Shown one piece after another: positions 1 through 64,000 of a DNA stretch of 64,000 nucleotides. Positions within the stretch are counted from its first letter, which is position 1; the number at the start of each line of letters is the position of its first letter. A program made the position numbers and the translations under genes. This stretch comes from Solwaraspora sp. WMMD791 (GTDB lineage: Bacteria; Actinomycetota; Actinomycetes; Mycobacteriales; Micromonosporaceae), in the NCBI RefSeq assembly GCF_029581195.1, contig NZ_CP120737.1, positions 5,061,001 to 5,125,000 of the forward strand. The letters are read 5' to 3'. The notes beneath the pieces were generated by a model. That model made no database searches. It had not been told where the DNA came from and saw nothing but the letters and a program-made list of their open reading frames with translations.

Positions 1-1016
1 GAAGCCCACTGGAAAGCGCAGCCCGAGTGATCGAACGGTACGAGCCGCAGGGACGGCGGTACTACGGCGGCATCGCAGCGCTCGTCGGCCGAGACGCCAC
101 CGGGGAGCGCACCCTGGACTCGGCCATCCTCATCCGTACCGCCGACATCGCCCCAGACGGGCGGCTTCAGATCGGGGTCGGTGCAACCCTGGTGCGGCAC
201 TCGGAACCGGACGCCGAGGTCGCCGAGACCCATGCCAAGGCCGCCGGGCTGCTCGGTGTCCTGCAGGAACAACCGCCGACAGCATTCGGATCGCACCCGA
301 AGGTCCGCTCCGCGCTGCGCCGCCGCAACGACCGAATCGCGGATTTCTGGCTGCGCGACCACGCTGCCCGGCGGACCGACGCTGCCGGACTGGCCCAGTT
401 GCGGGTGCTAGTGGTCGACGAGGAAGACACCTTCACCGCGATGATCGGCCAACAGCTGAGCGCGCTGGGACTCGTCGTGACGGTGATCCGCTTTGACCAG
501 CCACACGAGCTCACTGGCCACGACCTGGTGCTGCTTGGCCCTGGTCCGGGTGATCCCCGGGACACTAGCGACCCCCGCATCGCAGGGCTGCACAGCAGCG
601 TGGACCTCCTGCTGGCGGTGAGACAGCCCTTCGTCGCCGTCTGCCTGAGTCACCAGGTACTCGGGCAACGCCTCGGCCTCGATCTGGTCCGCCGACGCAA
701 CCCGTACCAGGGTACCCAGCGTGAGATCGACCTGTTCGGTGCCCGCGAGCGAGTGGGCTTCTACAACACGTACGTGCTGCACGGGGACCAAGACGACCTG
801 GCGGTCGACGGGATCGGCCCTGTGCGGCTGAGCCGCGAGCGGAGGACCGGCGAGGTGCACGCGCTGCGCGGCCCCGGTTTCGCCTCAATGCAGTTTCATC
901 CCGAATCAGTGCTGACCCTCGACGGGCTACGGATCACCGCCGAGGCCTTGCGCTGGGCGCTCGACGCCCGGGTGCCGGACGACGCGATGGTCCAGCCAGC
1001 CCCGGGACGACAGTGA
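1..1016 (+). CDS. phzE: Phenazine biosynthesis protein PhzE, 3' part (2-amino-2-desoxyisochorismate synthase)
   Basis: PhzE converts chorismate plus glutamine to 2-amino-2-desoxyisochorismate, the first committed step from chorismate to phenazines. The frame is open from base 3 and runs in from the left edge. The first residues (SPLESAARVIERYEP, then RRYYGG) match the end of the chorismate-binding domain, so the GTG at 27 is internal and most of that N-terminal domain lies outside the window. The rest is the class I glutamine amidotransferase: LLGPGPGDP loop, nucleophile Cys in VCLSHQ, and His/Glu in QFHPES near the end. PhzE is normally about 630 residues, so roughly half is present. phzF follows after 10 bases, as in other phz operons. 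Confidence 0.93.
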   Translation, partial: SPLESAARVIERYEPQGRRYYGGIAALVGRDATGERTLDSAILIRTADIAPDGRLQIGVGATLVRHSEPDAEVAETHAKAAGLLGVLQEQPPTAFGSHPKVRSALRRRNDRIADFWLRDHAARRTDAAGLAQLRVLVVDEEDTFTAMIGQQLSALGLVVTVIRFDQPHELTGHDLVLLGPGPGDPRDTSDPRIAGLHSSVDLLLAVRQPFVAVCLSHQVLGQRLGLDLVRRRNPYQGTQREIDLFGARERVGFYNTYVLHGDQDDLAVDGIGPVRLSRERRTGEVHALRGPGFASMQFHPESVLTLDGLRITAEALRWALDARVPDDAMVQPAPGRQ

Positions 1017-1026
1017 GGAGTCGGCG

Positions 1027-1866
1027 GTGCACGAGTACATGGTGGTGGACGCCTTCGCGAGCAGGCCGCTGGAAGGAAACCCGGTAGCGGTCTTCTTCGA
1101 CGCCGCAGACCTCAGCGGCGCGACAATGCAGCGGATCGCCCGGGAAATGAACCTCTCCGAGGTGACGTTCGTACTGCCGGCGGAAGGGGCAGCGGACGCC
1201 CAGATCAGGATATTTACACCGGTCAACGAGTTGCCCTTCGCTGGACACCCGATCCTCGGGACGGCGGTGGCCCTCGGCCATACTCTGGGCCGACGCGAAC
1301 TACGGCTGGAAACCCGGATGGGTGTCACCCCGGTCGAGATCTCCGGCGTGATGACTGACGGCTTCATGACGATCCGGATGCGTCAGCCGACCCCGACCTG
1401 GCGTGGCTACGAGCATCCGACCGAGGTGCTGGCGGCACTCGGCGTAGAGGTAGCCACAACCCCAGTCGAAGTCTACCACAACGGGCCGCGTCACGTCCTC
1501 GTCGGACTGGAGAGCGTCGCCGCGCTCTCCGCGCTGCGTCCGGACCACCGCGCCCTGGCGGCCCTGCCGGACATGGCTGCCAACTGCTTTGCCGGCTGCG
1601 GTACCCGCTGGCGCAGTCGGATGTTCTCCCCGGCGTACGGGGTGGTCGAGGACGCCGCGACCGGTTCGGCGGCCGGCCCTCTGGCGATCTACCTCGCTCG
1701 GCACGGCCTCGCCCTGTACGGCCAAGAGATCGAGATCCTGCAGGGGGTGGAGATCGGCCGACCCTCGCTGATGCGCGCCGTCGCGCAGGGTGCCGGCGAA
1801 CGGGTCAGTTCGGTATATGTCAGCGGCCACGGGGCGGTCGTCGCCCGCGGCACGATCATGGTTTAG
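1027..1866 (+). CDS. phzF: PhzF, trans-2,3-dihydro-3-hydroxyanthranilate isomerase
   Basis: PhzF isomerises DHHA to the reactive aminoketone that dimerises into the phenazine skeleton. The 279-residue product has the diaminopimelate-epimerase-like two-domain fold length. It carries the N-terminal VVDAFASRPLEGNPVAVF signature and NLSEV with Glu45, the catalytic acid/base of the family. A second hallmark, PFAGHPILGTA, follows, and EDAATGSAAGPLA marks the second half. The GTG start has a GAGGAG ribosome site 6-11 bases upstream, embedded in the end of phzE, so the two genes are probably translationally coupled. phzG follows after 11 bases. Confidence 0.96.
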   Translation: MHEYMVVDAFASRPLEGNPVAVFFDAADLSGATMQRIAREMNLSEVTFVLPAEGAADAQIRIFTPVNELPFAGHPILGTAVALGHTLGRRELRLETRMGVTPVEISGVMTDGFMTIRMRQPTPTWRGYEHPTEVLAALGVEVATTPVEVYHNGPRHVLVGLESVAALSALRPDHRALAALPDMAANCFAGCGTRWRSRMFSPAYGVVEDAATGSAAGPLAIYLARHGLALYGQEIEILQGVEIGRPSLMRAVAQGAGERVSSVYVSGHGAVVARGTIMV

Positions 1867-1877
1867 GTCAGGCAACC

Positions 1878-2516
1878 GTGGACAGCAGCAGCTTCGAATC
1901 GCTTACTGCGGAGATCGACCTCGCCTTCCCCGAGTACTACACCCCGCCGGCCGAGCCGCTGAGCATCGCCGAGCGGTGGCTCGCCACGGCGGTCCGGCTG
2001 GGGGTGCGTGAGCCCCAGTCGATGGCACTGGCCACAGCCGACAAAGCCGGCCGGGTCTCCAACCGGATCGTCGCCGTGTTGAAGAACGGTGCCGAGGGGG
2101 TGCTCTTCACCAGCCACCGGTGCAGCCGCAAGGGGCGCGACATTGCCGCCACCGGTTGGGCCTCCGGCTTGTTCTACTGGCGGGAGCTCGGCCGTCAGCT
2201 GGTCATCTCCGGCCCTGTCAGGCAGGTACCCGACGCGGAGTCCGACGCGCTCTGGGCGGCTCGCGCGGTGCCCCTGCACGCCATGTCGGTGGCCTCCCAG
2301 CAGAGCCTGCCGTTGCCCGACCCGGCCGCGCTGGGGGCGGCTGCTCAGCAGTTGGCCGAGGCCGGGGTAGCGCTTCTGCGGCCGGACCGGTTCGTCGGCT
2401 ACCGCCTCGAACCAGCCGAGGTGGAGTTCTGGTCGGCCAGCCCGGACCGCCTGCACCGCCGGCTGCACTACCACCGCGACGGCGACGACTGGCGCCCCAC
2501 CCGCCTGCAACCCTGA
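1878..2516 (+). CDS. phzG: PhzG, FMN-dependent dihydrophenazine oxidase
   Basis: PhzG is a pyridoxamine-phosphate-oxidase-fold flavoprotein. It oxidises the hexahydro- and tetrahydrophenazine intermediates that arise after PhzF and PhzA/B. The 212-residue product has the usual length. Visible family segments are PQSMALATAD, the FMN-phosphate region NRIVAVLKN followed by FTSHRCSRKG, and the C-terminal part reading FWSASPDRLHRR. The GTG start lies 11 bases after phzF. The gene closes the contiguous phzEFG block, and the next gene is 42 bases away. Confidence 0.93.
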   Translation: MDSSSFESLTAEIDLAFPEYYTPPAEPLSIAERWLATAVRLGVREPQSMALATADKAGRVSNRIVAVLKNGAEGVLFTSHRCSRKGRDIAATGWASGLFYWRELGRQLVISGPVRQVPDAESDALWAARAVPLHAMSVASQQSLPLPDPAALGAAAQQLAEAGVALLRPDRFVGYRLEPAEVEFWSASPDRLHRRLHYHRDGDDWRPTRLQP

Positions 2517-2558
2517 CCGCCCCGAACGGCTCCACCGCGCCACCTGAGGAGGGCCACC

Positions 2559-3209
2559 ATGACCTTCACCGTCAATCCGAACGTCTCCGTCGTCTACTAC
2601 TCCGCCACCGGCACGGTAGCCGAAATAGCGCGGGAGATCGCGCTGTGGGCGGAGAAGGCCGGCGCGGCGGTCCGGCTGCGCAGGATCAACGAACTCGCCC
2701 CCCGATCGGTGATCGAGGCGAACCCGAGATGGTCGGCTCACGCCGCAGCCACTGTCGACGTCCCAGTCGCCACCGCCGAGGACCTGCTCTGGGCCGACGC
2801 GGTGTTGATGGGGACACCGACTCGGTTCGGCAACATGGCCACCGAGCTCAAACACTTCATCGACTCGCTCGGCGGGGCCTGGCGGCGAGGACTGCTGGCG
2901 GACAAGGTCTACAGCGCATTCACCGCCAGCAGCAGCCCGCACGGCGGCCAGGAGTCGACGCTGCTGGCGCTCACCACCTCCTTCTACCACTTTGGCGGAA
3001 TCGTCGTAGCGCCTGGATACACCGATGCACACAAGCACGCCGACGGCAATCCGTACGGTACGTCGTACTGCACGCAGGGCGGGCGACGCTCGATCGACGA
3101 CGTCACCCGGCAGGCGGCTCGAGTGCAGGCCGAGCGGGTGGTGACGATGTCCCGCCGACTCTGCCTATCGAACCCCGTCGCGCCCTGCCAAGGGGAGGGC
3201 ACGCGATGA
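2559..3209 (+). CDS. WrbA-like NAD(P)H:quinone oxidoreductase (flavodoxin fold)
   Basis: The 216-residue product has the flavodoxin FMN-phosphate loop YYSATGTVAEIAREIA at its N-terminus. The WrbA-type segment GTPTRFGNMATELKHFIDS follows, then the glycine/serine-rich turn TASSSPHGGQES with FYHFGGIVVAPGYTD. WrbA enzymes make two-electron reductions of quinones with FMN and NAD(P)H. In this cluster such an enzyme could keep a phenazine or a quinoid intermediate reduced during tailoring; that role is inference. A strong GGAGGG site precedes the ATG. The TGA overlaps the ATG of the adenylation gene (ATGA), so the two are co-translated and the gene belongs to the tailoring cassette. Confidence 0.85.
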   Translation: MTFTVNPNVSVVYYSATGTVAEIAREIALWAEKAGAAVRLRRINELAPRSVIEANPRWSAHAAATVDVPVATAEDLLWADAVLMGTPTRFGNMATELKHFIDSLGGAWRRGLLADKVYSAFTASSSPHGGQESTLLALTTSFYHFGGIVVAPGYTDAHKHADGNPYGTSYCTQGGRRSIDDVTRQAARVQAERVVTMSRRLCLSNPVAPCQGEGTR

Positions 3210-4768
3210 GTGCCGAACCGGTTGGGGCACCGGTCAACCTCGTTGACGTTTTCGCCCGCACGGTCGCCGCGTACCCGCAGCGGACCGCGCTGGTGGCGGG
3301 AGGCGAGTCGCTGTCGTACAGCGAACTCGACGCCTGGGCCGAGACGGCCCGGCGGGCGCTGCATGCGCGCGGGGTACGGCGAGACGACCGTGTAGCGCTG
3401 CGGATGCCGCCGAGTGCCGAGGCGATCGTGGCCATCCTCGGCATCCTGCGGGCCGGCGCCGCGTACGTACCGCTCGACGTGCGCAACCCCGCCGCCCGTA
3501 ACCGCTTGATCGTCGAGGACAGCGAGGTGGCCGCCCTGGTCGGTGACCCGGACGCTTGCCCCGTCGACGGCCGCCCAGTGCTCACCGGGGCAGAGCTGCG
3601 GCGGCTACGGGACGAGCCGTTGGCGCGGCTGCGGCACTCGTCACCCGCACCAGGGGAGACGGCGTACGTCATCTATACCTCCGGCACCACCGGCACTCCC
3701 AAGGGGGTACGCATCCAGCACAGCGCGGTGACCGCGCTACTGGCCGCCGCTGGACAGCGTTTCGCGTTCACCGCTGACGACCGCTGGCTGCTCTTCCACT
3801 CCCTTGCGTTTGACGTCTCGGTCTGGGAGATGTGGGGCGCGTTCACCACCGGTGCCCGGTTGGTGGTGCTGCCCTACTGGAGCACGCGTTCCCCGGAGAA
3901 GTGCCTGGACACCGTCATCGACGAGGGCGTCTCGGTGCTGAACGTCACCCCTACCGCGTTCAACGGGCTGGCTGGTGCGGCGCTGCGTGCGCAGGCCGAC
4001 CTGCCCGCCCTGCGGTACGTCGTCTTTGCGGGCGAGAAGCTGACCCCTGCCGTGCTCCGGCCGTGGGCGAAACGGTTCGGGCTGAGCCGGCCCATGCTGG
4101 TGAACATGTACGGGATAACAGAGGTCACCGTGCACGCCACCTTCCACCAGGTTACCGAGGACGACCTCGACGGCGATGTCTCGGTGGTCGGTCGGCCTCT
4201 TCCCGGTTTCACCCATCGGATCCGTACCCCAGACGGCCAGGACGCCGACATCGGTGAGGAGGGGGTTCTATGGCTCGCCGGCCCCCAGCTCAGCGCGGGC
4301 TACCTGAACCGACCCGATCTGAACGCCGAACGCTTCGCCCTGCTGCCCTCTCCGGACGGTGGCCCGCCGCAGCGGTACTACCGCTCCGGCGACTTGGTCA
4401 GAGTCCGAGCCGACGGCAACCTGGTCTACCGCGGCAGGGAGGACCTACAGGTCAAACTCCGTGGCCACCGAATCGAACTGAGCGACGTGGAGGCCGCCGT
4501 CGCCGATCATCCCGCTGTGCTTTCGGCGGTGGTCTGGGTACGGCGGTTCGGCCCGGAGGACGAACGGCTGGTCTGCGCCTACGTCCCAACCGAAGCCGGA
4601 TCGCGAGTCGAGGTCCCGGCGCTGCGTGAGCACGTCCGACGAGTGCTGCCGCAGTACATGCGGCCAGCAGCCTACCAGGAACTGCCGGCGTTGCCCCGAA
4701 CCATCAACGGAAAGGTCGACCGGGACACGGTCGCTCGCGCCTGGGAACGGCAGAAGGGAGAACGGTGA
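3206..4768 (+). CDS. Free-standing NRPS-type adenylation enzyme
   Basis: This 520-residue protein is a single complete adenylation domain that activates an acid as its adenylate and should load it onto the next gene's carrier protein. Core motifs are present in order: A3 YVIYTSGTTGTPKG (about 154-167), A4 FDVSVWEMW, A5 NMYGITEVTVHAT, A7 YRSGDLVR, A8 LQVKLRGHRIELSDVEAAV, and A10 INGKVDR with the catalytic Lys near 503. Reading the pocket by eye against GrsA gives D-V-W-N-V-A-M-V-H-K. That is close to the threonine pattern (DFWNxGMVHK) with two changes, so a small amino acid such as Thr, Ser, Ala or 2-aminobutyrate is my guess. No condensation or thiolation domain is attached. The ATG was chosen because it overlaps the upstream stop; the same frame is open further upstream but only as a shadow. 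A role in activating phenazine dicarboxylate is a less likely alternative. Confidence 0.88.
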   Translation: MSAEPVGAPVNLVDVFARTVAAYPQRTALVAGGESLSYSELDAWAETARRALHARGVRRDDRVALRMPPSAEAIVAILGILRAGAAYVPLDVRNPAARNRLIVEDSEVAALVGDPDACPVDGRPVLTGAELRRLRDEPLARLRHSSPAPGETAYVIYTSGTTGTPKGVRIQHSAVTALLAAAGQRFAFTADDRWLLFHSLAFDVSVWEMWGAFTTGARLVVLPYWSTRSPEKCLDTVIDEGVSVLNVTPTAFNGLAGAALRAQADLPALRYVVFAGEKLTPAVLRPWAKRFGLSRPMLVNMYGITEVTVHATFHQVTEDDLDGDVSVVGRPLPGFTHRIRTPDGQDADIGEEGVLWLAGPQLSAGYLNRPDLNAERFALLPSPDGGPPQRYYRSGDLVRVRADGNLVYRGREDLQVKLRGHRIELSDVEAAVADHPAVLSAVVWVRRFGPEDERLVCAYVPTEAGSRVEVPALREHVRRVLPQYMRPAAYQELPALPRTINGKVDRDTVARAWERQKGER

Positions 4769-5019
4769 TGACCGAGACCGAAGACCGCAATGCGGAGGTG
4801 GAGCGGCAGACCGTCGAATGGGTCGCCGAAATGCTGGGTGAGCCAGAGCTCTCCGCCCAGGACAACTTCATCGACCTCGGTGGGCACTCAATTCTGGCGC
4901 TGCGGCTCTGCCAGTACGCCAAGGAACAATTCGGCGCAGAGTACGACCTGATGCTCCTGTTCGAGCAGAACCTCGCGACCGCAGCGGCGGAGCTGGCCTC
5001 CCGTGTTCCCCCGCCCTGA
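4768..5019 (+). CDS. Free-standing peptidyl/acyl carrier protein
   Basis: This 83-residue carrier protein has the phosphopantetheine site DLGGHSILALRL, with the modified Ser at about position 41, followed by the typical helix II-III region ending in FEQNLATAAAELA. It presumably receives the aminoacyl group made by the adenylation enzyme encoded just upstream and presents it to the KAS III-like transferase and the orphan N-methyltransferase. The ATG at 4768 overlaps the upstream TGA by one base and is preceded by AGGGAG; a GTG one codon earlier is also possible. No thioesterase or condensation domain is encoded nearby, so release must use another enzyme. Confidence 0.9.
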   Translation: MTETEDRNAEVERQTVEWVAEMLGEPELSAQDNFIDLGGHSILALRLCQYAKEQFGAEYDLMLLFEQNLATAAAELASRVPPP

Positions 5020-5069
5020 CCGAGCCACCCCACCCCGACGGCACGGACCGCTCACGAGGAGACGCGCGC

Positions 5070-6098
5070 ATGGCCCGACCCACCGTGGATCTCGGAATAG
5101 CTAGCTTTGGTATCGCCCTCGGCCAAGAACAGGACGTGGCCGCCACCGCCGCCCGCTACGTCGACAACCCCGAGCGGGTGACGAACTGGGGCTACCGCAC
5201 CTACCACCGGGCGGCGGAGGGGGTGCACGCCACCGACCTCGCGACGACGGCCGCGCAGCAGGCCATCGACCGACTCGGTATCGAAGCGGACTCGATCGAC
5301 CTGGTGGTGTTCACCAACTCGGACGTCCCAGAGTATCTCTACTGGGACGGAGCCGCAGCGCTCGCCCGCAACCTAAAGATCGGGCAGGTGCAGACCCTGC
5401 TGCTTGACGAGGGATGTGCAGCGGGCGTGCACGGGTTGTACTACGTCGCTGCGACGATGGCGATGCAGCCCGAGGTCTCCACTGCCCTCTTCGTAGCGGT
5501 CAACCGGGTCAGCGAGTTCCACCGCAACCGGATGAACGTGGTTAACGCCGTGATCAGCGACGGTGCCGGAGCGGCCATCGTACGGCGCGGGCATCCGGCG
5601 AACCGATGGCTGGCGACCGAGCAGTTCACCGACCCCGAGCACTGTGATCTGCTGCGCTTGGACTTCGGCGGTGCGGTGCAGCCGTTGCCTCGGCCGGGCT
5701 GGTCGAGCACCACCGCGCCGGGTGGACACGCCGAGGTGCGGGCCAGGTTTGGCAACGACCCTGCAGTGCTCCGGTCATATCTGCAGAGCCGATACGCGCG
5801 CATGCTGGATGCGATCGACGGTGCCTGCACACGAGCCGGGTTGACCCGAGACGAAATCGCGCATCTGATTTACCTCAACGACAGCGCTAGCAGCATCGCC
5901 GCGATCGCGGAGCCGCTCGGGATCCCGCTTGCCCGCACCAACGCCGCGCTCGCGCCGGAGCATGGCCACATGGGCGGCGCGGACCAACTCGTCTCGCTAG
6001 CGGTGCAGCTGGACAGCGGCGAACTGCGTCCCGGCGAGGTGGTGGCGCTCTGCGGCATCTCGGCCGGCCGCTGGTCCGCCACCCTGATCCGGGTGTGA
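5070..6098 (+). CDS. KAS III (FabH)-like ketosynthase/acyltransferase with altered catalytic residues
   Basis: The 342-residue product has the thiolase fold of 3-oxoacyl-ACP synthase III. The active-site Cys116 is clear in LLDEGCAAGVHGLYY, and the C-terminal GISAGRWSATLIRV is the usual glycine-rich end. By-eye alignment to FabH shows that the HQAN His is replaced by Asn270 (IYLNDSAS) and the GNTS Asn by His300 (EHGHMGG), so the two are effectively exchanged. KAS III relatives in antibiotic clusters (CerJ, ChlB3 type) move acyl groups from a carrier protein to oxygen or nitrogen instead of forming C-C bonds. Its place right after the carrier protein suggests it transfers the aminoacyl group to the phenazine. 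C-C extension of a phenazine thioester, as I recall proposed for saphenic acid-type phenazines, is the alternative. GAGGAG precedes the ATG. Confidence 0.85.
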   Translation: MARPTVDLGIASFGIALGQEQDVAATAARYVDNPERVTNWGYRTYHRAAEGVHATDLATTAAQQAIDRLGIEADSIDLVVFTNSDVPEYLYWDGAAALARNLKIGQVQTLLLDEGCAAGVHGLYYVAATMAMQPEVSTALFVAVNRVSEFHRNRMNVVNAVISDGAGAAIVRRGHPANRWLATEQFTDPEHCDLLRLDFGGAVQPLPRPGWSSTTAPGGHAEVRARFGNDPAVLRSYLQSRYARMLDAIDGACTRAGLTRDEIAHLIYLNDSASSIAAIAEPLGIPLARTNAALAPEHGHMGGADQLVSLAVQLDSGELRPGEVVALCGISAGRWSATLIRV

Positions 6099-6161
6099 CC
6101 GCTACCCCGAGCGTCCGTGCACGCCGCCTGACCAGTGTCTTCGAGTTGGAGCGAGTCAAAC

Positions 6162-7262
6162 GTGCCTACAGCCGAACTAGATCTCCTCGACCTGCCCCGC
6201 GACGTCAATCCTGACCCCGACGAGTACGTCCGCGCCGCGATGCGGTGGCATTTCCAGCCCGAGACCGGAGCGCCGTTCTGGCTGGCACGCGCCGCCACCC
6301 TGCACTTCGATCCCCTGGCGGATGTGAAGTCCTACGCCGACCTGCGGCTCTTCCCGAACGTCGTCGCCGAGCTGCGCACCGCCCGCGTAGCGGATCTGAT
6401 CCCGCGCGGGTACGGCCACCGTCCCGAGGTGATCGGCGTCTTCGACAGCGGCGGCACCACTGGACTGCCCAAGCGAGTGGTGCTGATGCGTGACTGGCTG
6501 GATCGGATGCTCGCCGCCAGCAACGCGAACCTCGACGCGCACGGGTTCCCACGCTCGGTCGACTGGCTGGGGGTGGTTCCAACCGGCCCGCATATCGTTG
6601 GGGAGTATTTCCGACGGTCGGCGAGTACCCACGGTCGGTACGGATTCTGTGTCGACATGGACCCGCGGTGGGTCCGGCGGCAACTTGCCCAGGGCCACCG
6701 CGAGGTTGCCGACGCGTACGCCGAACACGTCGTCGACCAGGTCGAGCATGTGCTGCGTACCCAGGAGATCGGCGTGATGACGGTTACGCCAACGCTTCTG
6801 GAACGGATGGCCCGCCGTGAGGAGTTGGTGGAGTTGATCCGTCGGCAGGTACGCGCCATCCGCTGGGGTGGCACCCAGCTCGACCCGGATTCGCGGCAGC
6901 TCTACCGAACCCAGGTATTCCCGGACGCTGTGCTCTGTGGCAACTACGGCAGCACGATGGTGCTCGGAATGGCCGGCGAACGTCCCGGCCTGCCCGCCGA
7001 GGCGGCGTGCGTGTTCGACGGGCTCGCTCCGTACATCACATTCGAGGTGGTGCGCTCCGAGGATCTGACGCCGGTGCCATACGGCGAGCGGGGTCGGGTG
7101 CTTGCTCACCATGTCAGCAAGTCGTTCCTGTTGCCGAACAACCTGGAACGCGACGAGGCGACCCGGGTGGCGGCCCGCCCCGGGCAGGTCGGCGACGCGG
7201 TGGCCGACATCGCCCCGGTGAGCACCTTCGAGGACGAACCCGTCATCGAGGGGGTCTACTGA
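6162..7262 (+). CDS. LuxE/EhpF-like acyl-activating enzyme
   Basis: This 366-residue protein resembles LuxE acyl-protein synthetases and EhpF, an atypical ANL enzyme of D-alanylgriseoluteic acid biosynthesis. The nucleotide-binding loop is DSGGTTGLPKRVV (about 95-107). Later elements are IRWGGTQLDPDS, CGNYGSTMVLGM and the C-terminal DAVADIAPVSTFEDEP. As established for EhpF/EhpG and for LuxE/LuxC, the pair activates a carboxylate and reduces it to an aldehyde. Here the likely substrate is the 6-carboxylate of phenazine-1,6-dicarboxylic acid (inference). I chose the GTG at 6162 because GGAGCGA lies about 8 bases upstream; a GTG at 6135 has no visible ribosome site. The TGA overlaps the ATG of the reductase gene. 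Confidence 0.82.
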   Translation: MPTAELDLLDLPRDVNPDPDEYVRAAMRWHFQPETGAPFWLARAATLHFDPLADVKSYADLRLFPNVVAELRTARVADLIPRGYGHRPEVIGVFDSGGTTGLPKRVVLMRDWLDRMLAASNANLDAHGFPRSVDWLGVVPTGPHIVGEYFRRSASTHGRYGFCVDMDPRWVRRQLAQGHREVADAYAEHVVDQVEHVLRTQEIGVMTVTPTLLERMARREELVELIRRQVRAIRWGGTQLDPDSRQLYRTQVFPDAVLCGNYGSTMVLGMAGERPGLPAEAACVFDGLAPYITFEVVRSEDLTPVPYGERGRVLAHHVSKSFLLPNNLERDEATRVAARPGQVGDAVADIAPVSTFEDEPVIEGVY

Positions 7263-8668
7263 TGACTTCCCGTGTCCCACCCGCAAAGATCGACGCGCTC
7301 GGCCCGGAGGGGTCGTACCGCACACGACGCCGGCAAACGCTCACCGACGTGGCCGGCGAGGTCGTCGCCGAACTGAGCTTGGTCCCACCGCTCTACATCG
7401 AGCGTACCGTTGCCGCACTGCGTCGGGCCCCGGCGCGACCGGCACAGGAGCAGGCCGCGCTGGTCGCCAAGGCAGCTGGGATGTTCGCCTCGGCCACCCT
7501 CGCAGACCAGTCGGTGGATCAGTACCAGTACGCGGTGAGCCGGGTCGGCGGCATACCGATCTCAGTAGTCCGCGCCGCCACCCGGACCACCGCCGAGCGG
7601 CTAGCCCAGGTGGCAGAGACGGTCGAGTGCGCCCGTCCGGCCGGCACGGTCAGGGACTGGCGGGCTCCGGCCACCGCCTCCGGCAGCGGGGTGTGGCTGC
7701 GCCGAGGCGAAGTCCTCGCGGTGAATGCCGCTGGCAACCATCCCGGGACGCACAGTCTATGGCCGGAGGCGTTCGCCCTCGGCTACCGGGTCGCGGTACG
7801 CCCCTCACGACGCGACCCGTACACCCCGCGCCGGCTCATCGCGGCGCTGCGCGCTGCGGGTCTCGACGACGACCAGGCTGCGCTGCTCCCCACCGACCAC
7901 GAACACGCGGGGACCCTGGTCCGCAGCGCCGACCTGAGCATGGTCTACGGCGACGACGCGGTGGTACGTCGGTACGTCGGCGACCCGACGGTGCTTCCTC
8001 AGGGACCGGGCCGGTCGAAGATCCTGCTCACCGCAGAGGCGGACTGGCGGCGGCACCTGGGCACCATCATCGACTCAATCGCAGGCAACGCCGGAACCGG
8101 TTGTGTCAACGCCACCGCGATCCTGGTCGAGGGCGATCCCGCGCCGCTCTGCGCCGAGCTGGCCGCGCGGCTGGCCGCGTTCCGCGCGTACCGGCCGGAG
8201 GACGACCGGGCCGTACTGCCAGTGCAGCCCAGCGGTGCGGCGCGGGCGATCGAACGGCATCTGCTCCGCCGGGCCTCCGGCACCCGCGCCTGGCTCGGCG
8301 GCGACGGCGTCGCCGAGGATCTCGGCGACGGCAGCGCGGCACTGCGTCCCGCGCTGCACCAGCTCGACCGGGCGGACGCCCCGCAGGCTGCCGTGGAGCT
8401 GCCCTTTCCATGCGTCTGGGTGGCACCGTGGCGCCGGGCAGACGGGGTCGGTCCACTGCGTAACAGCTTGGTCCTCACTGCGTTCACCCACGACACCGAG
8501 CTGATCGAGCGGCTGGTGACCGAGCCGACCATCGGCAACGTCCACGTCGGCGACCATCCCACGTCCCAGATGACAGCCGGCCTGCCCCACGACGGCTACC
8601 TCGCCGAGTTTCTGATGCGCAGCAAAACGGTCATCCACGACCCACCCCGCTCCGGAGGCCTGCCATGA
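7262..8668 (+). CDS. LuxC/EhpG-like acyl reductase (aldehyde-dehydrogenase fold)
   Basis: This 468-residue protein is close to the usual LuxC length. It carries the nucleotide-binding and catalytic features of acyl-CoA reductases: VLAVNAAGNHPGTHSLWPEA in the middle and the active-site Cys281 in GNAGTGCVNATAILVEG. LuxC accepts an acyl group from LuxE and reduces the thioester with NADPH to an aldehyde. Paired with the LuxE/EhpF-like gene, it should turn one phenazine carboxylate into an aldehyde, which another reductase could take to the hydroxymethyl of griseoluteic-acid-type compounds. The start ATG overlaps the upstream TGA by one base and the end overlaps the next ATG by four, so translation is coupled on both sides. 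Confidence 0.84.
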   Translation: MTSRVPPAKIDALGPEGSYRTRRRQTLTDVAGEVVAELSLVPPLYIERTVAALRRAPARPAQEQAALVAKAAGMFASATLADQSVDQYQYAVSRVGGIPISVVRAATRTTAERLAQVAETVECARPAGTVRDWRAPATASGSGVWLRRGEVLAVNAAGNHPGTHSLWPEAFALGYRVAVRPSRRDPYTPRRLIAALRAAGLDDDQAALLPTDHEHAGTLVRSADLSMVYGDDAVVRRYVGDPTVLPQGPGRSKILLTAEADWRRHLGTIIDSIAGNAGTGCVNATAILVEGDPAPLCAELAARLAAFRAYRPEDDRAVLPVQPSGAARAIERHLLRRASGTRAWLGGDGVAEDLGDGSAALRPALHQLDRADAPQAAVELPFPCVWVAPWRRADGVGPLRNSLVLTAFTHDTELIERLVTEPTIGNVHVGDHPTSQMTAGLPHDGYLAEFLMRSKTVIHDPPRSGGLP

Positions 8669-10164
8669 TCGAGTTCGGTACCGCCCAGCGCCCATTCCGG
8701 CCGTCGACGAACGGTGCCAGCCGGGTGGAGGCCGCCGCACCGGGCATGGTCGAACGCCTGCTGGCGCGCCACGACCAGGTCGCGGCCGCCACCGTCGTAC
8801 CAGGCGAGCGTGGACCGGTCGCATACGTGGTGCCCGTCGCCGAGATCAACAGCGGCGGCGAGGAAGTGATCCACCGGCAACTCGACGAGTGGCAGCAGAT
8901 TTACGACCGGCTCTACCGATCCTCCGCGGGCTCGCGGTTCGGCGAAAATTTTGACGGCTGGATCAGCAGCTACACCCGCCAACCCATCGCGCTCGACGAG
9001 ATGCGCGAGTGGCGGGCGGCGACCGTCTCCCGGGTCCGGGCTCTCGAGCCGCGTCGGGTGCTGGAAATCGGTGTCGGCAGCGGGCTGCTCCTGGCCCACC
9101 TCGCCGCCGACTGCGAGGCGTACTGGGGCACCGACCTCTCCTCGGCCGCTGTGGAGGAGCTCCGTCGGCAGGTCGCTGCCGATGCCGACATCGCCGACCG
9201 AGTCGAGCTGCGCGCCCAGGGGGCCGACCGAATCGACGGGCTGCCGACCGGGTACTTCGACACCATCGTGATCAACTCGGTCGTCCAACTCTTCCCGCAC
9301 CAGCGTTACCTCAGCGCTGTGATAAACCGGGCGCTTACCCTGCTGGTCGACGGGGGGGCGATCTTCCTCGGCGACATCCGGGACCTACGAGCGGCACCGG
9401 TCCTGCACGCCGCTGTCGCCGTCGGCCGCTCCCGCACCACCGAACCAGCGGTCGTCCAGCACCTCGCCCGAAAGGGCGAGAACCTGGATGAGGAACTGCT
9501 GGTACGCCCAGAGTTCTTCACCATGCTGCCGGCCGCCAACCCGGCTGTCGCCGCCGTCGACGTGCGACTCAAGGCTGGTCGATACCACAACGAACTGTCC
9601 CGCTATCGGTACGACGTGGTCTTGCACAAGGCACCTCGGGCCGTCGTCGACCTCTCGGAGAACCCCGTCTGGCGCTGGGAAGTCGACATCGACGACGTCG
9701 ACGCACTCACGTCTGGTCTGACCGGCACCGCCGTGCGGGTGCTGCACATCCCCAACGCGCGGGTGGCGGCCGAAACGGCGGTCTGGCGAGCCCTGCGCCA
9801 AGGCAACCTGCCGTATGCCCGAGAGCTGCTGGCTGGCGGCGTCCGAGGCCTCGACCCGGAAATCTTCGGCGAGCAGGTGAGCTCCGCGACCGGGTTCGCC
9901 TGCGTCCTGACCCTCTGCCCGGAGCACGTCGACCACTTCGAGGCCGTGCTCCTGCCCCCAGGTTCCCCGGACGCGACGGTCGGCGGGACGTACCGGACAC
10001 CAGCAATCCTGGATCAGCCGCTCGCGATGGTACCGGCAGCAGCTCACCGCGCAGACCTGCTCGCCACCCGCCTGGCCGAGTGGCTGCGGGCGCACCTGCC
10101 CGCTGACGCCGGCCCCATCGACGTCGTGGTCGTCGACGAACTCCCGACACCGGCTGCCCATTGA
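8665..10164 (+). CDS. Orphan NRPS N-methyltransferase (excised A8-MT-A9 region)
   Basis: The 499-residue product looks like the N-methyltransferase insertion of an NRPS adenylation domain, cut free as its own gene. Residues 28-58 (VERLLARHDQVAAATVVP to VAYVVP) match the small adenylation subdomain just after motif A8. Residues 75-335 form the methyltransferase, with DEWQQIYDRLY, NFDGWISSY, SAM motif VLEIGVGSGLLLAHLA (132-147) and INSVVQLFPHQRYL, ending in LSRYRYDVVLHK. The C-terminal part returns to the adenylation subdomain (LAEWLRAHLP to VVVDELPTP) but stops just where motif A10, with its catalytic lysine, should begin. It therefore cannot adenylate by itself and should act in trans on the aminoacyl carrier protein. 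Direct methylation of the phenazine is a weaker alternative. The ATG overlaps the LuxC-like stop by four bases. Confidence 0.85.
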   Translation: MIEFGTAQRPFRPSTNGASRVEAAAPGMVERLLARHDQVAAATVVPGERGPVAYVVPVAEINSGGEEVIHRQLDEWQQIYDRLYRSSAGSRFGENFDGWISSYTRQPIALDEMREWRAATVSRVRALEPRRVLEIGVGSGLLLAHLAADCEAYWGTDLSSAAVEELRRQVAADADIADRVELRAQGADRIDGLPTGYFDTIVINSVVQLFPHQRYLSAVINRALTLLVDGGAIFLGDIRDLRAAPVLHAAVAVGRSRTTEPAVVQHLARKGENLDEELLVRPEFFTMLPAANPAVAAVDVRLKAGRYHNELSRYRYDVVLHKAPRAVVDLSENPVWRWEVDIDDVDALTSGLTGTAVRVLHIPNARVAAETAVWRALRQGNLPYARELLAGGVRGLDPEIFGEQVSSATGFACVLTLCPEHVDHFEAVLLPPGSPDATVGGTYRTPAILDQPLAMVPAAAHRADLLATRLAEWLRAHLPADAGPIDVVVVDELPTPAAH

Positions 10165-10196
10165 ACTGAGGCTATTAACAGGAAGGAAGGAACACC

Positions 10197-10685
10197 GTGT
10201 CCGCCAACGGCTCGAAGTGCGACCCGAACGACGAGACCTCGGTGCGTGCGCACAACCGCACCATCGTCGAGCGCTACATGAACACTCGGGGCCAAGATCG
10301 GCTCCGGCGCCACCTGCTGTTCGCCGAGGACGGCACCGGTGGGCTCTGGACCACCGAAAGCGGTGCGCCCATCGTCATAAGTGGACGAAATCGGCTCGGT
10401 GAGCATGCGGTCTGGTCCCTGCGCTGTTTTCCCGACTGGGTATGGACTAACATCGAAATCTATGACACTCAGGATCCGGAACGTTTCTGGGTGGAGTGCG
10501 ACGGTGAGGGCAAGATTCTCTTTCCGGGTTACCCGGAGGGGCACTACCAGAACCACTTCCTGCACTTCTTCCGTTTCGAGAACGGGTGGATCAAGCAGCA
10601 GCGCGAGTTCATGAATCCATGCCAGCAGTTCCGCGCCCTGGGCATCGCGGTGCCCGAGATCGTCCGGGAGGGGATACCCACCTGA
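10197..10685 (+). CDS. phzB: PhzB (PhzA/B-type), phenazine ring-condensation enzyme
   Basis: PhzA/B proteins are small SnoaL-like enzymes that catalyse the condensation of two PhzF-derived aminoketones into the tricyclic phenazine precursor. The 162-residue sequence matches PhzB along its length: RGQDRLRRHLLFAEDGTGG, EHAVWSLRCFPDW, FWVECDGEGKILFPGYPEG and the C-terminal REFMNPCQQFRALGI to VREGIPT. Only one copy is visible, as in other actinomycete clusters; pseudomonads have a tandem phzA-phzB. The GTG start has a strong AGGAAGGA site. The gene is separated from phzEFG by about 7.6 kb of tailoring genes, which is unlike the compact phzABCDEFG order. Confidence 0.95.
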   Translation: MSANGSKCDPNDETSVRAHNRTIVERYMNTRGQDRLRRHLLFAEDGTGGLWTTESGAPIVISGRNRLGEHAVWSLRCFPDWVWTNIEIYDTQDPERFWVECDGEGKILFPGYPEGHYQNHFLHFFRFENGWIKQQREFMNPCQQFRALGIAVPEIVREGIPT

Positions 10686-10724
10686 TCCGAGCCAGCATCG
10701 GCCCGACCCAGTGAGGAACCAGCC

Positions 10725-11957
10725 GTGCCACCTGACGTTGTCACCGTAGCCCATCAGCAGCCCGAATGGCCCGACCCAGACCAGGCCCGACAGGTCCGAA
10801 ACTTCCTGCGCACCTGCCCGGTCCTGGTCGGCCCCGACGACGTGCTCGCGCTCCGTGCCTTTCTTGGCCGCGTCGCCGCTGGCGAGGCGTACGTCCTCCA
10901 GGCCGGAGACTGCGCCGAGCCCACCGAGGAATGCGACGCCACTCACGTTCGTCGCAAGATGGAGCTCATCAACCTGATGGCGGCGACGATGAGGGAGCGG
11001 CTGCCTTGCCCGGTGCTGCGGGTCGGTCGGATCGCCGGGCAGTTCACCAAACCCCGGTCCAACCCCACCGAGACAGTCGGTGGGCTCACCCTGCCAGCGT
11101 ACCGTGGGCACTTGGTCAATGGGCCAAATCCTGACGCGACGAGCCGGCAGCCGGATCCACTGCGGATCATCTCCGGCTACGCGGCGGCCGGCGGCGGCAT
11201 GAGCCACCTGGGCTGGCCCCGGCCCGAGCCGCTGACCTGGTCCACGATCGAATCTGCGGTCTGGAGTAGTCACGAGGCGCTGTTGCTCGACTACGAAATG
11301 CCGCTGACCCGGGAGATGCCCGACGGGCGGCGGTGGCTCGGTTCCACCCACTGGCCGTGGATCGGTAACCGTACTCGCCAACTGGACGGGGCCCATGTCG
11401 CGCTGATGTCCAGCATCGTCAACCCCGTCGCCTGCAAAGTCGGCCCGGGGATGGATCCGACGGAGCTCGTAGCACTCTGCGACCGGCTCGACCCCCGCCG
11501 CGAACCCGGACGCCTGACGCTGATCACCCGTATGGGGGCTGACCGGATCGCCAACGAACTACCCCGGCTGGTCCAGCGGGTACGCGCGGCCGGCCACCCG
11601 GTGATCTGGCTCTGCGATCCGATGCACGGCAACACGGTTCTCGCGACAGGCGGTCGCAAGACTCGCACGCTGACGGCGATGACCCGGGAGGTGCAGCTCT
11701 TCACCGAGGCAGTCGCCCAGGCCGGAGGTGTCGCCGGCGGCCTGCACCTGGAGGTGACCCCGCAGGACGTCACCGAGTGTGTCGCCAGTGATAGCGAGTT
11801 GGCGCAGGTCGCTGGTCCCTACACCAGCTATTGCGACCCCCGACTCAACCCGCAGCAGGCGGTCGCCCTGGTGCAGGCCTGGTCCCCGGCGCGCCGACTG
11901 GCGCCGGCAACGGTCGGACCAAACAACACCACCCACCCCACCAGCGACCTTCGATGA
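10725..11957 (+). CDS. phzC: PhzC, class II (plant-type) DAHP synthase
   Basis: PhzC makes 3-deoxy-D-arabino-heptulosonate 7-phosphate from erythrose 4-phosphate and phosphoenolpyruvate. It feeds the shikimate pathway for phenazine production, typically escaping feedback control. The 410-residue protein has the class II signatures LQAGDCAEPTEE, RVGRIAGQFTKPRSNPTE, HWPWIGNRTRQ, NPVACKVGPGM, ITRMGADRI, WLCDPMHGNT and the metal-binding GGLHLEVTPQDVTEC. The GTG start is preceded by GTGAGGA 8 bases upstream. It follows phzB by 39 bases and the downstream methyltransferase starts 10 bases later, so these genes form the tail of the forward operon. Confidence 0.95.
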   Translation: MPPDVVTVAHQQPEWPDPDQARQVRNFLRTCPVLVGPDDVLALRAFLGRVAAGEAYVLQAGDCAEPTEECDATHVRRKMELINLMAATMRERLPCPVLRVGRIAGQFTKPRSNPTETVGGLTLPAYRGHLVNGPNPDATSRQPDPLRIISGYAAAGGGMSHLGWPRPEPLTWSTIESAVWSSHEALLLDYEMPLTREMPDGRRWLGSTHWPWIGNRTRQLDGAHVALMSSIVNPVACKVGPGMDPTELVALCDRLDPRREPGRLTLITRMGADRIANELPRLVQRVRAAGHPVIWLCDPMHGNTVLATGGRKTRTLTAMTREVQLFTEAVAQAGGVAGGLHLEVTPQDVTECVASDSELAQVAGPYTSYCDPRLNPQQAVALVQAWSPARRLAPATVGPNNTTHPTSDLR

Positions 11958-11967
11958 AGGAGAAGAA

Positions 11968-12657
11968 ATGGCTGGCTACGACTTCCAATCGGCCGACTTC
12001 GACGCCGCATACCGTGGCCAAGACCTGCTGCCCGGGGCGGGCATCACCCGCGTGCCCTGGGACATCGCCGAGGCACAGTCGGCGGTGATCGAAATGGAGC
12101 GCGCTGGATGGTTCCGCGGCCGGGTGCTGGATGTCGGGTGCGGACTCGGTGACAACGCGATCTTCCTGGCAGGGCGCGGATATGAGACGACCGCCGTGGA
12201 CGCCGCCCCGAGCGCAATCGAGGAGGCACGCCGCCGTGCCGGTGATCGACCGGTTGAGTTCGCGATTGCCGACGCGACGCACCTGGCCGGGTACGAGGGC
12301 GGCTTCGACACGGCGCTGGACAGCGCCTTCTACCACACCCTCACCGCCGAGGACCGTTCTCGATACCTCATCGCCCTGCACCGGGCGACCCGGGCCGGCG
12401 CTCACCTGAACATGCTTTGCTTCGCAGACGTACCCGGAGGGATGCCGGCCCCACTCGCGGTCACCGAGGCGGACGTGCGGACAGGGCTGACCGCAGGGGG
12501 CTGGCGGGTCGTGCACATGTCCCGTGCCGAGTACGCCGGGCTGGCCGCGCCTATGCAGACGTTCTTCGAGCGGCTCGGCCGACATCCGAAGCTCGACCAG
12601 CGGGGCCGGACCCGCCTGCCGGTGTGGCTAATCCGGGCCGAGCGGGTCGAGGCGTGA
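11968..12657 (+). CDS. Class I SAM-dependent methyltransferase
   Basis: The 229-residue product has SAM-binding motif I VLDVGCGLGDNAIFLAGRG, the acidic loop TTAVDAAPSAIEEA and motif IV region FDTALDSAFYHTL. It resembles small-molecule O- or N-methyltransferases of the DUF/thiopurine-like class. As part of the phz transcript it is a candidate for methylating a phenazine hydroxyl or ring nitrogen; griseoluteic-acid-type compounds carry a methoxy group, but no hydroxylase dedicated to making that phenol is visible here. An AAGGAGAAG site precedes the ATG. The TGA overlaps the GTG of the next gene. Confidence 0.85.
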   Translation: MAGYDFQSADFDAAYRGQDLLPGAGITRVPWDIAEAQSAVIEMERAGWFRGRVLDVGCGLGDNAIFLAGRGYETTAVDAAPSAIEEARRRAGDRPVEFAIADATHLAGYEGGFDTALDSAFYHTLTAEDRSRYLIALHRATRAGAHLNMLCFADVPGGMPAPLAVTEADVRTGLTAGGWRVVHMSRAEYAGLAAPMQTFFERLGRHPKLDQRGRTRLPVWLIRAERVEA

Positions 12658-13031
12658 ACGCGAGGGGCGTGGGCCGTCGCGCGTTCCCGGTCATCTACAC
12701 CGACCAAGTGTCGGCGCTGGCGGCCTTCTACGAGTTGCTCGGATTCGTCAGGCACATCCAACATCCTCCGGCGGGTCCCGTACGCTTCGTGGCTTTGCGC
12801 CGGGACGCGGCCGAGGTGGGCGTCGCCGCAACCGACGGTACGGCGCGACGGGCAGGTTCTGGTCCTGTCGAAATGTTCGTCTTCGTCGACGCGGTCGACG
12901 AACTGGTTGACGAGTTGCGTGCGCGGGGCGTGCCGGTACTGCGCGAACCGGCGGACACGCCCTGGGGTGAACGGGTAGCCCAGGTCGGTGACCCGGATGG
13001 CAACCCGGTCGCCCTCGCGGCCCCTGCCTGA
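12654..13031 (+). CDS. Glyoxalase/bleomycin-resistance-fold protein, EhpR-like
   Basis: This 125-residue vicinal-oxygen-chelate protein shows the duplicated beta-alpha-beta-beta-beta pattern: VIYTDQVSALAAFYELLGF at the start and a C-terminal repeat ending VAQVGDPDGNPVALAAPA. The metal-binding His/Glu set of true glyoxalases is not obvious, which fits a binding role. EhpR of the griseoluteic acid cluster has this fold and size and gives self-resistance by binding the phenazine. The position at the end of the phz transcript with a four-base GTGA overlap makes a sequestration protein the best guess; a ring-cleaving dioxygenase is less likely at this size. Confidence 0.8.
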   Translation: MNARGVGRRAFPVIYTDQVSALAAFYELLGFVRHIQHPPAGPVRFVALRRDAAEVGVAATDGTARRAGSGPVEMFVFVDAVDELVDELRARGVPVLREPADTPWGERVAQVGDPDGNPVALAAPA

Positions 13032-13097
13032 CCTCTGGCCGCCGCCTCGGCCCCCACCCCGCACGGCGGAGTGCCCTCCCACCGTCAGGCAGAGGGA

Positions 13098-14597
13098 TCA
13101 GCCCTCGGCCGGAACCGGCTCTTCGGCGGTCTGTGCCGGAGAGCCGGGGGGCTCGGCTGGCCGCGCGGTCATCAGAAGACACGCCACGGCGCCGACCAGC
13201 AGCACCGCGAGTAGTAGGTAGAACGCGGCGGCAGCGGCGTCCGCGAGGTCCTGCGGCGGCAGTCCGTCTCCGGCTCCGAACACCCCGGCCGGCTCCGCCG
13301 TACCTGTGAGCTGGGCCTGCAACAGAACGCCAACTGCAGCGCTGCCCAGAACGCTACCGACCTGGCGGACCGTGTTGTACGTGCCGGAGGCGACCCCCAT
13401 CAGCGGGCCGGGCATGCCGCTCATGGCGACGTTCGCCATGGCGGAGAAGCCACCGCCGGTGCCTAGACCCGCCACGAAGAGACCAAGCACCACCCACGAC
13501 AGGCTCACGCCCGGCCGGGAGGCTGCGGCCAGGATCCCGATCCCCGTGGCGAAGAGCAGAAATGAGGTCAGCACCACCCAGCGGCCGCTGATCCGGTCGG
13601 AGAGCACCCCGGCGATCGGACCCGCGACGATCCCGGAGACCGCCATCGCCACCAGGGTCAGCCCGGTGTCCCGGGCGGACATCCCGAGCACGGACTGGAG
13701 GAAGAGGGACAGCGGAAGGTACATCCCGGTCAATGCGAACGCGATCGAGACCGCCGCGATCGAGGCACCGCTGAAGTTGCGCCGCCGGAAGACCGTCAGC
13801 GGCATGAGCGGGTCGTTCGAACCGGCCCGCTGCCACCAGGCGAAGACCGCCAACAGCAGCACCCCGACGACGATCAGGCCGGTGATCGTGACTGGGCCGA
13901 AGACCCGCCCCCAGCCGTAGCGATCGCCGTTCTGCAACCCGAATACCAGCGAGAAGAGACCCAGAGCGGAGAGCAAGGTGCCGACGAGGTCGAACCGCCG
14001 CTGGCGGCGCGGCTGCCCACCAGGCACTAGCAGGACCGTCAGCACCACCCCGAGCAGCCCAATGGGCAAGTTGATCAGAAAGATCCACTGCCAGCCGCCT
14101 GCAGCGACCAGGAAACCCCCAGCGAGCGGCCCCACGATGCTCGCCAGCCCGGCCACCGCGCCCCACGCGCCGAGCGCAGCACCCCGTCGGTTCTCGGGAA
14201 ACAACGTGCCGATGAACGCCATCGTCTGCGGTGCCATCAGCGCGGCGCCGAGGCCCTGAACGGTGCGGGCGGCGATCAGCTCCGTGGCGCTATTGGCCAG
14301 CCCGCAGAAGAGCGACGCGCTAGTGAAAACCACCATGCCGGCCAGGAAGACCGGCTTGCGCCCGAGTCGGTCACCCAGCCTGCCGGCAAAGAGCAACGGG
14401 ACCGCATACGCGAGCAGATACGTGCTGTTGACCCAGACAATCTCGTGTAGACCGGCCGACAGGTCGATGAGCATATCGGGAATGGCCACGTTCACGATGG
14501 TGATGTCCATCATGATCAAGAAAAACCCGATGCAGAGCGCCGAAAGAGCGGCCCAAGGATTCGTCCTGCAGATGGCAGGGCGCGCGGCCGCGCTCAT
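13098..14597 (-). CDS. MFS drug exporter, DHA2 (14-TM) family
   Basis: The 499-residue membrane protein has the EmrB/QacA-type N-terminus (ALSALCIGFFLIMMDITIVN), the loop motif LLFAGRLGDRLGRKPVFLAG and the motif C-like AGLASIVGPLAGGFLV. The hydrophobicity pattern fits 14 membrane helices. DHA2 transporters export drugs by proton antiport. Beside a phenazine cluster this is the likely product exporter. The gene lies on the reverse strand, converging on the glyoxalase gene with 67 bases between them, and its ATG overlaps the stop of the oxidase gene upstream (ATGA). The exporter and oxidase therefore form a two-gene operon. Confidence 0.9.
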   Translation of the reverse strand: MSAAARPAICRTNPWAALSALCIGFFLIMMDITIVNVAIPDMLIDLSAGLHEIVWVNSTYLLAYAVPLLFAGRLGDRLGRKPVFLAGMVVFTSASLFCGLANSATELIAARTVQGLGAALMAPQTMAFIGTLFPENRRGAALGAWGAVAGLASIVGPLAGGFLVAAGGWQWIFLINLPIGLLGVVLTVLLVPGGQPRRQRRFDLVGTLLSALGLFSLVFGLQNGDRYGWGRVFGPVTITGLIVVGVLLLAVFAWWQRAGSNDPLMPLTVFRRRNFSGASIAAVSIAFALTGMYLPLSLFLQSVLGMSARDTGLTLVAMAVSGIVAGPIAGVLSDRISGRWVVLTSFLLFATGIGILAAASRPGVSLSWVVLGLFVAGLGTGGGFSAMANVAMSGMPGPLMGVASGTYNTVRQVGSVLGSAAVGVLLQAQLTGTAEPAGVFGAGDGLPPQDLADAAAAAFYLLLAVLLVGAVACLLMTARPAEPPGSPAQTAEEPVPAEG

Positions 14598-15958
14598 GCC
14601 AGCTCCAGGTTCTGATTGCGGCGGAAGATGTTGGCGGGGTCGTGGACCTTCTTGAGAGCGACCAGACGGTGCAGGATGTCCGGCTCGTACAGCTCAGAGC
14701 GGAGATCGGTCGGATTCCGTCGGCCGTAGATGAAGTTGAGCGAACGGCCCAGCGTCCGGGGCGCAACCCGCTCGAAGAGGTGCTCGTGCAGCTCGCGGAC
14801 CCGCGTCGCATCCGCACCATCGAGCGGGGAGAGCACGCGCAGGATGTATTGCGCCGAGCGGAACGACACCGCGTTGGGGACGGCGGGCTGCCGAGCAAGC
14901 GCGCCGCCAAGGTGCCGTAGGTCGACGATGCACGGCACCTCGGCGGCGGGCCCCACCAGCTCCCGCACTGCCAGCAGGTCCTGCGGATCGAGATCCTCCA
15001 AGAGGACGCTGTTGCCGTCATAGGCGTGCGGGAAGTTCGGCTCACGATAGACAGATCCCGCCTTCCGGTAGGGCAACTCGCCGAGGTGCTCGACGATGGG
15101 CGGTGCCACGTCGAGCCACGGCCGGACCAACTCCGCCCCGCCAGCCAGGTCGGTCGTGGCGAACCTGACGTGCACGACGTGCCGCCCGCGCAAGGGTTCG
15201 GGGAAGGCCGGCAGGTCCGGGTAGCCGATCATGCCCAGCGAGGCGGTGATCGTCTCGGGCACCCGCGTCGTCCAGCTGTGAAAGAAGCTCAGCAGGGCCT
15301 CGGCGTGTACGGAGTCGAAGTAGATTCCACCGCCGTAGATCGAGCCGACCGGCGCGAGCGCGATCTCGATCCTGGTCACCACGCCGAAGTTGTCTCGCCC
15401 GCCCCGAATGGCCCAGAACAGGTCGACGTCCTCCGCGTCCACCCGGCGTAGCTCACCGTCCGCCGTGACCACATCAAGCGCGCGTACGTGGTCGGCAGCG
15501 TAGCCGAACTCACGCGCGAGCAGCCCAATCCCGCCGGCTAGGGTGTAGCCCGCGACCCCGACGTGACCGGCCGAACCGCTCGGCGGCACCAACCCATGCG
15601 GCTCTGCCGCTGCAACCACTTGGTCCCAGCGGGCACCCGGGCCGATCCGCGCCAACCCAGACTCCGGATCGACCTCGACGGCGTCCATCCGCCGGGTGGA
15701 GACCAGCACGCCGCCCTCATCCGGAACAGTCAGGCCGTGGCCGGTGGCCTGCACGGCGACCGGCAGATCCAGTGCCGCGGCAGCGCGCACGGCGGCGCAG
15801 ACATCGGTGGCCCCACGCGCTCGCACAACGATCGCCGACTGGTGGCGCAGCCCGGTCTGGAACCCGGTCACCTCATCGTCGTAGCCGTCCATACCAGGCC
15901 GCAGGACCGAGCCGTCGAGCCCTGTCAGTAGTTCCGCCAATCGATCATCGAAGCTCAT
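14594..15958 (-). CDS. FAD-linked (BBE-like) oxidase
   Basis: The 454-residue protein belongs to the berberine-bridge-enzyme/PCMH oxidases. The N-terminal FAD domain contains VQATGHGLTVPDEGGVLV, whose His is in the position used for 8-alpha-histidyl FAD. Further on are AGHVGVAGYTLAGGIGLLAREFGYAAD and WAIRGGRDNFGVVT. The usual second (6-S-cysteinyl) attachment Cys is not seen, so a single covalent link is expected. The C-terminal BBE segment reads NFIYGRRNPTDLR to KVHDPANIFRRNQN. These enzymes use O2 to oxidise alcohols or C-N bonds; here it could aromatise or oxidise a phenazine during export (inference). I start at MSFDD because GGGAGA lies just upstream; the frame is open 34 codons further. 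Confidence 0.87.
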   Translation of the reverse strand: MSFDDRLAELLTGLDGSVLRPGMDGYDDEVTGFQTGLRHQSAIVVRARGATDVCAAVRAAAALDLPVAVQATGHGLTVPDEGGVLVSTRRMDAVEVDPESGLARIGPGARWDQVVAAAEPHGLVPPSGSAGHVGVAGYTLAGGIGLLAREFGYAADHVRALDVVTADGELRRVDAEDVDLFWAIRGGRDNFGVVTRIEIALAPVGSIYGGGIYFDSVHAEALLSFFHSWTTRVPETITASLGMIGYPDLPAFPEPLRGRHVVHVRFATTDLAGGAELVRPWLDVAPPIVEHLGELPYRKAGSVYREPNFPHAYDGNSVLLEDLDPQDLLAVRELVGPAAEVPCIVDLRHLGGALARQPAVPNAVSFRSAQYILRVLSPLDGADATRVRELHEHLFERVAPRTLGRSLNFIYGRRNPTDLRSELYEPDILHRLVALKKVHDPANIFRRNQNLELA

Positions 15959-16219
15959 CCGAGAGTCTCCCAGGGATTGCCTACAAGAGTTCGGCCACAG
16001 CACGGCCCGCGAGTCTAATTCTCGGCAGACAAGACTGAAATGTCCAAGAGCGATCAGCACTGGAGCTTAGAACCAATGGTTATAGCGCCTCGGGTAGTGC
16101 CTGTTCCATCGGCGCCGCGCTTGTGGTACGGCGGGATTTGGCGCTATTCTGGAAAAGGTCGGAGTTGGCCCGGATACCGGTAACATGAAGATGTCGGGCG
16201 TGAAAAGTGAGGAGAGGTC
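15959..16219. promoter_or_regulatory. Divergent intergenic region between oxidase and SnoaL-like gene
   Basis: This 261-base gap separates the reverse-strand oxidase/exporter operon from the forward SnoaL-like gene and must contain both promoters. It is less GC-rich than its surroundings. A short perfect inverted repeat (AACCA/TGGTT, 16071-16081) lies near the middle and could bind a regulator, though it is too short to be convincing. No regulator gene for the phenazine cluster is found in the window. Confidence 0.35.
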
Positions 16220-16585
16220 ATGTCGGAGTACGAGAAGGCGATGCGGCCCGAGGACATCACGCGGCTCTTCGTCGAGCGATCCAACGCGGGTGACGCGGCC
16301 GGCGTCGCCGCGCTGTACGAGGAGGACGCCGTGATGGCTTATCCTCCCGGCGGTCGTACGGTTGGCCGTGAGGCGATCCGGGAGCTGTGGGAGAAGGTGC
16401 TGGCCAACCGGCCGCACTTTGAGCCCGAGGAGCCGCTGCCGACGTTGGTCAGCGGAGACATCGCGCTCACCTCGACGCCGCCGAAGGACGGAGCCGGGGC
16501 GCGCGCCCAGGTCGTCCGGCGGCAACCGGACGGCAGCTGGTTGCGCCTGCTCGACCAGCCCGAGTTCGTCCAGCCGGGCACCTGA
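16220..16585 (+). CDS. SnoaL/NTF2-like small protein
   Basis: This 121-residue protein has the SnoaL-like/SgcJ pattern: RLFVERSNAGDAAGVAALYEEDAVMAYPPG followed by a VGREAIRELWEKVL segment and a strand-rich C-terminus. NTF2-fold proteins bind small ligands, and some are cyclases or hydrolases in biosynthetic clusters. GAGGAG precedes the ATG. The position at the edge of the phenazine region, beside a decayed O-methyltransferase, makes a former or accessory tailoring role possible, but nothing in the sequence fixes a reaction. Confidence 0.75.
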   Translation: MSEYEKAMRPEDITRLFVERSNAGDAAGVAALYEEDAVMAYPPGGRTVGREAIRELWEKVLANRPHFEPEEPLPTLVSGDIALTSTPPKDGAGARAQVVRRQPDGSWLRLLDQPEFVQPGT

Positions 16586-16670
16586 CCGAGGTCGTCTGCA
16601 GTGGCGTGCGATCGAACAGCTCGACGCCGAGGGAGCCAGGCCGGTCGTCTCAGCGCGGCTGGCCCTCAAC

Positions 16671-17060
16671 GATCGATAGCCACCCTGGCTCCGGTTTCGA
16701 AACGACCCGGGTCAGGCGAAGGCCGGCCGCTTCGAACAGTTCGGCGAATTCCGTCCTGGTTCTCTCCCTACCCCGTGAACGAGGCCAGGATGACCAGGTC
16801 GATGTACCTGCCGGGATGCGCGGCATCGCCTTCGGGTAAGACCGTGTCCAGCGCCACCACGCGGCCGCCCGGATTCATCGCCTGCCGGCAGTCGCCCAGG
16901 ATGCGGACACACCGCTCGTCGTCCCAGTCATGCAGGATGTACCGCAGCGAGTAGAGGTCCCCGCCGGCCAGCACCTTCCCGAAGTCACCGGGGACGGCGG
17001 TCCAGCGTTGATCGTCGCCGGCGCGGCAAGTTCGTGTTGGGCGACCACATGTTCGTGGTC
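16671..17060 (-). pseudogene. Decayed O-methyltransferase fragment
   Basis: Reverse-strand fragments match the C-terminal half of a SAM-dependent O-methyltransferase (PF00891 type) but lie in different frames. One frame has the stretch GAVLFDHEHVVAQ; the next has GGDLYSLRYILHDWDDERC, the family's hallmark, running to YIDLVILASFTG and then a stop. After a one-base shift a third frame carries RERTRTEFAELFEAAGL to SKPEPGWLS, the normal C-terminus. The N-terminal half is missing and IS5 remnant sequence abuts it. This is a dead gene, possibly once a phenazine or polyketide O-methyltransferase. Confidence 0.8.
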
Positions 17061-17138
17061 GAACAGCACCGCGCCAACCGGGGGCGGGTACCCAGCACCT
17101 CTAGAGGTTGTCTCGTAACTCGATGATGGCGTTGCCGG

Positions 17139-17400
17139 TCAACGTGTCGGCGTCATCCCGCCAGGATGACGTTTGTGGAGGTGGGCGACGCCGGAAGCGG
17201 TGTCGGTCAATGTGCGGGCGGCGCGGCGGTAGTCGCGCAGGATCTTGAAGGTCTTCATGTGGGCCAGGGCGTGTTCGACCTGGGCCCGGACAGTGCGGTG
17301 ATGCTTGTTCAGGGTGGTCTTCCAGTCGGGCGGTTCCCTGCCGTCGGTGGGTTTGCGGTACGGGATGATCACCTCGGGGTGCCAGAGGTGGGCATCAGCG
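17139..17400 (-). pseudogene. IS5-family transposase C-terminal remnant
   Basis: The reverse frame reads WHPEVIIPYRKPTDGREPP, then HHRTVRAQVEHALAHMKTF and KILRDYRRAARTLTDTA, ending GGMTPTR. This is the C-terminal DDE_Tnp_4 region of IS5/IS112-type transposases, including the last catalytic acidic region VEHALAHMK. The upstream two thirds of the transposase are absent. The open frame continues for another 240 codons but those residues do not look like a transposase. Confidence 0.75.
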
Positions 17401-17402
17401 CC

Positions 17403-17573
17403 GTCCAGTCCGAGATCCGTCTCGGTCGTTTCGCCGAGGCGATCCGGCTGGCTGCCGAGGTGTTCATCCCAGACCACTACCCGCCGGACCGCCAGGCGCG
17501 GTACTTCTCCGCTGGCTTTCTCCACGCCCGGCGCAACGAGGACGCCGCCGCAGCCTTCGCACTGGGCGACTGA
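17403..17573 (+). pseudogene. C-terminal stump of an XRE-type regulator (TPR-like end)
   Basis: The forward frame reads VQSEIRLGRFAEAIRLAAEV, then PDHYPPDRQARYF, and ends in DAAAAFALGD with a stop. This resembles the extreme C-terminus of actinomycete helix-turn-helix regulators with TPR-like tails. No helix-turn-helix or start is present; the sequence directly abuts the IS5 remnant, so it is a truncated leftover. The assignment rests on a short match by eye. Confidence 0.45.
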
Positions 17574-17593
17574 TGCTGCTCGGCACCGGTATG

Positions 17594-17861
17594 GTCTGCC
17601 GTCCGCACCGACGTCGCTGCGGGGCTGGCTGACCGGGGGGACCGGCAGCGTTTCGACGAGGCTCGGCACGGCACGGGGGCGGATGTCTGGCTCCCGTCCG
17701 TTCCCGGTTGGGGTTGTCAACTCAGCACAGGGCCAGCGACCGCCGCCAGCAGGAGTGTCGGCGACGCGGCGGCGGTGCCGAGCGCAAACGACGATCTGAT
17801 CCGGTTTCTTGCCAGGAGTCTCCGTAGCAGGATCAGACCAGTCAGTAGGGTGCCGAGAAGT
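17594..17861. repeat. Direct repeat, copy 1 (about 270 bp), with truncated membrane-protein gene
   Basis: This block repeats nearly exactly at 20469-20740 in the same orientation, with a few substitutions and small indels (268 versus 272 bases). On the reverse strand it carries the last ~48 codons of the membrane-protein gene found intact in copy 2. The stop codon is at 17717-17719, but the upstream part of the gene is lost where the similarity ends at 17861. Copy 1 is therefore a truncated pseudogene copy, and the two copies bracket the aldehyde dehydrogenase gene. The sequence from 17862 to 18134 has no recognisable gene. Confidence 0.9.
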
Positions 17862-18134
17862 TGCGGGTGCCGAGAACCCATCCATCCTGGTCACAGCAGT
17901 CTTGATCATCGAGGTGGAAGCTCCGGTGAGACGTGGAACGTCTCGGCTGGACCGTGATGGCCCGTCTACCTTGGGCACTGCGCGACCATGGGAGGTGCTG
18001 TTTCGACTGGCCCACCTCGGCGTGACCAGCACCCTCGCACTACTCCGGCTACGGGAATATGGCGACTTCCGTGTTTGACCTGGGTGTGGTCCGTTGGGCA
18101 GGACGACGTCGATCCCATCCAGAAGGACCACGTC

Positions 18135-18423
18135 ATGGCAGACAAGAAGAACCAGGTCCAGCTTTCGGAGCCGACGACAGCGGAGCGGGAGTTCGCCCAG
18201 CGGCTGGTCGGGCGGGCCAAGGCCGACGGAGTCTCGTTGGTCAAACCGGGCGGGCTCCTCACGCCGACGCGGGAATTTCTCGACCGAGCAGGCCGCGATG
18301 AAGGTCCTCTACCTCGTCGTCCAGCAGAAACGCAAGGGCGGTGGGAGCATCACCGGACGGGTCTACGGTTGGGCAAGGAGCCTGACGCGTCCCAACATTC
18401 CTGACGCAAAGGTTGTCGCATAG
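18135..18423 (+). pseudogene. IS256-family transposase, internally deleted
   Basis: The frame from the ATG at 18135 reads MADKKNQVQLSEPTTAERE, then FAQRLVGRAKADGVSLVKPGG, the N-terminus of an IS256 (mutator-type) transposase. After about 48 codons similarity jumps, with a frame change, to FSTEQAAMKVLYLVVQQKRK and then GSITGRVYGWARSL, which is the family's C-terminus. The ~300 central residues including the DDE core are missing. It is a non-functional deletion derivative. The C-terminal frame stays open to a TAG at 18421. Confidence 0.75.
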
Positions 18424-18713
18424 CTGGGCAGCCGCCGGTCACGGTGGTGATGAGGCCGTGGGGGCGGGCAGGGTGCCTGGGCGATGTTGGTTTCGCCGTC
18501 GCAGCCGCCGTCTAGCGGTGGTGGCTGCCGTTGTGAGGGTTCCGTTCGAAAGAGCAGGCCGACCTCCGCCTTCACCAGTATGCTGCTGGAAATGGTGCAA
18601 CTCGGTCACTCTGGACATCAGGTCGGACTTCGGTGTTGCGGCTGTGCTGGTGGTCGAGTCGCGCCGTGGCAGCGACAGGTCGTGTCGCGCGACTGGAGGG
18701 AGACCGCGTCGCC
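18424..18713. other. Intergenic stretch before the aldehyde dehydrogenase
   Basis: I see no convincing gene in these 290 bases. The left part continues the mobile-element debris. The right part must hold the aldehyde dehydrogenase ribosome site (GGAGGGAGA at about 18695) and probably its promoter, but no clear -35/-10 pair stands out. Confidence 0.4.
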
Positions 18714-20207
18714 ATGCCGGACGCTATCCGTACCGTCGATCTGTTGATCGGTGGGACGTGGACACCTGCTCAAGCAGGGCGAAGAACCACAAAGGTACAC
18801 AATGTAGATGATGAGCCGCTGTGGGAGGTTGCAGCCGCCGGCCGTGCCGACGCGACGGCTGCCGTTGATGCGGCGGCCGCCGCCAAGGCCACCTGGGGAA
18901 CCTGGTCGCCGGGGCAGCGGCGCGAGGTACTACAGCGCGCTGCGGGTCTGCTCACCGAACGCGGCGAGGAGATCGTCGGGACCATGTGCCAGGAGACCGG
19001 CGCGGTGCTCAGCTGGTGCCGATTCAACCTGAAGCTCGCCACGGACATGCTCATCGGGGCGGCCGCGGCGACGTACGACATCGTCGGCGACGTCATCCCC
19101 TCCGACGTGCCCGGCATGACCGCGCTCGGCGTCCGCCAGCCGGTAGGGGTTGTCGTCGGCCTTGCCCCGTGGAACGCGCCGCTCATCCTGGGTGTGCGAG
19201 CCGTCGCGCTTCCGCTCGCATACGGCAACACGGTGGTGCTCAAAGCGAGCGAGGAGGCCCCGGCGACCCACGTGGCGATCGCCGCCGCCCTGCACGACGC
19301 TGGTATGCCGCCCGGCGCGATCAACGTGATCACGAACGCCCCGGCCGACGCGGCGGAGGTTGTCGACGAGTTGATCTGCCACCCGCAGACCCGCTGCATC
19401 AACTTCACCGGTTCGACCTCAGTCGGGCGGATCATCGGTGAGAAGGCCGGCCGGCACCTGAAGCGCACCGTCCTCGAACTCGGCGGCAAGGCACCGATGC
19501 TGGTGCTGGCCGACGCGGACATCCCCGCAGCGGTCCGCGCCGCCATCGCCGGCTCCTTCATGAACCAGGGTCAGATCTGCATGTCGACCGAGCGAATCGT
19601 GGTGGACCGCACGGTCGCCGACGACTTCCTCGACGAGTTGGTGGTCAACGCAGGCAGGCTGGCCAAGGGCGATCCGCTTCAACCGTCGACCGAACTCGGC
19701 CCACTGGTGAACCAGCATTCCGTCGACCACGTCGCGTCGCTCGTCACCGACGCCCAGGACAATGGCGCCGAGGTGCTCATCGGAGGCAAGGCCGACGGAT
19801 TGTTCTATCCACCGACCGTACTGCGTGGAGTGACCCCGAAGATGCGGATCTACCATGAGGAGTCGTTCGGGCCAGTCGCCGCGGTGATCGAGGTGGATGG
19901 CGTCGACGAGGCCGTCCGAGTCGCCAACGACACCGAGCTCGGCCTGGCCAGCGCGGTGTTCAGCCGCGACGTCGCCAACGCCTTGCAGGTGGCCCGTCGG
20001 ATCGAAGCCGGGATCTGCCACATCAACGGCACCTCCGTTCACGACGAGCCGCAGATGCCATTCGGCGGCGTCAAGGCAAGCGGCTGGGGTCGGTTCGGCT
20101 CCCAGGCTGCGCTTGCCGAATTCACCGACCTACGATGGATCACCATCTCGCCCTTGGACCGGCAGTACCCGATTGGGCCACGCGTCCCGTCCCTGTCCGG
20201 GATCTGA
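18714..20207 (+). CDS. NAD(P)-dependent aldehyde dehydrogenase (salicylaldehyde/vanillin-type)
   Basis: The 497-residue protein is an intact ALDH. Visible parts are VVVGLAPWNAPLILGVRAVA (cofactor domain), FTGSTSVGRIIGEKAG, the catalytic Glu in VLELGGKAPMLVL, and the catalytic Cys in NQGQICMSTERIVVD. MSTERI after the Cys is typical of benzaldehyde, salicylaldehyde and vanillin dehydrogenases, so an aromatic aldehyde is the likely substrate. It may oxidise aldehydes leaking from the phenazine LuxE/LuxC step or degrade aromatic compounds; both are inference. I chose the ATG at 18714 behind GGAGGGAGA. The gene sits alone between two copies of a direct repeat amid IS remnants, which suggests transfer or rearrangement. 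Confidence 0.92.
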   Translation: MPDAIRTVDLLIGGTWTPAQAGRRTTKVHNVDDEPLWEVAAAGRADATAAVDAAAAAKATWGTWSPGQRREVLQRAAGLLTERGEEIVGTMCQETGAVLSWCRFNLKLATDMLIGAAAATYDIVGDVIPSDVPGMTALGVRQPVGVVVGLAPWNAPLILGVRAVALPLAYGNTVVLKASEEAPATHVAIAAALHDAGMPPGAINVITNAPADAAEVVDELICHPQTRCINFTGSTSVGRIIGEKAGRHLKRTVLELGGKAPMLVLADADIPAAVRAAIAGSFMNQGQICMSTERIVVDRTVADDFLDELVVNAGRLAKGDPLQPSTELGPLVNQHSVDHVASLVTDAQDNGAEVLIGGKADGLFYPPTVLRGVTPKMRIYHEESFGPVAAVIEVDGVDEAVRVANDTELGLASAVFSRDVANALQVARRIEAGICHINGTSVHDEPQMPFGGVKASGWGRFGSQAALAEFTDLRWITISPLDRQYPIGPRVPSLSGI

Positions 20208-20468
20208 GAAGCGGCCTCATTCGCAGCGGATTACGCGGACCCGAAGGGAGGGCTGGTTACCGTCATGTCGAGGTCCACGCGAGGGAAGGATGAAAACGCC
20301 ACATGGGCGACCAGCTGACTGACGCACTCCAGATGCTGGAGCGTGGGGAGAGCCGTACCTTTAGTACTCCAGCCGCACTTTCAGGTTCGAAGTCTGCGCT
20401 GGTAGTGGCTAGTTCGGGCGCGTCGAGCCACGTCGGCGCGCCCGTGGTTACCTACTCGGACTGCTGTC
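20208..20468. other. Intergenic stretch after aldehyde dehydrogenase
   Basis: No supported gene is present. A short frame beginning ATG at 20303 (MGDQLTDALQMLERGES) could be the first codons of a lost gene, but it runs straight into the antisense of repeat copy 2 and has no family resemblance. With the repeat that follows, this marks a rearrangement boundary. Confidence 0.35.
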
Positions 20469-20740
20469 GTCTGCCGTCCGCACCGACGTCGCTGCGGGGC
20501 TGGCTGACCGGGGGGACCGGCAGCGTTTCGACGAGGCTCGGCACGGCACGGGGGCGGATGTCTGGCTCCCGTCCGTTCCCGGTTGGGGGTTCTCAACTCA
20601 GGACAGGGCCAGCGACCGCCGCCGCCAGCAGGAGTATCGGCGACGCGGCGGCGGTGCCGAGCGCAAACGACGATCTGATCCGGTTTCTTGCCAGGAGCCT
20701 CCGTAGCAGGATCAGACCAGTCAGTAGGGTGCCGAGAAGT
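20469..20740. repeat. Direct repeat, copy 2 (about 270 bp)
   Basis: Second copy of the block at 17594-17861, same orientation, 2.9 kb away. It covers the 3' part and downstream flank of the intact reverse-strand membrane-protein gene (20593-20946), so this is the parental copy and copy 1 is the duplicate. The two differ by a handful of substitutions, which suggests a fairly recent duplication. Confidence 0.9.
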
Positions 20741-20946
20741 GCCGGTGCGCCGACGTAGACCCCGAAGATGGCCATGTCCTCGCACGGCGAGTTGCCATGT
20801 GCCACCCTCAGCCCGGATTGCTGGTCGAGGATGACGAAGTAGGCAAGGACCACCGAACCATGCCAGCCGATCATGACCAGGTACGGGGAGAAGCGGTTCG
20901 CGGCCGATCTGGTCCCGGGTGGTGTTACCGGGCGTGGGGCGTTCAT
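20593..20946 (-). CDS. Small membrane protein of unknown function
   Basis: The 117-residue product has three hydrophobic segments: LVMIGWHGSVVLAYFVIL, FGVYVGAPALLGTLLTGLIL and the C-terminal SPILLLAAAVAGPVLS. They are separated by a short basic loop (LLRRLLARNRIRSS). I do not recognise a family. The ATG at 20946 overlaps the stop of the upstream gene (ATGA), so it is the last gene of a three-gene operon with two larger membrane-anchored proteins. Its 3' half is duplicated at 17594-17861. Confidence 0.7.
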   Translation of the reverse strand: MNAPRPVTPPGTRSAANRFSPYLVMIGWHGSVVLAYFVILDQQSGLRVAHGNSPCEDMAIFGVYVGAPALLGTLLTGLILLRRLLARNRIRSSFALGTAAASPILLLAAAVAGPVLS

Positions 20947-21836
20947 TCTGGCCCGCATGAGGGGGCGGGGCGGGTTGCCGGGTCCCGGACGATTTCCGGG
21001 CAGCGAACGAGCCGGGGTGTGGGCAGCAGGGTCCAGTAGTGCTGAGCGGGTATGTACCCCATGCCGGCCAGGTCCTCACTCCATCGGAACGGCGCGTCGC
21101 CGGCGCCTGTCGTGAACTCGTGCCGTGCACCGTCAATCAGCACCACCCCACGCAGCACGTAGTCGTACTGCCATGGGCCGTAGATCGGTTCGACGGGCAC
21201 CGTGAGCGTCGCCTCCCCGCCGGCGTTGAGATCAAAGACATATGTCATGTAGAACGAACTGTCAGGCGGTACATGGTCTGCGGCGACGGTGGTCACCGGC
21301 GCGAGGTCGTATGACTCGTCATGCTGGACTGGGCGGGAACCAGGCTCGGTGCGGCAGTGCAGCCGGACCAACTGCTCCTCGACCGTCGGACGCCGGGTCC
21401 GAGCCGTGACCGGCAGTTGCTGCGCCCAGAGTTGGTCGAGCACCACCCGGGCGGTGCGCCCGGTCCGGATGGACAGGGTGTGTAGGACCGTGCCGGTTCG
21501 GGCAGCGCCCGCGGAGTAGGCCCAGTCGGCGAAGGTCCGGCAGTCCCGGACCGTGGCTGGCGGGGTCTGCGATGCCAACTGGCGGGGAGCGATAAGCGGC
21601 GCACCGACGGCAGGGTCGGTGACAGTCATCGACGCCGTGACGACGACGTCGCCCGATGCCTGTTCCGTGCCGGACGTCGGATCCGCGCCGTTGGATCTGG
21701 CCGCTGGACCCGGTTCCTGCGGTCCGACTGCCCGATGAGCCGGTTGGGGGTCGGCCAGCATCCGGCCGATGCCCAGGCCGGCGACGACCGCGCAGGCCAG
21801 GACCAGACTGCGGATCAGCCAGCGCCGCCTACCCAT
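20943..21836 (-). CDS. Membrane-anchored exported protein, unknown
   Basis: The 297-residue product starts with a basic stretch and a hydrophobic helix (GRRRWLIRS, then LVLACAVVAGLGIG), followed by a Pro/Ala-rich linker. A large extracytoplasmic region with two Cys (VRDCRTFADWAY and RLHCRTEPGSR) follows, with FYMTYVFDLNAGGEATLTVPV further on and a C-terminal Cys pair. No enzyme motif is visible; it reads like a binding or structural domain. I chose the ATG at 21836, behind GGGGG and overlapping the preceding stop by eight bases; an ATG at 21881 is also possible. Middle gene of a three-gene operon. Confidence 0.65.
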   Translation of the reverse strand: MGRRRWLIRSLVLACAVVAGLGIGRMLADPQPAHRAVGPQEPGPAARSNGADPTSGTEQASGDVVVTASMTVTDPAVGAPLIAPRQLASQTPPATVRDCRTFADWAYSAGAARTGTVLHTLSIRTGRTARVVLDQLWAQQLPVTARTRRPTVEEQLVRLHCRTEPGSRPVQHDESYDLAPVTTVAADHVPPDSSFYMTYVFDLNAGGEATLTVPVEPIYGPWQYDYVLRGVVLIDGARHEFTTGAGDAPFRWSEDLAGMGYIPAQHYWTLLPTPRLVRCPEIVRDPATRPAPSCGPE

Positions 21837-22839
21837 GGAGGCCCCCACGCCCGCGCGAGCGCCAGTGTCCGGGCCATTCAACCGAGTAGAAGTAGCGAGA
21901 CTCGTACCGTTCGGCGAAGGCGCTGGTCCGGAAGGGTCCGCTACCGGAGTCGACGGAAAGTGTCTGTTCCTTCTGGTCGACGAGTAGCGTCAACTCGATG
22001 GTCCACTCGTGGAGTTGACGGCCGCTGCGGGCGGTGATGTCCAGCGGCACGAGCTCCTGCGGGTCAATGGTCAGCGCGTTCCGGTCGAGATAGGGCACGC
22101 CGAGTCGACCGTCGTCGGTCGGGATTCGCGCAGGCGGGTTCGGAGCGTCCAGGTCGAAGCCGATCTCGATCGGCGGTCCGCCGCCTTCGGCGCCCCGGAA
22201 GACCAGCGCGCCGGCTAGTGGCGGGCCTGAGCGGTGCACACGGGCGCGGATGTCGACCACCTGAACCGGCCGTATGTGCTGTCCGCGCAGGGCGACCCGG
22301 ATCCTGTTGAAGCCGACGCCTGCGAGCTCCGGAATGCCCAGGGCGCAGATGTAGACTCCGCCGGCCGCCGCAGCCCAGTCGCCTGGTCCGTCGGCGTCGC
22401 GGCTGTCCAACAGCAGCCTCTCGCGTTCGGGCGACAACGGCTCCGCGAAGGCCCATCCGAGCGAGTCGTCTGCCCTGGGGCGATAGGCGGCCGTACCTAC
22501 GACCGGCGCTCTACCTGCGGCCTCCCGTTCCTGAGCGTCCCGTACCGCCTCCTGCGAGCGGACCTCCTGGCCCGGCGCGAACAACCAACCGGCGGCCACA
22601 CTGGCCGCCGCTCCGGCCAGCGCGCCGCCACCCAGCACCAGGATCTCCCGACGGTTACGGCGGATCCACGACCCGCTATCGGATGACGTCGGCTCGGAAG
22701 GCTTCCGATGCTCGGGCAAGTCGAATGTGGTCGGGACCGGCGGCCGTACCGGAGTAGCCGGCGTCGCGGTCTTCGCCGCTGTCGGCTGACGCGGGGCACG
22801 GCCAGCTCGTTTCGGGGACCGTCGGCTTCTCCTGGTCAC
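21829..22839 (-). CDS. Membrane-anchored exported protein, unknown (first gene of operon)
   Basis: The product begins with a basic, Pro-rich cytoplasmic region (TRRSRRSPKRAGRAP). A single membrane helix follows (REILVLGGGALAGAAASVAA near residue 65-85), then an extracytoplasmic domain with VYICALGIPELAGVGFNRIRV, LVFRGAEGGGPPIEIGFDLD and FAERYESRYFYSVEWPGHW. It shares architecture with the next gene, which may be a distant relative. The function is unknown. I prefer the GTG at 22839, where GC-rich coding character begins; the ATG at 22917 is an alternative that would add 26 residues. Confidence 0.6.
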   Translation of the reverse strand: MTRRSRRSPKRAGRAPRQPTAAKTATPATPVRPPVPTTFDLPEHRKPSEPTSSDSGSWIRRNRREILVLGGGALAGAAASVAAGWLFAPGQEVRSQEAVRDAQEREAAGRAPVVGTAAYRPRADDSLGWAFAEPLSPERERLLLDSRDADGPGDWAAAAGGVYICALGIPELAGVGFNRIRVALRGQHIRPVQVVDIRARVHRSGPPLAGALVFRGAEGGGPPIEIGFDLDAPNPPARIPTDDGRLGVPYLDRNALTIDPQELVPLDITARSGRQLHEWTIELTLLVDQKEQTLSVDSGSGPFRTSAFAERYESRYFYSVEWPGHWRSRGRGGLHG

Positions 22840-22955
22840 GACACCACCATCTTCAGTAGAGTGTCCGACTTCGGAAGGCAGAGTACCCGGCCGAATCAAA
22901 GTCGGGCACCCGCGCATCCGCGGCGAGTCCCCGCGCGTCGACCTTGTCGTTTAGT

Positions 22956-22975
22956 CATGATCGATTGCGATCATG
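22956..22975. promoter_or_regulatory. Perfect palindrome upstream of the membrane-protein operon
   Basis: CATGATCG and CGATCATG arms (8 bases each) are separated by ATTG. It lies 117 bases upstream of the preferred operon start and just outside the longer alternative. Such a dyad is typical of a dimeric repressor site. A second imperfect stem (TGGGTACCCCG with CGGGGTAGTACCCA) follows at about 22987-23023. No regulator gene is adjacent. The rest of 22918-23208 holds nothing recognisable. Confidence 0.4.
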
Positions 22976-23208
22976 GGCAATGGGTACCCCGCCCCACCTC
23001 ATGCCGGGGTAGTACCCAATCGTGAATCGGGCGACACCCTACGCACCTGCACAATCCATGACGGTATGAAGACGACTGTGGCCAGACGTCTAGAGTGACG
23101 TGGTCTGGGGTGGTGCCCGGCGGTGCCAGGTGTGGGGATATCACAGGACGGAGTTCCTGGCGGGCTGTGGCCGCGAACAGGCGCCGCCGTGTCGTCGCTT
23201 CCTGAAAA

Positions 23209-24870
23209 GGGTCTGTAAGAACAACGGCCCTGTCTCACATCCGGTGGTGACGGAGGGTCGTCCGGCTCGTTGACACCCGCGTGATCGACGCCAACACGCT
23301 TGCGCAGACGGTGTTTTCGGGTCTTTCCCCGCTGGTCATCGAGGATGTGGTCGACGAGGGCGAGCGGATCGTGGTGCGGGCACGGACTCCACACGGCACC
23401 GCTGTCTGTCCGATGTGCGGCGTTCAGTCGGGCCGGGTGCACGGATACCACCTACGGACCGTCACCGACGTGCCGGTCGACGGACGGCAGGTCGTCCTCC
23501 GGGTCCGGGTGCGACGCCTGGTATGCCCCACCCACGGCTGCCAGCAGACCTTCCGCGAGCAGACCCCCGGAATCCTGGAGCGCTACCAACGACGCACACA
23601 CCGGCTGTCCCAGCAGGTCAAGGCCGTCGTCACCGAACTGGCGGGCCGAGCAGGGGCACGGCTACTCGCGGCCCTCACCATGGGGCTGTCCCGCCACACG
23701 GCCCTGCGGGCCCTGCTGCGCATCCCGCTACCCACCGCACGCACGCCCCGGGTGATCGGCGTCGACGACTTCGCTCTACGGCGGCGGCACCGCTACGCCA
23801 CCGTCATCATCGACGCCGAAACCCACGACCGCATCGACGTACTACCCGACCGCGCCGCCGACACCCTGGAAGCCTGGCTGCGCGAGCATCCCGGGATCGA
23901 GGTCGTCTGCCGTGACGGCTCCGCCACCTACGCCCAGGCCATCCGCCGCGCCCTGCCCGACGCGGTGCAGGTCGCGGACAGGTGGCACCTGTGGCACAAC
24001 CTGTGCGAAGCCGCCCTCAGCGAAGTGAAGGCGCACAGCACCTGCTGGGCCGCCGTGCTGGACGCACCGGTGTATGACGGACCCCGCGCGCAGACGACCC
24101 TGCACCGCTGGCACCAGGTCCACCATCTGCTCGACCAGGGCGTGGGCCTGCTGGAATGCGCCCGCCGCCTCCAACTGGCGCTCAACACCGTCAAACGCTA
24201 CGCCCGAGCCGACCGACCCGAACGGATCCTCCGCGTCCCCAAGTACCGGCCCAGCCTCGTCGACCCCTACCGCGAGCACCTGCGCACCCGCCGGGCCGAG
24301 GACCCCGCCGTCCCCGTCGCGCACCTCTACGACCAGATCAAGGCCCTCGGCTTCACCGGCTGCCTCAACCTGCTGCACAAGTACATCAACCAGGGCCGCG
24401 CCGACGCCGACCGCAGTCACATCTCCCCACGCCGGCTCGCCCGGATGATCCTCACCCGACCCGCCACCCTCACACCCGACCACCGCGACCTCCTGGCACG
24501 GCTGACCGCGGCCTGCCCCGAGATGACCGAACTCGCCGCCGCCGTCGGGCGCTTCGCCGTACTCCTGACCCCTCACGCAGGAAACACCGACCGGCTCTCC
24601 CGCTGGATCGACCAGGTCCGCACCGTCGACCTGCCGCACCTGCACGCCTTCACCCGGGGCCTGGACCGCGACCGCGACGCCGTGAACGCCGCGCTCACGC
24701 TGCCCTACAGCAACAGCCCCACCGAAGGCGTCAACACCAAGACCAAACGCATCGCACGCCAAATGCACGGACGAGCAGGCTTCACCCTCCTCCGCCACCG
24801 CATCCTCCTCGGATAACGGCACGCTCCGTCACCACCGGATGTGAGCCAGGGCCGAAAACTTGACAGACCC
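23209..24870 (+). mobile_element. ISL3-family insertion sequence
   Basis: A 1662-base element bounded by imperfect inverted repeats. The left end begins GGGTCTGT and the right end, read inward, also begins GGGTCTGT. Further in, both share CTCACATCCGGTGGTGACGG. It carries a single complete transposase gene. The 8-base flanks (CCTGAAAA left, GAGAGTGG right) do not match, so no target duplication is evident, although the family normally makes one. Confidence 0.88.
23281..24816 (+). CDS. ISL3-family transposase
   Basis: The 511-residue transposase has an N-terminal zinc-ribbon region (CPMCGVQSGRVHGYH and CPTHGCQQTF) that binds the element ends. A helix-turn-helix segment follows, and then the DDE domain with GVDDFALRRRHRYATVIID (first Asp), VCRDGSATYAQAI (second Asp) and SNSPTEGVNTKTKRIARQM (Glu). 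The frame is intact and full length for the family, so the element may still be active. It lies 72 bases inside the left inverted repeat. Confidence 0.95.
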   Translation: MIDANTLAQTVFSGLSPLVIEDVVDEGERIVVRARTPHGTAVCPMCGVQSGRVHGYHLRTVTDVPVDGRQVVLRVRVRRLVCPTHGCQQTFREQTPGILERYQRRTHRLSQQVKAVVTELAGRAGARLLAALTMGLSRHTALRALLRIPLPTARTPRVIGVDDFALRRRHRYATVIIDAETHDRIDVLPDRAADTLEAWLREHPGIEVVCRDGSATYAQAIRRALPDAVQVADRWHLWHNLCEAALSEVKAHSTCWAAVLDAPVYDGPRAQTTLHRWHQVHHLLDQGVGLLECARRLQLALNTVKRYARADRPERILRVPKYRPSLVDPYREHLRTRRAEDPAVPVAHLYDQIKALGFTGCLNLLHKYINQGRADADRSHISPRRLARMILTRPATLTPDHRDLLARLTAACPEMTELAAAVGRFAVLLTPHAGNTDRLSRWIDQVRTVDLPHLHAFTRGLDRDRDAVNAALTLPYSNSPTEGVNTKTKRIARQMHGRAGFTLLRHRILLG

Positions 24871-25034
24871 GAGAGTGGAGCCACCGTAACTGGCCTCAAG
24901 ATGATTGGGGCGAGCATCCACCACTCGAGGAGTCCGCCGTTCCAGTATTCGGACTAGCTAGCCAGCGGGAAGCTTCGCTGTCTAAACGTCCTCGTGCGGG
25001 GGTGGTACGGCACCGGACGGAGCAGGACGTGAGA

Positions 25035-25959
25035 GGGTGTTTGACAAGGGTGTCGCACGGCGTGTCCGACTGATGGTTGCCGATGGATCGGTAGTCCGTG
25101 CATGGGAAGGCGACGGGCGTACCCCTCGGACCTGACGGATGAGCAGTGGGCGGTCATCGAGCTGATACTGCCGTTGATCAAGGAGCCTGGTCGGGTGCCG
25201 AAGCACCCGCGTCGGGACATCGTGGACGCGATCCTCTACGTGATCGTCGGTGGTGTGTCGTGGCGGCAGCTGCCGGCGGACTTCCCGCCGTGGCAGACGG
25301 TGTACTGGCAGTTCAGGCAGTGGGAGAGGCGTGGGGTCACCGAACGGATCGTGTGGGTGTTGCGGGAGGAGCTACGGGTCGACGCGGGCCGGGATCCGCA
25401 GCCGTCGGCGGGGATCATCGACTCGCAGAGCGTCAAGGGTGCGGACACCGTCGGGTCGGACAGCCGTGGCTATGACGCGGGGAAGAAGATCAACGGCAGG
25501 AGGCGGTTCATCGTGACCGACACGATGGGTCTGCTGGTCACGGTGTGGGTGCTCGCCGCGTCGTGGCAGGACCGGGACGGGGGCAGGGGTGCGCTGGTCG
25601 CGGCCATGGCGGCGACGCCGTCGCTGCGTCTGGTCTTCGCTGACCAGGGGTTCGCGGGCAGGTTTGTCGACTGGTGTGACTCGGTGTTGGGGCTGGCGGT
25701 GGAGATCGTGCGTCCGCCGGCGGGTCAGCGCGGGTTTCAGGTGCACCGCCGGCGGTGGGTGGTCGAGCGCACGTTGGCCTGGTTGACCGCCTGTCGGCGT
25801 CTGGCCCGTGACTACGAACGCCACCCGGCGGTGTCGGAAGCGATGATCCGGTGGGCGGCGATCAATCAGATGGTGCGTCGATTAACTCGCGGTGGACCCT
25901 CTCGCCGTCAGCGACGTCGGACCTTCGACTGGCCCGACTGACACCCCTGTCAAACACCC
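25035..25959 (+). mobile_element. IS5-family insertion sequence
   Basis: A 925-base element with 20-base terminal inverted repeats that differ at one position: left 25035-25054 starting GGGTGTTTGACA, right 25940-25959 as its complement. It holds one intact transposase gene whose stop codon overlaps the right repeat. It sits 164 bases after the ISL3 element, in the same scar zone. Confidence 0.88.
25102..25941 (+). CDS. IS5-family transposase
   Basis: The 279-residue transposase begins with the DUF4096-type N-terminus (YPSDLTDEQWAVIELILP, then VSWRQLPADFPPWQTVYWQF). The DDE domain follows: IIDSQSVKG (first Asp), VFADQGFAGRF (second Asp) and RRWVVERTLAWLTACRRLARDYE (Glu). It is full length in a single frame, without the programmed frameshift that many IS5 relatives use. 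The ATG was kept because the N-terminal motif starts right behind it. Confidence 0.93.
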   Translation: MGRRRAYPSDLTDEQWAVIELILPLIKEPGRVPKHPRRDIVDAILYVIVGGVSWRQLPADFPPWQTVYWQFRQWERRGVTERIVWVLREELRVDAGRDPQPSAGIIDSQSVKGADTVGSDSRGYDAGKKINGRRRFIVTDTMGLLVTVWVLAASWQDRDGGRGALVAAMAATPSLRLVFADQGFAGRFVDWCDSVLGLAVEIVRPPAGQRGFQVHRRRWVVERTLAWLTACRRLARDYERHPAVSEAMIRWAAINQMVRRLTRGGPSRRQRRRTFDWPD

Positions 25960-26016
25960 ACTGAGGCACGCTCGTCGTACGAGCACCCAACCGACCACAA
26001 GGGATGGAAAGGCGAA

Positions 26017-26050
26017 GGGGCCTGACTGCCGTCTCGGCAGGTCAGACCCC
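26017..26050 (-). terminator. Rho-independent terminator after the tRNA pair
   Basis: An imperfect hairpin (GGGGCCTGACTGCC with GGCAGGTCAGACCCC, GTCTC loop) lies 12 bases downstream of the 3' end of tRNA-Arg on the reverse strand. The position fits termination of the tRNA transcript, though the T-tract is weak. Confidence 0.6.
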
Positions 26051-26061
26051 TGTTGATCTTG

Positions 26062-26134
26062 CGCGCCCGAAGGGACTCGAACCCCTAACCTTCTGATCCG
26101 TAGTCAGATGCTCTATCCGTTGAGCTACGGGCGC
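26062..26134 (-). tRNA. tRNA-Arg (anticodon ACG)
   Basis: The reverse strand folds into a standard cloverleaf: acceptor GCGCCCG/CGGGCGC, D arm GCTC/GAGC, anticodon stem TCTGA/TCAGA enclosing loop CTACGGA with anticodon ACG, and T arm with TTCGAGT. The CCA end is not encoded (GCAA follows). With tRNA-Ser 36 bases upstream it forms a small tRNA cluster next to the IS-rich zone, a common integration neighbourhood. Confidence 0.96.
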
Positions 26135-26170
26135 AGGCTGCCTGGCAAGCATACACACCCTGCCGAAGCG

Positions 26171-26261
26171 CGGAGACTCCGGGATTCGAACCCGGGAGGG
26201 GCGGTAAGACCCCAACCGCATTAGCAGTGCGGCGCCATAGACCAGACTAGGCGAAGTCTCC
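26171..26261 (-). tRNA. tRNA-Ser (anticodon GCT)
   Basis: The reverse strand gives acceptor GGAGACT/AGTCTCC, a long variable arm typical of serine tRNAs, an anticodon stem enclosing CTGCTAA with anticodon GCT, and a T arm with GGTTCGAATCC. Length is about 91 bases including the discriminator. No CCA is encoded. Confidence 0.95.
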
Positions 26262-26331
26262 TCGGCGGCCGCTGCAGACCACCGCCGACCGAGGATACAG
26301 GGCGGGGCGCTGCCGGGGCAAAGCACCCTGC

Positions 26332-26375
26332 CCTGGGTCGTATCACCCCGACCTCCAGGGGTGGTACGACCCAGG
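26332..26375 (-). terminator. Strong hairpin terminator downstream of Bcr/CflA gene
   Basis: Two 18-base arms (CCTGGGTCGTATCACCCC and its complement with one G-T type mismatch) flank an 8-base loop. It lies just past the stop of the reverse-strand exporter gene and upstream of the tRNA-Ser promoter region, so it separates the two transcription units. Confidence 0.85.
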
Positions 26376-26380
26376 CTCGG

Positions 26381-27691
26381 TCAGTGCCCTCCCAGTGGGA
26401 TCGACTCGTTGCGGTCCGGAACCGGCAACCGGCCGGGCCGTACGACGACCACCAGCACGATGACTGCGGCCAGCATGCCGCCGGTGATCACTGTCGCCAT
26501 CGCGGTGCTGCCGGTGCCGAGCATGCCGACGGCTGGTGCGGCGAGTGCGCCGACCCCGAACTGCACGGCGCCGAGTAGCGCGGAGGCAGTGCCGGCGGCT
26601 TCGCCGTGGCCGGCCAGTGCCAGGGCCGGCGCGTTCGGCAGGGCGAAGCCGGTGGCGGCGAGCACGGCCCAGAGCGGGATCAGCACCCCGGCGAGTCCGC
26701 CGAAGTTCGTGACGGCGAAGCCGAGGAGCACGATGCCGCACGTCAGAGCGGCGATCAGGGAGGTCAGCAGGATCTGCTGCGGGGAGTAGCGGCGCAGGAG
26801 CCGAACGTTCAGCTGGGTCGCGGTGATCATGCCGATCGCGCCGGCCCCGAAGGCGATGCCGAACTGCTGCTCGTCCAGCCCGTACTGGTCCTGCAGCACG
26901 AAGGACGAGCCGGCGACGTACGCGAAGAGTGCCGCCATGGCGAAGCCGGCGACCAGCACGAGGCCGACGAAGACGCGGTCGCGCAGCAGGCTGCCGTACA
27001 CGCGCAGGGTGTCCAGCACCCGCGCCGGGCGACGGTGGTGCGGCGGGAGCGTCTCCGGCAGGCCGAACATGGTCACCGCGAACAGTGCGACCCCCAGTAC
27101 GGCGAGTGCGGCGAACACCCCGCGCCACTGGGTCCAGTTCAGCAGAGCGCTGCCGAGCGTGGGCGCGAGCACCGGCGCCACTCCCATTACCAGCAGCAGC
27201 CGGGACAACACCCGGGCGAACGCGATGCCGGTGAACAGGTCACGGACGACGGCCATCGCGATCACCGAGGCGGCTGCGGCGCCGAAGCCCTGCACCACCC
27301 GGAGGCCGCCAAGTACCGCGATGTTCGGTGCAATCACACAGAGCAGTGAGGCGAGTACGTGCAGTGCGGTTCCGGCGAGCAACGGTCGCCGCCGGCCCCA
27401 CACGTCGGAGAGCGGGCCGATGATCAGCTGCCCGACGGCGAGTCCGGCAAGGGTGCCGGTCAGGGTCAACTGGACCCCGGCGGCGGTCGTCTGGAGGTCG
27501 TCACCGATCGCCGGCAGCGCGGGCAGGTACATGTCGATCGTCAGTGGGCCGACCGCGATGAGCGTGCCGAGCACCAGGATCAGTCGGACCCGTTGCCACG
27601 TGGTGAATAGCTCACCTGGGGTCGGCCCCGCCGCAGGAGTCGACGCGGTGGCGGGAGCCGGCGCGTCCGGGCGTTGGGCGAGCGCTGTCAT
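26381..27691 (-). CDS. Bcr/CflA-family MFS multidrug exporter
   Basis: The 436-residue protein shows the Bcr/CflA signatures: LIAVGPLTIDMYLPALPAI in helix 1, QLIIGPLSDVWGRRRPLLAG in loop 2-3, and RVVQGFGAAAASVIAMAVV followed by RDLFTG in helices 4-5. Twelve membrane helices are expected. Members export bicyclomycin, chloramphenicol, sulfonamides and cysteine-like compounds by proton antiport; the substrate here is unknown. The ATG follows GGAAGGA. The gene is monocistronic, with a strong terminator behind it and a TnpB element upstream. Confidence 0.92.
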   Translation of the reverse strand: MTALAQRPDAPAPATASTPAAGPTPGELFTTWQRVRLILVLGTLIAVGPLTIDMYLPALPAIGDDLQTTAAGVQLTLTGTLAGLAVGQLIIGPLSDVWGRRRPLLAGTALHVLASLLCVIAPNIAVLGGLRVVQGFGAAAASVIAMAVVRDLFTGIAFARVLSRLLLVMGVAPVLAPTLGSALLNWTQWRGVFAALAVLGVALFAVTMFGLPETLPPHHRRPARVLDTLRVYGSLLRDRVFVGLVLVAGFAMAALFAYVAGSSFVLQDQYGLDEQQFGIAFGAGAIGMITATQLNVRLLRRYSPQQILLTSLIAALTCGIVLLGFAVTNFGGLAGVLIPLWAVLAATGFALPNAPALALAGHGEAAGTASALLGAVQFGVGALAAPAVGMLGTGSTAMATVITGGMLAAVIVLVVVVRPGRLPVPDRNESIPLGGH

Positions 27692-27764
27692 CGGATTCCT
27701 TCCGTGGATACTTCGGTCTTCAGGCCGGGGAGGAACGGAACCCCTGCGGAGCGGGGCAGGGATA

Positions 27765-27791
27765 GCCGATCCGCCGCCAGGGCGGATCGGC
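27765..27791 (+). repeat. Perfect hairpin at left end of the TnpB element
   Basis: GCCGATCCGCC and GGCGGATCGGC form a perfect 11-base stem with a 5-base loop, 54 bases upstream of the tnpB start. Subterminal hairpins are typical of IS200/IS605-type ends. It could also act as a terminator or leader structure. Confidence 0.6.
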
Positions 27792-27845
27792 GTCCGTCCA
27801 CACGCCGCCCCCTGGGCTCATGACGGGATTGTTAGCCTGTGGACT

Positions 27846-29051
27846 GTGTCCAGGACCGTGAAGCGGGCGTTCAAGTACCGCTTCCACCCCACCCCGGAGC
27901 AGGCCGGCGAGCTTGCCCGGACGTTCGGTTGTGTCCGGCTGGTCTACGACATGGCCCTGGCCGCCCGCAGCGAGGCGTGGACCCAGCGTCGGGAACGGGT
28001 CACCTACCACGCCACGTCGGCGATGCTGACCGGGTGGAAGAAGACCGACGAACTCGCGTTCCTCAACGACGTCTCCTGCGTCCCTCTGCAGCAGGCGCTG
28101 CGGCATCTGCAGACCGCGTTCACCAACTTCTGGGCGAAACGCGCCGGGTATCCGACGTTCAAGTCGAAAAGACGGTCGCGCCGGTCGGCGGAGTACACCG
28201 CGAGCGCGTTCCGGTGGCGCGACGGCCGGCTCACCCTGGCGAAGATGTCCGAACCGTTGGACATCGTCTGGTCCCGGCCGCTGCGGCAGGGTGCGGTGCC
28301 GTCGACGGTGACGGTGTCGCAGGACCCGGCGGGCCGCTGGTTCGTCTCCCTGCTCTGCGACGACCGGATCGAGCACGTACCGGCGTCGGGTGCGGTAGGG
28401 GTCGACGCCGGCCTCGACAGCCTGTTCACCCTCTCCACCGGGGAGAAGGTCCCCAACCCGAGGCACGAACACCGCGACCGCGATCGGCTGGCCCGCGCCC
28501 AGCGCAACCTCGCGCGCAAGGCCCGAGGTTCGGCGAACCGGGCCAGAGCCCGACTGGCGGTGGCCCGGGTTCATGCCCGGATCGCCGACCGCCGCCGCGA
28601 CCACCTGCACAAACTCACCACTCGGCTCGTTCGTGAAAACCAAACGATCGTGATCGAGGACCTGACCGTCCGCAACATGATGGCCAACCACAGTCTGGCC
28701 CGCGCCATCTCGGATGCGGCCTGGCGGCAGTTCCGCACCATGCTGGGGTACAAGGCGGACTGGTACGGCCGGGACCTGGTGGTAGTCGACCGCTGGTTCC
28801 CGTCGACCCGACGGTGCTCCGCCTGCGGCGCCATCGCTGACCGGATGCCGTTGACGGTCCGGTCGTGGACCTGCCGGTGCGGGCGGACCCACGACCGGGA
28901 CGTCAACGCGGCCCGCAACATCCTCGCGGAGGGGCTTTCCGTGACTGCCTGTGGAGGCGGTGTAAGACCCCAACGGACGCACGTCCGGACGGGGCGGCCG
29001 CCGGCGAAACAGGAACCCCCTGGGGCGACCCAGGGAACCCCAGTCCGTTAG
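27846..29051 (+). CDS. tnpB: TnpB (IS200/IS605-family, solo IS1341-type) RNA-guided nuclease
   Basis: The 401-residue protein begins with the OrfB helix-turn-helix (KRAFKYRFHPTPEQAGELA). The RuvC-like catalytic Asp is in GVDAGLDSLFTLS, the Glu in IVIEDLTVRNM, and the last Asp in HDRDVNAARNI. A zinc finger with Cys pairs CSAC and CRCG sits between them. All catalytic residues are present. No TnpA transposase gene is adjacent, so the element cannot move by itself. TnpB proteins are RNA-guided nucleases using an omega RNA from the right end of the element. I chose the GTG at 27846 because the longer upstream frame is only antisense of the exporter gene. Confidence 0.92.
   Translation: MSRTVKRAFKYRFHPTPEQAGELARTFGCVRLVYDMALAARSEAWTQRRERVTYHATSAMLTGWKKTDELAFLNDVSCVPLQQALRHLQTAFTNFWAKRAGYPTFKSKRRSRRSAEYTASAFRWRDGRLTLAKMSEPLDIVWSRPLRQGAVPSTVTVSQDPAGRWFVSLLCDDRIEHVPASGAVGVDAGLDSLFTLSTGEKVPNPRHEHRDRDRLARAQRNLARKARGSANRARARLAVARVHARIADRRRDHLHKLTTRLVRENQTIVIEDLTVRNMMANHSLARAISDAAWRQFRTMLGYKADWYGRDLVVVDRWFPSTRRCSACGAIADRMPLTVRSWTCRCGRTHDRDVNAARNILAEGLSVTACGGGVRPQRTHVRTGRPPAKQEPPGATQGTPVR
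29018..29035 (+). repeat. Hairpin at the 3' end of tnpB, possible omega-RNA scaffold
   Basis: CCCTGGG and CCCAGGG with a GCGA loop lie inside the last codons of tnpB, just before the stop and about 40 bases from the GGATTGTCAA that probably marks the element end. In IS605-type elements the guide RNA scaffold overlaps the tnpB 3' end and extends past it, so this stem is a candidate part of that RNA. Confidence 0.5.
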
Positions 29052-29595
29052 GGCGGGGAGGATTGTCAAGGTGCCTCTTCCGCGAGGGCGCGTCGTCGCG
29101 CGCGTGCCGGTGCGGGCCGACCGGCCCAGGTGGGTACGGGTGCTGCGGGACTGCCACGCAGCATCGGTGACAAGGTGGTCGACCTGTCGGGCATTCCCGC
29201 TAGGGCCAAGGGTGTGGCGGGTCACAGCGCGGTGCCACCGCCGGCCGGCGCGGTGCGGGGCCCGCTGGATGCCGGCAGCGGATCACGGCCGACGGACCGT
29301 GGCGCCGGTGTACCTGGTCACCTTTGATCACCGACGACAATGCATATTGCGCGCATCATATTATCCGTGTACGTCTGGGATCCGTCACACGCTATCAGAA
29401 ATAATTGCCATGAGTGCTTGTTCGTGAAACCTGCTACCCCTAGCCTCTGGCCTCACCAGTGTGCGATCGGCACATCGGCGTGGCACCCGTCCGGGTGTCA
29501 CCCACCTCAGGCGTTCCTGCGGTGTGACCCGCAGCAGGACGCCTCGGCCCGGCCGACCCGGAAACCCGGGTTCACCCCTCGGTAAGGAGCCAGAC
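29052..29595. other. Intergenic region with protease promoter and possible omega-RNA
   Basis: No gene is supported in these 544 bases; the open frames lack any family pattern. The first ~40 bases should be the right end of the TnpB element. The stretch 29335-29440 is clearly AT-richer than its surroundings and is the likely promoter zone for the secreted protease. AAGGAG at 29583-29588 is that gene's ribosome site. Confidence 0.4.
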
Positions 29596-31194
29596 TTGCG
29601 TATCCGACTCACCTTGGCGATCGCCGCGACAGCTCTCGTCGGTGTATTCGTCGCGCCGACCGCAGCGGCTGCGGCGCCAGAGCCGATCATTGGCGGCAGT
29701 ACGGTTTCCTCGGCGCCCTGGGCGGCGGCCGTGTTCCAGAACGGCTCGTTCGCCTGCTCGGGCTCGATCATCGCGCCGCGCTGGGTGCTGACCGCGCGGC
29801 ACTGCATCGGCGGCACGATGTCCGTACGGGTGGGCAGCGTCTACCGTTCCTCCGGCGGCACGACCAGCTCGGTCAGCGCCACGTACAGCCGCTACGACCT
29901 CGGCCTGCTCTACCTGAGCTCGTCCATCTCCACCACCTACGTCACGCTGGCCTCGAGCAACCCGCCGGTCGGCTCGACGAACACGATTTTCGGCTGGGGC
30001 CGGACCTGCAGCACCTGCGATGCGTCGCCGCAGCTCAAGACCGCGTCGGTGCGGACGACCACGAATGGCGCCAGTGACGCGTACGGCGGCCCGGCGATCC
30101 GCAGCACCGGGGTCAACGGGGTCGCCTGGCGGGGTGATTCCGGTGGCCCGCAGTTCTACAACGGACAGCAGGTCGGCGTCTGCTCGACCGGCAACGGTTC
30201 GACCTACCAGAACTACGGATCGGTTGCCGCCAGCCGGAGCTGGATCGCTTCGGTCGCCGGTGTCTGAGTAGCCGTCGGCGCGGGCGGGGTGACCCGTCCG
30301 GCCCGGGTGCGGGGTGCCGGTCGGCGCCCCGCACAGCGGTTGCCACACCTCGACGGGCTCGTCCCGGCCGGCGACCGACATCGGGGCCAGCCGCCGGAAG
30401 GCCATCCGGGCCCGGACACAACGGTAGGTGTCCCGCGCGACGGCCACCGTGCCGGGTGCGGTGTGCGCCTGGAGCCGGGCCGCGATGTTGATCACGTCAC
30501 CGGTGAGGAAACCGACGCCGCCGTCGACCGCCTCATCCGGGTCGACGACGGCGGTGCCGGTGGCCACACCGACCCGCAGCGCTGGCCGTACGCCGTGCGG
30601 GAACTCGGTACGCCGTACCGCCTCGGCCAGCTCCGCGGCGGCCCGGACCGCCCGGAAAGCGGCCTCGCCCGCGCCGTCGGACTGGCCCGCGCCATCGGAC
30701 TGGCCCGCGCCGTCGGACTGGCCCGCGCCGTCGGACCGGTCGACCGCGCCGCCCGGGTGGCCGGCGCCGGGCTCGCTCCCGGCACCGAAGACGGCCATGA
30801 CCGCGTCGCCGATGTACTTCTCCACGATGCCGGCGTGGCGGTGGATGACCGACCGCACCGCGTGGAAGTACCGGAGCTGTATCTGACGGACGTCCTCAGG
30901 GTCGAGCCGGGCGGACAGCCTGGTGAAGCCGACCATGTCGACGAAGAGGACGGTGACGGTGCGTCGCTGCGTACACACGGTTGGTCCGATCCACCCGGTC
31001 GGCGGTACACGTCGCCGACCGCAGTCGGCACAGTAGCGGTGGGTGGATCGGTCCGAAGCAGTGCAGCTCGGGCAGATCAGGCCCGTGACGGTGGGGTGCC
31101 GGTGGTCGCCGGACGGACAGTGGTGGGCATCGGCGACGACCCGCACGGTGTCGAGTCCGGCGCGACGGCTGGGGTTGCGACGGAGCGTCCTCAT
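29572..31194 (-). CDS. Class III adenylate/guanylate cyclase with zinc ribbon
   Basis: From the ATG at 31194 (AGGAGG just upstream) the frame encodes about 540 residues. An N-terminal zinc ribbon (CPSC, then YCADCGRRR) precedes a class III cyclase domain with metal-binding Asp residues in VTVLFVDMVGFTRLSARL and EKYIGDAVMAVFGAG. After VEVWQPL (about base 30335) family resemblance ends. The frame simply stays open for ~250 more codons, antisense across the protease gene, and that tail is low-complexity. Either the cyclase really has an overlapping tail or its true end has been lost. A 6-residue repeat (QSDGAG, four times) interrupts the cyclase domain. Confidence 0.7.
   Translation of the reverse strand: MRTLRRNPSRRAGLDTVRVVADAHHCPSGDHRHPTVTGLICPSCTASDRSTHRYCADCGRRRVPPTGWIGPTVCTQRRTVTVLFVDMVGFTRLSARLDPEDVRQIQLRYFHAVRSVIHRHAGIVEKYIGDAVMAVFGAGSEPGAGHPGGAVDRSDGAGQSDGAGQSDGAGQSDGAGEAAFRAVRAAAELAEAVRRTEFPHGVRPALRVGVATGTAVVDPDEAVDGGVGFLTGDVINIAARLQAHTAPGTVAVARDTYRCVRARMAFRRLAPMSVAGRDEPVEVWQPLCGAPTGTPHPGRTGHPARADGYSDTGDRSDPAPAGGNRSVVLVGRTVAGRADADLLSVVELRATGITPPGDPVDPGAADRRAAVRVTGAIRGRPHRRGLELRRRIAGAAGPAPAENRVRRADRRVARGQRDVGGGDGRAQVEQAEVVAAVRGADRAGRAAGGTVDAAHPYGHRAADAVPRGQHPARRDDRARAGERAVLEHGRRPGRRGNRTAANDRLWRRSRCGRRDEYTDESCRGDRQGESDTQVWLLTEG
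29596..30267 (+). CDS. Secreted trypsin-like (S1) serine protease
   Basis: The 223-residue precursor starts with a Sec signal peptide (basic RIRLT, hydrophobic core LAIAATALVGVFVA, then AAAAAP). The mature part begins EPIIGGSTV, so the IIGG neo-N-terminus is nearly free after signal removal. The triad is visible as His in LTARHCIGG, Asp in RYDLGLLYL and Ser in WRGDSGGPQ. Cys pairs fit disulfides around the His and Ser loops. The TTG start is chosen because AAGGAG lies 7 bases upstream and the signal peptide follows directly. The reverse-strand cyclase frame runs antisense through the whole gene. Confidence 0.9.
   Translation: MRIRLTLAIAATALVGVFVAPTAAAAAPEPIIGGSTVSSAPWAAAVFQNGSFACSGSIIAPRWVLTARHCIGGTMSVRVGSVYRSSGGTTSSVSATYSRYDLGLLYLSSSISTTYVTLASSNPPVGSTNTIFGWGRTCSTCDASPQLKTASVRTTTNGASDAYGGPAIRSTGVNGVAWRGDSGGPQFYNGQQVGVCSTGNGSTYQNYGSVAASRSWIASVAGV
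30667..30738. repeat. 18-bp tandem repeat, four units, inside the cyclase gene
   Basis: Four units of an 18-base sequence (GCCCGCGCCGTCGGACTG with single-base variants) encode QSDGAG repeats on the reverse strand within a loop of the cyclase domain. In-frame length variation between strains is expected. Confidence 0.85.
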
Positions 31195-31352
31195 GATCGC
31201 CTCCTGCGCTGTGCTGGTGCTCCGGTTCCGCTCCGAGGTGGACGTGATCCGGTCCGTGCGGACCGACGTATGGAACGGATGGCTGAAACGGTCCCAGCAC
31301 GGCGCAGCCCTAGGATCTGTAGAACGACGTATGTCAGATACTCCCACCCTTT

Positions 31353-34300
31353 ATGTCGGTGATCGGATTGACACAGTCACGCGAAGCCAGCTCGCTGGCC
31401 TGGGGCGCCGACGATGTTCCCTTCGTCGGGCGCCAGGACCAGCTGCGGGTGCTGCACGAGTCGCTACGTAGGGTCGAACGGGGGGACACGGCCGCGGTCT
31501 TCGTCATGGGCGAGAGCGGCATCGGCAAGACGCGGCTGCTCAGCGCGGCCAGCGACAGGTTACGGACCGCCGGTGCATTGGTTCTTACTGGCGCATGTCT
31601 GGACATTGGGGACTCATCACCATTGCATCCGCTGCGCCAGGCGTTGCGGCGATACCGTCCGGAGCCGGGCCGATCCGGTGCCGTCGCCAGCGCCGCAGCC
31701 CGCGACCTGCTCGCGGTGCTCGACGGCGACGCCCGGGACCCCGACGGGGCCGGTGCGGTGCTGGAGCGGGTCTCTCGCGGGCTGGGTGGCGTTGCCGCCG
31801 GCCGCACCCTGGTCCTTGCCGTCGACGATCTGCAGTGGGCCGACCTGACCACCCGTCACCTGCTGCTGTACCTGATCGCCGGGTTGAGCGACGTACGGCT
31901 GCTGCTGCTCGCCGCCGCCCGCTCCGACACGCTGCAGGCCGACGACCCGATCCGCCGGATGGTGCTGGAACTACGCCGCTCCCGGGCTCGCTCCGGAGCG
32001 GTGCACGTGCTGGAGCTGACTCCGTTGGACCGGACCGAGACCGCCGAACTGGTGGCCGAGGTGGTCGGCGGCCAACCCGATCCCGACCTCGCCGAGTCGG
32101 TGTGGCGGCGCAGCGGCGGTGTGCCGTTCGTGGCCGAGGAGCTGGCCCGCGACGCCCGCGACGGCCGGGTCGGGCTCTCCGAGACGCTGCGGGAGATCAC
32201 CCTGGCGCACGTGGACGCGCTGCCGGCCGACGCGCAGCTGGTGGCCCACGCCGTCGCGGCGGGCGTGGAGCCGGTGGCGCACGACCTGCTGGCCGGGGTG
32301 GTGCAGCTGGCCGAGGACCGGTTGCTCCAGGCGGTACGGGACGCGGTCGGTCAGCGGGTGCTGCTGTCCGAGCCGGACGGCTACCGGTTCCGCTATCCGT
32401 TGATCAGGGAGGTGCTGCAACCCCGGCTGCTGCCGGGTGAGCGGGTCCGCTGGCACCGCCGGTACGCCGAGACCCTCGCCGCCGTACCCTCCGGCGACCT
32501 GCAGCACGCCCGCTTGGCGTACCACTGGCGGGAGGCCGGGGAGACGACGCGGGCGTTGCCCGCGGTGGTGGCCGCGGCCGAGGAGGCCGAGCGGCTGTAC
32601 GGTTTCGCCGAGGCGTTCGAGCACTGGGCCAGCGCCGTGGACCTGGCCAACCAGGTGCCGCCCGCCTGGCTGATGGAGTTCGACGTCACCACACTGGGGC
32701 GCCGGGCGGCGGAGGCGGCGCACCGCAGCGGGGAGCACGAGCGTGCGCTGGCGTTGCTGGAGCAGTTGGCGACGAACCTGTTCGGGCCGCCGCCGTCCTG
32801 GCTGTACACGCTGCGGGCCCGGTACCTGACGGCGGTCGGGCAGTTGGCCGCCGCCGAGCGCGAGTACGACCGGACGCTCGCCGCCGCCGACGTCGCCCCG
32901 AGTGAACGGGTCGCCGCCGCCGCGCACTCGGCCGACCTGCTGCTGCAGCTGTGTCGGTACGCCGACGCCGGTCGGCGGGCCCGTGAGGCCCTCGACCTGG
33001 CTGCCGGGGTGCCCGACGCCGCCTCGGCGATGGTGCTGGCGGGGGTGACCCTCGGCTACAGCCAGGCGTACCTCAACGACCCGGCGGCCGGCAAGGAGGC
33101 GGTCCGCGAGGCTCGGCGTACCGCCGAGTCGTTCGGCGGCCCGGAGGACGTCGCCGTCGCCGACCTGCAGCTCGCCGAGCTGCTCAGCGGCCCGTTGAAC
33201 GAGCTGGAGGACGGCGTCGCGGTCGCCCGGCAGGGTGCCGAGCGGGCCGAACGGGTGGGGTTGGCCCGCACGTACGGCACCCGGCTGCTGTCGGTCGCGG
33301 CGAACGGTCTGTTCCGGCTGGGCCGGTGGGCCGAGGCCGAGGAGCTGATCGCCGCCGCCCTGCGGCACCGCCCGTCCGGCGCGGACGCGGTCGAGCTGCT
33401 GCTCGCGCGGTGCCGGATCCATGTCGGTTTCGGGCGGCTCGACGGTGCCGAGGCCGACCTGGAAGCGATCGAGACGCTGCTCGCCGCCGGTGGCGGGGTC
33501 CGGTACATGCTGCCGTTGCTGACGCTGCGGGCCGGTCTGGCGATGTGGCGTGGCCGGCACCGGGAGGCCCGGGACGCGGTCGGGCAGGGGATCGACCTGG
33601 CGGAGAGCCGATCCGACGACGTCTGGCTGCAGGCGCCGCTGGTCTGGCACGGGCTGCGGGCCGAGGCGGAGGCCCGGTCGGCCGGCGCGCCGCCCTGCCC
33701 GAAGGTCGTGCAGCGGCTGGTCGGGGTGGTCGAGCGGATGGAACGCAGCAGCACCACTGACACCGCGGCCCCGGTACGGGACGCGGTGATCGGCTACCGG
33801 GAGCTCTGCGCGGCGGAGATCAGCCGGATCGACGGCCGGTCCGATCCGGCGCTGTGGGACCGGGCCGCCCAGGTGTGGGAGCGGCGCAGCCACCCGTACC
33901 CGGCGGCCTACGCCCGGCTGCGGCAGGCGGAGGCGCTGTACGCGATCCGTACCCGTAACGCCGAGGCGACCCGGGCGCTGCAGTCGGCGTACCGGACCGC
34001 CCGGCGGCTCGGTGCCCGGCCGTTCACCGAGGAGATCCAGGCGCTGGCGAAGCGGGCCCGGATCGCCCTGCACGCCGGGGAGTCCGAGCCGATGCCCGAG
34101 GTGGACAGTGCGGAGCCGGTCACCCTGCGGGCCGGGTTGACCAGCCCGCCCAGCGTCGGCGACCGGGTCGCTCGCGCGCTGGGCAACGAGCGTACCGGCC
34201 GGTCGTCGGTGACCGAGCGGACCAGCCGGGTGCTGTCGCCGCGCACGGCGGACGAGTTGGCGGTGCTGACCGACCGGGAGCGGCAGGTGCTGGAGCTGGT

Positions 34301-34454
34301 GGCGGAGGGGCGGACGAACCGGGCCACCGCCGAGGCGTTGTTCATCAGCGAGCGCACCGTGGGCGTACACGTCTCGAACATCCTGAACAAGCTGCAGGTC
34401 AAGACGCGGGTCGAGGCGACCCGGGTGTTCATGCGCAATCAGCCACGTGCCTGA
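31353..34454 (+). CDS. Large ATP-binding LuxR-family (LAL/STAND-type) regulator
   Basis: The 1033-residue protein has an N-terminal AAA/STAND ATPase: VPFVGRQDQLRVL, Walker A GESGIGKTRLLSA (about 53-65) and Walker B LVLAVDDLQWADL. A long helical TPR-like middle follows. The C-terminal LuxR helix-turn-helix is LTDRERQVLELVAEG, then TNRATAEALFISERTVGVHVSNILNKL. Such regulators are typically activators of catabolic or secondary-metabolic genes that respond to a ligand through the ATPase/TPR part. It diverges from the cyclase gene with 158 bases between them; cyclase domain plus AAA-LuxR are often fused in one protein in actinobacteria, so the two may work together. Its target is not evident. Confidence 0.9.
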   Translation: MSVIGLTQSREASSLAWGADDVPFVGRQDQLRVLHESLRRVERGDTAAVFVMGESGIGKTRLLSAASDRLRTAGALVLTGACLDIGDSSPLHPLRQALRRYRPEPGRSGAVASAAARDLLAVLDGDARDPDGAGAVLERVSRGLGGVAAGRTLVLAVDDLQWADLTTRHLLLYLIAGLSDVRLLLLAAARSDTLQADDPIRRMVLELRRSRARSGAVHVLELTPLDRTETAELVAEVVGGQPDPDLAESVWRRSGGVPFVAEELARDARDGRVGLSETLREITLAHVDALPADAQLVAHAVAAGVEPVAHDLLAGVVQLAEDRLLQAVRDAVGQRVLLSEPDGYRFRYPLIREVLQPRLLPGERVRWHRRYAETLAAVPSGDLQHARLAYHWREAGETTRALPAVVAAAEEAERLYGFAEAFEHWASAVDLANQVPPAWLMEFDVTTLGRRAAEAAHRSGEHERALALLEQLATNLFGPPPSWLYTLRARYLTAVGQLAAAEREYDRTLAAADVAPSERVAAAAHSADLLLQLCRYADAGRRAREALDLAAGVPDAASAMVLAGVTLGYSQAYLNDPAAGKEAVREARRTAESFGGPEDVAVADLQLAELLSGPLNELEDGVAVARQGAERAERVGLARTYGTRLLSVAANGLFRLGRWAEAEELIAAALRHRPSGADAVELLLARCRIHVGFGRLDGAEADLEAIETLLAAGGGVRYMLPLLTLRAGLAMWRGRHREARDAVGQGIDLAESRSDDVWLQAPLVWHGLRAEAEARSAGAPPCPKVVQRLVGVVERMERSSTTDTAAPVRDAVIGYRELCAAEISRIDGRSDPALWDRAAQVWERRSHPYPAAYARLRQAEALYAIRTRNAEATRALQSAYRTARRLGARPFTEEIQALAKRARIALHAGESEPMPEVDSAEPVTLRAGLTSPPSVGDRVARALGNERTGRSSVTERTSRVLSPRTADELAVLTDRERQVLELVAEGRTNRATAEALFISERTVGVHVSNILNKLQVKTRVEATRVFMRNQPRA

Positions 34455-34674
34455 AACCCGACTGTAGACCTGCCAGTCCGGCTGGGGGCGGGCACCGACC
34501 GGCCGACCGCACCCGGCCGGTCGACGGTGCCGGTCGGGCGACCGCGTCGGTGTCGGCCGGGATCGGCCAGCGCACACCCGTCGTTGCGCGGATACCTGCG
34601 ACTTGGCAGGCCCTGCCACTGTAGGGATCGACTGTCTCGAAAGAACAGGGGCCACTGCAGACTGGAGGTGTCCG

Positions 34675-35439
34675 ATGCCGGAACTTCGCTGGGGTCACGT
34701 GCACGACCAGATCATGGAGATTCTCTGCCATCGGCCGACCGACGTCGCCGGTGTGGTCGAGGATCTGGCCGCGCTGCAACTGCTGCTGACCGAGGCCACG
34801 CCGGACGACCCGGAGAACCCGGTCGCCGACTTCAACCATCTCTACTGGGTCATCACCCGGACCATTCAGGAACGACTCGAGGCCGGTGCGTTCGCCGACC
34901 CGGAGTTCCTCACCCTGCTGGACATCGAGTTCGCCGAGCGGTACTTCGAGGCGTTGCGCTGCTGGGGCAACCGGGCCGACACCCCGGCCGCCTGGCAGGT
35001 CCTGTTCCGTCGGCTGCGGGACGAGAGCGTACGGTCGTTGCCGTCGGCGGCCGCCGGGGTGAACGCCCATATCAACTACGACCTGCCGTTCGCGCTGCTG
35101 AACACCTGGGCGAAGCTGGGGTCGGGTCCGGAGAACGACGCCCAGCACCGCGACTACCTGTACATCAACGAGATCTTCTTCGACCGGATCCCCGAGCTGC
35201 GGCGCAGCTACCTGAGCACCTGGCAGATCTGCATCGACCGGTTGAACGGGCGTATCGACGACTGGTACCAGAACCGGTTGGTCGAGTTCACCCGGGACAT
35301 CGCCTGGCGCGACGCCGCCCGGATGTGGGCGATGCGCGACGACTCGGCGGCGATGGAGAGCGAGCGGATTCGGCTGGACCGGCACACCGCGTTCCTGGGT
35401 TGGGCGCTGCTGTCTCCGGTCGGCAGCCTGCTGCAGTGA
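34675..35439 (+). CDS. DUF5995 family protein
   Basis: The 254-residue protein matches the DUF5995 pattern: VVEDLAALQLLLTEATPDDP, FNHLYWVITRTIQERLEAGAF, AAAGVNAHINYDLPFALLNTW and DRHTAFLGWALLSPVG. The conserved HINYDLP segment could bind a metal or substrate, but no function is established to my knowledge. The ATG follows GGAGGTG, 5 bases away. The gene stands alone; the ~220 bases upstream contain GC-rich dyads and presumably its promoter. Confidence 0.8.
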   Translation: MPELRWGHVHDQIMEILCHRPTDVAGVVEDLAALQLLLTEATPDDPENPVADFNHLYWVITRTIQERLEAGAFADPEFLTLLDIEFAERYFEALRCWGNRADTPAAWQVLFRRLRDESVRSLPSAAAGVNAHINYDLPFALLNTWAKLGSGPENDAQHRDYLYINEIFFDRIPELRRSYLSTWQICIDRLNGRIDDWYQNRLVEFTRDIAWRDAARMWAMRDDSAAMESERIRLDRHTAFLGWALLSPVGSLLQ

Positions 35440-35460
35440 CCGACCGCGGGGCCGAAACCC

Positions 35461-35889
35461 TCAGTTGGCGGCGTCGAACCGGGCGCGGGCCGCGAGTACG
35501 GTCGGCATCGCGCCTTCCACGAGTTCGATCAGCCCCATCAGAGTGGTCGCGACGGACTGCCCGAGCGGAGTGAGGCTGTACTCGACGCGCGGCGGGATGG
35601 TGGCCTGGACGTCACGGTTGACCATCCCGTCGCGCTCCAGCGCCTGCAGGGTCTGGGCCAGCATCTTCTCGCTGATGCCGTCGACCCGGCGCCGCAGGGC
35701 GTTGAAGCGGTAGTTGCCCTCCAGTAGCGCGACGAGCGCCAGGATGCCCCATTTGCCGGACACGTGCTCCAGGGTCTCCCGGGACGGGCAGACCCGTGCG
35801 AACACGTCGGCGATCAGTTCCGCCATGGGGTCGTCGGCGGTGGCACCGGCGTGGTCGGGGTGCGGCGTGGTCGGGGACCGGGTGGCCAT
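35461..35889 (-). CDS. HxlR-family transcriptional regulator
   Basis: The 142-residue protein is a winged-helix HxlR regulator: CPSRETLEHVSGKWGILALVALLEG, RFNALRRRVDGISEKMLAQTLQALERDGMV and a C-terminal dimerisation helix. The single Cys ahead of the winged helix is where QorR/HypR-type members sense quinones or electrophiles by thiol oxidation. It is divergent from a QorB-like reductase and shares an upstream region holding a palindromic operator candidate, so autoregulation and control of the reductase are likely. Confidence 0.9.
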   Translation of the reverse strand: MATRSPTTPHPDHAGATADDPMAELIADVFARVCPSRETLEHVSGKWGILALVALLEGNYRFNALRRRVDGISEKMLAQTLQALERDGMVNRDVQATIPPRVEYSLTPLGQSVATTLMGLIELVEGAMPTVLAARARFDAAN

Positions 35890-35945
35890 GGACCCAGGTT
35901 AGCCCCGATCGGGTACGAAGTCAGTGACAGCGCTCACCAATGGAT

Positions 35946-35968
35946 TGCACTTTCTAAAAGTTAGTGCA
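35946..35968. promoter_or_regulatory. Palindromic operator candidate for the HxlR regulator
   Basis: TGCACT and AGTGCA arms are separated by 11 bases (TTCTAAAAGTT), giving a 23-base dyad midway between the divergent regulator and reductase genes. The AT-rich centre with inverted arms is the usual layout for HxlR-family sites. Confidence 0.65.
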
Positions 35969-36020
35969 CTCTTGTGGGTGGCGGCCGCCGGGTCGCCGCC
36001 CACCAGACCCAGGAGCAGAC

Positions 36021-36893
36021 ATGATCACTGTCACCGGCGCAGCCGGCCATCTCGGTCGCCTCGTCGTCGCCGACCTGCTGGACCGCGGCGTACCGGCCGG
36101 CGAGATCGTCGCCGTCGTCCGCGACCCGGCCAAGGGCGCCGACCTCACCGCCCGGGGCGTGCAGGTCCGGGTCGGCGACTACGACCGTCCGGAGACCCTC
36201 GGCCCCGCCCTCGCCGGCACCCGCCGGCTGCTGCTGGTCTCCGGCAGCGAGGTCGGTAAACGGGTACCGCAGCACCGCAACGTGATCGACGCCGCCACCT
36301 CGGCCGGGGTCGAGCTGATCGCCTACACGAGCATCCTGCGCGCCGACACCAGCAGCGTCCCGCTGGCCACCGAGCACCTTGCCACCGAGGAGCTGGTCCG
36401 CGCCAGTGGGCTGCCGTTCGTGCTGCTCCGCAACGGCTGGTACCTGGAGAACTACACCGAGACCGCGCTGCCGCAGGCGTTGGCCACCGGCAGCGTCTTC
36501 GGCTCCGCCGGCGACGGTCGGGTGGCCGCGGCGACCCGTGCCGACTTCGCCGCCGCCGCGGCAACGGTGCTGACCGATCCGGCCGGCGCCGGACCGGCCG
36601 GATCGGTGTACGAACTCGGTGGCGACCACCCGTTCACCCTCGCCGAACTGGCCGCCGAGATCAGCCAGGCCAGCGGACGTACGGTCAGCTATCAGGACCT
36701 GCCTGCGGACGTGTACGCCAAGGCGCTGACCGACGCGGGCGTGCCGGCGGAGCTCGCCGCCGTGCTGGCCGCCTGCGACGTCGGGATCCAGCAGGGCGAC
36801 CTGACCACCGACAGTGGTGACCTGCGCCGGCTCATCGGCCGGCCCACCACCACCCTCGCGTCGGCGGTCCGGGCGGCCGTCGCCGCCGGGTAG
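36021..36893 (+). CDS. QorB-like NAD(P)H:quinone oxidoreductase (atypical SDR, NmrA type)
   Basis: The 290-residue protein starts with the dinucleotide-binding motif MITVTGAAGHLGRLVVADL and shows the QorB features IAYTSILRADTS, LATEHLATEELVRASGLPFVLLRNGWY and YELGGDHPFTLAELAAEIS. QorB (YtfG type) reduces quinones with NADPH. Pairing with an HxlR/QorR-type regulator matches known ytfG-ytfH arrangements. The ATG follows AGGAG. This could protect against redox-cycling compounds, including phenazines made by this organism (inference). Confidence 0.88.
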   Translation: MITVTGAAGHLGRLVVADLLDRGVPAGEIVAVVRDPAKGADLTARGVQVRVGDYDRPETLGPALAGTRRLLLVSGSEVGKRVPQHRNVIDAATSAGVELIAYTSILRADTSSVPLATEHLATEELVRASGLPFVLLRNGWYLENYTETALPQALATGSVFGSAGDGRVAAATRADFAAAAATVLTDPAGAGPAGSVYELGGDHPFTLAELAAEISQASGRTVSYQDLPADVYAKALTDAGVPAELAAVLAACDVGIQQGDLTTDSGDLRRLIGRPTTTLASAVRAAVAAG

Positions 36894-36909
36894 GCGGGCG
36901 GCGGGACCT

Positions 36910-37788
36910 TCACCCCGCCGGCCCGACCGGCATCGGCAGCTCGTAGTTGGTGATCAGCAGGTCCCAACTGCGCCGGTTGGCCGCCTGCAGATTGATGTCC
37001 CGGCGGGTGGCCATCCGGGCGATCGAGAAGTCAGGGCCGAACAGGTCCCGGACGAACGGTGTGTCGCTGTTGGTCAGGGTCAGCCAGACCCCCCGCTGAG
37101 CGGCCCGCACCATCGCGTCCCGCAACCGGACGTGGTCGTGCGGGCCGAACTGCTCCGAGGTGTACCGCTTGAAGTCGGACCAACCACCCAGCGGCACGTA
37201 CGGCGGGTCCAGGTACACCCAGTCGCCGGCCTGTGCCGCGTCGAGCTCGTCGACGAAGTCGCCCGTACGCAGCTCGGCCCGGCGCAGCGCCCGGGCGGCG
37301 TCGAGTAGCACCCGCCGGTCGTAGTACGGCCGGTCGTAGGCGCCGTACGGCGTGTTGAACTCGCCCCGCCGGTTGACCCGCCACAGTCCCCGGAACGCGG
37401 TCTTGTTCAGATAGATGACCCGGACCGCGCGTTCCAGGTCCGAGCAGTCGGCGGGCGAGCGGCGACGCATGGCCGCGAAGTGCTCGGCGGTGTTGGGCTG
37501 CTCGTCGAGCAGCCGCATCACCGCCTCCGGGTCGGCGGCCACCACCTGGAAGCAGACGATCAGCTCCGGGTTGGCGTCGCTGAGCACCGCCCGTTCGGGG
37601 GCCAGCTCGAAGAAGACCGCGCCGCTACCCAGGAACGGCTCCCGGTAGGTGCCGGTGAACGGCGGGGCGGCGGTGACGATCGTCGTCGCGTACCGCGTCT
37701 TGCCGCCTGCCCACTTGAGGAACGACCTGCCCGTCGGCCTACCCGTCGGCCCGGTGGAGCGCGCGGAGCTGGCGCCGGTCCGGATCAT
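36910..37788 (-). CDS. DNA adenine methylase, D12 (Dam) class
   Basis: The 292-residue protein contains all Dam-class motifs: [14 protein letters not shown] (motif X), [15 protein letters not shown] (motif I, SAM), LYLNKT-like [22 protein letters not shown], and the catalytic [13 protein letters not shown] (motif IV). It should methylate adenine N6 in a GATC-like site. No restriction enzyme is adjacent, so it is an orphan methylase for regulation, repair or protection. The 5' end overlaps the Nudix gene by 50 bases in another frame; a shorter start is possible. Confidence 0.9.
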
Positions 37789-38221
37789 GCGGCGAATGGT
37801 ACGCGGCGCCGGCGGTACCCCAGGCGTAGTGCGGTGAGGCCAGGAACTCGGCGAGCAGGCTGGCCGAGCCGGGCGACAGCGGGCGGCCGTCGACGATCTG
37901 AGTTGGCAGCAGGAACGTCATCGCCGCGCCCTCGCCGAGCACGACATCCTGTTGGCGGGCCCGGGTGGAGCCGAAGAAGTAGTGCGCGGTCCGGCCATCG
38001 GCCAACTCCCGACGGCAGAACAACCGCAGCCCGTGCTCGGGCCGCAGCCCGGTCTCCTCCCACAGCTCCCGCAGCGCGGTCTGCTCGGGCGTCTCGCCGG
38101 GCTCGCAGTGCCCGCCCGGCACGCACCAGGTGTGCGGATGGCTGGGTGCCTGGCCGTCGCGCAGTTGCAGCAGGACGGCACCTGCCGGATCGACCAGCAG
38201 CACCGCGGCGACGTCGTTCAC
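37739..38221 (-). CDS. Nudix hydrolase
   Basis: The 160-residue protein has a complete Nudix box, [18 protein letters not shown] followed by WEETGLRP, after a VPGG turn. Nudix enzymes hydrolyse nucleoside diphosphate derivatives with Mg2+. The substrate cannot be predicted. The gene follows the histidine kinase by 15 bases and overlaps the Dam gene, so it belongs to the same reverse-strand run. Confidence 0.88.
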
Positions 38222-38236
38222 CCACCCAGTGTGCGG

Positions 38237-39673
38237 TCAACCGGCGGTCAGCGGGAGCAGCACCCGAAAGCTGGTCGCGCCGGGTGCCGAATCCACCCGG
38301 ATGTCCCCACCGTGTTTCTTGACGACGATCCGGTAGGAGATGTCGAGTCCCAGCCCGGTGCCTTCGCCGATCGGTTTGGTGGTGAAGAAGGGCTCGAAGA
38401 TCCGGGGCCGCACCTCCGGCGGGATCCCGGGCCCGGTGTCGGCGATCTCCACCGACAGCTGGTCGCCGGTGGTACCGGTGCGCACCGTCAGGGTGCCGGC
38501 CGGCCCCATCGCCCCCAGCGCGTTGTCGATCAGGTTGGTCCAGACCTGGTTGAGCTCCGCCGGGTAGGCCGGCACCGCCGGCAGCGTCCGGTCGTAGTCG
38601 CGGACCACCCGTACCTCGGCCGGGATCTTGCCGGTGAACATGGCGAGGGTGGCGTCGAGCAGTTCGTGCACGTCGACAGTCTGATGCGGGGCCCGGTCCA
38701 GCTGCGAGTACTGCTTGGCGGCACCGACCAGCGACGAGATCCGGCGGACCGCGTCGTCGATCTCGCCGAGCAGCAGTTCGGTCTCGACGGTGTACGCCAG
38801 CCAGCGCACCGCCGCCGTCAGGTCCGAGGCGAGGACCGCGCCGGCCACCTCGTCGAGGGCGGCGTCGTCGAAGCCGCCGGCGACCAGGGTGGCGGCCAGC
38901 TCCCACCCATCGGGTACGGCGTGCGTGTCGAGCCAGTCGGCAAGTGCGTCCTCCGCGTCGGCGACCTGCAACGGCGTGCGTACGGGTGCCGTGGCGGCCC
39001 GCTCCACCGCGGTCTCCTGCAGCCCGACCAGCCGGTGCAGCTGCGCCCCGTCGAGCCGGCCGTCGGCGACCATGGCGAGTTTCTGCCGCATCCCGGCGAG
39101 CCGTTCCCGCAGTACGGCGGTGGCCCGTACCGCCGCCGCGGCGGGATTGTTCAGCTCGTGGGTCAGCCCGGCGGTGAGCGAGCCGAGCGCGATCAGCCGC
39201 TCCCGTTCGCCGACCACCGTCTGGGTGGTCCGCATCGCCACGAACAGCCCGTCGAGCAGGTGCATCGCCATCGGGAACCACTGCCGGATCGCGGCGGCGA
39301 ACTCCGGCGCGGGCAGCGCCAGCAGGGTGACGTCGGTCAGCGCCCGCATCGTGTTGGGGTAGACCTGCTCCATCCGGTCACCGGCGTACGCCTGGGTGGC
39401 CCCGGCGTACGCGCCACGCTGGTCGCTGCGGGTCACCTCGACGTCGGCGCCCCGGACCCGGCGGGTCAGCGCGATCGCCCCGTCGAGCAGCACGAAGAAG
39501 CACTCCGCCGGGTCGCCTTCGACGTACACGGCGGTCCCCGGCGGCCAGCGACGGACCCGGCCGAGGTGGCTGATCTCGGTGAGCTGGTCGTCGGTGAGCG
39601 ACTCGAACAGGAACAGGCCGCGCAGTTCGGTGGGGTCGAGCCGGTCGGCGGCCGACGCCGGGTCGGTGTTCAC
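38237..39673 (-). CDS. Sensor histidine kinase with N-terminal cyclic-nucleotide-binding domain
   Basis: Residues about 15-140 of this 478-residue protein form a cNMP-binding (CAP-type) domain: FESLTDDQLTEISHLGRVRR and GTAVYVEGDPAECFFVLLDG. The kinase part has the phospho-acceptor His in GLTHELNNPAAAAV, the N box in WTNLIDNALGAM, the G1 box in IADTGPGIPPEV and the G2 box in EGTGLGLDISYRIV. No membrane helix is visible, so it is a cytoplasmic sensor. Its start overlaps the stop of the receiver-TrxR fusion (ATGA), making that protein its obvious partner. Confidence 0.9.
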   Translation of the reverse strand: MNTDPASAADRLDPTELRGLFLFESLTDDQLTEISHLGRVRRWPPGTAVYVEGDPAECFFVLLDGAIALTRRVRGADVEVTRSDQRGAYAGATQAYAGDRMEQVYPNTMRALTDVTLLALPAPEFAAAIRQWFPMAMHLLDGLFVAMRTTQTVVGERERLIALGSLTAGLTHELNNPAAAAVRATAVLRERLAGMRQKLAMVADGRLDGAQLHRLVGLQETAVERAATAPVRTPLQVADAEDALADWLDTHAVPDGWELAATLVAGGFDDAALDEVAGAVLASDLTAAVRWLAYTVETELLLGEIDDAVRRISSLVGAAKQYSQLDRAPHQTVDVHELLDATLAMFTGKIPAEVRVVRDYDRTLPAVPAYPAELNQVWTNLIDNALGAMGPAGTLTVRTGTTGDQLSVEIADTGPGIPPEVRPRIFEPFFTTKPIGEGTGLGLDISYRIVVKKHGGDIRVDSAPGATSFRVLLPLTAG

Positions 39674-41328
39674 TGTGCCGCCAGGTAGCGGTGCGCCAGG
39701 GTGACGACCAGGGCACCTTCGCCGACGGCGGAGGCGACCCGCTTCACCGACTCGGCCCGTACGTCGCCGGCGGCGAACACACCGGGGACGCTGGATTCCA
39801 GCAGGTACGGGTCCCGGGGCAACGACCAGCCGGGCGGTCGGCGCCCGCCGGTGGTGAGGTCAGGTCCGGTGACGACGAAGCCCCGGCCGTCGCGCACCAC
39901 CGTCCCGTCGAGCCAGTCGGTTCGCGGCTGCGCGCCGATGAAGACGAACAGCCACGACGTGTCGACGTCGCGGGTGACGCCGGTGCGGGTGTCGCGCACC
40001 GTGAGCCGTTCCAGGTGGTCCTCGCCGGCCGCCGCGGCGACCTCGGAGTACGGATGCACCTCGATGGCGTCGATCCGCTCGATCTGTTCGATCAGGTACC
40101 GGGACATGGAGTGGGTCAGGTCGGCCCCCCGGATCAGCAGGTGCACCCGGTCGGCGTGCCGGGCGAAGTACACCGCCGCCTGCCCGGCCGAGTTCGCGCC
40201 GCCGACGATGTAGACCTCCTGGCCGACGCAGTGCGGTGCCTCGGTCGCCGCCGAACCGTAGAAGACCCCCCGGCCGGTCAGCTCCGCCAGACCGGGGGCG
40301 TCGAGCTGCCGGTACGCCACCCCGGTGGCGAGCACGACGGTGTGCCCGGCGATGGTGCTGCCGTCGGCGAAGTGCAGCAGCCGGGTCGCGCCGGCGGTGC
40401 TGAGTCCGACCACGTCGCGGGTGGTCAGCAGTTCGGTGCCGAACTTCAACGCCTGCCGCCGGGCCCGGTCGGTCAGCTGGGCGCCGGAGACGCCGTCCGG
40501 GAAGCCGAGGTAGTTCTCGATCCGGCTGCTCTGTCCGGCCTGGCCGCCGGTTGCCTGGCGCTCGACGAGCACGGTCCGCAGACCTTCGGATGCGCCGTAC
40601 ACGGCGGCGCCCAGGCCCGCCGGGCCGGCGCCGACCACGACCAGGTCGTAGAAGTCCCGGGTGGGTTCGGTGCGCAGGCCGACCTGGGCGGCCAGCGCGG
40701 CCCGGTCGGGGTTGCGCAGCACCGTGCCGTCCGGGCAGATCACCACCGGGATGTCGGCCGGCCCGGCGTCGGCGGCGGCGAGCAGCCGCTGCGCCTCGGG
40801 ATCGTCGGCGAGCAGCCACCGGTACGGCACCAGGTTGCGGGCCAGGAAGTCGCGGACCTCGAACGACGGGGCCGACCAGCGGTGGCCGACGACCCGTAGC
40901 TCGTCGGCGGCCGCTACCGGGGTGCGCTGCCACGACTCGAGCAGCGCGTCGCAGACCGGGTAGAGCTTCTCCTCCGGCGGGTGCCAGGGTTTGAGCAGGT
41001 AGTGGTCGAGGTCGACGATGTTGATGGCGTCGATGGCGGCGTCGGTGTCGGCGTAGGCCGTCAGCAGCACCCGCCGGGCCTGCGGGTAAAGGTCCATGGC
41101 GGCTTCGAGGAACTCGATGCCGTTCATCTCCGGCATCCGGTAGTCGGCCAGTAGCAGGGCGACCTGCTCGGCACGGAGTTTCAGTTCCCGCAGGGCGGTG
41201 AGCGCTTCGGCGCCCGAGCCGGCCCGCACGACCCGGTAGCGGTCGCCGTACCGGCGGCGGATGTCGCGGGCGACGGCACGGGAGACGTTGGGGTCGTCGT
41301 CGACGGTGAGGATCGCCGGGTTGGTCAC
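39670..41328 (-). CDS. Response-regulator receiver fused to a thioredoxin-reductase-like flavoprotein
   Basis: Residues 1-130 of the 552-residue protein are a receiver domain (ILTVDDDPNVSRAVARDI, phospho-acceptor Asp in LLLADYRMPEMNG, Lys in YLLKPWHPP). Residues ~150-215 look like a small glutaredoxin-like linker. From ~228 on it is a TrxR-type FAD/NAD(P) enzyme: LVVVGAGPAGLGAAVYGASEG, ENYLGFPDGVSG, IVGGANSAGQAAVYFA and the FAD end FAAGDVRAESVKRVASAVGEG. The redox-active CxxC of true thioredoxin reductases is absent; the region reads FYGSAATEAPHC with one Cys. Phosphorylation by the adjoining kinase may control flavoenzyme activity. No DNA-binding domain is present. Confidence 0.88.
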   Translation of the reverse strand: MTNPAILTVDDDPNVSRAVARDIRRRYGDRYRVVRAGSGAEALTALRELKLRAEQVALLLADYRMPEMNGIEFLEAAMDLYPQARRVLLTAYADTDAAIDAINIVDLDHYLLKPWHPPEEKLYPVCDALLESWQRTPVAAADELRVVGHRWSAPSFEVRDFLARNLVPYRWLLADDPEAQRLLAAADAGPADIPVVICPDGTVLRNPDRAALAAQVGLRTEPTRDFYDLVVVGAGPAGLGAAVYGASEGLRTVLVERQATGGQAGQSSRIENYLGFPDGVSGAQLTDRARRQALKFGTELLTTRDVVGLSTAGATRLLHFADGSTIAGHTVVLATGVAYRQLDAPGLAELTGRGVFYGSAATEAPHCVGQEVYIVGGANSAGQAAVYFARHADRVHLLIRGADLTHSMSRYLIEQIERIDAIEVHPYSEVAAAAGEDHLERLTVRDTRTGVTRDVDTSWLFVFIGAQPRTDWLDGTVVRDGRGFVVTGPDLTTGGRRPPGWSLPRDPYLLESSVPGVFAAGDVRAESVKRVASAVGEGALVVTLAHRYLAAQ

Positions 41329-41335
41329 CAGGCAA

Positions 41336-42598
41336 TCAAAGCACCTTCGACGAGGTGGCGGCGGGTGCCGGTGCGGTGGTGCCGGCGGCGGGTGCCGGTG
41401 CGGCGGTGCCGGCGGCGTGCAGGCCGGTCAGCCGGGCGGCGATGCCGGCCGGCGGCGGCAGCGCCGCCATCAACCGGGCCGCCCGATCGACGCCGCTGGT
41501 CGCCGGGCCGCCGGCGAGTAGATCGGCCAGCAGGCCGGCGGTGACCGCGTGGGGGTCGGCGCGTAGTCCGAGCCGGTGCCGGACCACCAGGGCGGCGTTG
41601 ACGAACTGGTCGGCGCCGTGTGGCAGGACGAGCTGCGGTACACCGCCGCCGAGCGCGGTCATCATGGTCCCGGAGCCACCGTGGTGCACGACGGCGGCGC
41701 AGTTGGCCAGGGCAGGGGCCAGCGGCAGCCAGCCGGTGACCCGGACGTTGCGTGGCAGCGGCCCGAGCCCGACCCGGTCGGTGTCGTCGCCCCGACCGCC
41801 AGCGAGTTCGCCCCGACCGCCGTTTTCGCCGGCGGTGAGCACGAAGTCGGCGTCGACGTCGGCGGCGGCGGCGATGGTGCGGCGCAGCCCTGACAGACCG
41901 GCCAGGGCGGGCACCACGGTGCCCAGGGTGATCAGGACACGGGGCCGGTCGGCCGGCCGGCGCAGCCAGTCGGGCAGCACCCCGCCGGCGTTGTACGGCA
42001 CGTACCGCATCGGCCAGCCGTCGCCGTCGCCGATCATCAGCTCGGCCGGCGCGAGGTGCAGGACCACCCGCTCGGGCAGCTCCAGCGGTACGCCGAGCCG
42101 GCGGTACGCCGCCGCCAGCCAGGGCAGGAACCGGGCGGCCAAGGTCTGCTCGCGGAGCAGATTGAACCCGTGCTCGACGGCCGGCACCCGCAGCGCCCGC
42201 GCGACCAACGGCCCGACCGGATGCAACCGGGAGTGGACGATGAGGTCCGGCCGCCACCAGCGGGCCACCGCCAGGGTGCCGTCGGCCATCAGGTCGGCGA
42301 TCCGGCCGAACGTCTCCAGCAGCAGCGAATCGATCCGGCTGCCGGCGGCGGCGATCCGCAGCCCGCGCCGACGCATCCGGTCGGTCCACTCGGCCGGAGT
42401 GCCGGTGCCGAAGACTCCGGCGACCGGGACGCCGGGCGCGACGTCCACCGTGGGCAGGCCGGCGTGGGCCGCGCCGGCGAGCCCTTCGGCCGTGGTGGCG
42501 ACCAGTACGTCGTGGCCGGCGGCCCGTAGCGCCCAGGCCAGCGGTACGACAGGGAAGAGGTGCCCGGCTCCGGGTGGACTGGTGAACAGCACGCGCAC
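41336..42598 (-). CDS. UGT/MGT-type glycosyltransferase (GT1 family)
   Basis: The 420-residue protein has the GT-B fold signatures of antibiotic glycosyltransferases: VRVLFTSPPGAGHLFPVVPLA at the N-terminus, LITLGTVVPALAG in the middle, and the nucleotide-sugar motif VVHHGGSGTMMTALGGGVPQ followed by LPHGADQ. It most resembles macrolide- or aromatic-aglycone GT1 enzymes. A short Ala/Pro/Thr-rich tail ends the protein. I start at the GTG at 42598 (MRVLF) because GGGGGT precedes it and the fold begins there; the frame is open 45 codons upstream. It diverges from a methyltransferase gene. Confidence 0.88.
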   Translation of the reverse strand: MRVLFTSPPGAGHLFPVVPLAWALRAAGHDVLVATTAEGLAGAAHAGLPTVDVAPGVPVAGVFGTGTPAEWTDRMRRRGLRIAAAGSRIDSLLLETFGRIADLMADGTLAVARWWRPDLIVHSRLHPVGPLVARALRVPAVEHGFNLLREQTLAARFLPWLAAAYRRLGVPLELPERVVLHLAPAELMIGDGDGWPMRYVPYNAGGVLPDWLRRPADRPRVLITLGTVVPALAGLSGLRRTIAAAADVDADFVLTAGENGGRGELAGGRGDDTDRVGLGPLPRNVRVTGWLPLAPALANCAAVVHHGGSGTMMTALGGGVPQLVLPHGADQFVNAALVVRHRLGLRADPHAVTAGLLADLLAGGPATSGVDRAARLMAALPPPAGIAARLTGLHAAGTAAPAPAAGTTAPAPAATSSKVL

Positions 42599-42612
42599 CG
42601 GCGGACCCCCGT

Positions 42613-42641
42613 TGACACTTGGATCGACAATGGATAATTTA
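42613..42641 (+). promoter_or_regulatory. Sigma-70-like promoter for the PRMT-like gene
   Basis: TTGACA, a 17-base spacer and TAATTT (TAnnnT) lie about 50 bases upstream of the forward methyltransferase ATG, in a short AT-rich stretch between two divergent genes. The -35 is a consensus match, which is unusual in this GC-rich window. Confidence 0.55.
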
Positions 42642-42691
42642 TCGTCATTGATCCGGTTTTGGCGACCGGTCCGAGGAGCGGAGACCGCGCG

Positions 42692-43642
42692 ATGGCCCGG
42701 CCGATGGACGTTCCGTTCACCCCTGAGCTGCACCTACGCCTGCTGCTGAGCATCGACCGTGGACACAGCGTGCAGCGTGCCGTACGGGCCGCCGTCCGGC
42801 CCGGCGACCGGGTGCTCGACGCCGGCACCGGCAGTGGTCTGCTCGCGATGATCGCGGCCGACGCCGGCGCCGAGGTGGTCGCCGTCGACCGCCACCACGT
42901 CGCGATGGCGCAGCGGATCGCCGCGCACAACGGGCTCACCGACCGGATCGCGTTCGTCGAGTCCGATCTCGCCGACCTCGACCCGGCCGACCTCGGCGGC
43001 CGGTTCGACGTACTGATCGCCATGATCCACACGAACAATCCGCTGATCGACGAGGGCCGCTCCCGGCTCGTCGTCGACCTGCGCCGGAGGTTCGGCGTAC
43101 CCGACTGCCGGGTGGTGCCCGGCGAGGTGCGCTACCAGGCGACCGGCTGCGAGCGGCGGGACTGGGACCTGTCGACCGAGCTGACCGATCTGGCGTCGGC
43201 GGGCGAGGCCCTGCGGGGGGCGTACGGCTGGGACTTCCAGCCCTTGATCGACGCGGTCCGCGACGGGGTCGCCGTGCCGGCCGCCCGGCCGGCCAAGGCG
43301 GTGGCACCGGTCTGGCGGTCGCCGACCCGCTCCGGGGCCCTGCGTTTCCCGCGCGGCGACGTGCGACTGCTGACCGACGCCGAGGAGTGGGTGACGGTGG
43401 ACTACCAGGCACCTACCTTCGCCGGCTTTCCCGACCAGGTCCGGCTGACCGCCACCGCCGCCGGCCGGCTCACCGGCGTCATCTGGACCCAGCAGCTGCG
43501 CTACGCCGGGACACCGGTGTGGACCAGCGAGTCGTACAGTCCGGTCGCCGTACCGCAGCTGATCGCCGAGGGCCAGAAGCTGACGTTCACCGCCGGCGCG
43601 AGCTGGCGGGCGACGAACATCCTGCGTCACCACCCGACGTAG
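42692..43642 (+). CDS. PRMT-like class I SAM methyltransferase
   Basis: The 316-residue protein has SAM motif I VLDAGTGSGLLAMIAADAG, post-I VVAVDRHHVAMAQRIA and acidic stretch FDVLIAMIHTNNPLIDEG. A beta-rich C-terminal domain with VRLTATAAGRLTGVIWTQQ follows, the two-part layout of protein arginine methyltransferases. In bacterial clusters such enzymes methylate small molecules or peptides. The substrate is unknown. The ATG was chosen behind GGAGCGGAG. The 3' end overlaps the convergent hydroxylase gene by 16 bases. Confidence 0.8.
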   Translation: MARPMDVPFTPELHLRLLLSIDRGHSVQRAVRAAVRPGDRVLDAGTGSGLLAMIAADAGAEVVAVDRHHVAMAQRIAAHNGLTDRIAFVESDLADLDPADLGGRFDVLIAMIHTNNPLIDEGRSRLVVDLRRRFGVPDCRVVPGEVRYQATGCERRDWDLSTELTDLASAGEALRGAYGWDFQPLIDAVRDGVAVPAARPAKAVAPVWRSPTRSGALRFPRGDVRLLTDAEEWVTVDYQAPTFAGFPDQVRLTATAAGRLTGVIWTQQLRYAGTPVWTSESYSPVAVPQLIAEGQKLTFTAGASWRATNILRHHPT

Positions 43643-44799
43643 TCCTCGAGGAACGCGGCCAGGTAGGCCGGTGAGTCCACCAGCCGGGCCAGCCGGGCCG
43701 CCTGCACCCGGTGCCGGAACGGCGCGTCGGCCGTGCCGTAGCCAGGAGTGTTGACCAGGTTCATCATCCAGTGCACGAACTCCTGGGCCCGCCAGACGCG
43801 GGCCAGCCGGGCCGCAGAGTAGCCGTCGAGCCGACGGTCGTCACCGGCGGTGAACCGGTCGATCAGCCCGAGAGCCAGCTCCTGCGCATCGGCCAGGGCC
43901 AGGTTGAAGCCCTTGCCGCCGACCGGCGGCACGATGTGCGCCGCGTCCCCGGCGAGGAAGAGCGATCCGTACCGCATCGGCTCGCAGACCAGGCTGCGCA
44001 TCCGGACGGTACCGGTGGCGCTGATCGGGCCGGTGTGCAGCGTCCACGGCTCGTCCAGCGCCAGCCGGATGCCGATCTCCTTCCAGATCCGCTCGTCCGG
44101 CCAGTCCGCCGCCGTCTCGGTCCGGGCGCACTGCAGGTAGAACCGGCTCACCGTGGGGGTACGTCGCACGTGCACGCACGCACCGGACTCGTGCAGGGCG
44201 TTGATCACGCAGTCACTCGACGGTGGGGCGTCGGCGAGCACCGACAGCCAGGCGTAGTCGTACTGGTAGCCGGTGCCGCGCAGCGCCCCGGCCGGGACGG
44301 CGCCCCGGGCGACGCCGTACTCGCCGTCGCAGCCGACGACCACGTCGCAGCGCAGCTCACCGCCGTCGGCCAGCTGGATGCGCGGTTGACCGGTCAGATC
44401 GACGATCCCTGCGGCCGCCGTCTCGAACCGCAGGTCGCCGCCGTCACCGAGGTACGCCTCGACCAGGTCACGCACCAGGAACTGCTGCGGGTAGATGTAG
44501 TGGCTGCGGCCGGCCGCCAACGGCTCGTAGCGGACCGGGTAGCGCCGGCCGCCCAGCCGGAACTCCACGGCGTCCTCGACCGCACCCGTACGTAGCAGGT
44601 TGTCGGCCAGGCCGTGCCGGCGCAGCAGCTGCACCACCCGGTGCTCGACGGTCGCCCCGCGCGCCCGGTGCGAGATGTACTCCCGGTCCCGCCGTTCCAG
44701 CACGACGCAGTCCACCCCGGCCCGGCGCAGCAGCACCGCCAGCAGCATTCCCGCCGGCCCGGCCCCGATCACGCCGACCTGGGTCCGGTCGGTCACCAC
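43627..44799 (-). CDS. FAD-dependent aromatic hydroxylase (PHBH/PobA type)
   Basis: The 390-residue protein resembles 4-hydroxybenzoate 3-monooxygenase: FAD motif VGVIGAGPAGMLLAVLLRRAG, the ISHRARGATVEHRVVQLLRRHG segment that matches PHBH, the DG motif VVVGCDGEYGVARG, and the FAD ribityl motif LFLAGDAAHIVPPVGGKGFN. It should hydroxylate an aromatic ring with NADPH and O2. A catabolic PobA usually travels with a pobR or pca genes; none are here, and the neighbours are methyltransferase, glycosyltransferase and an unknown gene, so a biosynthetic role is also possible. It overlaps the upstream gene by seven bases. Confidence 0.85.
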   Translation of the reverse strand: MVTDRTQVGVIGAGPAGMLLAVLLRRAGVDCVVLERRDREYISHRARGATVEHRVVQLLRRHGLADNLLRTGAVEDAVEFRLGGRRYPVRYEPLAAGRSHYIYPQQFLVRDLVEAYLGDGGDLRFETAAAGIVDLTGQPRIQLADGGELRCDVVVGCDGEYGVARGAVPAGALRGTGYQYDYAWLSVLADAPPSSDCVINALHESGACVHVRRTPTVSRFYLQCARTETAADWPDERIWKEIGIRLALDEPWTLHTGPISATGTVRMRSLVCEPMRYGSLFLAGDAAHIVPPVGGKGFNLALADAQELALGLIDRFTAGDDRRLDGYSAARLARVWRAQEFVHWMMNLVNTPGYGTADAPFRHRVQAARLARLVDSPAYLAAFLEDYVGW

Positions 44800-45851
44800 C
44801 GGGCACCACCCGCGTCCGGTGCGGTCGACCGAGCGCCGTCGTCCGGACCGGCCGACCGAGCGTCGTCGTCGCGGGAGCCGCCGTCGAGGGCGAACAGGCG
44901 GGCCCGCATCAACTGGCGTACCACCTGGGTGCCCGGGGCGGCGGCCCGGCCGGCTGAGCGGGCCGCCATCCGCAGGCTGGGCAGCACGTCGCCGCCGAAC
45001 CGCGCGCAGATCAGCTGGTGTGCCTCGTACGCCGCCACCGTCGCCTCGACGAACTCCTCGAACGCGCTGCCGAGCCGCGCCGGGCCGAGTTTGGCCCGCA
45101 TCACCCGCACCTCGGCGAACATGGCGGTCAGGTGGGCATGGTCGCGGGTCTGCAGGCCGCTGAAGCCGGCGCGTACGGCCGGCGGTGCCATCGCCGGGCG
45201 GATCAGCTGCGTGTAGTCCACCGGGGCAAAGTCACAGGTGAAGCGGAAGGCCGCCGCCGAGCTGTGCATGAAGCCAGCGGCGACCGACAGCGCTGCTCGG
45301 GCGTCGTCGCTGTCACCGGCGGCGCTCGCCCGGAGGAAGCAGTTGAGCCCGGTGATCGTGCCCTGGATCAGGACGAAGAAGAGTTGATGACCGACCAGCC
45401 ACCGGTCGGCGGGCATCGACGCGCCGGCCGGTACGGCCTCGTCGGTGTCGTTGTCCGCCGTCGGTGTCGCCGGCTCCATGCCGAGTGCCGTCGCGTCGGT
45501 CCCGGCGTACTCGAACAGCCTTTTCGTGCCTGTCCACAGCTGTGGGAAATCGCTTTTCCCGAGCTCCGAAAGGTGGTGCTGACCTGCATTTTCCGAAACC
45601 GACCGGCCTGCGCATGCGAGGGCGGTGAGGAAAGTGGGGCCAGGTGCGCGACGGGTACGGCGGATCTGAAAGTACCGGTCGTGTTCCTGGAAATCGACCT
45701 CGGCCGGGTCCGTGCGATCCGGCGTCAGTTCAGGCGGTACGCCGTACGCCTGCCGCACTGCCGGCGCGTTGTCGGCGATCGCCTGGTGGATTTCGCCCCT
45801 GCTTGCGGGCAGTAGTTCCGGATACGGAAGGTCAAGGCTGCCGACAGACAC
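44793..45851 (-). CDS. Unrecognised ~350-residue protein, possible oxygenase
   Basis: I do not recognise this family. The protein is mostly helical, with a striking central segment WLVGHQLFFVLIQGTITGLN followed by CFLRASAAGDSDDARAAL, a His/Cys-containing stretch AAFRFTCDFAPVDYTQLIRP, and a C-terminal EATVAAYEAHQLICARFGG. The His-rich helices recall helical haem-dependent aromatic oxygenases of the TDO/IDO-like group, but this is only a loose impression. The C-terminus is acidic and low complexity. It is coupled to the PHBH-type hydroxylase gene by overlap. The GTG at 45851 is preferred because GAAGGG precedes it; a GTG at 45884 is possible. Confidence 0.6.
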   Translation of the reverse strand: MSVGSLDLPYPELLPASRGEIHQAIADNAPAVRQAYGVPPELTPDRTDPAEVDFQEHDRYFQIRRTRRAPGPTFLTALACAGRSVSENAGQHHLSELGKSDFPQLWTGTKRLFEYAGTDATALGMEPATPTADNDTDEAVPAGASMPADRWLVGHQLFFVLIQGTITGLNCFLRASAAGDSDDARAALSVAAGFMHSSAAAFRFTCDFAPVDYTQLIRPAMAPPAVRAGFSGLQTRDHAHLTAMFAEVRVMRAKLGPARLGSAFEEFVEATVAAYEAHQLICARFGGDVLPSLRMAARSAGRAAAPGTQVVRQLMRARLFALDGGSRDDDARSAGPDDGARSTAPDAGGARW

Positions 45852-46041
45852 AGAGAATTGCCCTTCTGGCGGATTTCCGGGCACGGGTACGGTGTCGGGT
45901 CACTGCACCGACCGACTCGCCGATGTGCCCGAGCCGTCGGATCCACAATGCCGGAAATTCTCGCGGTAGAAGTGAGGGCTGTCAATCCCTGAGTAGTCGA
46001 TCGGCGACCTGCAGTCGCCTTTCCGCAGGTCGTGCCGGCGG

Positions 46042-46068
46042 GCGTGGCACCGCCGAGCGGTGCCACGC
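46042..46068 (-). terminator. Hairpin terminator after the 88-residue gene
   Basis: GCGTGGCACCGC and GCGGTGCCACGC form a perfect 12-base stem with a 3-base loop, beginning 5 bases past the stop of the reverse-strand small gene. It separates that pair from the oxygenase-like gene downstream. Confidence 0.75.
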
Positions 46069-46072
46069 CGCT

Positions 46073-46339
46073 TCAGCGTCGCGCGACGTCCAGCATGGGG
46101 TCGGTCTCCGCCCGGGGCAGTACGTAGGGGGCGGTGATGGTGTCCACGCCTGTCCCACGGGAGCCGGTCGGGCGGTAGGTGACCGTCGCCGCGCCAGCGG
46201 AGGCCGCCTCGATCACGCCGGCGCACCAGGTGCCGCCTCGGTAGACCCAGACCGGGTCGGCGGGCTGGTAGCGATCGGTCGGGTAGACGTCGTCGGGATC
46301 GCGTTGGCTGGGTTTGAGGATGGGAGCCGGCATGCTCAT
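46073..46339 (-). CDS. Small conserved-looking protein, 88 residues
   Basis: The product (MSMPAPILKPSQRDPDDVYP start) contains VWVYRGGTWCAGVIEAAS and VTYRPTGSRGTGVDTITA, which read like a small beta-barrel (SH3/Tudor-like) domain. A perfect AGGAGGGCG ribosome site supports the start. It overlaps a 49-residue frame upstream by four bases (ATGA). No function can be named. Confidence 0.65.
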   Translation of the reverse strand: MSMPAPILKPSQRDPDDVYPTDRYQPADPVWVYRGGTWCAGVIEAASAGAATVTYRPTGSRGTGVDTITAPYVLPRAETDPMLDVARR

Positions 46340-46485
46340 CGCCCTCCTGACTCGTCGTGCGCGGGGTCGTCGGATGGTCCATGGGGCGGTGGTGGAGTCC
46401 GCAAGATGATCACTCTGCGTGTGTCTGTCTCCACCGAGGCCTCGATGTTATCGATGCCCTCGACACCATATGCCCGATTTTCCAT
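46336..46485 (-). CDS. Short 49-residue frame coupled to the 88-residue gene
   Basis: A short frame (MENRAYGVEGIDNIEASVET to PAHDESGGR) ends in a TGA that overlaps the next ATG, and it has an acidic-to-Pro-rich composition. The coupling and GC-rich 3' part favour translation, but there is no clear ribosome site and no family. It is the start of a two-gene unit opposite the DUF397/XRE pair. Confidence 0.4.
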   Translation of the reverse strand: MENRAYGVEGIDNIEASVETDTRRVIILRTPPPPHGPSDDPAHDESGGR

Positions 46486-46650
46486 CACGATCGGTAAACC
46501 GCCGGATACAACTTCACGTGCGCTATCATGCTCGCTATACCTTGCAGGCGCAAGAGCAGATGCACGTGCATTTGATCGTTCCGCGACGAGGCGCGGTTCA
46601 GGGTGGATTCTGACAGCCATCGCGAATAATGTCCGATTTGGATTAAATGG

Positions 46651-46890
46651 ATGTATAAGCCTGACAATGGCGTTTCTGGCGCCCAGTTGCCGGCCCTCCG
46701 ATGGCGAAAGAGCGGTCGGAGCAACCCCAGCGGCAACTGTGTGGAGCTGGCCCGGTTGCCTGGCGGCGATGCGATCGCTTTGCGTAACTCCCGACACCCC
46801 GAGGGTCCGGCGTTGATCTACACACTCGCGGAGATCGAGGCGTTCATCCTGGGCGCTCGGGACGGTGACTTCGACGACCTCATCAGCTAG
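46651..46890 (+). CDS. DUF397 domain protein
   Basis: The 79-residue protein carries the DUF397 signature: WRKSGRSNPSGNCVELARLP, then AIALRNSRHPEGPALIYTLAEIEAFILG. In actinomycetes DUF397 proteins are encoded beside XRE/DUF5753 regulators (WhiJ-type pairs) and act as their small partners. Here the regulator gene follows 189 bases downstream. The upstream 200 bases are AT-richer than average. Confidence 0.88.
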   Translation: MYKPDNGVSGAQLPALRWRKSGRSNPSGNCVELARLPGGDAIALRNSRHPEGPALIYTLAEIEAFILGARDGDFDDLIS

Positions 46891-47079
46891 CAGCGATGAC
46901 GCCGAGCCCGGCCCGTCCGTAAGGCCCTGACGTGCCGTCGTCGTTCACCGGCTGCCGGACATCGCCGTCCACAGATCGGAATCGGACCGGCTGAAGTAAC
47001 TGATCACCCTCAGGTCATGGCATGCTTACTCGCCAGCAGTGGGATGTCGTGCAACGTGAGGGTGTCCGGAGGTCGGTGG

Positions 47080-47961
47080 GTGACGATGACGGCCCAACCA
47101 GATGGCTCGGCCACGGGTCCGACCGTGCTGCGCATGCTGCTCGGCGCTCAGCTGCGCCGACTGCGGGAGAGTCAGGGCGTGAGCCGGGAGGCCGCCGGCT
47201 GGCACATCCGGGCCTCCGAGTCCAAGATCAGCCGGATGGAGCTCGGCCGGGTCGGCTTCAAGGAACGTGACGTCACCGACCTGCTCACCCTCTACGGCGT
47301 CACCGACACCCGGGAGCGGACCGCGTTGCTCGGGCTCGCCCGGCAGGCGAACACTCCCGGCTGGTGGCACCGCTACGGCGACGTCCTGCCCACCTGGTTC
47401 CAGTCCTACCTCGGCCTGGAAGCCGCCGCTCGGATGATCCGCAGCTACGAGGTCCAGTTCGTGCCGGGGCTGCTGCAGACCCGTGAGTACGCCCGTGCGG
47501 TCGTCCTGCTAGGTCACGGCCGGGCACCCGCCGACGAGATCGAACGCCGTGTCGAGCTGCGGATGGAGCGCCAGGAGCTGCTCCGCCGGGCGCAGCCGCC
47601 GTACCTGTGGGCGGTGATCGACGAAGCCGTGCTGCGTCGCCCGATCGGCGGTACCGACGTGATGCGCGAGCAGATCCAGGCGCTGATCGAGGCGACGAAG
47701 CTGCCGAACGTACGGCTGCAGATCGTGCCGTTCGACGCTGGCGGCCACGCTGCCGCCGGCGGCGCCTTCACCATCCTGCGCTTCGCCGACCAGGATCTGC
47801 CCGACATCATCTACATCGAGCAGCTGACCAGCGCGATCTACCTGGACAAGCGGGAGGACGTCGACCACTACGCCGCCGCCATGGAGCGGCTCTGCGTCGA
47901 GGCCGAGCCTCCCGCCCGTACCCAGGATCTGCTGCACCGGATCCTGCGCGACCTGGAATAG
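47080..47961 (+). CDS. XRE-family regulator with DUF5753 domain (WhiJ-type)
   Basis: The 293-residue protein has an N-terminal helix-turn-helix (LLGAQLRRLRESQGVSREAA, then HIRASESKISRMELGRVGF). The DUF5753 effector part follows: WFQSYLGLEAAARMIRSYEV, VPGLLQTREYARAV, ERRVELRMERQELL, VIDEAVLRRPIGG and FADQDLPDIIYIEQLTSAIYLDK. These regulators pair with DUF397 proteins in development and antibiotic control. I chose the GTG at 47080, six bases after GGAGGT; an ATG at 47017 would add 21 residues. A perfect terminator follows. Confidence 0.9.
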   Translation: MTMTAQPDGSATGPTVLRMLLGAQLRRLRESQGVSREAAGWHIRASESKISRMELGRVGFKERDVTDLLTLYGVTDTRERTALLGLARQANTPGWWHRYGDVLPTWFQSYLGLEAAARMIRSYEVQFVPGLLQTREYARAVVLLGHGRAPADEIERRVELRMERQELLRRAQPPYLWAVIDEAVLRRPIGGTDVMREQIQALIEATKLPNVRLQIVPFDAGGHAAAGGAFTILRFADQDLPDIIYIEQLTSAIYLDKREDVDHYAAAMERLCVEAEPPARTQDLLHRILRDLE

Positions 47962-47981
47962 CTCCTCCCGCGACCCGGACC

Positions 47982-48015
47982 GACCCGCGAGGGACCGGCC
48001 GGTCCCTCGCGGGTC
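47982..48015. terminator. Perfect palindromic bidirectional terminator
   Basis: A 34-base perfect palindrome (GACCCGCGAGGGACC and its complement) lies between the convergent XRE regulator and PhoX genes, 20 and 9 bases from their stops, and would serve both. Confidence 0.85.
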
Positions 48016-48024
48016 GCCGGCGGA

Positions 48025-50004
48025 TCAGGTGCCGATCACGCCACCGTCGACCTTGCGGATCACCACCGTCGCCGAGCGGGGACGACCGGCCGGATCGAAG
48101 TCCGGCCAGTTGCTCACCGCGCGCGGGTTCTCCGGGGTGGGATCGCCCCAGAACGTCGTCGACTCACCCGGATGCTGCACGTTGACGAACATCGTCCGCT
48201 GATCCGGGGTGGTGACCACCCCGGTGATCTCCGCGCCACGTGGCCCGACCAGGAACCGGCGGATCTCACCGGTGTGCGGGTCGGCGGCCAGCATGGCGTT
48301 GTTGCCCAGGTTGTCGTGGCCCCGGTCGGCCCGGTTCTGGGTGGAGTTGGAGATGTCGGTCTGAATCCAGAGTCGGCCGTCGCCGTCGAACCAGATGCCG
48401 TCCGGTGAGCCGAAGATGTTCGTCTCGTCCAACTGCACCCGTGGGTCGTACGCCGGGTCACCGGCCAGCACGAAGACGTCCCACTCGAAGCTGGTCGCCG
48501 TGTGGTCGCCGCCCCGCTCCCGCCACCGCACGATGTGCCCGTACGGGTTCGGCGTGCGCGGGTTGACCTCGCCGGGCCAGCCGGTGCCGTTGGTCAGGGT
48601 CAGGTAGACGTCGTCGTTGACCGGGTTGACCGCCACCCACTCCGGGCGGTCCAGCGGGGTGGCGCCGACCGCGTCCGCCGCCTGCCGGGTGCGCAACAGC
48701 ACGTCGGCCTGGTCGCGCCAGCCGTTCGCCCGGGTCAACGCACCCTTGCCGAAGGTCAGCGGCAGCCACGTGCCCCGGCCGTCGTCGTCGAAGCGGGCCA
48801 CGTACAGGGTGCCGTGGTCGAGCGGGTCGCGGCCGAGGGCACGCTGCATCCGCCACGACCGGTCACCGACGAACTTGTAGACGTACTCGCCGTCCTGGTC
48901 GTCACCGGAGTAGACGACGACCCGGCCGCGCGACTCGCAGAACGTGGCACCCTCGTGCTTGAACCGACCGAGCGCGGTCCGCTTCACCGGCGTCGACCGC
49001 GGGTTCATCGGGTCGATCTCGACCAGCCAACCGAAACGGTTCAGCTCGTTGGGGTTCTCGGCGACGTCGAACCGGGGGTCGGCCAGGTGCCAGCGGTAGT
49101 CGAACCCGGTGGCGTTGATCCCGTACCGGGCCTGCTCCGCCGTCGGCGTCCAGGCCGGATCCTCGGTGCCGAAGTAGCCGTTCCAGTTCTCCTCGCAGGT
49201 CACGTAGGTGCCCCAAGGGGTGTACCCGTGCGAGCAGTTGTTCAACGTACCCATGGCGGGGTTGTTGGCCCGCAGCGCCGGATGCCGGGCGCTGACCGGC
49301 CCGGAGAACGCCACCGGCGTGGTGCCGGTGACCCGCCGGTTGAACTTCGAGTCGACCTGGCGCCACTGGTCGCCGGCCTGTTCGATCTCGATCACGGTCA
49401 CCCCGTGCCCGGCGAGACCCTTGTCGACCTTCTCCTTGGTCATGATCGCGTCGCCGTCGGTGTAGTGCAGCGTCTGGTCGATGTACTCGTGGTTGAGCAC
49501 CAGCAGACCGCGACGGTTGCCCAGCGGACCCTTGCCCAGCGGGAAGAAGTGCATCCCGTCGTGGTGGCTGCCGACCTGCTGCGCCTGCTCGGCGGCGGTG
49601 TTGGAGGCGTCACGGCGCCAGGCCGGACCCCTGCGGTGCAGGGGGGTGCCCCACGGGATCAGTACCTGGGCGGTGTAGCCGGGCGGCACGGTGATCCGGT
49701 CGTCGGTGCTCGGCGCCACCGGAGCGAAGCCGAGCAGCGGCCGGCGGCCGGGCCTTCCGGGGCGGTCCGGCGTGCCAGGGCCGTGGCCGCTGCCGTGGCC
49801 CTTGCCAGCGGCGGCCGGGTCGGCGGCACCGACCGCGCCGGTCAGCCCGAGGAACGCCGCGGCGGCGATCACCGTACCGCCACGCACCACCTCGCGGCGG
49901 GCCGCCCGGGCGGCCATGACCTCGCGCATCGGCCGGTTGCCTGAGGGATTGGAGCTGATCTCGTCCGGGTCGACGGGGACGTGCCTGTCATGGTCGAGTG
50001 ACAT
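48025..50004 (-). CDS. phoX: PhoX-family alkaline phosphatase (DUF839), Tat-exported
   Basis: The 659-residue protein has a Tat-like leader (AARREVVRGGTVIAAAAFLG) near residue 35 and a PhoX body: LVLNHEYIDQTLHYTDG, NNCSHGYTPWGTYVTCEENWNGYFG, ALGRFKHEGATFCESRGRVV, VYSGDDQDGEYVYKFV and PDGIWFDGDGRLWIQTDIS. PhoX enzymes are Ca2+/Fe3+-dependent phosphatases that release phosphate outside the cell. I start at MSLDH, behind GAGGATCGAC. It diverges from a secreted nuclease/5'-nucleotidase gene, consistent with a phosphate-starvation regulon. Confidence 0.92.
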   Translation of the reverse strand: MSLDHDRHVPVDPDEISSNPSGNRPMREVMAARAARREVVRGGTVIAAAAFLGLTGAVGAADPAAAGKGHGSGHGPGTPDRPGRPGRRPLLGFAPVAPSTDDRITVPPGYTAQVLIPWGTPLHRRGPAWRRDASNTAAEQAQQVGSHHDGMHFFPLGKGPLGNRRGLLVLNHEYIDQTLHYTDGDAIMTKEKVDKGLAGHGVTVIEIEQAGDQWRQVDSKFNRRVTGTTPVAFSGPVSARHPALRANNPAMGTLNNCSHGYTPWGTYVTCEENWNGYFGTEDPAWTPTAEQARYGINATGFDYRWHLADPRFDVAENPNELNRFGWLVEIDPMNPRSTPVKRTALGRFKHEGATFCESRGRVVVYSGDDQDGEYVYKFVGDRSWRMQRALGRDPLDHGTLYVARFDDDGRGTWLPLTFGKGALTRANGWRDQADVLLRTRQAADAVGATPLDRPEWVAVNPVNDDVYLTLTNGTGWPGEVNPRTPNPYGHIVRWRERGGDHTATSFEWDVFVLAGDPAYDPRVQLDETNIFGSPDGIWFDGDGRLWIQTDISNSTQNRADRGHDNLGNNAMLAADPHTGEIRRFLVGPRGAEITGVVTTPDQRTMFVNVQHPGESTTFWGDPTPENPRAVSNWPDFDPAGRPRSATVVIRKVDGGVIGT

Positions 50005-50337
50005 GTCGATCCTCATTCGGTCGAGCGGCCGGCCGCTCCACGGCGCACCGGCGCCGGCTGCGCACCGCCCCTGATCGACGGTCCGAGCTGGAACACCGGC
50101 CGCTGGCACCGGGACCGTAGGCTGCCGACCACGACCGCCACCGAACGCGCATGCGGACGCCCGGCGACCTGCGGATGAACGATCGGTTTCCGCAACTGGG
50201 GAGCCTCCTGCGTGGCCGTTGTCACGATGAGGTCACGCGACCCGAATGTTTAACGGGTCACCCCCGGGTCGTCTGTGCTTCGACACCGACGTCTCCTAGA
50301 TTTGGCTGACTCACCCTCTGACCGGAGGAACACATAC
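50005..50337. promoter_or_regulatory. Divergent promoter region of phoX and the nuclease gene, with PHO-box-like repeat
   Basis: This 333-base region has no gene. At 50221-50242 two direct repeats spaced 11 bases apart (GTCACGATGAG, GTCACGCGACC) resemble the 11-base direct-repeat units bound by PhoP in streptomycetes, and a third GTCACCC occurs at 50257. The site is about 100 bases upstream of the forward gene start, a plausible activator position. Confidence 0.45.
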
Positions 50338-53300
50338 ATGCGCCAGCACAGACGCATAGCCACCTGGAAATTGATCACTGCGGTCGTGGGGGCCGGTGTA
50401 CTCGGTGTCACCGGCGGCACGGCCGCAGTGGCAGCACCGGCGTCCGACGACCCGTTCATCAGCGAGATCCACTACGACAACGCGGGCACCGACACCGGTG
50501 AGGCCATCGAGATCACCGCCCCGGCCGGGTTCGACCTGACCGGTTGGCAGATCGTCCTCTACAACGGTGCCAACAGCGCGGTCTACGGCACCCGTACCTT
50601 GTCCGGCACGGTGCCGTCGGCCGGGGTCCTCGTCGCCGAGTACCCCACCGACGGCATCCAGAACGGATCGCCGGACGGCGTGGCCCTGGTCGACCCCGCG
50701 ACCACCGTCGTGGAGTTCCTCAGCTACGAAGGTACCCTGACCGCGGCCGGCGGCCCGGCGGACGGTGCGACCAGTGTCGACATCGGCGTCGCCGAGACCG
50801 CCAGCACACCGGCCGGCCACTCGCTGCAGAAGATCGGCGACAGTTGGCAGGCGCCGGCGCCGCACACCTTCGGCGTGGTCAACGGCGGTGGCACCGATCC
50901 CGACCCCGACCCCGACCCGGCGCCGGGTTGCGACGTCGCGGTGACGCACAGCATCGCCCAGGTGCAGGGCACCGGTGACGCCACCCCGCTGGCCGGTACC
51001 GCCGTCACCATCGAGGGCATCGTCGTCGCCGACCACCGTACGGGCGGCTACAACGGCATCTACCTGCAGACCGCGGGGACCGGTGGCGAGCGGACCGTCG
51101 GTGCCGGCACCGCCAGCGACGGCATCTTCGTCTACCTCACCAGCAACGCCGCCAACCACCCGACGGTCGCCCTCGGTGACCGGGTCCGGGTCAGCGGCAC
51201 CGCCAGCGAGTACTTCGGGCTCACCCAGGTCAGCATCGCCGGCAAGGCCGGCGTTCAGGTCTGCGACCAGGACAACCCGCTGCCCGAGCCGGTCGCGCTG
51301 ACCCTGCCACTGGATGCCGCCGGCCGCGAGTCGGTCGAGTCGATGCTGGTCGCCCCGGTCGGCGCCTACGCCGTCTCCGAGGTCTACAACACCAACCGGT
51401 ACGGCGAGGTCGTGCTCGCCGCCGGGGACGCCCCGGCGGTCATCCCGACCGACGTCGCGGCCCCGGGCAGCCCCCAGGCCCAGCAGATCGCCGCCGCGAA
51501 CCGGCTGGCCCGGCTCCTGGTCGACGACGGCCGGACCACCAACCTGGCCAGCGCCGGGCTCGCCCCGCCGTACGTCTCGCCGGCGCAGCCGTTGCGGGTC
51601 GGTGACGCGGTCGAGGCGTTCGGGCCGAGCGTGCTGTCGTACGGCTTCGACGAGTGGCGGCTGCAGCCCACCCGTCCGGTCGACGCCGACACCCCGGCCG
51701 CCGAGCGGACCACCTTCAAGGTCGCCAACCCCCGGACCGCCGCGCCCGCCGAGGTGGGTGGCGACATCCGGGTGGCCAGCTTCAACGTGTTGAACTACTT
51801 CGTCCACTTCGGCGGCGACGCCCGTGGCGCGGCCGACGAGGCGGGCCTGGCCAAGCAGGAAGCCAAGATCGTCTCGGCGATCTCCGCGCTGGACGCACAC
51901 GTGGTCGGCCTGCAGGAGATCGAGAACTCGGTACGGTTCGCGCCGACCGATCCGGAGAAGGCACTCAAGCGGCTGGTCGCCGCGCTGAACGCCGTCGACG
52001 GGGCCGACACCTGGGACTACGTCCGCTCCCCTGCGGACCTGCCGGGTGCGGCGCAGCAGGACGTCATCAGCAACGCGATCATCTTCAAGCCGGCCGCGGT
52101 GACGCCCGCCGGTCCGTCCCGGTCGATCGACGACGAGACGGTCTGGTTCAACGCCCGCGAGCCGATCGCGCAGACGTTCACCGCCGACGACCTCACCTTC
52201 ACCGTCGTGGTGAACCACTTCAAGTCCAAGAGCGCCTCCGGGTCGCCCACCGGCGACAACGCCGACGCCGGTGACGGCCAGGGCGCGTACAACGGTGACC
52301 GGACCCGGCAGGCGGCGGCGCTCGCCGCGTTCGTGACCGGGCTGACCGAGACCACCGGCAGCGACGACGTGCTGCTGCTCGGCGACTTCAACTCGTACAC
52401 GCAGGAGGATCCGATGCGGATCCTCTACGACGCCGACTACGTCAACCTCAACGACACCGGGCGCAGCACCTACGTCTTCGGCGGTGAGTCCGGCTCGCTG
52501 GACCACGCGCTGGCGTCGCCGTCGTTGGCGGCCCGGGTCACCGGTGCCGACGTCTGGCAGATCAACGCCGTCGAGTCGTACGCCTTCCAGTACGACGGCT
52601 TCCCGGCGTTCTACGACGCTGGTCCCTACCGGGCCAGCGACCACAACCCGATGGTGATCGGCCTGGCCACCGGTGAGGCCGGCCCGGTCGAGCTGCAGCT
52701 GCTGAGCATCAACGACTTCCACGGTCGGCTCGAGTCGGTGGGCACCTCGAACGGTCAGCCGGTCGGCGGCGCGGCACAGGTCGCCGGGCTGGTCGACCAG
52801 CTGCGGGCGGAGCACCCGAACACCGCGTTCGTCTCCGCCGGGGACAACATCGGTGCGTCGACCTTCGTCTCGGCGATCGCCGACGACAATCCGACCCTGG
52901 ACGTGCTCAACGCCGCCGGGCTGGACGTCTCGGCGGTCGGCAACCACGAGTTCGACAAGGGCATGACCGACCTGACCGACCGGGTCATCCCCCGGTCGGA
53001 CTTCCCGCACCTGGGTGCCAACGTCTACCGGGGCGACGAGCGGGCGCTGCCGGCGTACCACGTCCAGGAGATCGGCGGGATCCGCGTCGGCTACGTCGGC
53101 GTGGTCACCGAGCAGACCGCGGCTATGGTCAGCCCCGACGGCATCGCCGGGATCACGTTCCGTCCGGCCGCGGCGGAGGCCAACCTGGTCGCCACCCAGC
53201 TCAAGGACGGCAACGAGGCCAACGGTGAGGCCGACGTCGTGGTGCTGCTCACCCACGAGGGGGCGGCCACCCAGAACATCGGTTCGCCCGAGGCGCTGAT

Positions 53301-54726
53301 GAGCGACCCGGTGTTCGGACCGTTCACCCGTACGGTGCCCGAGATCGACGTCATCTTCAGCGGCCACACCCACCAGCCGTACGCCTTCGAGGTGCCGGTG
53401 CCCGGCACCGACGAGACCCGGCCGGTGGTGCAGGCCGAGGACTACGGCAAGAAGGTCGGCCGGGTGGTGCTCCAGGTGGACGCGGAGTCCGGGGAGATCG
53501 ACACCGAGCTGGTCGAACTGGTCGACGTGGTGGGCACGCCGGTCAACCAGGAGGTGGCCGACATCGTCGCGGCGGCCAAGGCCGAAGCCGAGGTGCTCGG
53601 CCAGCAGCCGCTGGGGTCGATCACGGCCGACATCCGTCGGGCGTACACCGGCGGTAACGAGGACCGGGGCAAGGAGTCGGCGCTGGGCAACTTCATCGCC
53701 GACGTCCAGCTCGCCGGTACCCGGGAGCCGGGTCGCGGTGGCGCGCAGATCGCCTTCATGAACCCGGGCGGGCTGCGAGCCGACCTGCTGTACGGCGAGG
53801 ACGGGGTGATCACCTACGCGGAGGCGTTCTCGGTCCAGCCGTTCGCCAACGACATGGTGACCCGCACCTACACCGGGGCGCAGGTCAAGGAGGTGCTGGA
53901 GCAGCAGTGGCAGCCGGCCGGGGCGTCCCGTCCGGTGCTCTGGCTGGGCGTGTCGGAGGGCTTCTTCTACACGTACGACCCCACAGCGGCCCAGGGTGAG
54001 CGGATCACCTCGATGCGGCTCAACGGGCAGCCGATCTCGCCGACGGGCACCTACCGGGTCACGGTCAACTCGTTCCTGGCAGCGGGTGGGGACAACTTCA
54101 CCACGTTGGCCGCCGGCACGGACACCATGACCACCGGCGACAACGACCTGACGATGCTGATCGCGTACTTCGCGGCGAACTCGCCGGTGACCGCGGACAC
54201 CGCGTCGCGGTCGGCGATCGGCCAGCCGGAACCGACCTGCGACGTGACCGTCACCGGTACCCACACCGGTGAACTGATCGTCAAGGCCGGGATGACCTAC
54301 TGCCTGACGGCGGCGACGGTCAACGGCCCGGTCACGGTCCGGCCCGGTGCGACGCTGATCGCCACCGACGGTGCGGTCAACGGTCCACTGACCGCGAACC
54401 GGCCGGAGTCGCTGACCTTCACCGGCACCACGTTCGCCGGTCCGTTGGCGCTGCTGCGGGCGACCGGGTCGGTGACCCTCACCGGGGTGACGATCCGGGG
54501 TCCGCTGGAGGTGACCGGCGGTGACGGCGGTCTGCGTCTCGACGGTGCCGACATCTCCGGCCCGGTGAGTTTGGTCAACAACAAGCACGACGAGCTGCCG
54601 GTGGTGGTGGCCGGGACCACGGTCCGTGGCCCGCTCCACTGCCAGGGCAACAGCCCGAAGCCGGTCGACGAGGGTCGGGCGAACACGGTGCAGGGTCCGG
54701 CGTCCGGGCAGTGCGCGAAGCTGTGA
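50338..54726 (+). CDS. Secreted multidomain nuclease / 5'-nucleotidase (ExeM/NucH-like)
   Basis: The 1462-residue precursor has a signal peptide (WKLITAVVGAGVLGVTGGTA) and a lamin-tail domain (PFISEIHYDNAGTDTGEAIE). An OB-fold stretch follows, then an endonuclease/exonuclease/phosphatase domain (IRVASFNVLNYFVHFGG, HVVGLQEIENS, VVNHFKSKS, LLLGDFNSYTQEDPM, ASDHNPMVIG). A complete 5'-nucleotidase comes next (LLSINDFHGRL, SAGDNIGAS, VGNHEFDKGM, FSGHTHQPY, NPGGLRADLLYGEDG). The C-terminal ~170 residues are glycine/threonine-rich repeats (NGPVTVRPGATL, RGPLEVTGG) that may be a surface or adhesive domain. It should degrade extracellular DNA to nucleosides plus phosphate. GGAGG precedes the ATG. Confidence 0.93.
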   Translation: MRQHRRIATWKLITAVVGAGVLGVTGGTAAVAAPASDDPFISEIHYDNAGTDTGEAIEITAPAGFDLTGWQIVLYNGANSAVYGTRTLSGTVPSAGVLVAEYPTDGIQNGSPDGVALVDPATTVVEFLSYEGTLTAAGGPADGATSVDIGVAETASTPAGHSLQKIGDSWQAPAPHTFGVVNGGGTDPDPDPDPAPGCDVAVTHSIAQVQGTGDATPLAGTAVTIEGIVVADHRTGGYNGIYLQTAGTGGERTVGAGTASDGIFVYLTSNAANHPTVALGDRVRVSGTASEYFGLTQVSIAGKAGVQVCDQDNPLPEPVALTLPLDAAGRESVESMLVAPVGAYAVSEVYNTNRYGEVVLAAGDAPAVIPTDVAAPGSPQAQQIAAANRLARLLVDDGRTTNLASAGLAPPYVSPAQPLRVGDAVEAFGPSVLSYGFDEWRLQPTRPVDADTPAAERTTFKVANPRTAAPAEVGGDIRVASFNVLNYFVHFGGDARGAADEAGLAKQEAKIVSAISALDAHVVGLQEIENSVRFAPTDPEKALKRLVAALNAVDGADTWDYVRSPADLPGAAQQDVISNAIIFKPAAVTPAGPSRSIDDETVWFNAREPIAQTFTADDLTFTVVVNHFKSKSASGSPTGDNADAGDGQGAYNGDRTRQAAALAAFVTGLTETTGSDDVLLLGDFNSYTQEDPMRILYDADYVNLNDTGRSTYVFGGESGSLDHALASPSLAARVTGADVWQINAVESYAFQYDGFPAFYDAGPYRASDHNPMVIGLATGEAGPVELQLLSINDFHGRLESVGTSNGQPVGGAAQVAGLVDQLRAEHPNTAFVSAGDNIGASTFVSAIADDNPTLDVLNAAGLDVSAVGNHEFDKGMTDLTDRVIPRSDFPHLGANVYRGDERALPAYHVQEIGGIRVGYVGVVTEQTAAMVSPDGIAGITFRPAAAEANLVATQLKDGNEANGEADVVVLLTHEGAATQNIGSPEALMSDPVFGPFTRTVPEIDVIFSGHTHQPYAFEVPVPGTDETRPVVQAEDYGKKVGRVVLQVDAESGEIDTELVELVDVVGTPVNQEVADIVAAAKAEAEVLGQQPLGSITADIRRAYTGGNEDRGKESALGNFIADVQLAGTREPGRGGAQIAFMNPGGLRADLLYGEDGVITYAEAFSVQPFANDMVTRTYTGAQVKEVLEQQWQPAGASRPVLWLGVSEGFFYTYDPTAAQGERITSMRLNGQPISPTGTYRVTVNSFLAAGGDNFTTLAAGTDTMTTGDNDLTMLIAYFAANSPVTADTASRSAIGQPEPTCDVTVTGTHTGELIVKAGMTYCLTAATVNGPVTVRPGATLIATDGAVNGPLTANRPESLTFTGTTFAGPLALLRATGSVTLTGVTIRGPLEVTGGDGGLRLDGADISGPVSLVNNKHDELPVVVAGTTVRGPLHCQGNSPKPVDEGRANTVQGPASGQCAKL

Positions 54727-54766
54727 GCGCGAGCTGAGCGTGCGTACGGACAGGTGACGCAACGGG

Positions 54767-54807
54767 GCCGCGGCCCGGTGGACCAAGTTGGTCCGCCGGG
54801 CCGCGGC
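54767..54807. terminator. Strong bidirectional terminator
   Basis: Two 20-base arms with one mismatch (GCCGCGGCCCGGTGGACCAA and its near-complement) and a single-base loop lie between the convergent nuclease and DoxX genes, 40 and 22 bases from their stops. Confidence 0.88.
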
Positions 54808-54829
54808 TCTCGTTGTGCGGGGGTGGGGG

Positions 54830-55267
54830 TCAGACCGTCGCCGGCTTCGGTTCCGACACCTGCTCCCGACGCGCGCGCAGCAGGGCGTCGAGCGAGTAGC
54901 GGCCCGGCCCGAGCGCCGCGACCAGCAGGAACGACCAGCAGAACAGGGCGGCGAGTTCGCCGCCGTTGTTCAGCGGCAGCAGCGCGGACGGCTGGTGCAT
55001 GACGAAGTACGCGTAGGCCATCGACCCGGAGCAGATGATCGCCGCGATCCGGGTCCCGAGTCCGGTGAGGACCAGGAGCCCTCCGACGAACTGGATCAAC
55101 GCGGCCCACCAGCCGGGCCAGGAACCGATGGCGGCGGCTTCACCGCTGCCGCGGTGGCCACCGAAGACTCCGAACAGCGTTGCCGCGCCGTGCAGCGCGA
55201 ACAGCAGTCCGACGACCACCCGGAACAGCGCGGTGACGATCTCGGGCAGGCGTTCAGTTGGGGACAT
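54830..55267 (-). CDS. DoxX family membrane protein
   Basis: The 145-residue protein has four hydrophobic helices: ALFRVVVGLLFALHGAATLFG, WAALIQFVGGLLVLTGLGTRIAA, SGSMAYAYFVM and LAALFCWSFLLVAALGPG. DoxX-like proteins are linked to thiol and redox stress in mycobacteria (with SodA and SseA), but this orphan copy cannot be assigned. The ATG at 55267 lies behind GAGGAG. Confidence 0.85.
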   Translation of the reverse strand: MSPTERLPEIVTALFRVVVGLLFALHGAATLFGVFGGHRGSGEAAAIGSWPGWWAALIQFVGGLLVLTGLGTRIAAIICSGSMAYAYFVMHQPSALLPLNNGGELAALFCWSFLLVAALGPGRYSLDALLRARREQVSEPKPATV

Positions 55268-55529
55268 GGAGGGACTCCTCGTACATCGGGGAATTTCGGG
55301 TCCCACGGCGAGAGGAGCGTAGCTACATCAATCAAAGCTAGTCAATATTTTGTTACCCGCTGTCAACATACTCTAGGCGTTGCGCCATCGGCGCTCGTCG
55401 GTCGCCGGTCCACCCACCCGTCGGTCGCCATCGTCGCGTAGGCTGGTCCCTTCGAGCAGCCACACCCCCGTCCGCGCCGCACTGGACCGCACCGGTCGGA
55501 GAGAAGCGACTCGCCATACGGAGAGCAGC

Positions 55530-55937
55530 ATGCACGAGATCCGGGTGTCGCCGCCCGAAGCCCGGCACTGCGTGGTCGAGGCCTCCGGTGAGCTCGACAT
55601 GGCGGCTACCGGGGACCTCTGCGGAGCCGTCGCCACGATCGATCCCCGCCAGGCAGAGTGGATCATCGTCGACCTGGCCGGCGTGACTCTGATCGACTCC
55701 AGTGCGATCAAGGAACTGGTCGACGCACACCATGCCGCCGCCGACCGGGGCCAGATCCTGCTTGTCCGCAACGCCCGGCCGATCGTCCTGCGGGTACTGC
55801 GGGTCACCGGTGTCGCAGCGCTGCTCGGCATCGCGCCGGCCAAACCGGGCACCGTGTACGGCCAGCCGGGCACCGTGTACGGCCAGGCGGGCACCGGGCC
55901 CGGCGGCGGTGCCGGCGGCACCGGGAACGCCGGGTGA
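55530..55937 (+). CDS. STAS-domain anti-sigma factor antagonist
   Basis: The 135-residue protein is a SpoIIAA/RsbV-like STAS domain: VVEASGELDMAATGDLCGAV and the switch region IIVDLAGVTLIDSSAIKELV, whose Ser pair holds the phosphorylation site. A Gly-rich tail with a PGTVYGQ repeat follows. It is overlapped by four bases by the gene for its likely kinase/anti-sigma partner, so the two act as a partner-switching module for an alternative sigma factor not encoded here. Confidence 0.88.
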   Translation: MHEIRVSPPEARHCVVEASGELDMAATGDLCGAVATIDPRQAEWIIVDLAGVTLIDSSAIKELVDAHHAAADRGQILLVRNARPIVLRVLRVTGVAALLGIAPAKPGTVYGQPGTVYGQAGTGPGGGAGGTGNAG

Positions 55938-56680
55938 ACACCCTCACCTGGCAGGTGAGCCGCGACTTCGCCAGCGGTGTCACCCAGGTCCGACTCGCCG
56001 GTGTGCTCACCGACACCGAGCTGGTCCGGCTCGCCCCGGTGCTGCGACGCTGCCTGGTCGAGGAGCCGCTGGGTCTGATCGTCGAGCTCGGCGAGGTCAC
56101 CGTGGCCAGTCCGATCGGGCTGCGGGTCTTCGCCATCCTCGCCGGCGGCGGGGGCGGCCACCGGCCGGCGATGCACCTGTGCGCCCACCCGGGCACCCCC
56201 GCCGGCCTGCTCGCCCGCCGCAGCATCAGCGACCTGGTGAGCGTGCAGGACAGCGTCGTCGACGCGCTCAAGCTGATCGAGAGTGGTCCACGGTCGCCGT
56301 ACCGCTGGCATCAGCACCTCGCCCCCCACCCGCGATCCCCGGGGACGGCCCGCCGACTCATCGAGGCGGCCTGCCGGTCCTGGCAGCTCACCGCGCTGCT
56401 CGACGAGGCCATGGTGGTCGGCTCGGAGCTGGTCGGCAACGCCGTCGAACACGCCGGCACCGAGCTGGACGTCACCACCACCCGCCAGGCCGGGGCGATC
56501 CGGATCAGTGTCCGGGACCGCGCCGCCCAGCTGCCGACGCCGGCGAACCGGACGGGATCGTCGCACACCGGCCGACGTGGTCGCGGGTTGGCCATCATCG
56601 AGGCGCTGGCCAACGACTGGGGCTACGCCGCGATGCCGGACGGCAAATCCGTCTGGGCGGCGCTGCGGCTGCCCGACTGA
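55934..56680 (+). CDS. Anti-sigma-type ATPase (RsbW-like) with N-terminal STAS-like domain
   Basis: In this 248-residue protein residues 1-110 form a STAS/MEDS-like domain (VTQVRLAGVLTDTELVRLAP). Residues ~120-248 form a HATPase_c_2 fold with N box VVGSELVGNAVEHAGTEL and G box GRRGRGLAIIEALANDWG. It should phosphorylate the adjacent STAS protein and sequester a sigma factor. The fusion of STAS-like and kinase domains in one protein is a useful distinguishing feature. GTG start, GTGA overlap with the upstream stop. Confidence 0.85.
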   Translation: MNTLTWQVSRDFASGVTQVRLAGVLTDTELVRLAPVLRRCLVEEPLGLIVELGEVTVASPIGLRVFAILAGGGGGHRPAMHLCAHPGTPAGLLARRSISDLVSVQDSVVDALKLIESGPRSPYRWHQHLAPHPRSPGTARRLIEAACRSWQLTALLDEAMVVGSELVGNAVEHAGTELDVTTTRQAGAIRISVRDRAAQLPTPANRTGSSHTGRRGRGLAIIEALANDWGYAAMPDGKSVWAALRLPD

Positions 56681-56742
56681 CGGCGTTAACTCCGTGCCAC
56701 CGTGGGTACGCCCTCCATCAGGTCGAACCTCCGGAGGTAGTC

Positions 56743-57150
56743 ATGACCCACGCAACCGCGATGCTGGACACGTACCCGCTCGACCTGGGCCACGTCGACC
56801 GGCAGGCACTCGCCGACTGTATCGACGCCTGCTTCGACTGCGCCCAGGCCTGCACCGCCTGCGCCGACGCGTGCCTCAGTGAGGACATGGTCGCCGATCT
56901 GGTCAAGTGCATCCGTACCAACCTCGACTGTGCCGACATCTGCGCGTCGACCGGCCGGGTGCTGTCCCGGCACACCGGCTACGACGCCAACACCACCCGT
57001 ACCGTCCTGCAGGCCTGCATCCAGGCCTGCCGGTCGTGCGCCGAGGAATGCATCGCGCACGCCGACACGCACGAGCACTGCCGGGTCTGCGCCGAGGCCT
57101 GCCAGCGGTGCGAACAGGCGTGTCGGCAACTGATGGCCGCCCTCGGCTGA
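56743..57150 (+). CDS. Four-helix-bundle copper-storage protein (Csp3/DUF326 type)
   Basis: The 135-residue protein has 18 cysteines in helical CxxxC/CxxC spacing (ADCIDACFDCAQACTACADA, then LVKCIRTNLDCADICAS, VLQACIQACRSCAEECI, HCRVCAEACQRCEQAC). This is the pattern of cytosolic Csp proteins that pack Cu(I) ions inside a four-helix bundle. No signal peptide is present, so it is the cytosolic Csp3 form. CCGGAGG precedes the ATG. No copper regulator or P-type ATPase is adjacent. Confidence 0.92.
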   Translation: MTHATAMLDTYPLDLGHVDRQALADCIDACFDCAQACTACADACLSEDMVADLVKCIRTNLDCADICASTGRVLSRHTGYDANTTRTVLQACIQACRSCAEECIAHADTHEHCRVCAEACQRCEQACRQLMAALG

Positions 57151-57166
57151 CGTCCCGGTCACCCGG

Positions 57167-58519
57167 TCACCCGGTCGCCGTCGGGGCGACCCCGGCGACC
57201 GGTGCAGACGCGGGAGTACGCCGCATCGCCACCGCGGTGGCGGCGGTGGCGAACGCCGCCGCCACCAGCGCGGCCGCCACCACCGCCTGGATCGACTCCG
57301 GGCGGGTCGCCAGCAACCAGCCGAGCAGCCCTACCGTGGTGATCCACAGTGGCGCCGCCGGCCGTCGGGCACCCGCCGCGACCTGGGCGTTGACCATGAC
57401 GTACACCAGTGCGTAGAGCGCCCCGACGGCGGCGAAGTACGGCGCGTACCGGCCCAGCGGCACGTAGTCCGGGCCGCCGGCGAGCCGGAACGCCAGGCCA
57501 CCGGCGAGCGCCGACGCCAGCACCAGCAGCGCGCCGCAGCCGGCCACCAGGGCGAGCGCCACCCCCCGGGCCCGCCGGTCGCCCCGGGCCAGCCGGGGCA
57601 ACGCGACGATGGTGACCACCTGCGGAGCCCAGATGGCCCCCTTGGTCAGCACCGCGCCGATCGCGTAGCCACCGGAATCCACTGGGGACAGCAGATACCG
57701 TGCCATGATCAGATCGGCGTACGAGAGCACCAGCATCGCCAGAGTGGCGCTGCTCGCAGTGAGTACGGCGGCGGCGGTCAGCCGGCCCGTCGCCGGGCCC
57801 GCCACAGCGTCGGCCCCCGGGCCTGCCACAGCGTCGGCCCCCGGGCCTGCCACAGCGTCGGCCCCCGGGCCTGCCACAGCGTCGGCCCCGGGGCCTCCCA
57901 CAGCGTCGGCCGCCGCCCCGGCGTCGGCCGTTGCGGCGGCCCGTCGACCGGCCGGCCGGGCCAACCAGGCCAGCACCGGCAGGGTCGCCACCCCGACCAG
58001 CACCCCGGCCAGCAGTGCACCGGTCGCGTCCAGACCGACCAGCAGGCCGGCGATCACGCCGCCGTAGCGGGTCACCGCGAGCACCGTCATCGCCGCCGCG
58101 AGCCGCAGGAACCGTTGGTCGCCCTGCAACTCGCCCAACCAGCGGCAACCGAGGACCGCCGTACCGGTGGCGGCGGCGAGCAGCCCGACCATCGCCAGCG
58201 ACAGGTCCAGCGCACCGACCAGCACCGGCCCGGCGGCCAGCACGGCCGCCGCGCAGATCCCGGCGGCGATCCAGGCCAACCGTCCAGCCGGATCGGTGCC
58301 ACCGCGCGCCCGGTGGACCGCGACCGCGATCTGCAGCCCGAGGCCGGGCACCGAACCGACCGCGCCGAGCGCCAGCACGGTCGCCAGCGCGCTGAGGCCG
58401 GCCGCCGGCAGCGCCCGGCCACCGAGCATCGGCGCCAGGTACGCCAGACCGTTGGCCAGCACGCCGGCCAACGCCACCGCCGGCCCGGCGCGCAACAGCC
58501 CGCCCGACCGGGCGGTCAC
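57167..58519 (-). CDS. MOP-type flippase-like multi-pass membrane protein
   Basis: The ~450-residue protein is highly hydrophobic with about 12 predicted helices, for example AGVLANGLAYLAPMLGGRAL, LSLAMVGLLAAATGTAVLG and ATLAMLVLSYADLIMARYLL followed by SPVDSGGYAIGAVLTKGAIW. The last segment resembles oligosaccharide flippases (PST/MATE-like fold). A loop contains a repeated ADAVAGPG unit. No glycan genes are adjacent, so its substrate is unknown. The GTG at 58519 overlaps the DUF885 stop (GTGA); the frame upstream is antisense-like and not used. Confidence 0.75.
   Translation of the reverse strand: MTARSGGLLRAGPAVALAGVLANGLAYLAPMLGGRALPAAGLSALATVLALGAVGSVPGLGLQIAVAVHRARGGTDPAGRLAWIAAGICAAAVLAAGPVLVGALDLSLAMVGLLAAATGTAVLGCRWLGELQGDQRFLRLAAAMTVLAVTRYGGVIAGLLVGLDATGALLAGVLVGVATLPVLAWLARPAGRRAAATADAGAAADAVGGPGADAVAGPGADAVAGPGADAVAGPGADAVAGPATGRLTAAAVLTASSATLAMLVLSYADLIMARYLLSPVDSGGYAIGAVLTKGAIWAPQVVTIVALPRLARGDRRARGVALALVAGCGALLVLASALAGGLAFRLAGGPDYVPLGRYAPYFAAVGALYALVYVMVNAQVAAGARRPAAPLWITTVGLLGWLLATRPESIQAVVAAALVAAAFATAATAVAMRRTPASAPVAGVAPTATG
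57801..57911. repeat. 24-bp tandem repeat in the flippase gene
   Basis: Four complete 24-base units (GCCACAGCGTCGGCCCCCGG then GCCT, with one variant) and a fifth partial unit encode repeated ADAVAGPG in an extramembrane loop. Unit number is likely to vary between strains. Confidence 0.85.
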
Positions 58520-60183
58520 AGCCGGTCCAGCGCGGCGCGCAACGGATCGAGGCCCAGCACCCCGAGATCGAGCGCGGACCGGTGGAACTCCTTCAGGTCG
58601 AATGCCGCACCCTTGCGGGCCTGGGCGTCCGCCCGCGCCTGCAGCCAGATCCGCTCCCCGACCTTGTACGCCGGTGCCTGCCCCGGCCATCCCAGGTAGC
58701 GGTCCAACTCGAAGCGCAGGATCTCGTCCGGCACCCGGCAGTGCGCCCGGAGGAACTCCCAGCCCAGGGCGGGCGTCCACCGCTCACCCGGATGGAAGTT
58801 GAACGAGTTCGGCGGGATGGTCAGCTCCAGGTGCATGCCGATGTCGACGATCACCCGGGCGGCCCGCAACGCCTGCCCGTCGAGCATCCCGAGCCGGTCA
58901 CCGGGGTCGGCCAGGTACCCCAGTTCGTCCATCAACCGCTCGGCGTACAGCGCCCAGCCTTCGCCGTGCCCGGAGCACCAGGAAAGTAGCCGCTGCCAGC
59001 GGTTGAGCCGGTCGGCCCGGACCTGGGTCTGGCCGATCTGCAGGTGATGGCCGGGGACACCCTCGTGGTAGACGGTGGTGACCTCGCGCCAGGTCGAGAA
59101 CTCGGTGAGCCCCTGCGGCACCGCCCACCACATCCGGCCCGGCCGGGAGAAGTCCTCGCTGGGCCCGGTGTAGTAGATGCTGCCGTCGCTGGTGGGTGCC
59201 AGGCAGCACTCGATCCGCCGGACCTGCTCCGGGATGTCGAAATGGGTGCCGTGCAGTTCCGTGATCGCCGTGTCGGCCAGCGCCTGCATCCAGTCGCGGA
59301 ACGCCTCGCCGCCGGCGATGGTGCGGGCCGGGTCCGCGTCGAGCAGCCGCACCGCGTCGTCGACCCGGGCGCCGTGCCCGGCGATCTCGGCCGCCGTGCG
59401 GCGCATCTCCTGCTCGATACGGTCCAGCTCGAAGAAACCCCAGGCGTACGTCTCGGCCAGGTCGATACGCGCGCCGAGGAAGTACTGGGAGGCCAGCTCG
59501 TAGCGGTCCCGGCCGGCCGCCTCGGTCTCGCGCCCGTGCGGGGCCAGTTCGGTACGCAGGAAGTGGCCGAACCCGATCGTCGCGGCGGTGGCGGCCGACG
59601 CGGCCCGGCGCAGGTCGGCGGTGAGGCTCTCCGGCGCGGCCAGCCGGGCCACCAGGCTGTGGAAGAAGTCGTCGGCCTGTGGATCGGTCCAGACGTCGCA
59701 CTGGTCGGCGACCTTGAGCATCTGCGCCCGGGGCGCGGCGTGCCCGGCGGCTGCGGCGTCGAGCAGCGTCACCCGCAGCTGCTCCAGAGCCTGCGGGTAG
59801 CGGTCCAGCCGGGCGGCGATGTTCGCCACCGCCTCGGTGCCGTCGGTCGGCATCAGGTCGAACGCCTGGCGCAGGTGGTGCAGCCCGCTGGTGATGACGC
59901 TCAGCTCACTGGTCTCCTCGCCCGCGTCGTAGCGGGCCAGCTCCAACCCGAGCCGTTCGGTCATGGCGTCGCGGGCGACCCGTTCCGTCTCGGTCTGCGG
60001 GTCGGCGACGTCGAGCTCCCGCAGCGTGTCACGGATCAACGCCGCCCGCTGCGCGTACCCGTCGGGCGACAGGTCGTCGAGCTGGTCGTCGTGGCCGGCG
60101 ATCCCGGCGTAGGTGGCACCGACCGGGTTCAGCCGCGCCCACTGATCGACATAGCGGTCGCTGATGTCATCCACACGTCCCAT
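58516..60183 (-). CDS. DUF885 family protein, putative zinc metallopeptidase
   Basis: The 555-residue protein carries the zinc-peptidase-like motif VYHEGVPGHHLQIGQTQ in the second half, with a downstream Glu in LSWCSGHGEGWALYAERLMDELG, and the DUF885 ends FDLMPTDGTEAVANIAARL and WPGQAPAYKVGERIWLQAR. There is no signal peptide, so it is cytoplasmic. Substrates of the family are little known; peptidase activity is inferred from the motif. Confidence 0.88.
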   Translation of the reverse strand: MGRVDDISDRYVDQWARLNPVGATYAGIAGHDDQLDDLSPDGYAQRAALIRDTLRELDVADPQTETERVARDAMTERLGLELARYDAGEETSELSVITSGLHHLRQAFDLMPTDGTEAVANIAARLDRYPQALEQLRVTLLDAAAAGHAAPRAQMLKVADQCDVWTDPQADDFFHSLVARLAAPESLTADLRRAASAATAATIGFGHFLRTELAPHGRETEAAGRDRYELASQYFLGARIDLAETYAWGFFELDRIEQEMRRTAAEIAGHGARVDDAVRLLDADPARTIAGGEAFRDWMQALADTAITELHGTHFDIPEQVRRIECCLAPTSDGSIYYTGPSEDFSRPGRMWWAVPQGLTEFSTWREVTTVYHEGVPGHHLQIGQTQVRADRLNRWQRLLSWCSGHGEGWALYAERLMDELGYLADPGDRLGMLDGQALRAARVIVDIGMHLELTIPPNSFNFHPGERWTPALGWEFLRAHCRVPDEILRFELDRYLGWPGQAPAYKVGERIWLQARADAQARKGAAFDLKEFHRSALDLGVLGLDPLRAALDRL

Positions 60184-60215
60184 GGTGGGAGACCCTACGT
60201 GGCCGGTGGTCGCCG

Positions 60216-61364
60216 GTGTCGTACCCGCAGGGCAGAGTGTCAGGGGTGCAGACCCCCATCGGCCCTGACCTGGGCGGAGCCGGCCCCCGGCCGGCCCGCT
60301 GGCTACCCGGGTTCGTCCTGCTCGCGGTCGTCTGGGGATCCAGCTTCCTGTTCATCAAGGTCGGCGTGGCCGAGCTGCATCCGCTGTACGTGACCCTGGG
60401 CCGGGTCGCCGCCGGCGCGGCGACGCTGCTGGTCGTGCTGGTGGTCACCGGTGACCGGTTGCCCCGCGACCTGCGGCTGTGGCTGCACCTGACGGTCGTC
60501 GCGGCGGTCGGCGTCGCACTGCCGTTCACCCTGTTCGGGTACGGCGAGCAGCGGATCCCGTCGTTGCTCGCCGGCATCTGGAACGCCACCACACCGCTGA
60601 TCGTGCTGCCGTTCGCGGTGCTGGTGTTCCGTACCGAGCGGTTGACCGTCCGTCGGCTGGCCGGCACCGCGCTGGGTTTCGTCGGGGTCCTGGTGGTGCT
60701 CGGTGTCTGGCAGGGGGTGGGTGGTGCGCAGCTCACCGGGCAGCTGATGTGTCTCGGCGCGGCGGCCTGCTACGGCTTCGCCATCCCGTACCAGAAGCGG
60801 TTCGTCGCCGGTCGGCCCGAGACCGGTGTCGCGCTGACCGCCGCGCAGTTGCTGCTCGCCACCGTTCAGCTGATGGTCGTCGCCCCGTTGGTGGCCGGCG
60901 CCCCACCCGCGCCGACGCAGCTGTCCCCGCAGGTCGTCGGGAGCGTGCTGGTGCTCGGCGCGCTCGGCACCGGGGTGGCGTTCGTGATCAACATGCGCAA
61001 CATCCGCCTGGTCGGGGCGAGTACGGCGGCCACCGTCACCTACCTGGTCCCGCTGGTCGCGGTGGCGGTGGGCGTGCTGGTCCTCGACGAGCGGCTGACC
61101 TGGCACCAGCCGGTCGGCGCGATGGTCGTCCTGGCCGGGGTGGCGCTGGCCCAGGGTGCCCGGCCGCGTCTGCTCTCAGGCGGCCGCCGGCTGATGTCCG
61201 GCGGTCCAGTCGAGCAGCCGGCGCACCGGCCAGGTGTTGACGACCCGGTCGGGCTCGACTCCGCAGAGCACCGCCCGGGCGCAGCCGAACCGTTGCCAGT
61301 CGAGCTGCCCGGGAGCGTGCGCGTCGGTGTTGACGGCGAACAGGCAACCGGTCTCCACCGCTAG
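60216..61364 (+). CDS. EamA/DMT-superfamily transporter
   Basis: The protein has ten hydrophobic helices and both EamA repeats: GFVLLAVVWGSSFLFIKVGV early, and ATVTYLVPLVAVAVGVLVLD followed by ERLTWHQPVGAMVVLAGVAL at the end. DMT transporters export metabolites or amino acids. The last ~60 residues (after ARPRLLSGG) are not family-like and lie antisense to the PHP gene, an unusual 189-base overlap. The GTG at 60216 is tentative; GTG codons at 60237 and 60246 are alternatives. Confidence 0.82.
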   Translation: MSYPQGRVSGVQTPIGPDLGGAGPRPARWLPGFVLLAVVWGSSFLFIKVGVAELHPLYVTLGRVAAGAATLLVVLVVTGDRLPRDLRLWLHLTVVAAVGVALPFTLFGYGEQRIPSLLAGIWNATTPLIVLPFAVLVFRTERLTVRRLAGTALGFVGVLVVLGVWQGVGGAQLTGQLMCLGAAACYGFAIPYQKRFVAGRPETGVALTAAQLLLATVQLMVVAPLVAGAPPAPTQLSPQVVGSVLVLGALGTGVAFVINMRNIRLVGASTAATVTYLVPLVAVAVGVLVLDERLTWHQPVGAMVVLAGVALAQGARPRLLSGGRRLMSGGPVEQPAHRPGVDDPVGLDSAEHRPGAAEPLPVELPGSVRVGVDGEQATGLHR

Positions 61365-62261
61365 CCGGATCAGCCGTTTCGGCGGGTCCTGCCGCTCCGG
61401 CCGGGAGTTGATCTCCACTGCCTTGCCGTGCTCGGCGCAGGCGGCGAAGACCGCCGCCGCGTCGAAGTCGCTCGGCGGCCGTGACCGGGCCCGGTGCCCC
61501 CGGTCGCCGGGTCCGGTCACCCCGGCCGGCCGGTCGGTGACCATCCGGCCGGTGCAGTGGCCGAGGATGTCCAGCCGGGGGTTGGCCACCGCCGCCAGCA
61601 TCCGCCGGGTCATTCGCGCCCGGTCGTCGCGCAGGTTCGCGTGCACCGAGCCGACCACCACGTCCAGCTGGTCGAGCAGTTCGTCGGACTGGTCGAGGGA
61701 ACCGTCCGGCAGGATGTCGACCTCGATCCCGGTGAGGATCCGGAATCCGGCCGGCAGCGCCGCGTTCACCGCCGCGACGTGGTCGAGTTGGCGGCGCAGC
61801 CGCGCGGCCGTCAGGCCCCGGGCGACGGTCAGCCGGGGGGAGTGGTCGGTCAGCGCCAGGTACTCGTGGCCGAGTTCGACCGCGGCCAACGCCATCTCCT
61901 CGATCGGCGAGCCCCCGTCGGACCAGTCCGAATGGGTGTGGCAGTCGCCGCGCAGCGCGGCCCGCAGCGCGCTCGCCGCCGCGTCCAGGTCGGTGCCCTC
62001 GGTGGCCAGCAGCCGCCGCAGGTAGACCGGCTCCTCACCGGCCAGCGACTCGGCGACGCAGCGGGCCGTGACCTCACCGACCCCGGCCAGCTCGGTCAGG
62101 GTGCCGGCGGCGGCCCGGTCGGCGACCTCGTCGGCGCCCAGGGCGGCGAGCGCACCGGCGGCGGAGCGGAACGCCCGTACCCGGTAGGTGGCCTCGTTGG
62201 CGCGTTCCAGCAGGAACGCGATGCGACGCAGGTCGGCGACCGGGTCCCGGGCAGTGCTCAC
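61176..62261 (-). CDS. PHP-domain phosphoesterase with helix-hairpin-helix N-terminus (PolX C-terminal-like)
   Basis: The 361-residue protein begins with a DNA-polymerase-beta-like 8-kDa/HhH part (LERANEATYRVRAFRSAAGA, LTELAGVGEVTARCVAESL). The PHP metal-binding set follows: DCHTHSDWSDGGSP, LALTDHSPRL, TGIEVDILPDGS, VVGSVHANLR, DILGHCTGR, AVEINSRPERQDPP and VNTDAHAPGQL. Bacterial PolX enzymes join such a PHP nuclease to a polymerase palm; the palm is absent here, so this is a stand-alone phosphoesterase/nuclease. GTG start behind AGGGTGG. Confidence 0.87.
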   Translation of the reverse strand: MSTARDPVADLRRIAFLLERANEATYRVRAFRSAAGALAALGADEVADRAAAGTLTELAGVGEVTARCVAESLAGEEPVYLRRLLATEGTDLDAAASALRAALRGDCHTHSDWSDGGSPIEEMALAAVELGHEYLALTDHSPRLTVARGLTAARLRRQLDHVAAVNAALPAGFRILTGIEVDILPDGSLDQSDELLDQLDVVVGSVHANLRDDRARMTRRMLAAVANPRLDILGHCTGRMVTDRPAGVTGPGDRGHRARSRPPSDFDAAAVFAACAEHGKAVEINSRPERQDPPKRLIRLAVETGCLFAVNTDAHAPGQLDWQRFGCARAVLCGVEPDRVVNTWPVRRLLDWTAGHQPAAA

Positions 62262-62379
62262 ACCGGCCACCCTAGGCGGTACGGACCGACCGTGCGCGGC
62301 GAACCCGGCGGGTGTCCGCCGGGCTACCCACGGTCGAATCTGCGGGTGCCCACAGCGCGGCGGCGATAGGGTCGACGGC

Positions 62380-63369
62380 ATGCGGACCATCGACTGGGTC
62401 GGCGACGCCGTCGAGATCATCGACCAGACCGCGTTGCCGGACAACACCATCGTCCGGCGACTATCCACGGTGGATGAAGTGATCGAGGCGATCCGGTCGT
62501 TGGCGGTACGGGGCGCGCCGGCGATCGGTGTGGCCGGCGCGCTCGGTGTGGCGCTCGCCGCCCGGCTGCACGCCGACGCGTCGGAGGACCTCGCCGACGC
62601 CGTCGCCCGGCTTCGGTCGGCCCGGCCCACCGCGGTCAATCTGGCCCGGGGCGTCGACCGGGCGGCAGCCCGGATCCCCGACGGCCGCGACGCCGTGCTG
62701 GCCGAGGCGACCGCGCTGATGGCCGAGGAGGAGGCAGCCTCGGCCGCGATGGCCCGCGCCGGTGCCGACCTGCTCGGCGAGCTCTGCGGTGACCGACCCC
62801 GACTGCTGACCCACTGCAACACCGGGGCGCTGGCGACCGTGGTCGGTGGCACCGCCCTCGGGGTCGTCACCGAACTGCACCGACGGGGTGCGCTCGGCGC
62901 GGTCGTCGCCAGCGAGACCCGACCGTTGCTGCAGGGCGCCCGGCTGACCGCGTGGGAGCTGGGCCGGGCCGGGGTCGACTTCCGGGTGGCGGTCGACGGG
63001 GCCGGCCCGTTCCTGATGGCCCGGGGGCTGATCGACGCGGTGATCGTCGGCGCCGACCGGATCTGCGCCAACGGCGACACGATCAACAAGATCGGTACGT
63101 ACGCGCACGCGCTCGGTGCCCGCCGGGCCGGACTGCCCTTCATCGTGGTCGCACCCGAGTCCACGGTGGATGTCGCGACCGCGACCGGGGCGGAGGTGGA
63201 GATCGAGGACCGGGGCTCGGCCGAGGTCGTCGGCTTCGCCACGGCCCGGACCACCCCGCCCGGCACCGAGGCGGTCAACCCCGCGTTCGACGTGACCCCG
63301 GCCGACCTGGTCACCGCCATCGTCACCGACCAGCGGGTGATCCGGCTGGATCGCGGCGAGCGGATCTGA
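62380..63369 (+). CDS. mtnA: S-methyl-5-thioribose-1-phosphate isomerase
   Basis: MtnA converts methylthioribose-1-phosphate to methylthioribulose-1-phosphate in methionine salvage. The 329-residue protein has the family motifs IRSLAVRGAPAIGVAGALG, LLTHCNTGALATVVGGTALG (catalytic Cys), VASETRPLLQGARLTAWELG, VIVGADRICANGDTINKIGT (catalytic Asp) and VNPAFDVTPADLVTAIVTD. No other salvage gene is adjacent. The ATG starts exactly at the family N-terminus. It diverges from the PHP gene. Confidence 0.95.
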   Translation: MRTIDWVGDAVEIIDQTALPDNTIVRRLSTVDEVIEAIRSLAVRGAPAIGVAGALGVALAARLHADASEDLADAVARLRSARPTAVNLARGVDRAAARIPDGRDAVLAEATALMAEEEAASAAMARAGADLLGELCGDRPRLLTHCNTGALATVVGGTALGVVTELHRRGALGAVVASETRPLLQGARLTAWELGRAGVDFRVAVDGAGPFLMARGLIDAVIVGADRICANGDTINKIGTYAHALGARRAGLPFIVVAPESTVDVATATGAEVEIEDRGSAEVVGFATARTTPPGTEAVNPAFDVTPADLVTAIVTDQRVIRLDRGERI

Positions 63370-63462
63370 CCGCGCCGCACCCGCCCACCCGGACAGGCGC
63401 GTCGGTCCGCCTGCCCGACAGCGCTCAGAGGCAGGTCCGCGGCGGTCGGGGCGGTCGGCTCG

Positions 63463-64000
63463 TCAGTCCGCCGGCTCGGCCGGCGCCGGCCGGACCGCGG
63501 TCACCGTACGGCGGTCTGCGGCGACCGCGCTCACCCAACCGCCGGCGCGACCCAGCCGCAGCAGGGCGTCCGGCTGAGCCGGCAGCTCCAACGGACGCCC
63601 CGGGGTCGGCGGCCAGTCGGTGCGCGCCGCGTTGCCCGTAGACAGCCACGGCACCAGCGCCGGGATCGGCTCGGCGGCGTCCAACGCCGCCCGCGCCACC
63701 GACAACGCCGCCAGCACCTCGTCCAACGCCGACCGGACGGCCGCCGCGTTGCCACCGCACATCGCCGCGACCAGCTCGGGGCGGCTGGCGGCGACCCGGG
63801 TGCCGTCGCGGAAGGAACCCGCCGCCAGCGACCAGGCCAGCGGGTCGGTCACGGCGGTGGCGGCCAGCGCCGAGGCCAGCAGATGCGGTACGTGACTGAT
63901 GGCGGCGACCGCCCGGTCGTGCTCACCTGCGGTGGCCGGCACGACCCGGGCGCCGAGCCCGGTGACCGCCGCCGCGACGGTCAACCAGTCGTCGATCGCG
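63463..64000 (-). CDS. tyrA: Prephenate dehydrogenase, C-terminal part
   Basis: The frame enters from the right edge and encodes the C-terminal helical domain of TyrA: GLGARVVPATAGEHDRAVAA then ISHVPHLLASALA (the ISHxPH motif contacts prephenate), and LAAGSFRDGTRVAASRPELV with the typical SFRDxTRVA. TyrA makes 4-hydroxyphenylpyruvate on the way to tyrosine. The last ~40 residues carry a tail that aligns less clearly. The NAD-binding N-terminus lies outside the window; the TTG at 63984 is internal. Confidence 0.9.
   Translation of the reverse strand, partial: AIDDWLTVAAAVTGLGARVVPATAGEHDRAVAAISHVPHLLASALAATAVTDPLAWSLAAGSFRDGTRVAASRPELVAAMCGGNAAAVRSALDEVLAALSVARAALDAAEPIPALVPWLSTGNAARTDWPPTPGRPLELPAQPDALLRLGRAGGWVSAVAADRRTVTAVRPAPAEPAD

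Follow-up and report, generated by a model that had tools for sequence, protein, structure and literature searches.

What does an amino-acid activation cassette contribute when it lies within a phenazine operon? The window that raises this question, 64,000 nucleotides of Solwaraspora sp. WMMD791, appears to hold an actinobacterial variant of the ehp pathway, which would make an N-methylaminoacyl phenazine of the griseoluteate type with a KAS III-like protein as the acyltransferase (probability about 0.7). Gene content, homology, active-site substitutions, and recurrence in other clusters are observed; from these we infer all of the reactions, which amino acid is used, and where it is attached.

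The initial annotation described seven co-directional genes between phzG and phzB, most of them joined by overlaps or very short gaps. All seven have open frames, lie on the + strand, and follow the order claimed, with successive spacings of -4, -4, 50, 36, -1, and -4 nucleotides and then 32 to phzB. Family matches agree with the identities given (WrbA, adenylation, carrier, KAS III, aldehyde dehydrogenase, methyltransferase), and a PDB match with that of the EhpF-like gene. The co-directional run is longer than described: it comprises 17 genes, from an SDR gene about 3.8 kb upstream of the window to a VOC gene ending at 13031, with no internal gap above 88 nucleotides (start codons as chosen in the analysis). 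A single transcript may be inferred from this spacing. The genes are as follows, those with L001 coordinates lying upstream of the window.

L001:16220, co-directional with the run: SDR, first gene of the run (32% to its ehp counterpart)
L001:17190, co-directional with the run: EhpL-like hydroxylase (28.5% to its ehp counterpart)
3..1016, +: 3' part of phzE, gene start at L001:19079, upstream of the window (GATase and chorismate-binding domains)
1027..1866, +: phzF, isomerase (PF02567, E 1.4e-75; TIGR00654 above cut-off)
1878..2516, +: phzG, FMN-dependent oxidase (NF038138 phena_PhzG, 296 bits, cut-off 270)
2559..3209, +: WrbA-like NAD(P)H:quinone oxidoreductase (NF002999 and TIGR01755 above cut-off)
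3206..4768, +: free-standing amino-acid adenylation enzyme, EhpM position (TIGR01733, 388 bits, cut-off 317)
4765..5019, +: free carrier protein, EhpN position (PF00550; serine of LGGHS present in the alignment)
5070..6098, +: KAS III-like acyltransferase (putative), EhpO position (PF08541/PF08545; best PDB match ChlB3, 7eqi)
6135..7262, +: EhpF-like acyl-adenylating enzyme (PDB EhpF 3hgu/3l2k, E 1e-75)
7262..8668, +: EhpG-like aldehyde dehydrogenase/acyl reductase (PF00171)
8665..10164, +: stand-alone 'Asub-MT-Asub' methyltransferase (PF08242; PDB 5wmm, E 4e-86)
10197..10685, +: phzB (PF03284, PHZA_PHZB, E 5e-84; 59-61% to ehp and Burkholderia PhzB)
10725..11957, +: phzC, class II DAHP synthase (PF01474, E 2e-127)
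11968..12657, +: EhpH-like class I SAM methyltransferase (36.5% over 219 aa to EhpH)
12669..13031, +: VOC/glyoxalase-fold protein (PF00903, E 1.6e-11)
13098..14597, -: EhpJ-like DHA2 MFS exporter (TIGR00711, 279 bits, cut-off 230; 31% to EhpJ)
14594..16060, -: BBE-type FAD oxidase (48.5% to a Burkholderia cluster FAD oxidase)

The reference for ehp was the homologous locus of Pantoea agglomerans strain ASB05 (NZ_CP046724.1), in which the letters H and K to O were assigned from gene order and ehpI was not identified. The griseoluteic-acid-type scaffold suggested earlier is supported, as all 14 of the ehp genes compared, EhpR aside, have a homologue in the window or the upstream run. The set for a phenazine-1,6-dicarboxylate core is present (phzB, D, E, F, and G at 41-59% to their ehp counterparts; the phzE product at 42% over 573 aligned residues), as is the ehp-type EhpF and EhpG pair for carboxyl reduction. 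The EhpF-like gene falls below the PF00501 threshold, and its identity rests on the match to solved EhpF; the EhpG-like protein is 31% identical to EhpG over 457 aa and 56% to a Burkholderia homologue. Counterparts of EhpH, the SDR, EhpL, and the MFS exporter are all found, the EhpH-like protein being a probable ring O-methyltransferase by homology. Counterparts of the adenylation, carrier, and KAS III trio are also present, at low identity (EhpM 27%, EhpN 36% over 50 aa, EhpO 28%). EhpR, a resistance protein that takes no part in biosynthesis, gave no match by protein comparison at E 0.01 or by tblastn, and no chain so named occurs among the 18 PDB matches of the VOC protein to E 0.1; an assignment of the VOC protein as EhpR was rejected for want of sequence support. 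Its PDB matches are weak and include TioX and a mitomycin-binding protein, so that it is a possible binding or resistance protein.

The trio lies beside EhpF, EhpG, and phenazine genes in nine cassettes, that of the window and eight further ones, and since the set recurs in this way it is no chance neighbourhood. A phzC homologue is found in eight of the nine loci, the exception being a Nocardiopsis locus that ends shortly after EhpG, and a 60% homologue of the BBE-type oxidase adjoins an Actinopolyspora cluster. The stand-alone methyltransferase is present in six cassettes (window plus five) from at least four genera, G211 counted as Actinopolyspora. In one clade of three Streptomyces, CreE/CreD-type nitrous-acid genes occupy its slot and the adenylation pocket is altered alongside: pocket residue 331 is His in all six cassettes with the methyltransferase and Leu in the three without, a split that follows one clade and hence counts as one event. 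Two Burkholderia loci have a 49% identical KAS III-like protein, and there a HAD-IIIC protein, presumably FkbH-like, and carrier proteins replace the adenylation enzyme.

The product of 8665..10164 had been called an orphan NRPS methyltransferase, and it is indeed related to an M domain that interrupts an NRPS adenylation domain (PDB 5wmm), which we take to be the backbone N-methylating domain of TioS. The M domain and the flanking sequence, matching both halves of the A-subdomain, align to 5wmm over residues 24 to 495. Unlike the A-M-A arrangement of 5wmm, the window version is encoded as a protein of its own, 499 residues long, which has no adenylation core and is not embedded in a complete adenylation domain. 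Foldseek ranks 5wmm first (484 columns, 38% identity), with an rmsd of 10.1 over the length; given this and the 57 residues with pLDDT below 50, the relative placing of the parts in the model is uncertain. A scan of 396 genomes gave 15 further matches at E <= 1e-50, all within open frames of 706-10444 residues, which are NRPS-sized. Judging from sequence and model, the protein was cut out of an NRPS adenylation domain of the interrupted kind, and it probably methylates the amino acid before attachment to the phenazine. That its target is instead a hydroxyl or the ring of the phenazine, or that it has lost its function altogether, is doubtful, though less so than the other alternatives: the core that normally houses such a domain is missing, and four aligned homologues are just 47-50% identical to the window copy. 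However, the protein is retained across the six clusters with the SAM motif intact in each, both A-subdomain halves are still matched, and the other relatives found sit in the long frames described above.

The expectation of a carrier-loaded aminoacyl group is also upheld. The closest solved relatives of the adenylation enzyme, and its best PDB matches, are Thr1 (5n9w) and CytC1 (3vnq), and its pocket reads DVWNVAMVHK, with the amino-group Asp and the A10 Lys present. Eight of the ten positions equal those of Thr1 (DFWNVGMVHK in the same alignment), whereas F236V and G301A differ. According to excerpts of PMC6668435, 5N9X is L-Thr activating Thr1, and glycines surround the beta-hydroxyl in a comparison of Thr1 with ObiF1. 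Since Val and Ala stand at 236 and 301 here, threonine itself is doubtful as the substrate; the enzyme looks to be of the amino-acid class with a Thr-like pocket. No halogenase was recognised among the identities assigned to the genes of the 17-gene run.

In the KAS III-like protein, Cys116, His300, and Asp305 (the last two from GHxGxAD) are invariant among 11 aligned homologues. The column of the FabH His holds His in none (Leu in eight, including the window protein, otherwise Phe, Ile, or Thr), and that of the FabH Asn holds His in all 11; the comparison is less clean for EhpO, in which a His precedes that first column by one residue. The window protein thus shares the features of ChlB3, which we take to be an acyltransferase: the Cys is kept, the FabH His and Asn are replaced, and GHxGxxD is present. 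Therefore, it looks like an acyltransferase. It is improbable that it adds a malonyl unit to a phenazine carboxyl by C-C bond formation, with the carrier holding a polyketide intermediate, to give a product like saphenic acid, esmeraldin, or the streptophenazines. A KAS III fold with a free carrier would suit such a route, and phenazine-polyketide hybrids such as streptophenazines exist (excerpts of PMC10221052), but with both FabH catalytic residues replaced a condensing role was dropped; moreover, the best solved match is ChlB3 and not a FabH, the carrier is paired with an adenylation enzyme of the amino-acid class that has the amino-binding Asp, and no second ketosynthase was seen in the 17-gene run.

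A small conserved gene that all eight others carry is missing from the window cluster, as is a flavin reductase found in five of the nine, which might be expected of a decayed cluster yielding a simpler phenazine only. This reading is again very unlikely, as the remaining genes of the run are all open, the genome has a distant homologue of that small gene at another site (G000:C1:884670), and the reductase is also absent, within the stretches searched, from two Actinopolyspora-type loci and from G883. A second phenazine locus at G000:C1:884670 was rejected, with only SDR-like, KAS-like, and small-gene matches in that stretch. Least probable of all is a hydroxy acid as the acyl group: hydroxyacetyl is carried by griseoluteins A and T of Streptomyces (excerpts of PMC12380601) and the Burkholderia loci could indicate such a route, but the latter was dropped because the window and L001 hold no homologue of their HAD-IIIC protein, and the adenylation enzyme belongs to the amino-acid class.

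In the preferred ehp-type reading, PhzB-G would form phenazine-1,6-dicarboxylic acid, one carboxyl of which the EhpF and EhpG homologues would bring to the aldehyde and alcohol level. The hydroxylase, the SDR, and the EhpH-like methyltransferase may install the hydroxyl and the methoxy group that a core of the griseoluteic-acid type bears. A small Thr-type amino acid would be loaded onto the free carrier by the adenylation enzyme and N-methylated in trans by the stand-alone methyltransferase, an M domain set free together with both parts of its split A-subdomain. The KAS III-like protein would take it up as a Cys thioester and transfer it to the phenazine, as an ester at the hydroxymethyl or an amide at a reduced ring nitrogen. 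WrbA, which is present in eight of the nine cassettes (seven of the eight further ones), is proposed to keep the acceptor reduced. Griseolutein T, as excerpts of PMC12380601 describe it, is an N-acylated dihydrophenazine whose acyl group moves to an O-ester upon oxidation, and such a shift gives a reductase a role. However, WrbA is not tied to acylation alone, since it was not found in the G883 cassette and has a match at 10 of 74 EhpF loci without the trio.

A more speculative proposal, which we consider unlikely as a whole, is that the cassette serves as a plug-in module for acylation in which one slot, used to edit the amino nitrogen, can be exchanged. It would be filled by the methyltransferase or, in the Streptomyces clade, by CreE/CreD-type genes, and nitrous acid from the latter would lead to diazotisation or nitrosation of that nitrogen. 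The KAS III-like protein would N-acylate a dihydrophenazine made by WrbA, giving a redox-gated prodrug that, by analogy with griseolutein T, might free or shift its aminoacyl group on oxidation. The swap of genes between sister clusters raises the question whether a single module of this kind could supply phenazines with amino acids that have been edited in different ways. Overall, the locus likely represents an undescribed family of N-methylaminoacyl phenazine antibiotics in actinomycetes, with the exact genes named, and a natural case of an NRPS tailoring domain that has seemingly become an enzyme in its own right, acting on a free carrier protein, which may be of use in engineering.

The primary study of XpzS and the xpz pathway of Xenorhabdus szentirmaii is said to be that of Shi et al. 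2019. In excerpts of PMC10098953, XpzS is a 3-oxoacyl-ACP synthase-like enzyme that joins carrier-bound aminoacyl groups to phenazines, and by this description it resembles the KAS III role proposed here. The claim that no such cluster was described holds only in part: core, EhpF, EhpG, adenylation enzyme, carrier, and KAS III together are the ehp plan, and the XpzS transfer is reported in those excerpts, whereas the combination with the methyltransferase and WrbA was found described in none of the literature matches listed or their excerpts. Among the literature matches listed, with subscription journals mostly outside, no excerpt described an actinomycete cluster with the stand-alone methyltransferase and no paper joined N-methylthreonine to phenazine; the passages found for nitrosuccinate and phenazine deal with other matters. 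Pelagiomicin A was considered as a possible relative of the product. The Streptomyces griseoluteins are built on a griseoluteic-acid core that bears a small acyl group, as proposed here, but theirs is hydroxyacetyl, and the excerpts of PMC12380601 give no biosynthetic gene cluster. The nearest system is ehp of Pantoea agglomerans, for D-alanylgriseoluteic acid, which shares the core, EhpF, EhpG, EhpH, the MFS exporter, the SDR, the EhpL-like hydroxylase, and the trio. In comparison, the window cluster adds WrbA, the stand-alone methyltransferase, phzC within the run, and the BBE oxidase, and because its adenylation pocket differs from that of EhpM (DFWSVCTVFK), it is regarded as a variant and not as the AGA cluster.

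The window corresponds to G000:C1:5061001-5125000 of the organism's own genome (G000), which is a single contig of 6.93 Mb, and the G+C content is about 69% across its first 16 kb. The initial annotation placed seven genes of an aminoacyl-tailoring cassette between phzG and phzB, and a check of their coordinates found all seven, open, on the + strand and in the order claimed.

2559-3209, + strand, WrbA
3206-4768, + strand, adenylation enzyme
4765-5019, + strand, carrier protein
5070-6098, + strand, KAS III-like protein
6135-7262, + strand, EhpF-like protein
7262-8668, + strand, EhpG-like protein
8665-10164, + strand, stand-alone methyltransferase

The run extends further. In the window plus 20 kb upstream (L001), 17 genes follow one another with a largest gap of at most 88 nt: SDR, acyl-CoA-dehydrogenase-fold hydroxylase, phzD, phzE (split by the window edge), phzF and phzG, then the seven cassette genes, and lastly phzB, phzC, the gene of an EhpH-like methyltransferase, and that of a VOC protein. 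PhzB, PhzC, and PhzD match PF03284, PF01474, and PF00857, respectively, and the hydroxylase has HsaA as its best NCBIfam match, under cut-off. A LysR regulator lies upstream of the run (L001:14744-15727), and an MFS exporter and a BBE oxidase lie 3' of it on the opposite strand. The latter, a BBE-type FAD oxidase (14594-16060, - strand), has BagK/FevA1 as its top NCBIfam match with 409 bits against a cut-off of 800; homologues are present in related clusters.

The ten pocket positions of the adenylation enzyme, located here through the GrsA motifs, read DVWNVAMVHK, and those of EhpM, its counterpart in the Pantoea agglomerans ehp locus, read DFWSVCTVFK. Among solved structures, the window enzyme is closest to 5n9w (E 2e-204) and CytC1 3vnq (E 7e-174). 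5N9W and 5N9X are grouped together in PMC11267755, and the accessible part of PMC6668435 describes 5N9X as Thr1, which activates L-Thr and has a beta-hydroxyl cavity lined by glycines. Compared with Thr1, two of the ten positions are changed (F236V and G301A). Since glycines line that cavity and the window enzyme differs at 236 and 301, threonine would be a plausible rather than a secure substrate, and the enzyme may instead take another small amino acid related to it.

The nearest solved protein to the KAS III-like protein is ChlB3, and Cys 116 is retained. Across 11 aligned homologues, Leu occupies the FabH His column in eight, the other three having Phe, Ile, or Thr there, and the FabH Asn column is His (300), with Asp (305) five residues downstream, in all 11, including the KAS III proteins of ehp (EhpO) and Burkholderia. 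In EhpO a His sits one residue ahead of the FabH His column, so the comparison with FabH is less clean for this protein. Judged from these residues, the pattern fits an acyltransferase rather than a condensing enzyme; ChlB3/CerJ is a precedent for it.

Residues 24-495 of the stand-alone methyltransferase (METHYLTRANSFERASE) match 5wmm in a sequence search (E 4e-86). 5wmm, which we take to be TioS, is an adenylation domain with an inserted methylation domain. The AlphaFold model, built from five sequences, has a mean pLDDT of 77 with 57 residues below 50. Foldseek ranked 5wmm first for this model (484 columns, 38% identity, E 5e-44; runner-up 1e-8), with an rmsd of 10.1, which makes the arrangement of its parts in the model tentative. 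The SAM motif is retained in all six homologues. Because of this motif and the match to 5wmm in both sequence and predicted fold, the protein looks like a detached M domain together with both A-subdomain halves. In a phylum sample of 396 genomes, nine matched it at E 1e-50, own genome included. The other eight genomes hold 15 matches, all within open frames of 706-10444 residues (a proxy for protein size; the shortest two, 706 and 1034, are near contig starts), as expected for NRPS-embedded domains. Therefore, the stand-alone form is rare in this sample.

The KAS III protein matched 15 of 298 genomes in the order sample at E 1e-30 and 6 of 394 in the class sample at E 1e-80, own genome included in each; the phenazine cassette is carried by two of the 14 other order matches (one seen as a 10.2 kb contig only) and by two of the five other class matches. 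An EhpF scan of named genomes confirmed 418 loci, 80 of which were listed and compared; among these 80, six have adenylation, carrier, and KAS III homologues, each at 54% identity or more. With duplicates removed, there are at least nine distinct cassette clusters. Comparison loci mostly span at most 10 kb per side, and absences of distal genes hold for those stretches alone. The methyltransferase is present in six of the at least nine clusters (the window, Streptomyces flaveus, Nocardiopsis halophila, Actinopolyspora mortivallis, and genomes G211 and G883) and absent from those of Streptomyces sp. G-G2, S. bambusae, and Streptomyces sp. WAC06614.

WrbA occurs in eight of nine cassette clusters and was not found in G883 (20 kb seen). 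According to the accessible part of PMC12380601, griseolutein T, taken there as the true metabolite, is a hydroxyacetyl dihydrophenazine; on oxidation its acyl group moves to the oxygen of the hydroxymethyl, and griseolutein A results. By analogy, a reductase beside the acylation trio of adenylation enzyme, carrier, and KAS III-like protein would fit the supply of a reduced acceptor. The link between WrbA and acylation is not strict, since WrbA is missing from that stretch of G883 and, among the matches listed, a WrbA-like one occurs in 10 of the 74 EhpF loci that have no trio.

Two further genes vary among the clusters. A protein of about 94 residues with no Pfam match is encoded in eight of nine, mostly between phzE and phzF (e.g. 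L035 3843-4124); the exception is the window cluster, which has no such gene at 1016-1027. A 44% homologue is present elsewhere in the own genome (G000:C1:884670), and the accessible part of PMC11278526 raises the possibility that a hypothetical gene located here belongs to the phenazine core set. An HsaB/FerA/HpaC-like flavin reductase lies between phzG and WrbA in five of nine clusters (L035 5800-6318; equivalents in L036, L038, L046, and L048); the stretches from the window, Actinopolyspora, G211, and G883 gave no match for it. It is a likely partner of the EhpL-like hydroxylase.

In G-G2, S. bambusae, and WAC06614, a FAD enzyme and a nitrosuccinate lyase lie between EhpG and phzC, replacing the stand-alone methyltransferase.

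L038, 12588-15982, CreE-like and lyase genes
L046, 13039-16733, CreE-like and lyase genes
L048, 11864-15438, CreE-like and lyase genes

The FAD enzyme (PF13454; the S. bambusae copy matches PDB 8cp2, E 2e-199) is called CreE-like here on the strength of its family and of the lyase next to it, whose S. bambusae copy scores 719 bits against NF052556 (cut-off 650) and matches CreD (PDB 5xny). CreE and CreD convert aspartate to nitrous acid, as described in the accessible part of PMC10477347. Searches at E 1e-5 for the CreE-like and CreD-type genes in L001, the window, and the five other methyltransferase loci found neither. Nitrous-acid genes in three phenazine clusters suggest chemistry on a phenazine that involves an N-N bond or a diazo group. 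In the adenylation pocket, all six methyltransferase clusters have His at residue 331 and all three others have Leu; residue 301 is Ala (five) or Asp (one) in the former and Gly (three) in the latter. The three methyltransferase-less Streptomyces form one clade in each of the five single-protein trees and, with a support of 100, in the tree of the five proteins concatenated. The swap is thus a single event, and the residue-methyltransferase correlation counts once. S. flaveus adjoins the clade in the concatenated (63), adenylation (0.99), KAS III (0.92), and EhpF (0.67) trees and is not beside it in the EhpG and PhzF trees; deeper nodes are weakly supported (38-86).

Related gene sets also occur outside the cassette. 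L018 (4077-20781 of Burkholderia ubonensis plasmid pMSMB2035) and L060 are phenazine clusters with a 49% identical KAS III and, in the position of the adenylation enzyme, a HAD-IIIC protein, two PF00550-type carriers, and a ketosynthase; they are a possible hydroxyacyl counterpart. In L026, L027, L142, L143, and L144, KAS III relatives (43-47%) stand beside an adenylation-type sequence (about 5 kb off in L027), and no phenazine gene matched in those loci; the pairing, as far as such neighbourhoods indicate, may serve other scaffolds too. EhpF and EhpG homologues co-occur in all 80 listed loci (L035-L114), of which 53 lack any match to phzB, D, E, F, or G within the flanks and two more have only a PhzE match of about 30%. 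The pair is probably used far beyond phenazines.

The best reading of the window cluster is an N-methylaminoacyl product, to which we give a probability of about 70%. The KAS III protein, used as a tblastn query against plasmids, hit 18 records. Pantoea agglomerans accounts for four, and its locus L019 (NZ_CP046724.1) has the order VOC, phzB, phzD, phzE, phzF, phzG, AMP-binding, aldehyde dehydrogenase, methyltransferase, MFS, SDR, hypothetical, AMP-binding, carrier, and KAS III. From phzB through KAS III, all 14 genes have a homologue in the window set (27-59% identity, blastp), and blastp found none there for the VOC protein, the resistance protein EhpR. The EhpF-like protein matches solved EhpF in the PDB. 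Letters F and J (MFS) are anchored through the accessible part of PMC3175449 and the PDB name; H and K-O were assigned here from gene order, and ehpI was not assigned. According to the accessible parts of PMC3175449 and PMC11350110, the ehp operon makes phenazine-1,6-dicarboxylic acid and then D-alanylgriseoluteic acid. The earlier view that no described cluster has this set is therefore to be narrowed: the variant tailoring set was not found in the literature searched, but the pathway itself belongs to a known type, that of ehp and xpz. For aminoacyl transfer the precedent is XpzS of the Xenorhabdus xpz pathway, a 3-oxoacyl-ACP synthase-like enzyme reported (PMC10098953) to attach aminoacyl groups from a carrier to phenazines, and by analogy with this description the chemistry of the trio would be known in kind.
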